Source of the DNA: Gemmatimonas sp.
Lineage (GTDB): Bacteria; Gemmatimonadota; Gemmatimonadetes; Longimicrobiales; Longimicrobiaceae
Direction: 5' to 3'
DNA: 32,850 bases
Assembly: GCA_009380025.1 (NCBI GenBank)
Contig: WHSP01000032.1
Location: 1-32,850, forward strand
Below the pieces are notes generated by a model. It was not told the DNA's origin. It did no database searches and saw only the letters and a program-made list of their open reading frames with translations. Shown here one piece after another: positions 1-32,850 of this stretch. Every line of letters starts with the position of its first letter. The stretch's first letter is position 1. The translations under genes were made by a program, and so were the position numbers.

Positions 1-153
1 TGAAAAGCAGGCTGCGCGAAGGCCGAAGAGAAATCGTGCAGGTCAAGGCGCGCGATTACGACGCAGCCGAATCGACATTCCGAATAGTTCACTTGGCACA
101 TTTTGCTTCGCCTGCCCAATTTTCGTATGTGAAACATTCGGGCAGGAAAATGA
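1..153. other. Left-edge non-coding stretch with an operator-like half site
   Basis: I see no convincing gene here. Positions 126-136 (TATGTGAAACA) repeat exactly the right half of the palindrome at 609-628 that lies in front of the marR gene. The left half at this copy (118-125) keeps only about four of eight expected bases, so it is a degenerate or half site. It may serve a gene outside the window to the left. Confidence 0.4.
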
Positions 154-564
154 CTACTCCGGGTGGAGTGAAGCCAGAATCCGGCGCAGGCTTGCCTGCT
201 CAGACAGGGGCAGCGACGATGCAAACTCCTCCTGCACCCGAACCAGCACCTCGGCGCCCGCCGCGGCCCGTTCTGCCCCAAGTGGCGTCAGTTCCGCGCG
301 CACGCTTCGGCGGTCCGCCGGGTCGTCCACCCTTCGGACCAGCCCCTCACTCTCCAACCGGTCGATGAGGGTGGTCATGTTCGAGGGTACACAGCGCTGC
401 CCTTCGGCGAGGGCGCGCAATGGCATTGGCTCGCCGGCCCGGACCAGCTGCTGGAGCGCCTCCATCTTCGCGCGGGACAGCCCCACGTCCTTGAGGGCCT
501 CCTCCAGACGGTCCTGGAGGGCCTTTGCGGTCTCCAGCAGCATGAGGACCAGAGGGCTGGTCAT
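154..564 (-). CDS. MarR-family transcriptional regulator
   Basis: This 136-residue protein has the size and layout of a MarR repressor: a helical N-terminus, a central winged helix-turn-helix (about residues 48-95), and a C-terminal dimerisation helix. The recognition-helix region reads PSNMTTLIDRLESEGLVRR and the wing carries the typical DPADRRSVRAELTPLG pattern. MarR proteins are cytoplasmic dimers that bind short palindromes and are usually released by phenolic or oxidising ligands. It is the last minus-strand gene after the SDR-DoxX and pirin genes but has its own upstream space of about 146 bases. That space contains a strong palindrome (609-628), so autoregulation is likely. Only one cysteine (near residue 58, in GQRCVPS) is present, which neither proves nor excludes a redox role. 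The ligand is unknown. Confidence 0.9.
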   Translation of the reverse strand: MTSPLVLMLLETAKALQDRLEEALKDVGLSRAKMEALQQLVRAGEPMPLRALAEGQRCVPSNMTTLIDRLESEGLVRRVDDPADRRSVRAELTPLGAERAAAGAEVLVRVQEEFASSLPLSEQASLRRILASLHPE

Positions 565-608
565 GGCCGTTCTATCGCGTCATCGACAGTGCTAACTCTG
601 CCCTCAAA

Positions 609-628
609 CTGTTTCATATGTGAAACAG
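609..628. promoter_or_regulatory. Palindromic operator between pirin and marR
   Basis: CTGTTTCA-N4-TGAAACAG, two perfect 8-base arms around TATG, lies 45 bases upstream of the marR start codon (marR is read leftward from 564). The size and symmetry fit a MarR-dimer site. The right half recurs at 126-136. Binding by the adjacent MarR is inference. Confidence 0.75.
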
Positions 629-710
629 TAGTCGACCGACGTCCGGCCCGCAACCTCCAACCCCTATGCGTTGTCCGGGGTTCCGCCCGGAAGATGGCCG
701 CCTTCTGACG

Positions 711-1595
711 TCACGCGTTTGCCGCGCGCGCGAGCTCGCTCATGCGCACGAACTGCCCATTGACGAACTCTCGCGACATACGCATGAGATCCGCGCGACT
801 GCCACCCACGAATGGCCCCTGCGTTGCGATCGGATAGTTCTGGGGCTGGCCCGCGTAGAGTACTACACGCGCCCCGGCACTACCCGCGGTCAGCCAGAGC
901 GCGCTGTCGCCGTCGGCATCGGGACGATCGAGCCAGCCAACCTGCCCGTCGCGCAATTCGGTCTCGGCACCGACATGCACCGGGCCGTCCAGCACATACA
1001 GGAAGCCGTTGTACGCCGCCGGCAGATTCTGGTCGATGCTTGCGCCCGGGTCGAGCGCGATGTCCGCCATCGTGATCGGCACGTGCTCGCGCCGCCGCAC
1101 GCGCGCCTCGCCCGAGGACCCGCCGTACACGCGTACCCGAACCCCCTCCTCGCGACGGACGGGTGCGGCGGCGCGACCGATGGTCTCGAAGTGCGGCTCG
1201 ACCCAGCGATCGGCCTCCGGCAGGGCGAACCAGAGCTGCAAGATCCGAGAAGGGCCCCGTGGAACGACGCGTTCGCCGTGGATGATGCCACGGCCGGCCG
1301 TGGTCCACAGTACATCGCCCTCATGCAGCACGCCCTCGTCCCCTTCGTCGATGCCGCCCTCGACCACGAAGGTAGCGATCTCGAATCCCGCATGGGGATG
1401 CTCACCGCCGAGCCCCGCGCCGGCCGGCATGTCCATCCGGTCATCGGCGAGCAGGATGAAGGGATCCTGATCCGCGAAGGCGGCGGGCTCGACGACGAAG
1501 ACTGCCTCGTGTCCCGGTCCCCCGAAACCCGGCGCGGGCGGCGCCGTCGTGATAGTGCGAACCACGCGGCGCTGAATCACTGTCATCCCGTTCAT
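711..1595 (-). CDS. Pirin family protein (cupin)
   Basis: This is a 294-residue bicupin with the pirin signature: HPHAGFE at residues 66-72, then GDVLWTTAGRGIIHGE. The four metal ligands of pirin (two His of HPH, and His/Glu of the later H-x-E) appear as H66, H68, H106 and E108, so the iron site looks intact. Bacterial pirins act either as quercetinase-like dioxygenases or as redox-responsive modulators; sequence alone does not decide. The start ATG at 1595 is preceded by a GAGGA ribosome-binding site that overlaps the stop region of the upstream SDR-DoxX frame (12-base gap), so the two are cotranscribed. Pirin next to DoxX and a MarR regulator is a familiar bacterial arrangement linked to oxidative or electrophile stress. 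Confidence 0.9.
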   Translation of the reverse strand: MNGMTVIQRRVVRTITTAPPAPGFGGPGHEAVFVVEPAAFADQDPFILLADDRMDMPAGAGLGGEHPHAGFEIATFVVEGGIDEGDEGVLHEGDVLWTTAGRGIIHGERVVPRGPSRILQLWFALPEADRWVEPHFETIGRAAAPVRREEGVRVRVYGGSSGEARVRRREHVPITMADIALDPGASIDQNLPAAYNGFLYVLDGPVHVGAETELRDGQVGWLDRPDADGDSALWLTAGSAGARVVLYAGQPQNYPIATQGPFVGGSRADLMRMSREFVNGQFVRMSELARAANA

Positions 1596-1607
1596 TATCG
1601 TGTTTCC

Positions 1608-2237
1608 TCAGTTCGTTGCGTTCTCGGACAACGGACGGCGCGCGGCGAGGTTCGCGACGCCGCCGATGACGGCGATCGTGATCGCCACCGAGGCGACGCC
1701 GGACGTCCAGAGCGACTGAAGCCCCAGCGCCGCGTCGAGCGAAAAGAGTCCCGGACCCGTCAGCGCCAGCGCAAACGCACCGGCCGCAAAGATCACCGCG
1801 TGCTCGATGCCGTTCGAGGCCACGAACAGCCCATTCGGCCAGTGGACGCTGACCCCCGCGACGATCAGCACCGAGAGCATCAGCGCGGGTCCGATCGGTC
1901 CTAGCAACCCGAGCCCGACCAGAAGTCCGCTCAGAATCTCGGTCAACGACGCCACGATCACGAAGGCGCGCGCGGGCCGGAACCCGATCTGCTCGAAGAA
2001 GACATAGATGCCGTAGCCGGGCGGCGTAAAGAGCCCTCCCATCGAGGAGGTGAAGACGATCTTCCCGGCCTTCTTCTGCTCTACCCACCTCCTGATAAAG
2101 CCCTGCGTGAGCGCGAGGGACCCGAAAACGTTTACCTCGTAGTTTCGCCGCACCAGGTCGATCGGGATCTCGCTCACGGGTCCGGCTTCGCCGACGCCCG
2201 CGTTGTTGAACAGTACGTCGATATCCCAGCGATGTGC
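1608..2237 (-). pseudogene. SDR-DoxX chimera (short-chain dehydrogenase middle fused in frame to a DoxX protein)
   Basis: The reading frame is open from 2237 down to the stop at 1608. Its first part is the middle of a short-chain dehydrogenase: the NNAGVGEAGPV motif (about 2190-2208), NVFGSLALTQGF, and the catalytic-serine segment KIVFTSSMGG. The nucleotide-binding N-terminus (GxxxGxG) is absent and a TAG stop sits just upstream. At the residues GYGIY, where the catalytic Tyr-x-x-x-Lys should follow, the sequence switches to a DoxX protein: VFFEQIGFRPARAF, then three membrane segments with HWPNG and LTGPGLFSLDAAL. DoxX has lost its first membrane helix. The simplest reading is one deletion that joined two neighbouring genes in frame. 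A start at GTG 2177 would give 189 residues. Loss of the Rossmann fold and the active-site lysine argues against dehydrogenase activity. Whether the DoxX part is still made is unknown. Confidence 0.8.
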
Positions 2238-2629
2238 CTATCGGTGGCGACTCGCGGCGCGACCGCGGAAGACGCATAAAGTAACGGTTAGTCAACGTCT
2301 TGACGATACGATGTTTAGGGCCATTTCGTGACCGAACCGTTGTCGTAATCGGCCTCGGGCCGGGCTTTGTCGGCCTGCCGCTTGCATGGGGTCGGCGCGC
2401 AGCGGATTCCGCGCATCGGGGCTGATTCGAACGCCGAGTCCCTGGGGCGTCGATTCATTCCCTTGGCTGCGGTAACCCACCGCGCCACCTTCTCTCTCAC
2501 TGCACAGGAGTCGAGACGAGCATGGCAAAGCACAGCAAGGACAGAGAGCTGTTGCGGGCAGGATCTGGCGCCAGCACGGTTTGTCGGGCGACTGCGCTTG
2601 GCGTCTTCGTTCCCGGGAGGGCAAGGCAA
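2238..2629. other. Intergenic stretch, deletion scar and upstream region of the lipoprotein
   Basis: No gene is supported. The left end holds the truncated upstream edge of the SDR remnant. A tRNA-like TTCGAA motif near 2429 does not fold into a T-arm. The right end carries the ribosome-binding site GGGAGG (2615-2620) of the following lipoprotein gene. Confidence 0.45.
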
Positions 2630-3208
2630 GTGACTCTTTTCAGGAGATCGTTGTCTGCGGCAGTAATCGTGTCCATCACCCTTGCGGGATGCTCACCCGA
2701 TCGACTCGAAGGTCCTGATCCGACCGGGCCGGCGGCATTGGCCGCATCGCCGGCACAGGCGATGGCCGGGCTGGTCAACCTGACCTGCCTCGGCACCAAC
2801 GACGCTCAGTTCTCACCCGGACTGACCTTCCAGACCCAGACCGTCGACATCGAGGCGGAAGGCGAGTATACCACCTGCCTCTCCAGCGACCCGGCGGTCA
2901 CCTCGGGTATCTATACAGCTAGCGGTGAGGGCACGCTTAGCTGTCTGGCCGGCGGCCACGCAGGGCAGTTCACCATCACGTGGAACACCGGCGAAAGTAG
3001 CACGGTCGAGTTCACCAACAGCCTCGCTCTGCGGCCGGGAGGTCAGACCGTGGTCACGGCGACCGGCACTGTTATCGGTGGGAAGTTCGTTGGCGACCGA
3101 TTTGACGGGACATTCACCCTGTTCCAGCTCGACGTGCTCGCCTGCCTGACTCCGCAGGGCGTCCGCAGCGCCAGCGGGCCAGCGACCCTGTTGTTCACCT
3201 CGCTCTGA
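2630..3208 (+). CDS. Small secreted lipoprotein, unknown function
   Basis: I choose the GTG at 2630 because GGGAGG lies nine bases upstream and because the product then begins directly with a lipoprotein signal: a basic TLFRR start, a hydrophobic run, and the lipobox ITLAGC, with the acylated cysteine near residue 21. The frame is open upstream to 2522 but that part does not look like a signal peptide. The mature part is about 170 residues, rich in Thr, Gly and beta-strand-like stretches, with cysteines in LTCLG, TTCLS, LSCLAG and LACLTP that could form disulfides in the periplasm. I do not recognise a family. It stands alone on the plus strand, with an IS scar downstream. Confidence 0.75.
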   Translation: MTLFRRSLSAAVIVSITLAGCSPDRLEGPDPTGPAALAASPAQAMAGLVNLTCLGTNDAQFSPGLTFQTQTVDIEAEGEYTTCLSSDPAVTSGIYTASGEGTLSCLAGGHAGQFTITWNTGESSTVEFTNSLALRPGGQTVVTATGTVIGGKFVGDRFDGTFTLFQLDVLACLTPQGVRSASGPATLLFTSL

Positions 3209-3537
3209 CTCTGACCGCGGCCGGCGCTGACCGCATCCGCCATCAGGCCTTCGAACCGGGAGGTCGGCGGCAAGTCGGCGGTCAGCTCGGCTACCGTGGC
3301 GCGGTATCGGATGCGCCGGCGGGCCACGGGCGTCGGCACGTCGAACCGCTGCTCGACCTCCTAGCCGTCGGGGCCGGCGACGAACGCGTACGGTTCGCCC
3401 GTACGAACGCACCCTGCTCTCGACGCGCACGCCCGCCGCCTTACCCGGACACCGCCGCGCCGAGCTCCCCGGTACGCGTCAACCGGAAGCGGAAGTGCTT
3501 CACTGCGCCGGGCTTCCCGGCCTCCGTCGGTCTGTGC
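3209..3537. other. No supported gene; probable remnants
   Basis: Frames are open by chance in this GC-rich stretch. On the minus strand a peptide containing EVEQRFDVPTPVARRRIRYR follows GEPYAFVAGPDG with an intervening stop, which may be a decayed gene, but I cannot name it. Confidence 0.3.
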
Positions 3538-3668
3538 GAGGCCCGGGAGCTGCGACGGCCGAATGAGATCCTGCGGAAGGCCTCCGCGTATTTCGCCCAG
3601 GCGGAGCTCGACCGCCGACCCAAGTGATGGTTGCCTGCACCGATGACCACTGCAGGGAACGCGGGGTT
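3538..3668 (+). mobile_element. IS3-family transposase remnant (end of OrfA, start of OrfB)
   Basis: The 29 codons before the TGA at 3625-3627 encode the characteristic C-terminus of IS3-type OrfA: ELRRPNEILRKASAYFAQ followed by AELDRRPK and stop. In IS3 elements OrfB begins at once, overlapping this stop. Here ATG at 3627 overlaps the TGA and starts MVACTDDHCRERGV, which resembles the usual MVAFIDxHRERYGV start. Similarity fades after about 14 codons, and no catalytic DDE domain is present. Most of the element is therefore lost. No terminal inverted repeats were found. Confidence 0.75.
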
Positions 3669-3756
3669 ACCGCAGCGTGGCCCCGGGGTTCGACTCCCTG
3701 CATATGTCTCCGTAGCCTTGCGCATTCTTCTCGCACACCGCGCGTAGGCTCTTCAC

Positions 3757-5265
3757 TCACTGCTCTGCTGTCTCCGGCAGTGGCGGCATTCGGATCACCG
3801 AATCCTCTTCCTCCTCCCCGAACGCTCCATACTTTTCCAGCGTAGCCCGCGCCGCCTCGTAATCCGAAAAATCAATACGCCACGTGAAGTCTTGCGCTCG
3901 ATCCAGAGCCCGGATGAATACGCTCGGATCGTCCTGCCGCGTCAGCCGCCGCAGCGCTTCCAGGTAGTCGATTCGGAAGGCGGTCGGAATCAGGATCCGG
4001 CGCTGACGCTGCGACACCAGCTCCGCGTTCATCGTCGCCCGCGCCATACGGCCGTTCCCATCATCGAAGGGGTGGACCTCCGCGACCAGGAACATCATGT
4101 AGGCCGCACGTTGGAACGGGCGATCCAACAAGGCCATCCGCTGCAGCCCACGCACCAGCGTTGTTTCGACCAGATCTGGGTGCACAAACAGCGTCTCCCC
4201 TGCCTGGTTTGCCTCTTCCTTGAATTTCCCACTGCGGACTTCCGGACCCCGCCGCAGCATCGCTTGGTGCCTGGACTTCAACACGTCCAGAAACACCTGC
4301 GGACGGTTGATCCACTCCGTCGCGCTTACCATCATCTCATGGCGGCTGGACACCACCCTGTACGTACCCAGCACGTCATGAGCGTCCTCCGGTCGGCGAT
4401 CCGGAATCCGTCCCTCGAAGACGATCTCGTGTGCCTGCTCCACCGGGAACCGTGTCCCCTCGATGAAATTCGAGAAGTACGCATCAAAGAACGCCAGATT
4501 GTGGAACGCTTCCCCGTGCAGTGTCCGGTCCTCGCGCTCAGGGATCGGGTAATCCCGTAAGGCCTCGATCAGCAGATCGAAGCGCCGAACCCGGTCCGAG
4601 TCATACGGGGCTCCCTCGGCCCGGGCCACGGCCGCCGGCGCCGATAGCTTGGCTCGCACTGTAGCCAGCATGGCACCAATCAGAGTGTGAAGCTCTTCGG
4701 CCTCCGCCTCGAGCCCGAGGAGCGGGGCGATCTCCCGAGCACGATCCCGGACCTCGTTTGCCCAGGTCTCGCCGGCCGTCCGAATTCGCCGCTCCACATA
4801 CGCCTCCACCTCCGCGCGCGGCAGCGTGGGCGACTCCGCATCCACGCGCTTCCCGCTCATGCACTCCAGAAGCCCTCGCGCGGGTGATGCCAGGTACATT
4901 CCACCTCCATAAGGGATGTCTCCTGAAAGTACGCCCGGTCCACGCAGCACTCGGATCGAGAGGCCCGGCAGCTTTACCGTCCGAGCGTATGGCCCCACCA
5001 GGAAAACCTTACCCTCCGGCGTCGGTTTCGTATGAAGCGCTGTGCGATACCCGACCACCAGGCCGGGAAACAGCATCTGAACGATGTCCCATAGGTGCGC
5101 CCTCACCACGGAGGCAGGTGGGTCGGACACTCGAGTTGTGTAGAGTCGTGGTCCTATTTTCGCGACCTCGCCCCGCTTTGCAGCCTCGCTCACTTGTGCG
5201 CTTGTCGATGCATCACTCAGAAAGATTGTCGGCCAGAGAGTCGATCCGGCATTTCTTGCTACCAT
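3757..5265 (-). CDS. Fic-family AMP-transferase with AbiEi-like N-terminal domain
   Basis: This is a protein of about 502 residues. Counting from a possible TTG at 5277, the Fic core motif HPFDDGNGR spans residues 402-410 and carries the catalytic histidine. A class-II inhibitory motif (S/T)xxxE(G/N) is visible as SNFIEG (269-274), upstream of the core, so the enzyme probably restrains itself through E273. Fic enzymes usually transfer AMP from ATP to hydroxyl side chains of target proteins. Residues 20-145 resemble the winged-helix and central part of AbiEi-type antitoxins (for example GPRLYTTRVSDPP, VVGYRTAL, YLASPARGLLE), suggesting DNA binding or target recognition. I prefer the ATG at 5265; TTG at 5277 would add four residues. 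The gene is monocistronic and flanked by an IS3 scar and gene fragments, which suggests horizontal acquisition. The cellular target is unknown. Confidence 0.88.
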   Translation of the reverse strand: MVARNAGSTLWPTIFLSDASTSAQVSEAAKRGEVAKIGPRLYTTRVSDPPASVVRAHLWDIVQMLFPGLVVGYRTALHTKPTPEGKVFLVGPYARTVKLPGLSIRVLRGPGVLSGDIPYGGGMYLASPARGLLECMSGKRVDAESPTLPRAEVEAYVERRIRTAGETWANEVRDRAREIAPLLGLEAEAEELHTLIGAMLATVRAKLSAPAAVARAEGAPYDSDRVRRFDLLIEALRDYPIPEREDRTLHGEAFHNLAFFDAYFSNFIEGTRFPVEQAHEIVFEGRIPDRRPEDAHDVLGTYRVVSSRHEMMVSATEWINRPQVFLDVLKSRHQAMLRRGPEVRSGKFKEEANQAGETLFVHPDLVETTLVRGLQRMALLDRPFQRAAYMMFLVAEVHPFDDGNGRMARATMNAELVSQRQRRILIPTAFRIDYLEALRRLTRQDDPSVFIRALDRAQDFTWRIDFSDYEAARATLEKYGAFGEEEEDSVIRMPPLPETAEQ

Positions 5266-5277
5266 AGCCAGACTCAA

Positions 5278-5536
5278 GTAGGGGAGCGCAAGTTTTCTGC
5301 AACACTATACCCCATTAGCCCAAATTTGTGCAACACTAACCAGGGCAGAATGGGATGTGTTCTCTCGCCCGGACGGGAGATGAGAAGCTGTGCGAATCGA
5401 TACCCACATTGCCGGCACCTTCCGACAGGGGCAGAGCCCATGCGCCCGGTGGATGTGGGAGACGTGCAGGCAGGGCATGCTGCCTCGCCCCTCGAACGTA
5501 CCGAGCAACGCGGCGCGGAGGCGCGCTGCATCGGGA
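5278..5536. other. No supported gene; upstream region of the Fic gene
   Basis: The stretch contains an AT-richer pocket around 5295-5340 that may hold the Fic promoter. The words CCCATTAGCC and CAACACTA recur there (CAACACTA at 5300-5307 and again near 5332-5339), giving a short direct repeat that could be an operator. No protein similarity was seen. Confidence 0.35.
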
Positions 5537-5677
5537 AATTTGTATACGGCCGGCCTCTACCTTCAGCGGGCAAATGAGGACATATCCGTGGACGCCCGAC
5601 CCTCGGACGCAATTGCCCTCGCGCTCAGACTCGGCAAAGAGATCTTCACCCACGACGACCTCTTCGGGGTCCCGTAT
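5537..5677 (+). pseudogene. Bifunctional nuclease (DUF151) fragment
   Basis: One frame encodes NLYTAGLYLQRANEDISV followed by DARPSDAIALALRLG, then KEIFTHDDLFGV. The block DARPSDAIALALR is the hallmark of the bifunctional nuclease (BFN/DUF151) domain, and the preceding strand matches the usual F-Y-A-x-L pattern. The N-terminal two thirds of the domain are missing, with no start codon or ribosome-binding site at a sensible place. The frame runs on without similarity beyond. It is a fragment left by deletion or transfer rather than a working gene. Confidence 0.65.
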
Positions 5678-5950
5678 CCGAGGAGTTATCGTGACCGGAC
5701 CATCAACCACCCACCGACGTTAGGGATAAGGGATAGGAAATTCAAACGCCCTTCCGGCCGGCATTCGGCTCGAGGGGAAGAGTACAGAGCGCGGAGAAGT
5801 GAGGTACGGAAGTCGGAGGGGGTGAAGGGTTGGGATAGCGGTTGCCGATCGGATCACGCGGTGGCCGTCGTCTACTTCGACGACACGCTCACCGGGAGCC
5901 GTACACCACTCTGCCGGACGCTACTCGGGAGCACTCCTCTTTACGGACGA
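5678..5950. other. No supported gene
   Basis: I see no coding similarity, repeat or clear regulatory site here. It separates the nuclease fragment from the end of the convergent membrane-protein gene. Confidence 0.4.
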
Positions 5951-6421
5951 TCAGGACCTAACGGTGAGGTCGTCAGAGCGTCCAGATTCAATGCGCGACC
6001 ACTGGGCGATGACGTAGAGAGCAGTCACCACGACGGCTCCGAACCCGAGCGCGCCAAGGACCTCCATCCTGGACTCGGGTCCCACCTGCAGACGGCGGAC
6101 GAGCAGCCCGACAACCACCACTGCGGCGGCCGCCGCCGACAGACCCAGGACGGGCTCGAGATCCGTGGACCGCAGCAGGACAAGTCCGGCAATCGCCGCC
6201 ACGAGAACTGGCCAAGCTGTCCAGGCGTGGCCAATGACAGCGGTGGTGATGTAGACGAGCACGGGGAGCGCGATGAGCAAGGACTGCTCGACTCGTGCGT
6301 CGACGGCGCCTGAGGCGAGTTCGCTGATCGACAAGCCAGCGACCAGTAACCCCAGGGCAGTGGGCCAGCGGCGGCCCAACCCGACCAGCCGGTTCGCGCG
6401 TTCACCTCGAAGTGTCGTCAT
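5951..6421 (-). CDS. Small integral membrane protein, unknown function
   Basis: From ATG 6421, with an AAGGATCC-type ribosome-binding site upstream, the product has 156 residues. It begins MTTLRGERANRLVGLGRR and then shows about five hydrophobic segments: ALGLLVAGLSISELASGAV, SLLIALPVLVYITTAVIGHA, AWPVLVAAIAGLVLL, LGLSAAAAAVVVVGLLV and a last one ending VVVTALYVIAQW. The basic N-terminus suggests it faces the cytoplasm. I do not recognise a family. It lies between gene fragments, so it may be the surviving gene of a lost cluster. Confidence 0.6.
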   Translation of the reverse strand: MTTLRGERANRLVGLGRRWPTALGLLVAGLSISELASGAVDARVEQSLLIALPVLVYITTAVIGHAWTAWPVLVAAIAGLVLLRSTDLEPVLGLSAAAAAVVVVGLLVRRLQVGPESRMEVLGALGFGAVVVTALYVIAQWSRIESGRSDDLTVRS

Positions 6422-6661
6422 GGGATCCTTCCGGATTGGGTGCACACTCGAACGTCCAGCCGTTGGCCGACGTTGTGCTGGGGCGGCCCTCATCACCTAA
6501 ACCGAAACCAGAGGATCCCGCCACAGATTCGATTCAGCTCGAATCTCTCAAGGGGAGGCGGGCGGTGCCGGTGCCGGCAACCGAGCAAGACGCCGACAAG
6601 AATGGCCCTCCCGATGTCCCACTGCAACGCGCCCCGCTGACCCCTAGGCCGTCGCAGGCTC
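6422..6661. other. No supported gene
   Basis: This lies between the small membrane gene and the LysE remnant. Short open frames exist on both strands but show no family pattern, signal peptide or ribosome-binding site I would defend. Confidence 0.35.
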
Positions 6662-6772
6662 TCAGTGCGAGGCGGCTGCCAGTCGGGCGGCAACCCCGAG
6701 AAGGCCGACCCCGGTGATCTGTTCAATACGCGCGCTGACCGTGGGCTTGCGCAGCCACCGGCCAAGGCGTTC
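6662..6772 (-). pseudogene. LysE-family exporter, C-terminal remnant
   Basis: Reading leftward, the frame gives ERLGRWLRKPTVSARIEQ, then ITGVGLLGVAARLAAASH and a TGA stop at 6662-6664. This is the usual end of LysE/RhtB amino-acid exporters: a basic cytosolic segment (W-L-R-K-P), the R-I-E-Q-I-T-G-V pattern, and a final membrane helix. Everything upstream is replaced in another frame by an ABC permease fragment, so only the last helix or so survives. No start or ribosome-binding site is present. Confidence 0.6.
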
Positions 6773-6775
6773 GAC

Positions 6776-7000
6776 GGGCGGCGTAGATGCCGACCGCGGC
6801 TAGCAGCAGGGCAACCACGGCGAACGTGCCGAGCACCAGCATGGTGAAGCGCCGGTCGGCGACGGAATCGACCACCCGGGCGCGCATGGTCGCGAACTCC
6901 GCGGGGACCTCGGGTCCAGCGCGCGCAACCGCGCTCGGGCCGGACCTATGAGGCTCGCGGGCGATCCGGTGGTCCGCAGGGTGACATATGCTCCCGGCCG
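6776..7000 (-). pseudogene. ADOP/MacB-type ABC permease fragment, frameshifted
   Basis: Leftward reading gives AYVTLRTTGSPASLIGPA, RARLRALDP, then after a one-base frameshift near 6915 PEVPAEFATMRARVVDSVAD and RRFTMLVLGTFAVVALL, ending LAAVGIYAA. This matches the region before and into the third membrane helix of MacB-PCD/FtsX permeases of the ADOP type (LRTxGDP, ALDPEVP, MRxRVxxSVAxRRF, AAVGIYG). The sequence breaks at about 6776 exactly where the LysE tail begins. It is a non-functional internal fragment. Confidence 0.65.
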
Positions 7001-7090
7001 GGGGCTTCCCCGAGAAGCTCAACCGGTTGAGCTCTGGCTTCTGGACCGTTGCGTCGCGACGTCCGCCTATAAACCCTCACGCGAAGCCGC

Positions 7091-9076
7091 TCACGCCCCT
7101 TCCCGCACGCTTACCGCGTAACTGCCGCCATCGTGGCCATAGACGCCCACGAAATAGACGCCTGGCTCAAGATCGATCGTGATGCGCGAGCACTTGGATG
7201 ATTCATCGATATCGTCGTTCTCGACGATCGGTGGGATCGACCCCCCATCATCATCCAGGACGGACTGATCGAACAAGCCTAGCACGGTATCCTCGTCGGG
7301 CCCTGAGCCACAGGGACCTACAATCCCGGACGTTTCGAACACGTACGTGCCCGCGGTGGGGATGAGAACGAGATAGGCATCGCGATCATCCAGCGGGTCC
7401 GAAATCGTCCCTGTCTGATAGCCACCGACAGGCAACGCGTTCGCCGTCTCGGGGTCGTCGTTCGGATCGACCTCGACCGGTCGCCCAATCTGGAAGGATG
7501 CGGGATAGTTCCCCGCCCCGTCGACGGTGATCGCTGTTGGATTGGCTGCCCCCCCGAGCGAACCCCATGGAAGCAGGGGCACGCCGATCACGCCGTCTCC
7601 ACCGTCGTCCCGCCCAGCGAAGACGAGGTACACTCCGTCCTCCAGCCCCTTGAAAGCGTAGGGTCCATCGCTTGCGGCGACCGTATTGACGGTGGCACCG
7701 CTCGTGGCGTCGATCAACCGTGCATAGAGGTCGCCCGGTGGCGCGGCAGACGCCTCCTCAGCGGTGAGAGTAACGGTGCCTGTGATCCGACCATTTGGCT
7801 TAGCCGTGAACTCGAGGGTGACTGGAGATCCTTCGAGCGAGCCCGACGACGCTTCGACCTCTTCGGGCCCGGAATAGCGTCCGAGCTGGTAGGTCACCTG
7901 CGAGATACCATCGTCGTCTGTCGATACATTCTCGGAAGAGAGGGAGCCATCACCTTCGACGACCGCCCACGTGACCGCCACGTCCGCAACCGCGTTCCCG
8001 TATTCGTCCGTCACCGCAACGGCGAGTGGTTTGGGCAGTTTAGTGTTGGCCGGTGCGACCTGGCCGTCCCCGCCCTGGAGCGAGAGCACCGCCGCCGGAC
8101 CAGCCGCGAGGTCGAACGAGTCCGATTCGGCCGTGCCGACGTCGCCGGCGGAAAACACGAGGGTCAGCTCACCCACTTCCCCGCCCACAGCAAGATCCCC
8201 AAACGTAGCAATCCCGTCTGCGGCCGTCGCGGCAGCTCCTCCCACGACTTTTCCGCCCCCAGAAGCAATCGCGGCAGTCACGGTGGTCTCGTTGTCGGTC
8301 TCGATGATAGTGCCGTTCCCATCGAGTATCTCGACCACTGGCTGTGTCGCGAGCGGCAATCCGGCTTCGGCACCATCCGGTTGCGTCGCAATCGACAATG
8401 TTGCAGCTGTGCCCGTCGATACGCGAACTGGTTCGGAGAGGACGGGATCGAGCGAATCCGACTCGAATGCCAGGATTCGCTCGCCGGCCGATCCTTCTAC
8501 GCCCAGATCAGTGAACGTGGCCACCCCAGCTTCTACCGTCGCGCTGGTCTCGCCGATCAGCTTACCTGAACCCGAGTCGATCCTTGCCGTAACGACGCTC
8601 TCGTCGTCATCCTCGAGGACGTGGCCGTTTGAGTCCACGATCTCTATAGCGGGCTGGGTGGCGAAGGGGACCCCCGCGCCAGCTCCAACGGGTTGCGTCA
8701 CGATCCTCAACGCCACGGCGGCCTGACTCACGCCGAGCGCTACCGTTCCGACAACACCCTCCACATCCGCCGATATCGTCGTTGTTCCGTTCGCGAGCGC
8801 GACCGCGAGCCCGGTGTCATCAATCTCTGCGACTTCCGGGTCTGACGAACTCCACGTGACGGCCTTCCCGGCTATCGTATTCCCTTGGGCGTCCTGCGGG
8901 TCAGCGGCAAACCGAACTGTATCCTCGATTGCCGTAGGGGACGGAGCGTCCGGTGTGATTTCGACCGAGGTGACCGGCGGAGGGGGTGGTGGCTCGGTCG
9001 GGTCATCATCGCATCCCGTCAGGAGGAGGGCGAGAGCGCCTGCCATGGGCGCCACTGCACGAATCGCGTAGCGCAT
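7091..9076 (-). CDS. Large Ig-repeat lipoprotein with C-terminal PPC-like domain
   Basis: I start at ATG 9076 because the product then opens with a lipoprotein signal, MRYAIRAVAPMAGALALL, and the lipobox LLTGC followed by DDDPTEPPPPPP, a spacer typical of surface lipoproteins. The frame is open further upstream to 9220 without signal-like features. The 661-residue product contains a Big_2-like Ig domain (VTSVEITPDAP ... VTWSSSDPEVAEI), then two tandem repeats of about 100 residues that start ALRIVTQPVGAGAGVP and TLSIATQPDGAEAGLP. Next come a Big_1-like domain (VAVTDEYGNAVADVAVTW), a carboxypeptidase-regulatory-like fold (GRITGTVTLT), and a pre-peptidase C-terminal-like domain (DRDAYLVLIPTAGTYVFET ... 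YFVGVYGHDGGSYAVSV). Such proteins act on the cell surface in adhesion or ligand binding. No catalytic domain is visible. It is monocistronic. Confidence 0.85.
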   Translation of the reverse strand: MRYAIRAVAPMAGALALLLTGCDDDPTEPPPPPPVTSVEITPDAPSPTAIEDTVRFAADPQDAQGNTIAGKAVTWSSSDPEVAEIDDTGLAVALANGTTTISADVEGVVGTVALGVSQAAVALRIVTQPVGAGAGVPFATQPAIEIVDSNGHVLEDDDESVVTARIDSGSGKLIGETSATVEAGVATFTDLGVEGSAGERILAFESDSLDPVLSEPVRVSTGTAATLSIATQPDGAEAGLPLATQPVVEILDGNGTIIETDNETTVTAAIASGGGKVVGGAAATAADGIATFGDLAVGGEVGELTLVFSAGDVGTAESDSFDLAAGPAAVLSLQGGDGQVAPANTKLPKPLAVAVTDEYGNAVADVAVTWAVVEGDGSLSSENVSTDDDGISQVTYQLGRYSGPEEVEASSGSLEGSPVTLEFTAKPNGRITGTVTLTAEEASAAPPGDLYARLIDATSGATVNTVAASDGPYAFKGLEDGVYLVFAGRDDGGDGVIGVPLLPWGSLGGAANPTAITVDGAGNYPASFQIGRPVEVDPNDDPETANALPVGGYQTGTISDPLDDRDAYLVLIPTAGTYVFETSGIVGPCGSGPDEDTVLGLFDQSVLDDDGGSIPPIVENDDIDESSKCSRITIDLEPGVYFVGVYGHDGGSYAVSVREGA

Positions 9077-9562
9077 CTGGAACCATGAGAACGGGTCCGT
9101 CGTTGCAGGCAACAGCGGGGATACGCCACGAGATAGAGGATGTCGTGTCGACGCGATACGTGGGTCAGGTTGGTTTTCCATTACGTCCTGTACGGTTTGC
9201 AGATCACTCAGGTGCTGCAAAGCTCGAAGGGCTCGCTGACATCGTGCTTTCCGTCGTCTCGGAGTACCCGATCGACAGAAGCACGACGCAACGAGAGAAT
9301 TTCGCGCGAGATTTTGGTTCGGACAGTGCCTGGGCGAGGCAAAGTACGAGCCTGCGTCGGGGACAACGACCAGCGGCTAGTTGGGTAAACTGTGGAGCCA
9401 ACTTCTGAGGATTCCGCGCAACGCGCGGTTGACTGGAACTGTAGTGTCGTCGCAACAGTCGTTGGAGATGAAAGACACTTTCCTCCTCTTGCCCGATCGC
9501 CCTTCGCTTCACGCCAGAATTGAAGACAACAACGGGGCCGGCGTGACACCGTTGAGGCAACG
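9077..9562. other. No supported gene; upstream region of the Ig lipoprotein
   Basis: Open frames here are not backed by family patterns. The part next to 9076 should hold the lipoprotein promoter, but I cannot point to a convincing one. Confidence 0.35.
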
Positions 9563-9840
9563 TCAGGTCGCCTCGGCCGGACGATCGAATCGGACATATG
9601 CCGTCGGGTCGAAGAGATTGGCGATCGCGACCTCCGACACTGGAATGATCAGCAAAGGCCCAAAGACGTCCCCGCATACTCGAAGGGAACGACCGACCGC
9701 CAGGCGTCGTTGAGCGATGGCACGAGCGAGACGATAAGGCGGGCGAGGAGGAAGGCGATGACCAAAAAGACAACTCCGACGATGGCCGAGTAGAGGATGA
9801 GCCGTTCGCCGGAGTACCGTTTTGGAGTTGACCCCCGCAC
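9563..9840 (-). pseudogene. Small one-helix membrane protein, frameshifted
   Basis: Leftward from a GTG at 9840 the frame gives STPKRYSGERLILYSAIVG and a hydrophobic helix VVFLVIAFLLARLIVSLVP, then SLNDAWRSVVPFEYAGT. After a frameshift near 9660 a second frame continues with LLIIPVSEVAIANLFDP, then TAYVRFDRPAEAT and a stop at 9563. Both halves look protein-like and join at the point where the first frame stops. I do not recognise the family. Confidence 0.4.
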
Positions 9841-10137
9841 CTTGGACTACACCAGGGAGCGGCCCTCATGAAGGCGCTCTCCGCACGTAGATATGTTGCG
9901 GACCTTGCAGCGTTTTCGCGCAAGCGTCGTCTCCCCAGTCTCTCGCGCGGTCCGTTCCGATATGCCGGTGAGACAACAAACGCTGCTTCGCCATTTCGGC
10001 AATAGCAGCCGATCGCAGTGCGAGGTCGGGCGACTGTGACCACATCTCGAACACATCCAAGCAAGCAACTCCAGACGGCCCCCAGCGAAGCACCGCTCGG
10101 GGGCTGTTCTCTGCCGCTTTCATGGGAGGCGGCCTGA
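9841..10137. other. No supported gene
   Basis: There is no recognisable coding sequence, repeat or RNA gene. It separates two stretches of broken coding sequence. Confidence 0.35.
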
Positions 10138-10623
10138 TGGCCCGTACCACCCACCACTTCAATCTTGACCCGAAGCAGGTCACCATCACCGGCCCTCGAA
10201 GCTGCTGGACCGTCAGCTGACCGACCCTTGGGAGCATCTCGGCCCGGTACTCGGAACTGAACTTCACGAGCGGCATCGGTGACGCGACCAACCTCAACCG
10301 GCAGTCCCGTGGCATCCCGGAGTAGGACGAGCGTGCCACGATCTTCAACACCATCGAGGTGACGACAAGCGCCTCGCCACGGCCTCGGAGCGCCCGCTGC
10401 CGGCGGAGCGCCGCTCGGCGGACGGTTTCATCCGCGAGACCCGCTTCCCGGTCAAGCTGACCACCCTGTCTCAGAGGTCCACCACGCTGTCCATGGAGGC
10501 CGTCCCCTTCGGACCTGAAGCGCTTCGGCTCCCAGATCCTCTTGAAGCTCACCCTGCTTCGTCGAGTACTTCGATGACACGGTGGCCTTCTTCATCAATG
10601 AACCCTGGCGACGCCTGGGGTGA
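10138..10623 (+). pseudogene. Degraded protein-coding sequence, family not recognised
   Basis: Fragments that look like one protein are spread over several plus-strand frames. They are, in order: MARTTHHFNLDPKQVTITG; KLLDRQLTDPWEHLGPVL; YSELNFTSGIGDATNLNRQ followed by SRGIPE, a TAG stop and DERATIFNTIEV; RSADGFIRETRFPVKLTTLS; RFGSQILLKLT; and FVEYFDDTVAFFINEPWRRL with a TGA at 10621. At least four frameshifts and an internal stop separate them. The ordered, collinear pieces argue for a decayed gene rather than chance. It ends about 40 bases before the palindrome of the next gene. Confidence 0.45.
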
Positions 10624-10664
10624 CACGGAAGTAGCGTGCATCGAATCCGGCGTGGCTTGCATTT

Positions 10665-10715
10665 TCCCCATGGACGATTATCGTCCAAGCCATGAACGAT
10701 AATCGTCCATGGGGA
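10665..10715. promoter_or_regulatory. 51-base inverted repeat overlapping the start of the DUF4143 ATPase gene
   Basis: CCCCATGGACGATTATCGT (10666-10684) pairs perfectly with 10696-10714, and one more base pair (10665/10715) extends the arms to 20. The 11-base loop holds the ATG start codon (10692). Each arm also contains a shorter near-palindrome around GACGAT-w-ATCGTC: 10671-10687 is perfect except for its central base, and 10693-10709 has one mismatch. Their centres are 22 bases apart, about two helical turns. This fits paired operator sites for a dimeric regulator, or a hairpin sequestering the start codon. Confidence 0.75.
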
Positions 10716-11945
10716 GAGGCATCAGCTCTGGTCGCAAGGGCAGCGACGCCCGTGCTCGAGCGGGTTCTGCGTCTCATGCCCGTCGTCGTCGTCACCGGCG
10801 CGAGGCAGACTGGGAAGAGCACGCTGGTACGCTCCGCGCCGTCGCTGAGTAGCCACGACTATCTCTCGCTGGACGAGCTGGCGATCCGTGATCAGGCGCT
10901 GCGCGACCCTGAGTCGCTCGTGATCCGCTCACCCGAGCTGGTGCTAGACGAGGTCCAGCGTGCCCCCGACCTGTTGCTCGCGGTCAAGCGGGTGGTTGAT
11001 GAGGAGGGTCAACGGCGAAAGGGCCGATTCGTCCTGACGGGCTCGGCGAACCTCCTGCTCATGGAGAGGATCTCCGAGTCGCTTGCCGGCCGCGCCTTCT
11101 ATCTGACGCTGTGGCCGCTCACTCGGCGCGAGCGGCTCGGGCTGGGAGAAACCGGCCTCTGGTCGGCGCTGCTCGATGCGCCGATCGAGGAGTGGCCCGA
11201 CCGAGTCCGGGCGGCGGATACCCCCCGCGAGGACTGGCGTGATGCCTCCCTGGTCGGTGGATACCCGACGCCCGCACTCGCCCTGTCCACGACGGAAGGC
11301 CGCGCGGCCTGGTTCGACGGCTACGTGGCCACCTATCTCGAACGGGACCTACAGCTCCTGTCCGACGTGGCCGGCCTGGGCGATTATCGGCGGCTGATGC
11401 TCGCCGCCGCGCTCCGGGTCGGTACCGTGCTGAATCAGGCCGAGCTGGCTCGCGATGTGGCGGTTCCCCGGCCGACGGCCCACCGCTGGCTGAACCTGCT
11501 CGAGGCCTCCTTCCAGATCCTGCGCATCCCAGCGTACTCGGTCAACCGCACCAAACGGCTGATCAAGAGCCCGAAACTCTACTGGTCCGACGTCGGCCTC
11601 GCGCGTCACCTCGCAGGGGGTGAACCCTCCGGCGCCCATCTCGAGAACCTAATCCTCTGCGACCTCATGGCGTGGCGCGACCTCGTAACACCGCGACCCA
11701 ACATCCTCTACTGGCGCACCGTGAACGGCGAGGAGGTCGATTTCGTGATCGAGCACGGCCGCACCCTCGTTCCCGTCGAGGTGAAGGCAACACCCCGACC
11801 CTCCTACAGGGACGCTCGCCATCTCCTGACCTTTCTAGCGGAATATGGCGATGCCGTGCGTGGAGCGCTGCTCCTGCACGACGGTGACGAGGTGTTCTGG
11901 TTGGCGCGGGGCGTGCTCGCGGCTCCCTGGTGGACAATCGTCTGA
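10692..11945 (+). CDS. AAA-family ATPase with DUF4143 domain
   Basis: The 417-residue protein has the two-part layout of the AAA_14/DUF4143 family. An N-terminal P-loop ATPase carries Walker A TGARQTGKST (about residues 35-44) and Walker B LVLDEVQRAPDLL. A sensor-like LTGSANLLLMERISESLAGR and WPLTRRE follow. The C-terminal DUF4143 part includes ERDLQLLSDVAGLGDYRRLM, a winged-helix-like middle, and the nuclease-like VNGEEVDFVIEHGRTLVPVEVKAT. The last motif (E-V-D-F ... E-V-K) resembles PD-(D/E)XK active sites. The family is widespread in accessory DNA and is often suspected of a role in toxin-antitoxin or defence functions, but no biochemical activity is established. ATG 10692 lies in the loop of a perfect inverted repeat, and no separate ribosome-binding site is visible, so translation or transcription is probably controlled by that structure. 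Decayed genes lie on both sides. Confidence 0.88.
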   Translation: MNDNRPWGEASALVARAATPVLERVLRLMPVVVVTGARQTGKSTLVRSAPSLSSHDYLSLDELAIRDQALRDPESLVIRSPELVLDEVQRAPDLLLAVKRVVDEEGQRRKGRFVLTGSANLLLMERISESLAGRAFYLTLWPLTRRERLGLGETGLWSALLDAPIEEWPDRVRAADTPREDWRDASLVGGYPTPALALSTTEGRAAWFDGYVATYLERDLQLLSDVAGLGDYRRLMLAAALRVGTVLNQAELARDVAVPRPTAHRWLNLLEASFQILRIPAYSVNRTKRLIKSPKLYWSDVGLARHLAGGEPSGAHLENLILCDLMAWRDLVTPRPNILYWRTVNGEEVDFVIEHGRTLVPVEVKATPRPSYRDARHLLTFLAEYGDAVRGALLLHDGDEVFWLARGVLAAPWWTIV

Positions 11946-12118
11946 ACCGCCCATCCCGTTCCGGATGCGCGCTCAGGAGCTACGCCACGGGCCGCCGATG
12001 ACGGGTGGGAAGTTCGGCTGTTCGTGCTCAAGATCTCGTGGTAATCCGAGTCGCTCTGCGCATCGGTCACGCTCACCGCAGTGTGAAGCCGGCGCCAGGG
12101 ATTCCGGATGGGATCCAG
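11946..12118. other. No supported gene between the ATPase and the hicA remnant
   Basis: A hicB partner would be expected next to hicA, but no HicB-like pattern is seen here in any frame. Confidence 0.35.
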
Positions 12119-12399
12119 CTAGCCGAAGAGCATCTCCAGCAGCTCGCTCCGCTCGATCTCGAGATGCTGGGCGACGTCGGCCAGGATGGCTGCGAGGGTG
12201 CCGACGCAGAGCGGGCTTATGAGGGGATATCTAAGTGATGCTCACCGCCCTGCTGCGTGGTGAGGCGGATATGGCTGCCCGTCTGACGCCTGACTTGGTA
12301 GCCGAAACGCCCGAGCGCGCGGGCAAGGTCCACGCCGTTCAGATCGCGAGGCAGCCTGGGCTCAACGCGGCGAACACTTCCTCGCGCACATTTCCTCAT
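12119..12399 (-). pseudogene. hicA: HicA-type mRNA interferase toxin, frameshifted
   Basis: Leftward reading gives RLPRDLNGVDLARALGRFGY and QVRRQTGSHIRLTT, then GGEHHLDIP. These are the HicA double-stranded-RNA-binding-fold signatures, including the catalytic His in G-S-H. An in-frame TAA follows. The remainder, PLCVGTLAAILADVAQHLEI and ERSELLEMLFG with a TAG at 12119, continues in another frame. The family motif I-P-N-H-K-P-L-R-V-G-T-L is recognisable across the break: two bases appear lost in the Asn codon and one C gained after it. The toxin is probably inactive, consistent with the absence of a hicB antitoxin nearby. HicA cleaves mRNA in growing cells when not held by HicB. Confidence 0.75.
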
Positions 12400-12449
12400 C
12401 CGCGTAAGATACTCTGGGCCGACCTTACGACGACGGCCCGGGCCAGGCT

Positions 12450-13244
12450 TCAGTCACGATCACTTGCGAGTTCCATTGTCAGCGAGCCTTGTCCCTCATC
12501 ACAGGGACTGGATCCTCTCTCCAGGAACGGGATCAATCCCCAGAGGTCCGACAACAGCCCATTATTCGGCAACGCCGCCAGCTGGGCCTCGGTATGAGAT
12601 CCATTGGTAACGGCTAGCGAGAGGCCACAGCGCGCACGTCTTCCCGACTCCAGATCCGAGGGAGTGTCCCCCACATTGATGACCGACTGGCGGCCTTGAA
12701 CGTGTAGCGCCGCGATCACCCGTTGGATCATGTCCGGTGCGGGGCGTCCTGCCGCGACCTCATCACTCGCAACGGACATCTGAATCAGGCTGTCATCGGT
12801 GCCGATGTGCCTGTCATCCAACCCATCCAGCCATCCCAAGCGTTCGAGGATCAGATCGGTAACGAGCCGATAGAACCCTGTCGTTAGAGCGATCTTGATC
12901 CTGCGTTCGCGTAAGTATTCGAAGACCTCCAAACATCCGATAGTGGGCGCAACCTCTTGGGTGCGGTAGTGGTGCTCCAGAATCTCTCTGAACGTTTGGA
13001 ACGACTCCTCTACCCGGTCGGCCCACGGATTTCGCTGACCACCGAGCTGCCTTTCCCAATAGGTTTCGAATACAGCACGCTTGGAGTGCCCTTGTACGGC
13101 CAGGATTTCGTCGGCCGTCATCTGCAGACCCGTCGCCGCTGCGGCTTCAGCGAAGCAGGCCTCCACTACGTTGTCGTCCTGAACCGTCGTTCCCGCCATA
13201 TCGAAGATTACCAGTTCCACGGATCCGCCAGCAGTCTTTGTCAT
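12450..13244 (-). CDS. HAD-superfamily hydrolase, phosphonatase-like
   Basis: I start at ATG 13244 (MTKTAGGSVELVIFDMAGTT); the frame is open upstream to 13379 without similarity. The 264-residue product has HAD motif I as D-M-A-G-T. The second acidic residue is replaced by Ala, as in phosphonoacetaldehyde hydrolase and its relatives. A lysine in the cap segment VQGHSKRAVFETYW could be the Schiff-base-type lysine of true phosphonatases, but the fit is not certain. Motif II is LTTGFYRLV, and motif IV is VGDTPSDLESGRRARC. It most resembles the phosphonatase-like hydrolase subfamily found with phosphonate breakdown genes. It is read in the same direction as the upstream OPA-family transporter, about 270 bases away. 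Together they suggest import and breakdown of an organophosphate or phosphonate. Confidence 0.82.
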   Translation of the reverse strand: MTKTAGGSVELVIFDMAGTTVQDDNVVEACFAEAAAATGLQMTADEILAVQGHSKRAVFETYWERQLGGQRNPWADRVEESFQTFREILEHHYRTQEVAPTIGCLEVFEYLRERRIKIALTTGFYRLVTDLILERLGWLDGLDDRHIGTDDSLIQMSVASDEVAAGRPAPDMIQRVIAALHVQGRQSVINVGDTPSDLESGRRARCGLSLAVTNGSHTEAQLAALPNNGLLSDLWGLIPFLERGSSPCDEGQGSLTMELASDRD

Positions 13245-13518
13245 TCGTCTTGGACGTAGTTCCCATCCGGGAAGTTTGCAACTCGTTGTTGAAGCCATCA
13301 CAATACGACGCATCCGGAACTCGCGATCTTGCACTGCAGCGGGTATTGTCATTGTCGCCGCAACAACAGAAAATGTCACGCAGGGTCCGAGCTTTGGTCT
13401 GGTGAGCGCGATCCGGGCTAAGGACGGGTAGTCGATCCCGCTACTCGATACGGAAGTCGCTGGGAAAGTCGCGCTCTGGCACTACGCTCATGTTGCTCGT
13501 TCGCTCGGTCTGCGCGCA
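13245..13518. other. Gap between transporter and HAD hydrolase genes
   Basis: There are about 274 bases without a convincing gene. The upstream extension of the HAD frame runs through part of it. No strong terminator or promoter was recognised. Confidence 0.35.
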
Positions 13519-14820
13519 CTACCTTCGAACCGGCAGAATGACAAGGGCGCCCAGCGCACAGGATACGCTCAAGATCAAAAAGAGGACCGTCGTACCGAAG
13601 CTATCGATTGCCCACCCGATGAGCGGACCGGTCCCTGCCGCCACCAAATACGCCCAGAAGTTCATCACACCGGTCGCTGTCGCCGCACGGTAACGGCCCA
13701 ACAGACCGGGACAGAGAGCCCAGTAACAGGAATGGGGTCCGTAGACCAGAAACCCGGCCAGAAACAGCAAAACGATCCCGACGCCTAGCCACTCCACGGG
13801 CGCTACGTAGATCAGCAGCAATACGACCACCGCAAGGGCCATGAACAGGGCGATCGGGCGCGAGCGGTTCGATCCGAAAAATCTGTCCGATACATACCCC
13901 GCACTCAATGCCCCCAATGCCATCCCCACCGGCAGAGCGACCCCGATCCACACAGCCATCGGAAGGTCCTCATACGCCGGCCCCATCAAATGAACCGGAA
14001 CCCAGATCACCAAACCATACCGTGCAAAACTCTCAAATCCGATCGACAAGACGGCCAGTAGAAAGCGCCAATCCTTGAACACTTGACCGTAACGCTGCAG
14101 AGAACTCTCCTCCGCTCCTCCCGGAAGCGCATCGTGATGGTCGTCCTCGATGGGAGAAAGTCCAACGTCTTCCGGCTTGTCGCGCGCCACAAACCAGAAC
14201 ACGATGCAGGCAACGCCCAAAAGCAGCACCGGAAGACGGAACACCCACTCCCAGCTAATGCGCATCGAGGCAAGGCCCGCACCGATTGCATAAATCACAA
14301 CCGACGAAGACCCTGCCGCGAAGACGTACAAGCCGTAGGCCGTCCCACGTTCCTTCTCTGGCCACCAATTCGACAACATGCGGCTCCCGGGAGCCCACGC
14401 CATCGACTGTGCATATCCGTTGGCTGCCCATGGCGCGAATATCGTCCAGAAGGAGGTCCCGAAACTCACGACCCAGTTGAGCACAACGGAAAGAAGACCT
14501 CCCACCGTCACCATCACGCGGCCGCCAAACTTGTCCCCGAGATTCCCGTTGATGAACTGACCGAGCCCGTAGGTTACCAGAACCGCAGAACTGATCCAGC
14601 CCAACTGCTGCATAGAATAGCCCAAGCTCTCGCTCATCGAGCTCATAGCCCAGCCGAAGTTCTGGCGGCCCGTATAGTAGAACAAATATGCGAGCATAAG
14701 CCCAAACAGGACACGGAGCTTCCACCGCCGTCGCGTCTGTGCCTCGCCTACCGCGCTCTGCTTGCCAGAAACCTCGACTTCCGCTGTCGTTAGCATGGAT
14801 TGGCCGTCATTTTTCAGCAT
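13519..14820 (-). CDS. OPA-family MFS transporter (GlpT/UhpT-like organophosphate:phosphate antiporter)
   Basis: This 433-residue protein has about twelve hydrophobic segments and the OPA signatures. The first helix ends YLFYYTGRQNFGWAMSSM, with the conserved Arg (R52) that contacts phosphate in GlpT. It also has GQFINGNLGDKFGGR, the loop-2 MFS motif, and the block SNWWPEKERGTAYGLY. OPA carriers exchange organophosphates such as glycerol-3-phosphate or hexose-phosphate for inorganic phosphate across the inner membrane. Substrate cannot be read from sequence. The neighbouring phosphonatase-like hydrolase hints at a phosphonate or phosphate ester. The ATG at 14820 gives an extended cytosolic N-terminus; ATG 14796 is an alternative, and neither has a strong ribosome-binding site. 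Confidence 0.88.
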   Translation of the reverse strand: MLKNDGQSMLTTAEVEVSGKQSAVGEAQTRRRWKLRVLFGLMLAYLFYYTGRQNFGWAMSSMSESLGYSMQQLGWISSAVLVTYGLGQFINGNLGDKFGGRVMVTVGGLLSVVLNWVVSFGTSFWTIFAPWAANGYAQSMAWAPGSRMLSNWWPEKERGTAYGLYVFAAGSSSVVIYAIGAGLASMRISWEWVFRLPVLLLGVACIVFWFVARDKPEDVGLSPIEDDHHDALPGGAEESSLQRYGQVFKDWRFLLAVLSIGFESFARYGLVIWVPVHLMGPAYEDLPMAVWIGVALPVGMALGALSAGYVSDRFFGSNRSRPIALFMALAVVVLLLIYVAPVEWLGVGIVLLFLAGFLVYGPHSCYWALCPGLLGRYRAATATGVMNFWAYLVAAGTGPLIGWAIDSFGTTVLFLILSVSCALGALVILPVRR

Positions 14821-15151
14821 GGGTGGTCGTCATCGACCAACGCCTCCTTGTGCCACTGACGTCGCACGACAGAACTTAGGCCTCCTGGCCCTGGCGAACG
14901 CGGGCCAGCAGGGTGGCTAGGAACATTTTGTGGGCCGGCTAATCAGGAGCTTGGGGCGACGCCACCTCAACACCATCAAACTGCTCTGCTAGGGAGATCG
15001 CGAAGGTGAAATCGATCCGCAATCGCGATTCCGACTTTAGGCCATATGTGTTGCTGCGCCATCTCAAGGGCGCTTCGTAACGGCTCAAAGTGACCGACTA
15101 ACCTGCCCCTTTACGCATAAGTGACAGTGGTTAAAAACGCGCTCGTGCAAC
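14821..15151. other. Intergenic region between the creatininase and transporter genes
   Basis: No gene is supported. A short minus-strand peptide, PAHKMFLATLLARVRQGQEA, ends at a stop near 14877 and might be the tail of a lost gene. Stops lie directly upstream of it. The promoter of the transporter gene should be in this stretch but is not obvious. Confidence 0.35.
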
Positions 15152-16084
15152 TCAGGGTTCCCTACTACTGACAATTGCGTTGCGAATGGCGTCGGCAATG
15201 AGCTTCGCACGGTAGTCGATCAGTTTCCGTCCGTTTGTGGCTAGTTGCTCCGGCGATCCCCAGTCAACGCCATAGGACGCCTGGGGGCCAGCCGCGATCC
15301 GCTCGGCTGCTCGTACGGCCGCGGGATTGACGGCCATGGTCACGGCTGAATAGTAGTAGCCCTCGTGGGTACCGACCGGATTGCGACCATCTTGTAGATA
15401 CCTGTCGCCGCTCTCCGGAACCTCCTGATCCATCACCTCCTCTACCACACCGAGGACATCCCGCAGGAACGTTGAAGCGTGCCCGTCATCTTCCAACTGA
15501 TCTCGGTACTCCGGAACGAAGTGGGCTCTCGTTTCCCCCGGCCCCCAGCGCTTATCGAGCTCCGTCACCGTCTCGAAGGCCGGACCAGGTCGTTCCTGAC
15601 TGGACGATCCCTCATGCTCTGCAATGACGACGATATCCCGAAAACCGTGGTGGCGTAAATTGCTGAGGATGTCGACTAGAAGCTCTTGAAAGACCTCCCT
15701 TCGGACAGCCATACTTCCCGGCCACCGCATATGACCTGTGGCTGGATCGATGCTTCCTCCAGGGCCTATTGCCACAATCGGCGCCACAAGAGCATTGCCG
15801 AGGACACGCGCTGTGGTCTCTGCGATGCCCTTGACGACGAAATTGTGCTTGCCCAACGCGAGATACGGCCCATTTTGCTCCGTCCCTCCGATCGGCACGA
15901 TGACCGTGCTGTGCCCAGTTGCAATGGCGTCGCGAACCTCCAGCCACGTTAGCTCCTCGAGAAATACACTGTGTGACAGCGGCGCGACGGCAGATGCCCC
16001 CCTTGCCTGGGAGGACACTGTACTCGGCATCAGGGAAGCGAGAGACACGGCGAGGCCCAGTGTATACCACGTTTTGCGGGTCAC
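15152..16084 (-). CDS. Secreted creatininase-family hydrolase with variant metal site
   Basis: I choose the GTG at 16084 because GGGGAAGAGGG lies just upstream and the product then opens with a clean signal peptide (TRKTWYTLGLAVSLASLM ... TVSSQA). The protein has about 310 residues. The creatininase fold is visible as VIVPIGGTEQNGPYLALGKH, GSIDPATGHMRWPGSM and LRHHGFRDIVVIAEHEGS. Canonical creatininase binds two metals through E34, H36, D45, H120 and E122. Here E69 is kept, but the H36 position is Asn71 and the D45 position is His80, with H157 flanked by E156 and E158. So the metal set is altered. Relatives hydrolyse cyclic amides or formamides, but the substrate here is unknown. Export is unusual for the family. 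It follows the ankyrin gene by 284 bases and may belong to the same transcript or have its own promoter. Confidence 0.82.
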   Translation of the reverse strand: MTRKTWYTLGLAVSLASLMPSTVSSQARGASAVAPLSHSVFLEELTWLEVRDAIATGHSTVIVPIGGTEQNGPYLALGKHNFVVKGIAETTARVLGNALVAPIVAIGPGGSIDPATGHMRWPGSMAVRREVFQELLVDILSNLRHHGFRDIVVIAEHEGSSSQERPGPAFETVTELDKRWGPGETRAHFVPEYRDQLEDDGHASTFLRDVLGVVEEVMDQEVPESGDRYLQDGRNPVGTHEGYYYSAVTMAVNPAAVRAAERIAAGPQASYGVDWGSPEQLATNGRKLIDYRAKLIADAIRNAIVSSREP

Positions 16085-16368
16085 AACAAGCCCTCTTCCC
16101 CGGCGCAATAGCGAGCTGCCTCCACGACGGGCTCCGTGCTGCTGCGCGTTGCATTTCAGTTCCGATCGCATATGCATCGTCTCCAGAAGTTGTCCGCCAA
16201 CACAGGTCGCATTAGCCTGAGCAACTGGATGGCGTTGTAGATGAGAAGGCGCAGGCCAGCAGTTGCGGGCCTCCACTCTTCAGAAGAGAGAAGCGTTTCG
16301 CAGAGCAGTCCAGCTATGCTCCTCCAGCGTCGCTAAACCCTTCGTGAGGACCGACCCCGTCGAAGAGA
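16085..16368. other. Gap between ankyrin and creatininase-like genes
   Basis: The creatininase frame is open through most of this gap to 16276, with possible ATG starts near 16171-16177 preceded by TGGAG. These would bury the signal peptide, so I treat the stretch as leader DNA. No clear terminator or promoter is visible. Confidence 0.4.
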
Positions 16369-18390
16369 TCATTGCCCCGCGGAAGTGTTCCCTTCAGCCG
16401 GCGGAGAATCCGAATCGACACGACGAGCATAATCGTAGATCTCCTCGAGAAGGCGCACGCTCGTGTAAAGTTCGTCAGGGCTCCGTTCGGTCAGCGGCTC
16501 CTTGGAAAAGCCGTACCGATCTTCGAAGGACGTCGTGCCGGCGACAGGACAAAAGTATCCACCTTCCCTGATGAACGTGTGTTCGCACACCAGCGGGGAG
16601 CCTAAACTCACAAGCAGCTCTTGCGTGTCCGGATATTTGTTCCGCGCCCAAACGCCGACCTTCCCCCCTCTGGTCATATCCGCAGCGCTTTGCCCAAGTC
16701 GCGAAAGGGCCGTCACGTCAGCCCCCTTGGATACGAGATAGCGGACCATCTCGTTATCCCCCCTAACAGCCGCATAGTGGAGCGGCCTGTAACCCCAGGA
16801 GTCGACCGCGTTCACTTCGACACCAAGATCGTCTACCAGGAACTTCACCGCGGCCAAAAAGCCGTCCGGCACACCTCGCATCTTGAATGAACCTTGGCCC
16901 AGCCAGCCCCCTCCCGCCGCCGCATGGATGGGGAACACGTCCGGTTCACCCTCTGGAACCGGCGGCAAGCCGGAATCGTCCTGCCCCCGCCCGTCGGGCG
17001 TCCGGCCATGGCGTATCAGCTCCGGGGCTACGGTCGTCGGGATCTCGGGATCCGCACCATAGGTGGCCAGCACGCGCATCGCCTCGACGTCCTGAGCGAT
17101 CGCGGCACGCCAGAGGGGAGTGGCACTCGTGAGGTCCACGCCGATGTCTCCACCGTGCTCCCAGTACCAAATGTGTGTCTTGAGGCGGACGTTGGGATCA
17201 GCACCCGCCTGCAGAAGCGCCTCCATGACATCGAGATGGTGGGCCTTCTGCTGAAGGTGCGCCAGGCGGTTGGGATAGTCACTGACGGTAGGCCAACGCG
17301 TCTGAAGCACGGCAAAAAGCGGCGTCACGCCGTCTGTGGAGGTGGCGAGTGTTGGATCGGCACCCCGTTCCAGCAGCCGAAGCATGAGATCGAAGCGTCC
17401 ATTCAGAGCCGCGATCACCAGGGGGCTGGCTGCGTCCGCTGCTGAGACCTGGTTGACGTCCGCACCCCCATCCAGGAGCGCCATCGCCGCGTCTATATGC
17501 CCCTCGCGAGCCACGTGCAGGAGGGCAGTCATTCCGCCCGTTCTCCTCACGAGGAATTCCCTTGCCCCAATCCCTGATGCCCCTCGCTCTGATCCTGGTC
17601 CGATCAGGGCGGTCGGGCGCTCGAACACGGTGCTCACGAGTTCGGGCTCGGGATCGGAAAGCGACGCCCGTTGCTCACGGATGGCGGCCTGGACCTGGGT
17701 GGGGCCAGGGCTCTCGACGGCATCCAACTTTTCGCTTAGCGCCGCAGCAGCGCTCAGATCCTCTCTGAGCTGGTCAAGCGCATCCACGACCCGCGTGGTC
17801 GCTGCCGGGTCCGCGCCCGCAGCCAGAAGCCTCTTGACCGACTCGGTCCGGCCGTACGACGCCGCGAAGATGAGAGGCGTCTGTCCGGCCGCCTTCTCCT
17901 TCTCATTCACATCGGCCCCCGCCTCTATGAGAGCCGCTACGATGTCCTCTCCTTCCTCGGCGGCGGCAGCTAGGTGAAGGGGCGTCGCCCAACCATTCGC
18001 AGTGGTCGCGGCAATGTCCGCCCCGGCGTCGATCAAGAGCTTCGAGACAGCGGTATGTCCCCTCTCAACGGCAAGATGCAGGGGAGTGTACGTGCCGATC
18101 CGGGTTCCAGCAGACACGTCCGCTCCGGCCTCGAGAAGAAGCCGCGCAACCTCGACGTCTCCGCGCCCCGCGGCCCAGTGAAGCGGCGTCATGCCGTCGC
18201 CTTCGGCGGCATTTACGTCCGCACCGCTCTCGATCAAGTGCCGGACCGCATCCACGTCACCGTTTTTCACCGCATCGACGATCGGATCTGATGAGGACGG
18301 GACCCCGGCGCTGATCAGGAAGGGCACCAGAAACAAAGCACCCCACACTCGTGCGCCTAACTGGTGCGTCTTCGCCATTCGCGTCGTCAT
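16369..18390 (-). CDS. Exported ankyrin-repeat protein
   Basis: The ATG at 18390 overlaps the stop of the upstream DUF1552 gene (TGATG), with GGAG seven bases before it. GTG 18393 would add one residue. Of the 673 residues, the first 30 form a signal peptide (ALFLVPFLISAG). Ankyrin repeats fill about residues 35-215 (for example GDGMTPLHWAAGRGDVEVAR, GYGRTESVKRLLAAGADP-like units), 285-420 and 505-585. A non-ankyrin linker (about 215-285) is rich in charged residues. The tail holds two cysteines (C602, C614) in VCEHTFIREGGYFCPVAGTT, which could form a disulfide. Ankyrin repeats bind proteins. Being exported and translationally coupled to the DUF1552 and DUF1592 genes, this one probably scaffolds or inhibits those partners in the periplasm. 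Confidence 0.88.
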   Translation of the reverse strand: MTTRMAKTHQLGARVWGALFLVPFLISAGVPSSSDPIVDAVKNGDVDAVRHLIESGADVNAAEGDGMTPLHWAAGRGDVEVARLLLEAGADVSAGTRIGTYTPLHLAVERGHTAVSKLLIDAGADIAATTANGWATPLHLAAAAEEGEDIVAALIEAGADVNEKEKAAGQTPLIFAASYGRTESVKRLLAAGADPAATTRVVDALDQLREDLSAAAALSEKLDAVESPGPTQVQAAIREQRASLSDPEPELVSTVFERPTALIGPGSERGASGIGAREFLVRRTGGMTALLHVAREGHIDAAMALLDGGADVNQVSAADAASPLVIAALNGRFDLMLRLLERGADPTLATSTDGVTPLFAVLQTRWPTVSDYPNRLAHLQQKAHHLDVMEALLQAGADPNVRLKTHIWYWEHGGDIGVDLTSATPLWRAAIAQDVEAMRVLATYGADPEIPTTVAPELIRHGRTPDGRGQDDSGLPPVPEGEPDVFPIHAAAGGGWLGQGSFKMRGVPDGFLAAVKFLVDDLGVEVNAVDSWGYRPLHYAAVRGDNEMVRYLVSKGADVTALSRLGQSAADMTRGGKVGVWARNKYPDTQELLVSLGSPLVCEHTFIREGGYFCPVAGTTSFEDRYGFSKEPLTERSPDELYTSVRLLEEIYDYARRVDSDSPPAEGNTSAGQ

Positions 18391-19826
18391 CACGCTGCTC
18401 CAGTCCGAGAGATTCCGGTAGCGGGGTGTCCTGTGTGGTTCGGAGATGTCAACGGAAGAAGTCCCGTGCTGTCCCCGAAGAAATGGACGTCGTCGTGACC
18501 GATGCCACGTAGTAGGCTCACGAAGGCGTTGGCCATCGGTGTCCCGTCGGGGGCTTTGATATGGACGTTGCCCTCCAGAGCGCCGTTCGCCTTACCGATC
18601 AGGATGAGAGGGCAGCGCGAGTTGCTGTGGACGTTGGGATCCCCCATGGCCGAGCCCCATAGGATGGCGGTCTTATCCAGGAGGGGAACGCCAGCCTCGG
18701 TCGTGTCCCGGAGCTTCTCCAGAAGGTATCTCATCGCGCTGAGGCGATAGGTGTTGATCTGCTGGTAATCGTAGATCACGTCATGGACGTTCGCGTGGTG
18801 GGAGGTCGCGTGGAAGGCCTTGAGGACCCCGCTCTCCGGGAAGATGCGACTCGACGAATCGCGGCCCGTCTTGAACGAGATCACGCGCGTGAGGTCGCTC
18901 TCAAGCGCCAGCACCTGCAGATCGAACATGATCTCCATGTGCTCCATCCAGGAGTCGGGAATGTCTATTGGAGCTTCGGGGAGGGCACGTTCCTCGCCGC
19001 TGGAGTTGCGTGCCTCGACGAGCTCGATCCGCCGCTCAATCTCACGCACGTCCTCCAGAAATCCGTCCATGGCAGCGCGATCGGACGCTCCGAGGGAAAT
19101 TCGTAGGCGAGACACCTCCTCCCCGATCCGGTCGAGTAAGCTCCGCCGGGTTTCCAGGCGAGCGGCTCGGTCTTCGGGCGAGTAGCCCTGCCCGAAGATC
19201 CGCTCGAACGCGACGCGGGGGCTGCGGATTGCCGGAAGCGGTTCGCTGGGCGACGCCCAGCTGATCCGATGGGCATAATGAGCATGGTAGCCGCCACCAC
19301 CGCCCCCAGTGTCTGACTCGGTGTCAAGCTGAAGGGACGGAAGAGGCATCTCCTGCCCGTAACGCTGGACGTGCAGCTGATCAAGCGAACGCCCGACAAA
19401 GAGATCGCTTCCCTGCGTCCGCTTCGGGTGGGATTGGGTGAGGAACACCGCAGTCGTGCGATTGTGGCCGCCACCGATCTCCTCTGGCGTCCATGCTTCG
19501 GCCATCTGGCAATCTGTATTGGTCACGACCGTCAAGTAGTCGCGAAAATCCTCGAGGGGCAACAACTGGCTCTCGGGTCCCAGCTCGAAGTTGCGGCCGA
19601 TCGTCAGAGGTTCAAACAGGTGCCGCTCGAGCCCCAAGGGGCTGGACCCGGCGGACCCCATCACCTCCTCGATACAGATCAGACGCGTGCCGCCTGGCTC
19701 CGCTGCCAAGTCCCGCCACCCCCGGCCGGCAGGGACCATCGCGTCCAGCATCGGAAGGGCCACAGAGGCGCCCATACCCCGCAGGAAGCTTCGGCGAGAC
19801 AGGTGCTTGCCGGTGATGAAGTTCAT
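18390..19826 (-). CDS. DUF1552 family protein, Tat-exported
   Basis: The 478-residue product starts at ATG 19826, with GGAGG nine bases upstream. It opens with a twin-arginine signal, LSRRSFLRGMGASVALPMLD, so it is likely exported folded, perhaps with a cofactor. The body shows DUF1552 features: GTRLICIEEVMGSAGS, VVTNTDCQMAEAW, HNRTTAVFLTQSHPKRT, LDTESDTGGGGGGYHAHYAH, ISFKTGRDSSSRIFPESG and TAILWGSAMGDPNVHSNSRC. The His-rich and Asp/Glu-rich blocks recall the alkaline-phosphatase/sulfatase-like fold sometimes proposed for this family, but its activity is unestablished. DUF1552 genes are regularly found directly after DUF1592-type genes, as here (27-base gap). The ankyrin gene is translationally coupled downstream. 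Confidence 0.9.
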   Translation of the reverse strand: MNFITGKHLSRRSFLRGMGASVALPMLDAMVPAGRGWRDLAAEPGGTRLICIEEVMGSAGSSPLGLERHLFEPLTIGRNFELGPESQLLPLEDFRDYLTVVTNTDCQMAEAWTPEEIGGGHNRTTAVFLTQSHPKRTQGSDLFVGRSLDQLHVQRYGQEMPLPSLQLDTESDTGGGGGGYHAHYAHRISWASPSEPLPAIRSPRVAFERIFGQGYSPEDRAARLETRRSLLDRIGEEVSRLRISLGASDRAAMDGFLEDVREIERRIELVEARNSSGEERALPEAPIDIPDSWMEHMEIMFDLQVLALESDLTRVISFKTGRDSSSRIFPESGVLKAFHATSHHANVHDVIYDYQQINTYRLSAMRYLLEKLRDTTEAGVPLLDKTAILWGSAMGDPNVHSNSRCPLILIGKANGALEGNVHIKAPDGTPMANAFVSLLRGIGHDDVHFFGDSTGLLPLTSPNHTGHPATGISRTGAA

Positions 19827-19853
19827 TTCAGTCCACCTCCAATTGGAATGGAT

Positions 19854-22379
19854 TCAGTTATTGCTATCGTCAGTTCTAGCGTCCACCTGCCGCGTACGGA
19901 ACGCATCGCTCTGCACCACTCCCAGGATGAATGACGACATCCGGTAATCATTCGCCTTCGCAGTTCTCTCAATGGCGCGTACCGTCGGCTGATCGAAGTA
20001 CTCGGCGCGGCGGCCGATGGCGTACCCGAACAAGTTGTTGACAAAGTTCCTGACCACCGGCTCGGGCCTCTGGAGAATTACCTCCCTCAGATCAACAGGA
20101 GTGCCGATGGCCGTCCCATCGTAGAACTCGCTCTCTGTGTTCAGAAGCACGCCGTTTTCATCCCGAACCCGCCACCGCCCCACTCCGTCGAAGTTGTCCA
20201 GCGCCAGCCCGATGGGGTCCATGTACTGGTGGCAAGCGTTACACGTGGGGTTCGCCCGGTGGATCTCCAGCCGCTCTCGGGTAGTAAGGATCCGGCCCTC
20301 GCTGGCCTCAGCGGTTGCCTCGAGCAGAGGCACGTTGGGTGGGGGCGGCGGGGGTGGAGACCCGAGGAGAACCTCCATCACCCACTGGCCCCTGACGACC
20401 GGCGAGGTTCGCTCATCGAAGGACGTCACCATCAAGACGCTACCGTGACCCAGAAGTCCGAACCTGTTCGGGTCCGAGATCGGGATCTTCACGAACTCGT
20501 TGTCCGACCCCGGGCTGGGCATGCCGTAGTGGTGAGCCAGCGGCTCATTCACGAAGGTGTAGTCGGCCGTAAATAGCTCAAGGAAGCTACGATCCTCCCG
20601 AACGAGGTGATCGAAGAGCAACTCCGTTTCACGGTGCATGCTCTCCGCTACGGCGCGGTTGAAATCAGGAAAGAACTCCGGGAGTGGCCTTTTCCCGGCC
20701 AGATCATCGAGCCGGAGCCACTGCGGAGCAAAGCGTGTGGCCAGCGACATCGAACGAGGATCGGCCAACATCCTCCTGACCTGCTCCTCGAGCACTTCCG
20801 GATCGTTGAGCGTTCCCTTCTCGGCCAGTTCCAGCAGCTCACCGTCGGGGCCCGTGCCCCAGAGAAAGAACGAAAGGCGCGACGCAAGGTCCACGTCGTT
20901 CAACGCGTATGTCTCGCCTTGGCTCAGGCCCTCTGGCTCCCGCTCGAGGCGGAACACGAACGAGGGGTTGGAAAGGATCCACTGGAGAGCCCTCCGGATC
21001 CCGAGTTCGAAGTCCCCGTCCTCTCTGCCTTCCTCGTAGACCGACATAAGAGCCGTCAAATCTTCAGCCGCGAGAGGCCGGCGGTATGCCTCGCGGGCGA
21101 GACGCGAGAGGATGGACTCGGCGCACGAGAGCTCCTCGTCCGGCATGCTGGGATAGCAACTGAAGATGATTTCGCGGCTCCTCTCGTCACCGGACGCGTC
21201 TCCAGGCGCAGGATTGTACGGTCCGTCGATGGTGAACCCGCTCAAGTGGGGGAGACCGGTGAGCCCATGGTTGGCCCAGCCTCCCCCCGATGTTCCTCCG
21301 GAGGACAAGTCGTGCGGGCTCAGTGGATCGTCGTACGGGCCTTCCATCTCGCGGACAAATGCGACCGAAACCTGGTGCTGGCCGGCGCGAACAAAAATCG
21401 GCTCGGTCGAAACGGCCGGGCCGGAGGACACCGGGAGGTGCAGGAGTGCGGCTGGCTCCTCGTCGATCGAAATGTCGACGTCCGCGGGCGCCGTACCTCG
21501 CCCGAGCTCCGTATCCAGCGAAAAGACGTACTCGCCATCGACTGGGAAGTCATGCGACACAGCCGTCCCACCTCGCGTGCCGAACGGTGTGCCCTCAACA
21601 TGATCCCAGGCGTGCTGCGAAACCTCCACCGGGACCTGGTAACTCACCGGAAGTGGCGGAGGAAGCTGATTTCCGACGCCGATGGCCATCCGGCTGATAT
21701 CTTCAGCCGCACCGAGATAGGCTTCTAGAGTCGTAGTGGAGAGGTCTTGAACGGTCGACCACGTGTCGTAGCTACGCACAAAGCGGTCGCCCGGGAGCCA
21801 CCGCTCCGCGTCAACGTCGAGTCCGAGGAGGTCTTTGATTACCCGCTCGTATTCGCTTCGGTTGAGCCTTTGAAACCGACGAATTCCTGGCGGGCTCGGG
21901 GTAGAAGCGGCAGCCTGATCGATGATACCCTCTAGCGTTTCCGCTAAGACTGTAAGCGTGTCCCCTCCGGGTCGCGGCATATCAGGTGGCGGCATCATCG
22001 CCAAGCGAAGCTTGTGGATCATCTTCTCCGCTACTTCGGCGTGCTCATCCGCCTCTGCCACATCGAACCCTTGCAACGAGAGATTGCCGGATTTCAGCTG
22101 GTCGCTATGGCAAGTTGTACAGTACTGTTCGACAACCGCATTCAGGTCCTCCGATGCAATTGCGGGATTGGCAGTTCTCGCCGCCTCTCGGATCGCTCTC
22201 GGGTCATGAGTACTCCGTTCCGCGGTCCGGGCTAGCGGAAAATCGGCAAGCAACCGATTCATGCTGGCTGTGGCGCTCGGCCGAGCATCGGCCCCGAATG
22301 CCTCGTCCCCCCGAGGCAACTGGCTCCCGAGCACAGTTACGAATCCCAACACCGCGGCGACCATCGCTATTGGTCTCAT
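19854..22379 (-). CDS. Exported multidomain DUF1587/1595/1592/1588/1585 protein with c-type haem motifs
   Basis: This is an 841-residue protein with signal peptide MRPIAMVAAVLGFVTVLG. A cytochrome-c-like N-terminal domain carries CTTCH at residues 87-91 and a later MMPPPDMP that could give the distal Met. Then come, in order: a DUF1587-like block (RFQRLNRSEYERVIKDLLGL), a carbohydrate-binding-like middle (YVFSLDTELGRG ... GQHQVSVAFVREMEG), DUF1595 (LAREAYRRPLAAEDL), DUF1592 (DLASRLSFFLWGTGPDGEL), DUF1588 with a second CxxCH (TCNACHQYMDPIGLALDNFD), and DUF1585 at the end (VRNFVNNLFGYAIGRRAEYF). The set is typical of planctomycete and acidobacterial/gemmatimonad cytochrome-like proteins of unknown reaction. 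The ribosome-binding site GAGGGGAAAG precedes ATG 22379. It sits between the SusD gene and the DUF1552 gene. Confidence 0.9.
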   Translation of the reverse strand: MRPIAMVAAVLGFVTVLGSQLPRGDEAFGADARPSATASMNRLLADFPLARTAERSTHDPRAIREAARTANPAIASEDLNAVVEQYCTTCHSDQLKSGNLSLQGFDVAEADEHAEVAEKMIHKLRLAMMPPPDMPRPGGDTLTVLAETLEGIIDQAAASTPSPPGIRRFQRLNRSEYERVIKDLLGLDVDAERWLPGDRFVRSYDTWSTVQDLSTTTLEAYLGAAEDISRMAIGVGNQLPPPLPVSYQVPVEVSQHAWDHVEGTPFGTRGGTAVSHDFPVDGEYVFSLDTELGRGTAPADVDISIDEEPAALLHLPVSSGPAVSTEPIFVRAGQHQVSVAFVREMEGPYDDPLSPHDLSSGGTSGGGWANHGLTGLPHLSGFTIDGPYNPAPGDASGDERSREIIFSCYPSMPDEELSCAESILSRLAREAYRRPLAAEDLTALMSVYEEGREDGDFELGIRRALQWILSNPSFVFRLEREPEGLSQGETYALNDVDLASRLSFFLWGTGPDGELLELAEKGTLNDPEVLEEQVRRMLADPRSMSLATRFAPQWLRLDDLAGKRPLPEFFPDFNRAVAESMHRETELLFDHLVREDRSFLELFTADYTFVNEPLAHHYGMPSPGSDNEFVKIPISDPNRFGLLGHGSVLMVTSFDERTSPVVRGQWVMEVLLGSPPPPPPPNVPLLEATAEASEGRILTTRERLEIHRANPTCNACHQYMDPIGLALDNFDGVGRWRVRDENGVLLNTESEFYDGTAIGTPVDLREVILQRPEPVVRNFVNNLFGYAIGRRAEYFDQPTVRAIERTAKANDYRMSSFILGVVQSDAFRTRQVDARTDDSNN

Positions 22380-22428
22380 CTTTCCCCTCTATCCCCTCTC
22401 GGTGCTCACCGCCGCCACGCTGCACGGG

Positions 22429-22456
22429 TCCGATTCTCGGCCTCTCCGGAATCGGA
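22429..22456 (-). terminator. Intercistronic hairpin between SusD and DUF1592 genes
   Basis: TCCGATTC (22429-22436) pairs perfectly with GAATCGGA (22449-22456), and an inner CGG/CCG pair closes a five-base loop. The hairpin lies in the 96-base gap between the SusD stop and the DUF1592 start. No T-run follows, so it is more likely a processing or attenuation structure than a full intrinsic terminator. Confidence 0.5.
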
Positions 22457-22475
22457 TACGACTCCAGCGCGGGGG

Positions 22476-23708
22476 CTAACGGAATTCGCTCAGGTTCGGA
22501 TTACTGTCGATTTCCCTTCGGCCGATCGGGTAGCATTTGGCCCGCCCTTCCAGCAAAGTGTCCCGGCCCTCTTCATACCAACGGGCCCGGTCCCAGAATC
22601 CACGATGCTCCAACCAGACCGTGGCGCCGCGCTCAAACTTGAATAGCTCCCACGCCTCCGCTTCGCTCGTCGGCTGCGCGACGGGGTCCATTTCCCACAG
22701 GGCCCGGCTCTCCTTCAGTAAGTTCGTCATCCCAGCTATATCCCCCGCCCGAAGGGCCGCTTCGGCCCGGAGGACGAGCATCTCTGGACCGTGAGTGATC
22801 GGGATGTCGGAGTCCTCGGTCGTGTACTTCATTTGCGGCCAGGCCCTGTAATCTCCTCCGCGGGTCGGCGCGGCCACTCCGTCCTCGAGAATCGCGGTTT
22901 TGGACCATGGCACGCGCGGATCGTCCGTCACATTCTCCCACGGGCTCGCCATCATGGTCAGGTAGCGGCTACCGAACTGCTCACTGTAGAACCCATTACG
23001 CACGCCGGCGGTAGCGAACTGTGCCAGGAAAACAAACGACGCCGGCACGAGGCTGGCATCCGCTACTGCGCCATCCCAGTTTCCTTGCCAAGCGCGCACG
23101 CTGGCACGACCGCCCAGCGCCGCCAAGTAGGTCTCCTGCGCCTCCGCCCCAGCGGTCTCCGCGATTCGTGCGGCCTCGCTGAAGTAGGCCTCCGCCAGCT
23201 CGAAATGCACCTCCCGAGGCTGCGCCGGACCGCCGTCGATCACTGCGTGGCAAACGGATTCGCCCAGAAGCCGGTTCGAGAAGCCCGCCCACAAGTTCGC
23301 ACGCGCTGCGTCGGGACTCTGGTCATAGTCAGCGCCCAGGGCCTCCTTGATGCGCGTCACGCCCGCGGACGCCACCCACCGAGCCCGGTGCCAGGCATCC
23401 CACGTCCCCTGCCGATCCACGATGTCGGGATCCAGGTACCCAATGACGTGTTCCCCCTGGTCGGATAGACCCGACGTGATCTCGAAGGCCATTACAGAGG
23501 ACCGCTGCGGCCCCGCGGCGTTCATCGCCCGCGAAAAGTCGGCGGACATTCCCGCCACCAGAGCTCCCACAAAGGTCGGATCATTCAGATCCTCATCCTC
23601 GATGAGGCCTGCGTTAGTCACCTCGAGAAGATCGCAGGCGGACGTTCCGAACACGGCGACAAACAAGCCAGTCGCCACGGCTCGCGCCCTCGTTTTGGAT
23701 GTGTTCAC
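22476..23708 (-). CDS. SusD/RagB-like outer-membrane lipoprotein
   Basis: I choose GTG 23708, 19 bases after the SusC stop, with AGGA upstream. It gives a lipoprotein signal (NTSKTRARAVATGLFVAVFG) with lipobox TSAC and the acylated Cys at residue 25. The 410-residue product has the SusD pattern: CDLLEVTNAGLIEDEDLNDP, then FVGALVAGMSADFSRAMN, helical TPR-like segments, and near the C-terminus FKFERGATVWLEHRGFWDRA, which matches the RagB/SusD C-terminal signature. SusD proteins cap a SusC TonB receptor and capture the ligand outside the cell. Gemmatimonadota carry many such pairs for glycans and peptides. It is shorter than classical SusD (about 500 residues). Confidence 0.88.
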   Translation of the reverse strand: MNTSKTRARAVATGLFVAVFGTSACDLLEVTNAGLIEDEDLNDPTFVGALVAGMSADFSRAMNAAGPQRSSVMAFEITSGLSDQGEHVIGYLDPDIVDRQGTWDAWHRARWVASAGVTRIKEALGADYDQSPDAARANLWAGFSNRLLGESVCHAVIDGGPAQPREVHFELAEAYFSEAARIAETAGAEAQETYLAALGGRASVRAWQGNWDGAVADASLVPASFVFLAQFATAGVRNGFYSEQFGSRYLTMMASPWENVTDDPRVPWSKTAILEDGVAAPTRGGDYRAWPQMKYTTEDSDIPITHGPEMLVLRAEAALRAGDIAGMTNLLKESRALWEMDPVAQPTSEAEAWELFKFERGATVWLEHRGFWDRARWYEEGRDTLLEGRAKCYPIGRREIDSNPNLSEFR

Positions 23709-23727
23709 GATTCGTGTTCCTATGCGT

Positions 23728-26700
23728 TCAAAACGCCACATTGAGCGACGCGGTGAAGGTCCGATACCCCGGCATCGCGTGGTAATCGATGCTCGGGAAG
23801 TCAGCGCCAGAACGCGCCTCCGGATCGTTGCCCCAGTAGTCGGTTACGGTCAAAAGGTTACTCGCGGAAAGCGTGAGCGCGGCCGACTGGGCCCCCGGAA
23901 CCAGACCAGCCGGAAGCTGATAGTCCAAGTTCACGTAACGGAGCCTGAAGAAGGCGTTGGACTCGTACCAGCGGTCGGGCCTCTGGTCCTCAGGGTTGGC
24001 GCTGCATTTCGCCCTGATCTCGGCCGGTAGGTTGTTCCAGTCCGAAGGGTCGCCCTCATTGAGCTTTTGCTGAGCGTGCAGCCCTGGGAAGCAGGGCATG
24101 AACGTCTCATTCAACACCATCCGCTGACCCGTCTGGTTTTGTATGAACGAACCGCCCTGGTATTCACCGAACGCGCTGATCGAGAGGTCGTTCAGAAGGG
24201 TCACACTCGTCCGGAAGCCGAACGTGTGTGTGGGATAGGCAGGGCCAATGTACGAGTCCTCTTCGATGATGGGGTCCGCGATTTCGCCTGCATTGACAAC
24301 CTTCGCTCCGAAGATGGCGGGAACGGGATAGCCTTCCCGCACCCAACCTCGGGAGCCCGAGAACTGGCTGAATCCGTACGGGATTTCCTCGCCGCCCAAG
24401 TCGATTGCTTCACTCTCGAGCAGGCTCAGCATCAGATCCACGTCCCACTGGAAATTTCTGCGGCGCATCAGCCCAAGGCCCAGGGAGATCTCAGCCCCCC
24501 TGTTCTCCAGCGTCCCGACGTTCGTCAGCTGAGCCGAGAGGAACCCCTGGCTCGGAGGGTGCTGCACGGGGACCAAGGCATCGTACGTGCGCTGCAAGAA
24601 CCCCGTGACCTCCGCTGTAACGCGTCCACCGTAGAGGCTGGCGTCGAAGCCGACTTCGTACTCGCGGCTCCGTTCGGGACCCAGTTCCGAATTCCCGAGT
24701 GAGCCCGGGGTGAACCCGGCCTCGAGGTCGCCCGATACGATTGAGCCCCAGCTCCGCACGGCGTCGAACGCCCCGGGAGCCTTACCGGCCTCTCCCATCG
24801 CGCCGCGGAGCCGGAAGAGCTCGAACCAATCGCTAGGCCAGAAGGCCATATCGGATAGGACGTACGAAGCGCTCAGCTTTGGATACGCCTGGAGTCCAAA
24901 GCCCGACCCGAACGCGCTGTTCCCGTCCACCCGGACCCCCGCGGTCAGGAAGAAAAAGTCCTTCCAGCCGAGCACCTGCTGCAAATAGCCCCCGGCATTG
25001 ACCACTTCGAGCGCTCGGTCGCTGTTGACGAGCCTCGTTGCTCCAGAAACCAACGTGGGCTTGACCAGCGGACCCGGGAAATCCTCGACGGTTGTTCGCG
25101 TGTTCCGGGTGTACTCCCGGTAAGCCTGGAAGCCGGCCGACGTCGTCGAGGTGATGTCGCCGTTCCACAGGCTTGCCCTGAAATTGGCTCCGTAATCGAA
25201 CGTTGCCGTACGTGCCTCCCAATCGGTCAACTGATACATGCCCTCCGGCTGCATTATGTGACCGACGTGGTACCAGTGTTCACCCTTGAGCCCGTTGAGG
25301 TCATACCCGACCGACAACCGGTGATCGAACCAAGAGGACGGGAAGTGGTCCAGGGTGAACCCCGTCATGACCTGTCTTCTTCGGTCGATTGGATCTGCTT
25401 GGGAGAAGTGCAAACCGGAAGCTGGCTCACCGGCCACCTGAACCGCACCTTGCTTTCCCCGCTGCATCGGAGCGCTCCATACAGAAGCACTGCCGGCCCC
25501 GATCGGAACCCACCGTTGGGTGTTCAGGCTCAGGCTCGAGTTCCAGCCTGCGCGGAGCGTCGGCGTGAAATCCATGGTGAAATTCGCACGGAACCCTCCG
25601 TCCTTCGTGTAGCCCACGCGATCCACGCCCTCGTAGAAGTCGTTCCCGCTGCCATCGATCGGCGCACCCTCGTCGCTCACACGGCCGCTGAGTGCGTACG
25701 TGAATCCTCCGACGCCGCCCGACACCCGGAGGTTGTAGCGCTGCAGGAAAGCAGGCTTGACCCAATCTCCGTCGCTCGGGCACGTCAGGTCCCGATAAAC
25801 CTCGCCCCGCGCGTTGACGCGATCGAGACAGTTCATGTAGCCCAGCCCATCGGGATTGTTGTCGCCTTTGGCGGGACCCGGCCAAAGGAGGGTGTGTACG
25901 CCTGTAGTAACGCCGACGGACCACTGAGTGGGCAGATTTGCCGATCCCCGACGGGTGAAGATCTGGATCACCCCGCCGGACGCCTCCGTACCGTACAGTG
26001 TCGTGGCAGCAGGCCCCCGCACCATCTCGATCCGCTGGATATCTTCGGCTTTGAGGTGCGAAATGGGGTTGAAGTCCATACCACCGCTTCCCGAGCCGCC
26101 GGTTCCCGCCCGTCGGCTATACATTCGAACCCCGTCGACATAGACGAGGGGCTCATCCCCCTGTGAGACGCTATTGCGTCCACGGAAAGCGATGTTGGGG
26201 GCCGACCCGGCCTGGGGACCACTCTGGCTCATCATGAGGCCAGGCACCTGGCCCTGCAGAGCCTGTGACAGACTCGGGGCCGCCCTCGCCGTCGCCAATT
26301 CCGTGGCATCGAGACGAGAGACCGCCGACCCGACCTCCCGCTGGCGAGCGTTACCAGCCGTGCCGGTCACGACCACCTCTTCGAGGTCCAGCACCCTCCG
26401 GGCAAGTGCCACTTCCAGGGTGACCGGTTCACCAGTAGCAACGGTGACCACGCTGTCCTCCGACCCATACCCCAGGTAGATGAACTGAGCCGTATACGTC
26501 CCGTCAGGCACATCGGATATGGTGAACCGGCCCTGGGCATTTGTCAGCGTCCCCACGCGCAATTCGGGGATGGCCACCTGAACGGACCCCAAGGGACGCC
26601 CCGTGTCGGCCTCTGTCACGATTCCCTCCAAGCTCCCCTGCTCTCCCCGACTGGTCTCCTGGGCCGCCAGGCCCACGGGGACCAGCACCAAGGCAAGGAG

Positions 26701-26733
26701 GCTGCTGGCTAAGTAGATTCGCATCCTATTCAT
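23728..26733 (-). CDS. SusC-like TonB-dependent outer-membrane receptor
   Basis: This is a 1001-residue outer-membrane transporter. It has a signal peptide (IYLASSLLALVLVPVGLAAQ), a carboxypeptidase-regulatory-like domain (GSLEGIVTEADTGRPLGSVQ ... FIYLGYGSEDS), and a TonB-box-like LEEVVVTGTAG. The plug domain follows (LSQALQGQVPGLMMSQSG, RGRNSVSQGDEPLVYVDGVR), then a long beta-barrel ending in the aromatic YRTFTASLNVAF. The plug sequence and the immediately following SusD gene make it a SusC. It moves bound ligands across the outer membrane using TonB/ExbBD energy. It is first in an at least four-gene minus-strand run. No sigma/anti-sigma pair or other dedicated regulator lies upstream in the window. 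ATG 26724 is a possible alternative start three codons in. Confidence 0.92.
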   Translation of the reverse strand: MNRMRIYLASSLLALVLVPVGLAAQETSRGEQGSLEGIVTEADTGRPLGSVQVAIPELRVGTLTNAQGRFTISDVPDGTYTAQFIYLGYGSEDSVVTVATGEPVTLEVALARRVLDLEEVVVTGTAGNARQREVGSAVSRLDATELATARAAPSLSQALQGQVPGLMMSQSGPQAGSAPNIAFRGRNSVSQGDEPLVYVDGVRMYSRRAGTGGSGSGGMDFNPISHLKAEDIQRIEMVRGPAATTLYGTEASGGVIQIFTRRGSANLPTQWSVGVTTGVHTLLWPGPAKGDNNPDGLGYMNCLDRVNARGEVYRDLTCPSDGDWVKPAFLQRYNLRVSGGVGGFTYALSGRVSDEGAPIDGSGNDFYEGVDRVGYTKDGGFRANFTMDFTPTLRAGWNSSLSLNTQRWVPIGAGSASVWSAPMQRGKQGAVQVAGEPASGLHFSQADPIDRRRQVMTGFTLDHFPSSWFDHRLSVGYDLNGLKGEHWYHVGHIMQPEGMYQLTDWEARTATFDYGANFRASLWNGDITSTTSAGFQAYREYTRNTRTTVEDFPGPLVKPTLVSGATRLVNSDRALEVVNAGGYLQQVLGWKDFFFLTAGVRVDGNSAFGSGFGLQAYPKLSASYVLSDMAFWPSDWFELFRLRGAMGEAGKAPGAFDAVRSWGSIVSGDLEAGFTPGSLGNSELGPERSREYEVGFDASLYGGRVTAEVTGFLQRTYDALVPVQHPPSQGFLSAQLTNVGTLENRGAEISLGLGLMRRRNFQWDVDLMLSLLESEAIDLGGEEIPYGFSQFSGSRGWVREGYPVPAIFGAKVVNAGEIADPIIEEDSYIGPAYPTHTFGFRTSVTLLNDLSISAFGEYQGGSFIQNQTGQRMVLNETFMPCFPGLHAQQKLNEGDPSDWNNLPAEIRAKCSANPEDQRPDRWYESNAFFRLRYVNLDYQLPAGLVPGAQSAALTLSASNLLTVTDYWGNDPEARSGADFPSIDYHAMPGYRTFTASLNVAF

Positions 26734-26915
26734 GTGTTCGTCGTCAGTTTCGTCCCTTGGGGGTCCTGGGTCCGCGTGCGCGGCTTCCGCCGTACGTGAA
26801 GGGAGCCACCCGGTCCCGGATTCGATAAAGAGGTGTCAGCAGACTTTCGGTCGTCGCACTCCTCCTGAAAATGACCGGAACGTGATCGATGCATCCGACC
26901 ACCGGGGGCCCGCCG
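26734..26915. other. Leader region of the SusC operon
   Basis: These 182 bases between the end of the FmdB gene and the SusC start must hold any promoter specific for the SusC operon. I found no strong -35/-10 pair and no hairpin, so read-through from the FmdB gene is also possible. Confidence 0.35.
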
Positions 26916-27164
26916 TCAGTCGTCGTGGCTCAGCTCGTACTCGCGCTGCGCGCGTGTCCGCTCCTCGCCCTGCTGACGGTCGCGTGCCCTGGCGGCCTTC
27001 ATCGTCAACGCGCGAGTCGAGGCCGACTGTACTCTCGGTACCGAGACCAGGCGCTCCAGCTCGGAGCTCGCGCACTTCGGGCAGCGGGCCGCGGCCTGCG
27101 CCCCGCGCAAAAGCGCTTCGAAACGATCACCGCAGGACAGGCAGGCGTACTCGTAGAGCGGCAT
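26916..27164 (-). CDS. FmdB-family zinc ribbon protein
   Basis: ATG 27164 is preceded by AGGAGG at ideal distance, which fixes the start; the frame is open further upstream without similarity. The 82-residue product begins MPLYEYACLSCGDRFEALL, and a second pair follows as CPKCASSELERL. So four cysteines (CLSC, CPKC) build the single zinc ribbon typical of FmdB/CxxC-CxxC-SSSS proteins. The tail is basic and highly charged (KAARARDRQQGEERTRAQRE). FmdB proteins are small putative regulators of unclear role. It stands divergent to the DUF4168 gene. Confidence 0.85.
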   Translation of the reverse strand: MPLYEYACLSCGDRFEALLRGAQAAARCPKCASSELERLVSVPRVQSASTRALTMKAARARDRQQGEERTRAQREYELSHDD

Positions 27165-27489
27165 GGAACCTCCTCCTTGTGACCGTCCCCGAAACCCAGT
27201 GCTGCTGCTCCGCGGCCGGAGCGAACACACCATCAGGTGAATGTTCAGAAGGCACATGGGACACGCCCCCAAGCTGGCGAGCCCGGGTCACACATCTACC
27301 CCAGGTAGGTAAACAATCCGTCACGGAGTTGTATATTAGTAAACGACCGCAGCGATGGCGGGCCAACGATTCAACTCTTGGGGCTTCAGGAGTCGATCGC
27401 GTATCGGAGGTGGTGCGAAGGACCTAGCGACTCTGGAGTGAACATGCGCTGATGCCTAACTACAGGTAACTTCGTGAGGGCGTCCTTGC
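27165..27489. other. Divergent regulatory region between fmdB-like and DUF4168 genes
   Basis: There is no gene in this stretch. It includes CTACC-CCA-GGTAG (27296-27308), a perfect 5-base inverted repeat, and an AT-rich pocket around 27330-27345 (TTGTATATTAGTAA) that could hold the leftward promoter of the FmdB gene. Confidence 0.45.
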
Positions 27490-27517
27490 TTGACACCCCT
27501 CCGGCCGGCGCTAATCT
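27490..27517 (+). promoter_or_regulatory. Sigma-70-type promoter of the DUF4168 gene
   Basis: TTGACA (27490-27495) and TAATCT (27512-27517) are separated by 16 bases. Transcription would start near 27524, giving a leader of about 90 bases before ATG 27616. Confidence 0.6.
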
Positions 27518-27540
27518 TCTCCCGTCGCGTACAACCTTCT

Positions 27541-27554
27541 AAGGACGCGTCCTT
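27541..27554. promoter_or_regulatory. Perfect 14-base palindrome in the DUF4168 leader
   Basis: AAGGACGCGTCCTT is fully self-complementary and sits about 17-30 bases after the predicted transcription start, a position suited to a repressor. A half-site-like GGGCGTCCTTG occurs just before the -35 box. Confidence 0.5.
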
Positions 27555-27615
27555 CGCATGGCCTGTCCGGACGCGGCATGTCCTCACGGCGCGATTGAGA
27601 GCTCTGGAGATTCAT

Positions 27616-27993
27616 ATGCGAAAAATCCTTCCGGGTAGCCTGATCCTCTCGGCCTTGCTATCCGTGGGCCTGTCGACGCCAAACGCGTTGGAGGCGCAGC
27701 AACCACAGCCCGCGACCACCGTCAGCGCCGCCGAGCTAACCTCGTATGCCAAGGCGTTCGTGGAGATCGGCCGGCTGCGGGACGACCTGCAGGTCCAGCT
27801 CACCCAGCCGGTGAACAAGACTCCGGACGCTCAGGCGGAGATCCGCGAACAGATGCGGGAGCGCCGCCTGCAGATCATTCAAAGTCACAACCTGACCGAG
27901 GAAGCGTACACCCGCATCACCTTCGTGGTCAGCACCGATGACGCGCAGCGGGAGGCATTCCGGGAAGCGGTGGAGCAGGTGAGCGAACGCTGA
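27616..27993 (+). CDS. DUF4168 domain protein, exported
   Basis: ATG 27616 has GGAG seven bases upstream and gives a classical signal peptide, KILPGSLILSALLSVGLS, ending near LEAQ. The 125-residue product then carries the DUF4168 pattern: LTSYAKAFVEIGRLRDDLQV, a charged Gln/Glu-rich helix, and ERRLQIIQSHNLTEEAYTRI. The family consists of small helical exported proteins of unknown function. A good promoter and a palindrome lie upstream, and a hairpin terminator candidate lies downstream, so it is monocistronic. Confidence 0.82.
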   Translation: MRKILPGSLILSALLSVGLSTPNALEAQQPQPATTVSAAELTSYAKAFVEIGRLRDDLQVQLTQPVNKTPDAQAEIREQMRERRLQIIQSHNLTEEAYTRITFVVSTDDAQREAFREAVEQVSER

Positions 27994-28072
27994 GGCGGAC
28001 GCGGCGTATGGCTCCTCCGGCGGAGGGGCCGGGAGCAGCGAAGCGTTCGCCCCCGAGCAGGGCACGGACGGA

Positions 28073-28106
28073 AGAGCGTCGGGGTTTACTCCAGCCCCGA
28101 TGCTCT
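28073..28106. terminator. Hairpin between convergent DUF4168 and XRE-cupin genes
   Basis: AGAGCGTCGGGG (28073-28084) pairs with CCCCGATGCTCT (28095-28106), twelve pairs with one G-T, around a 10-base loop. It lies between two convergent genes and could end transcription from both sides, though no long T-run follows. Confidence 0.6.
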
Positions 28107-28194
28107 ATTCGTTACTGGGTCCGGCGCGCTCAGCGCTCGTAGACCCTTGCGTACTCTGCGACTCTGGGGCGTAATCAGGCGCCGGCGCGCCTAA

Positions 28195-28785
28195 CTAATA
28201 GGTCATTTTCGTGGCAGAGTTCTCAATATACAGGTATAGGACAAGCATACGGAGGTGGCGGTCGCCCGGATTGCGGGGCAAGTGAGGAATGCGTCCATCG
28301 AAGAAAAGGGTATCGCCTTCCGAGAGGGGGACGACGTTGTCTCCGATCACGTACTCACACTCACCCTCGAGGACGTATTTGAGCTCGAAGGCGTCGGTCA
28401 CGACCTTTTCGCGCTCGGCGCCCGGGGCGATCGAGAGAAGGACCATTTCGAAACCGATCGTAAGGAGGTTCTTGCTGAGGATGACATCGTACTCGAATCC
28501 GTCGGCGGCCTCCTTCTCAGTTTTCTGGTGATCGTCAGGTCGGACCACAAGATACCGGGCGGATCGGGGTGCGGGGATTCCGTCGAAGAAAGTGTTTGCG
28601 TCTTCTCCAAGGGCGGCGATAATGGACAGCATGACGGGGAGCGAGGGGATCGCCCGACCGTTTTCGATCCTGGAGATCAGGCTCTTGCTGACGTCCGCGC
28701 GGCGGGCCAGCTCACTTGCTTGAAGATTCTTCTCAGTCCGCAGTTTGCGAATTCGTCGACCGATCCCGATCAGGTAGTCTTCCAT
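28195..28785 (-). CDS. XRE-family regulator with C-terminal cupin domain
   Basis: I start at ATG 28785. The 196-residue product opens with a helix-turn-helix of the XRE/SinR type (GRRIRKLRTEKNLQASELAR, then DVSKSLISRIENGRAIPSL). It ends with a cupin_2 domain (FELKYVLEGECEYVIGDN, VVPLSEGDTLFFDGRIPHLP). This HTH-cupin layout is that of small-molecule-sensing regulators of the PuuR/SutR type. The cupin has only one of the usual metal histidines in this part (H in IPHLP). The frame is also open upstream into the AbiE remnant, with no good ribosome-binding site at 28785, so the true start is not certain. The target genes are not obvious. Confidence 0.82.
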   Translation of the reverse strand: MEDYLIGIGRRIRKLRTEKNLQASELARRADVSKSLISRIENGRAIPSLPVMLSIIAALGEDANTFFDGIPAPRSARYLVVRPDDHQKTEKEAADGFEYDVILSKNLLTIGFEMVLLSIAPGAEREKVVTDAFELKYVLEGECEYVIGDNVVPLSEGDTLFFDGRIPHLPRNPGDRHLRMLVLYLYIENSATKMTY

Positions 28786-28869
28786 CGATGATAGTCTGGA
28801 TCCTAGGTTCTCAACCGGCGTGCGCTTGATGCTGATCAAAGCGGGTTTGGTGCAGCCGCGTTCTTCGAC

Positions 28870-28953
28870 GGGGCCGAAGGATATCTGTAGCGGACGCAAC
28901 GGCGCAAGCTCAAGTCCCTGTGTGTCAAGCACCGGATAGAAATGTTTTGGCAC
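28870..28953 (-). pseudogene. AbiEii toxin, 5-prime remnant
   Basis: From GTG 28953 the frame reads PKHFYPVLDTQGLELAPLRP. The start H-F-Y-P-V-L-D-T-Q is characteristic of AbiEii-type nucleotidyltransferase toxins. Similarity ends after about ten codons and the nucleotidyltransferase GG-T-A-L motif never appears. The frame runs into the XRE gene. It lies directly after the AbiEi remnant, in the order expected for abiE operons. Confidence 0.45.
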
Positions 28954-29054
28954 CGTTCTGTCACCGCGGAAGCTGCTCGACCCAAGCACCGCGCTCCGGA
29001 TCCCAGCGACCCTCATCGCGGTCGGCCAGGACTGGGTCGACGAGTGCCGCGGTT

Positions 29055-29362
29055 TTCGAGCGCGAACCTGCTCGGTTGCTTGCTGGATGAGGCGAGCTAC
29101 CCTACCGCCGCTCTGCTCCGCAGCCTCGAGCAAGTGGTCCTCCGTGGTCATGCCACGCTCGAGAGCCTGTTGGACGGCAGCGACAATCTGTTCGGGGCCG
29201 GTTCCCGCCCTCAGCGGCATCAATGATCGACCGCGTCGCGGTTGTAGCCCGGAAGCCCTCCACGACCGTCGTATCCCCCTCTCCGAACGGGCGGGTCGAG
29301 GTATGGATAGTTGCCCCTGACGCCGCGGGGATCTTACTCGAGCCCGCCTCCCGGAAGTCCAT
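29055..29362 (-). pseudogene. AbiEi-family antitoxin, frameshifted
   Basis: Leftward reading gives TIHTSTRPFGEGDTTVVEGF and RATTATRSIIDAAE. After a single-base (G) insertion near 29212, another frame continues AGTGPEQIVAAVQQALERGM, then TTEDHLLEAAEQSGGRVARL. These match the central and C-terminal parts of AbiEi antitoxins (E-G-x-R-x-T-T-x-x-R-T-I-x-D, and the A-L-x-R-G-L-x-T helix). The N-terminal winged helix is not recognisable. AbiEi normally represses its operon and neutralises the AbiEii nucleotidyltransferase. Both halves are damaged here, so the defence locus is extinct. Confidence 0.65.
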
Positions 29363-29435
29363 CGCGCTCCGCCTGGAACTGGATCTGGGCGGGCCCGAGA
29401 TTTGGGCAGCAGCAGTTCGCGCGTGGGTGAGTCCC

Positions 29436-29465
29436 TTGACACATCAACCCTTATTGATTTATCAT
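29436..29465 (+). promoter_or_regulatory. arsR promoter with ArsR-type operator in the spacer
   Basis: TTGACA (29436-29441) and TATCAT (29460-29465) are 18 bases apart. Between them lies ATCAA-N6-TTGAT (29443-29458), so a bound repressor would block RNA polymerase. A start seven bases after the -10 would fall on the arsR ATG at 29472. Confidence 0.75.
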
Positions 29466-29471
29466 GGACCC

Positions 29472-29816
29472 ATGAGAACGACTGAAACGAATCCGACCCA
29501 GGTCGCACGGTGGTTTCACGCGATGTCCGACGAGACCCGCCTCCGGATCATCGAAATGCTCCAGAGCGGCGAGTGCTGCGTGTGCGATCTGCAGGATTCC
29601 GTCGGCGCGGCCCAGTCTCGCCTGTCCTTCCACCTCAAGGTCCTGCGGGAGGCCGGACTCGTGAACGACCGGAAGCAGGGGCGCTGGAATTTCTACTCGC
29701 TCAGGGCCGACGTGCTGGACGAGATGTCCGCTTACCTGCAGGAGCGGATGCCGGACGAGAACCCCTGGGCGGCCTGCGCGTGCGGAGAATCCCATCAGGG
29801 GCAGTGCTGCGACTAA
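29472..29816 (+). CDS. arsR: Arsenic-responsive repressor ArsR
   Basis: The 114-residue protein is an ArsR/SmtB winged-helix repressor. The segment ECCVCDL (residues 34-40) carries the alpha-3 type arsenite-binding cysteines of classical ArsR, in the form C35, C36 and C38. The DNA-binding helix follows (AAQSRLSFHLKVLREAGLV), then the wing RKQGRWNFYSL. Four more cysteines sit at the C-terminus (C102, C104, C112, C113 in ACACGESHQGQCCD) and may add a second arsenite site. ATG 29472 coincides with the predicted transcription start, and no ribosome-binding site is present. An upstream ATG (29464) is out of frame. It represses its own operon through ATCAA-N6-TTGAT sites and is released by As(III) or Sb(III). 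It leads the ars cluster. Confidence 0.93.
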   Translation: MRTTETNPTQVARWFHAMSDETRLRIIEMLQSGECCVCDLQDSVGAAQSRLSFHLKVLREAGLVNDRKQGRWNFYSLRADVLDEMSAYLQERMPDENPWAACACGESHQGQCCD

Positions 29817-29844
29817 GCACCGCCTCTTTTTTTTCAACTAATCC

Positions 29845-29860
29845 ATCAACCTTTTTTGAT
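29845..29860 (+). promoter_or_regulatory. Second ArsR-type operator, upstream of arsM
   Basis: ATCAA-N6-TTGAT repeats the architecture of the operator before arsR (29443-29458). It ends three bases before the arsM ribosome-binding site GGGAGG (29863-29868). This suggests separate or additional control of arsM and the genes behind it. Confidence 0.7.
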
Positions 29861-29872
29861 TAGGGAGGCACT

Positions 29873-30757
29873 ATGAGCAACGGCGTGCGGGAAATTGTGC
29901 GGGAGCGCTACGGACAGGCGGCGCTCCGCGTGGTGGAGGGCCAGGAAAAGGCTTCGTGTTGCGGGACGGGTGGAAGCTGCGGCTCGACGGATCCGATCAC
30001 CCGGGATCTCTATGATGCCGTGAGCACCTCCGAGCTGCCGGAGGCCGCCGTGCTGGCGTCGCTGGGCTGCGGCAACCCCACCGCCCTCGCGGAGCTCGGG
30101 GAGGGTGAGGTGGTGCTGGATCTCGGCTCCGGCGGTGGCATCGACGTTCTGCTTTCTGCGAAGCGGGTTGGTCCCTCCGGAAAGGCGTATGGCCTGGACA
30201 TGACGGACGAGATGCTCGACCTCGCCCGGAGAAACGCGGCCGCCATCGGGGCGACCAACGTCGAGTTCCTGAAGGGCCATATCGAGGAGATCCCGCCTCC
30301 TGACGACAGCGTCGACGTGATCATCTCGAACTGCGTGATCAACCTCTCGGCCGACAAGCGGCAGGTGCTGAAGGAAGCGTTCCGAGTGCTGAAGCCGGGC
30401 GGCCGCTTCGCGGTCTCGGACGTGGTGGTCAACGGGGAGGTGCCGGCGGAGATGCGCCGTTCTATGGAGCTCTGGGTGGGGTGCGTCGCGGGGGCGCTGG
30501 AAGTCCGAGAGTTCGAGGCACTGCTTCGGGAGGCCGGCTTCGAGGATCCTTCGATCGAGCCCACGCGAGTCTACCGGGCCGAGGATGCCCACGGCTTCAT
30601 CGAGGAAGCGGGTCTCGATGTCGCGGCCTTCGGCGAGGCGGTGGACGGAAAGATCATGGCCGCGTTCGTTCGGGCGACCAAGCCCGCCGAGGCGGCGGTC
30701 ACCGCCGATTCCGGAGCCCCCGCGAGGGCGTGCTGCGCCCCGGGGTGCTGCTCCTGA
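29873..30757 (+). CDS. arsM: Arsenite S-adenosylmethionine methyltransferase ArsM
   Basis: The 294-residue protein methylates As(III) using S-adenosylmethionine, giving methylated and finally volatile arsenicals. SAM motif I is VLDLGSGGGIDV (residues 81-92), followed by the acidic D109 in YGLDMTDEML. The arsenic-binding cysteines of the family are recognisable as C66 (SLGCGNPTA), C154 (SNCVINLS) and C204 (GCVAGAL). The first family cysteine is probably in CCGTGGSC (C29, C30, C36). The tail ends ACCAPGCCS, a cysteine-rich end seen in some bacterial ArsM. The ribosome-binding site GGGAGG is ideally placed before ATG 29873. It lies 56 bases after arsR, with its own operator, and is followed closely by an arsN2 remnant. 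Confidence 0.95.
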   Translation: MSNGVREIVRERYGQAALRVVEGQEKASCCGTGGSCGSTDPITRDLYDAVSTSELPEAAVLASLGCGNPTALAELGEGEVVLDLGSGGGIDVLLSAKRVGPSGKAYGLDMTDEMLDLARRNAAAIGATNVEFLKGHIEEIPPPDDSVDVIISNCVINLSADKRQVLKEAFRVLKPGGRFAVSDVVVNGEVPAEMRRSMELWVGCVAGALEVREFEALLREAGFEDPSIEPTRVYRAEDAHGFIEEAGLDVAAFGEAVDGKIMAAFVRATKPAEAAVTADSGAPARACCAPGCCS

Positions 30758-30772
30758 CCGGACGAGGTGCGA

Positions 30773-31027
30773 ATGCCAGCAGCGAATGACGTGGTCCTCC
30801 GGCCCATGCGGCCGGAGGACCTGCCGGAGGTGCTCACCGTGCTGGAGGGAAGCGAACCTCCCTGCGTACGGCGTGGCGGAGGCTCTTCAGGAGCCGCGGA
30901 GTCCTTCCCGCGCTACGGCTTCAGGCGAATCGAAACGGTCCGAGGCTGCCGAAGCGGTTCGAGCCCGGCGGAGTTCGCCGACCTGTGCCCCGCGAGCTCA
31001 ACCGTCGTGAGGCGGTCGATCGGATGA
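30773..31027 (+). pseudogene. ArsN2-like GNAT acetyltransferase with frameshift and internal deletion
   Basis: The start (ATG 30773, GAGG upstream) reads VVLRPMRPEDLPEVLTVLEG, the usual beginning of ArsN2 acetyltransferases. The next family segment, EANLPAYGVAEALQE, is in the +1 frame (about 30852-30896). Then the text jumps to FPRYGFRRIETV and PAEFADLCPASSTVV in the first frame. Those are the C-terminal motifs of the family (Y-x-x-L/Y-G-F-R-x-I/V and E-F-x-x-L-C-P-x-S-S). About 60 central residues, including the acetyl-CoA-binding R/Q-x-x-G-x-G/A loop, are missing. The remnant fits the ars context but cannot be an active enzyme. Confidence 0.75.
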
Positions 31028-31093
31028 TCCGAAACACGCAGCCGACGGACAAACGGCCTTCCGGTCGCGCGCTCCATCAATAGCGAAGAAGCG

Positions 31094-32224
31094 ATGTCCG
31101 AATCACTTACGCGGCGGTTGTCCTTCCTGGAGCGCTACCTCACTCTCTGGATCTTCGGAGGGATGGCCCTGGGAGTGGCCCTCGGCTTCCTCACGCCAGG
31201 AGTGGAAAGGTTCATCAACCGCTTCCAGGTCGGAACGACCAACATCCCGATCGCCATTGGGCTGATCCTGATGATGTACCCGCCCCTGGCGAAGGTGCGC
31301 TACGAGGAACTGGGTGACGTCTTCCGCAACTGGCGCGTGCTGGGGCTGTCGCTGGTGCAGAACTGGGTGATCGGCCCGGTGCTGATGTTCGCGCTCGCCA
31401 TCCTCTTCCTGCGTGACTACCCGGAGTACATGGTCGGCCTGATCATGATCGGCCTGGCCCGCTGCATCGCGATGGTCATCGTGTGGAACGAGCTGGCGAA
31501 GGGCGACAGTGAGTACGCCGCAGGGCTGGTGGCATTCAACTCGGTCTTTCAAGTCCTCTTCTACGGCGTCTACGCCTACGTCTTTATCACCGTGCTGCCC
31601 ACCTGGTTCGGGCTGGAGGGGGCGGTGGTGGACGTGCCGATGGGCCAGATCTTCGAGAGCGTGGCGATCTACCTCGGCATCCCCTTCATGGCCGGGATGC
31701 TGACCCGCTGGGCGCTGCTCCGCGCGAAGGGGCGTGAGTGGTACGAGCAGCGGTTCATCCCCCGCATCAGCCCCATCACCCTGACCGCGCTGCTCTTCAC
31801 CATCGTCGTGATGTTCGCCATCCAGGGCGAGCAGATCGTCGCGCGGCCGCTCGGCGTGGTGCAGATCGCCATCCCGCTGCTGATCTACTTCGTTTTCATG
31901 TTCCTGATCAGCTTCTGGATGGGCCGGAAGGTGGGGGCGGACTACTCCAAGACTGCCACCCTCAGCTTCACCGCCGCCAGCAATAACTTCGAGCTGGCCA
32001 TCGCGGTGGCGATCGCCGTATTCGGGATCGGCCATGGTGCCGCCTTCGCCGCGGTAGTCGGGCCGCTGGTGGAGGTGCCGGTGCTGATCGCGCTGGTGAA
32101 CGTCGCCCTCTGGTTCCAGCGGAGGTACTTCGGCGATGAAGTCGAGGTGGGCGGCCCGGACGGTCCGGGTGACGTGTGCGCCACCGAGATCCATCTACGG
32201 CATCCGACTCCCTCCCGCGGCTAA
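31094..32224 (+). CDS. acr3: Arsenite efflux transporter Acr3
   Basis: The 376-residue protein has about ten membrane helices and the ACR3 signatures: [40 protein letters not shown] with the essential cysteine (C124), and [17 protein letters not shown] with the conserved glutamate E300. These correspond to C129 and E305 known to be needed in characterised Acr3, with the same five-residue offset. Acr3 exports arsenite from the cytosol using the proton gradient. The start ATG 31094 has a weak GAAGAAG ribosome-binding site. The stop at 32224 is nine bases before arsC, so the two are cotranscribed. It is the efflux arm of the cluster. Confidence 0.95.
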
Positions 32225-32233
32225 GGTACGATC

Positions 32234-32758
32234 ATGAACGAGTCGAGCCAGCTGCCGCCGCTTCGCGTGCTCTTTCTGTGCACGCACAACTCCGCGAGGA
32301 GTCAGGTCGCCGAGGCGCTGCTCCAGCGAAAGGGGCGCGGCCGCTTCGAGGTGGGCAGCGCCGGTACCGAGCCAGCACCTCGAGTTCACCCTGTTGTGGT
32401 GGAGGTCCTGCGTGAACAGGGCATCGACTGGAGCGGCAAGCGGCCGAAGCCGATCAGCTCGGTTTGGGGAGAACCGTGGGACTTTGTAATCACGGTGTGC
32501 GATCGCGCGAGTGAGAGCTGCCCGGCCTTCCCGCGGCAGCCCACGTTCGCCCACTGGGGGATCGAGGATCCCGCCGAGGCGTCGGGCGACGAACAGCAGC
32601 GCCGACGCGCGTTCCGCGAGGCGTTGACCTACCTGAGCCGACGCATCGATCTCATGCTGGCCCTCCCCTTCGAATCGCTCGCCAGACGCGCGGCCGAAGA
32701 GCGGCTGAATGCAATCGGAGAGGACACTGAGGAGAGACCGAGTCTGAGGCCCGTGTAG
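32234..32758 (+). CDS. arsC: Thioredoxin-dependent arsenate reductase ArsC (LMW-PTP fold)
   Basis: The 174-residue protein reduces arsenate to arsenite, which Acr3 then exports. The anion-binding loop CTHNSARS (C16 to R22) is the CX5R signature of low-molecular-weight phosphatase-like ArsC. Two further cysteines, C89 and C96 (VCDRASESC), are seven residues apart, as are C82 and C89 of the Staphylococcus enzyme. That supports the disulfide-relay, thioredoxin-coupled mechanism. The general acid is in WGIEDPAE (D106). The C-terminus is about 35 residues longer than the shortest family members and is charged. The start ATG 32234 follows the acr3 stop by nine bases, with its ribosome-binding region overlapping that stop. 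Confidence 0.94.
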   Translation: MNESSQLPPLRVLFLCTHNSARSQVAEALLQRKGRGRFEVGSAGTEPAPRVHPVVVEVLREQGIDWSGKRPKPISSVWGEPWDFVITVCDRASESCPAFPRQPTFAHWGIEDPAEASGDEQQRRRAFREALTYLSRRIDLMLALPFESLARRAAEERLNAIGEDTEERPSLRPV

Positions 32759-32850
32759 ACCGGACCCCGAACCGTTGTCGATAGGCACCGGCGGGCGGGG
32801 GTCGTCCAGCGCAGAAGTCGCACCTCAGAATCCATAACCTCGGTGTCGCC
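32759..32850. other. Right-edge non-coding stretch
   Basis: No gene is supported. GACCCC (32763-32768) could pair with a distant GGGGTC around a loop of roughly 30 bases, too weak to call a terminator. Confidence 0.3.

Follow-up and report, generated by a model that had tools for sequence, protein, structure and literature searches.

Genes for DUF1592, DUF1552 and the planctomycete domains related to them are common (as many as 13 copies in one genome here), and we know of no function for them. In contig WHSP01000032.1 of a Gemmatimonas sp. (genome G000), genes of both types lie behind a SusC-SusD pair, which raises the questions of what such a combination takes up and which of its genes form the functional unit. 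The whole 32,850 bp stretch that was analysed is referred to below as the window.

Gene content of the locus

The original prediction described six minus-strand genes at 15152–26733, encoding SusC, SusD, a DUF1592 dihaem protein, a Tat-exported DUF1552 protein, an ankyrin protein and a creatininase-like hydrolase (the last four abbreviated D1592, D1552, ANK and CREAT in gene orders), and ORF calls agree on all of them, as do Pfam matches for all but SusD (Table 1). The export signals attributed to the products are visible by eye, as Sec signals, a lipobox ending in SAC and the Tat motif RRSFLRG, and the TGATG overlap between the DUF1552 and ankyrin genes is present in the sequence. Two of the reported junction gaps, 96 and 27 bases, are also correct. 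The third, 19 bases between SusC and SusD, is correct only with the GTG start of SusD, as the ATG start leads to an overlap with SusC instead. Position 16276, annotated as the start of the creatininase gene, probably lies too far upstream; the real start is probably a GTG at 16084 that is followed by a signal peptide and leaves a gap of approximately 284 bp to the ankyrin gene.

While the six genes stand, the limits of the block do not, because the conserved block runs on past 15152 to at least 13519. The earlier description lacked two further minus-strand genes downstream, for a transporter of the major facilitator superfamily (MFS) and a PhnX-like HAD protein; the true start of the latter is probably further in than the ORF start. 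Scans for promoters and terminators across the locus returned nothing informative. An HTH-cupin gene upstream of SusC is a possible regulator of the SusC block, judging from its domains.

Table 1. Positions of the genes discussed, in the window unless a locus is named
Feature	Position	Strand	Remarks
SusC-like TonB-dependent outer-membrane transporter	23728–26733	−	Sec signal; CarboxypepD_reg, plug and barrel
SusD-like lipoprotein	22476–23741	−	Lipobox; start ATG 23741 or GTG 23708
DUF1592-type dihaem protein	19854–22379	−	PSD3-PSD5-PSD4-PSCyt3-PSD2 (DUF1587/1595/1592/1588/1585)
DUF1552 (HXXSHH) protein	18390–19826	−	Tat signal; PF07586/DUF1552, 243 bits
Exported ankyrin protein	16369–18393	−	TGATG-coupled to DUF1552; type II C-terminal Cys/His tail (CEHTFIREGGYFC)
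Creatininase-superfamily hydrolase	15152–16276	−	PF02633, 99 bits; altered metal site
MFS, GlpT/UhpT/PgtP organophosphate:phosphate antiporter family	13519–14820	−	1pw4 E=1.9e-33; family scores below curated cut-offs
PhnX-like phosphonatase HAD	12450–13379	−	DxAGT motif; next same-strand gene after MFS
HTH-cupin putative regulator	28195–28788	−	Upstream of SusC; domains are residues 250–425 of longer ORF 28195–29508
NHL-repeat protein	L135:2702–3916		
NHL-repeat protein	L171:1368–2597		
NHL-repeat protein	L197:9718–10893		
NHL-repeat protein	L201:12101–13222		
NHL-repeat protein	L110:13257–14510		

The DUF1592-DUF1552-ankyrin triad and its SusCD neighbours

DUF1552 was present in 64 of the 117 relatives searched; within the window's own family it was found only in G000 and in G001, a genome of the same genus. 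A survey with our own ORF calls, of 20 neighbourhoods in relatives plus 80 named loci of Gemmatimonadota, Acidobacteriota and Gammaproteobacteria, showed DUF1592-DUF1552-ankyrin to be the standard arrangement, with the exact order seen 67 times and a further six tandem doubles in these approximately 100 loci. Among 62 core triads the inter-protein distances of the three products correlate at 0.78–0.83, hence the three genes travel together.

The C-termini of the ankyrin proteins take more than one form. In 78 proteins, C-x-x-C forms the very end of the tail (type I) or lies close to it, typically as NNHxCVSC. Twelve, including that of the window, have a type II or near type II tail, in which two Cys flank an H-T-H/F stretch (CLHTHFLDTGDFC and variants). 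Ankyrins paired with a divergent type of DUF1552 are without the Cys tail. With this conserved C-terminal Cys pair, the triad ankyrins are better seen as a dedicated family than as a generic scaffold. They are the regular third partner of DUF1592-DUF1552, and the organising role first proposed for them is hypothetical. The second triad of G000 (contig C471, L031, 7805–13406) is of the divergent type, and its ankyrin has no Cys tail. Tandem triads were seen in L080, L081, L085, L128 and L129, and extra copies in L065 (D1592-D1552-D1552-ANK), L072 (D1592-D1552-D1592-D1552-ANK) and L062 (D1552-D1592-D1552-ANK).

The DUF1592 protein carries two invariant CxxCH haem-c motifs, at residues 87–91 and 713–717, and its AlphaFold model (pLDDT 85) contains an inserted predicted beta-sandwich at approximately 245–390 that resembles CBM6/35/36. 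DUF1552 has six invariant His. Sequence searches for solved-structure homologs of either protein returned none. When the AlphaFold model of DUF1552 (pLDDT 84) was used to query the PDB with Foldseek, the leading matches were to the alkaline phosphatase superfamily (LtaS, choline sulfatase and phosphonate monoester hydrolase), the best having probabilities of 0.9–0.99 with TM scores of only about 0.35–0.45 and none reaching E≤0.001. We tentatively predict an alkaline-phosphatase/sulfatase-like fold; DUF1552 is set apart from that superfamily by its own invariant HxxSHH signature as well as the low TM scores. The DUF1552 proteins of the window, G001 and G051 have lost two features retained by the rest of the family, the Asp in GGDH and a pair of Cys, and this joint loss suggests a substrate-specific subfamily.

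Paired genes of this kind are known from Planctomycetes and Verrucomicrobia, where PSD3/5/4, PSCyt3 and PSD2 likewise lie beside a conserved gene of unknown family; the parts of that report on Verrucomicrobia available to us guess at carbohydrates as substrates and mention neighbouring sulfatases (PMC5615132). The triad described here differs in its third fixed partner, the exported Cys-tail ankyrin, none being named in those parts of the report. Our literature search found no paper that treats DUF1552 and DUF1592 together.

SusC scores 358 bits against the NCBIfam SusC/RagA model TIGR04056, slightly below the cut-off of 368. The SusD-like protein has no Pfam match; it aligns with SusD-like proteins that come after SusC in other loci. 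Adjacent SusC and SusD homologs are thus present in the window, the former just below its cut-off and the latter through alignment only. They are also the commonest neighbours of triads, on either side (SusD in 17 of approximately 100 loci), and no neighbour family is dominant for triads in general. In the 12 genomes with both places listed, SusC lies within 8 kb of 8 of 41 DUF1552 copies where 3.8 were expected (P=0.03), and almost all of these copies are in genus g18 and the window's genus. The association of SusCD with DUF1592/DUF1552 in related genomes, on which the original prediction was to be judged, is therefore recurrent and not general, with a clear excess in a few lineages only. For this reason SusCD was rejected as a core component; it recurs as a partner without being obligatory, the actual unit being DUF1592-DUF1552-ankyrin.

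Two further signals of a tie were set aside. Triad-adjacent SusC proteins cluster in a tree (4 label changes versus 11.7 when shuffled) drawn from a biased comparison set, and a hand count around triads gave a strand bias for SusCD of 18 versus 4, which is not significant (P=0.12) on the assumption that neighbouring genes are on one strand in 65% of cases. As close SusC relatives after that of G001 (G000:C142 and G010:C449 in the similarity ranking) are mostly away from known DUF1552 places, we make no claim of exclusivity. One contig filed under Candidatus Kuenenia (L122) carries a SusC that groups with Gemmatimonas, and is probably mis-binned.

Orthologous blocks and their phosphonate genes

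In G001 (L135), the order SusC-SusD-D1592-D1552-ANK-CREAT-MFS is kept, with 60–77% protein identity (68% for SusC) and a dN/dS of approximately 0.1 for six of the seven genes, all but the creatininase. The MFS gene is the next gene after CREAT in both genomes and its products are 75.5% identical; in G001 only a few bases separate the two genes. It is followed there on the same strand by genes for an NHL-repeat protein, PhnA and PhnY. The PhnA scores 501 bits against TIGR02335, above the cut-off of 407.6, and the PhnY scores 633.7 bits, 2 under its cut-off of 635.7 and 200 above the next family. A search for a homolog of the window's HAD in G001 found none.

G024 belongs to another family. It contains a window-type ankyrin-creatininase pair followed by genes for an amidohydrolase and a PhnW (568.8 bits, cut-off 400.8), and within approximately 15 kb an NHL ortholog, a PafA-like phosphatase, a second GlpT-family MFS and a PhnX-like HAD. 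In G051, of the same genus as G024, one contig carries PafA-like-SusC-SusD-D1592-D1552-ANK-D1592 up to its end, another begins with ANK-CREAT-MFS and a third carries PhnA; we infer that the first two join to form one block. Directly after the MFS gene of G051 are genes for a citrate-synthase-like protein and a SauS-like acylating sulfoacetaldehyde dehydrogenase (507 bits, cut-off 600). A separate window-like triad in G051 (L199:4001–13730 on contig C14, the same region as L058) lies between a divergent xsc, for sulfoacetaldehyde acetyltransferase (859 bits, cut-off 676), and a same-strand pta, which suggests that this triad is dedicated to a C2 sulfonate. Queries with PhnA, PhnY, PhnX and PhnW gave no convincing match in the other fetched triad loci.

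Two other genes recur in this setting. An exported NHL-repeat protein is found beside window-type triads (68% identity between G001 and G024), and a DUF5916/CBM9-like protein of approximately 760 aa near triads and the G024 and G051 blocks (L043, L044, L057, L088, L093, L171 and L198).

The genes downstream of the ankyrin gene were compared with characterised relatives. Relative to the creatininase metal ligands E34, H36, D45, H120 and E122, the window protein keeps E34 and H120, has Asn for H36 and a His aligned at D45, and has lost E122; its NCBIfam creatininase score is 59 against a cut-off of 235. In the MFS protein, Arg aligns by eye at both R45 and R269 of GlpT, which we take to be the phosphate-binding residues. 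The Schiff-base Lys of the HAD protein aligns with K53 of PhnX and its best solved relatives are phosphonoacetaldehyde hydrolases, with scores below both curated cut-offs (168.5 versus 218.9 for PhnX-like, 91 versus 220 for PhnX).

These genes are rare. When 395 genomes from across the phylum were searched, only G000, G001, G024 and G051 had an ortholog of the MFS, and the same four hold the only creatininases at ≥64% identity, the rest being 42–47% identical. PhnA was over its cut-off in 3 of 114 genomes, and a PhnX-like HAD in 4 of 61, weakly in one case. The five genomes positive for PhnA or the PhnX-like HAD include every block genome (P of about 1e-5, a value that overstates independence as the four genomes represent only two lineages or genera). 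PhnA is also present in G010, which has no block.

Predicted substrate and alternatives

The MFS and PhnX-like HAD genes downstream of the triad, together with PhnA, PhnY and PhnW in the sister genomes, point to a phosphonate substrate. The strongest argument for this class is that different enzymes of one pathway are found at or flanking the same position in sister lineages. We consider it likely that the operon acquires and degrades a phosphonate, most probably a C2 compound of the 2-aminoethylphosphonate type that is attached to a bigger molecule such as a glycan or lipid. This reading rests on gene order, conservation, family assignments and co-occurrence, from which we infer what the substrate is, which way it moves and each step of catalysis in the periplasm. 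SusCD would capture the phosphonate conjugate at the surface and pass it across the outer membrane. The DUF1592 dihaem protein with its putative sugar-binding domain, DUF1552, the ankyrin and the creatininase-like amidohydrolase would then release or oxidise the phosphonate head group in the periplasm, and the GlpT-family MFS would bring the small phosphonate into the cytosol for cleavage of the C-P bond, by the PhnX-like protein in the window and by PhnY and PhnA in G001. The original prediction is partly supported. A dedicated system of capture, processing and import agrees with the order SusC to CREAT being conserved in G001 and, over two contigs, in G051; SusCD is optional for triads in general.

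The known hydrolytic routes for 2-aminoethylphosphonate are PhnW-PhnX and PhnW-PhnY-PhnA (PMC8154272, PMC8316502). The blocks share with them a PhnX-like HAD that scores below its cut-offs (window), PhnA and PhnY (G001) and PhnW (G024), clustered with a transporter, and differ in the SusCD front and the periplasmic cytochrome/hydrolase/ankyrin trio. The characterised transporters are AepXVW, AepP and AepSTU, with no mention of TonB or the outer membrane (PMC8316502), and no paper linking SusCD with phosphonate uptake appeared among the titles and abstracts listed. As in SusCD polysaccharide utilisation loci, SusC-SusD come first, followed by periplasmic enzymes and an inner-membrane importer. 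The difference lies in the organophosphate-family MFS and C-P enzymes, with no glycoside hydrolase or polysaccharide lyase found. We describe the locus as a SusCD-type utilisation operon with a putative phosphonate back end and the DUF1592-DUF1552-ankyrin trio at its centre.

Neither G000 nor G001 yielded a PhnW above the cut-off, which leaves both without the deamination step. Another aminotransferase may take its place, or the aldehyde may be made by the periplasmic redox protein. The latter leads to a bolder proposal, which we regard as possible though doubtful: a new type of system in which TonB and SusCD take up macromolecules that carry phosphonates, the periplasmic dihaem-DUF1552-ankyrin trio frees the head group or oxidises it straight to a product resembling phosphonoacetaldehyde, and other copies of the trio serve sulfonates and other substrates. 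Direct formation of such a product would explain the absent PhnW. The copy numbers and mixed neighbours of triads argue that their chemistry is not phosphonate-specific, and the genes after the MFS in G051 make a sulfonate or varying substrate conceivable.

An operon for organosulfonates or C2 oxyanions generally, of the taurine/sulfoacetaldehyde type, would account for the SauS-like dehydrogenase in the G051 operon and for the other G051 triad between xsc and pta, and the modelled DUF1552 fold is as much like sulfatases as phosphoesterases. However, the blocks of G001 and G024 contain or adjoin genes for PhnA and PhnW over their cut-offs and PhnY at its cut-off, and the window has the PhnX-like HAD and an organophosphate-family MFS with both Arg aligned. 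We consider this reading unlikely. It is quite improbable that SusCD and the triad serve glycan or polymer utilisation, in which the dihaem protein would cleave the polymer oxidatively and the MFS and phosphonate genes would be separate neighbours. Although the DUF1592 model has a predicted CBM-like beta-sandwich, the remaining fetched triads have no adjoining phosphonate genes and PSCyt genes were linked earlier with CBMs and sulfatases (PMC5615132), Pfam scans of block genes and neighbours found no glycoside hydrolase or lyase. Moreover, the creatininase and MFS share a distribution confined to four genomes, each of which has phosphonate enzymes, and their genes lie almost adjacent in G001. 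Scavenging of amino compounds or peptides could be read from the creatininases (8 loci), DUF1028 (7), amidases (5) and, in some, M28 peptidases that recur near triads. It is very unlikely, as these neighbours are scattered with none dominant, and the window's creatininase has an altered metal site and falls far below its family cut-off.

A C2 phosphonate operon would give one DUF1592/DUF1552 module a concrete, testable substrate class and would connect uptake through SusCD with the supply of phosphorus from C-P compounds. Because the four genomes supply different parts of one pathway, the prediction can be checked by ordinary enzyme assays.

Elsewhere in the window, an arsenic operon occupies 29223–32758 on the plus strand and encodes an ArsR-type regulator, an arsenite methyltransferase (362 bits, cut-off 263), ACR3 (466 bits, cut-off 283) and an ArsC-like reductase. 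An ALIL pseudoknot (Rfam RF01497, 62.5 bits) is at 3585–3685; such pseudoknots usually direct frameshifting in IS3-type insertion sequences. Further genes encode a Fic/DOC protein (3757–5277), bacterial Ig-like domains (Big_1/Big_2; 7091–9220) and an AAA_14-DUF4143 ATPase (10692–11945).
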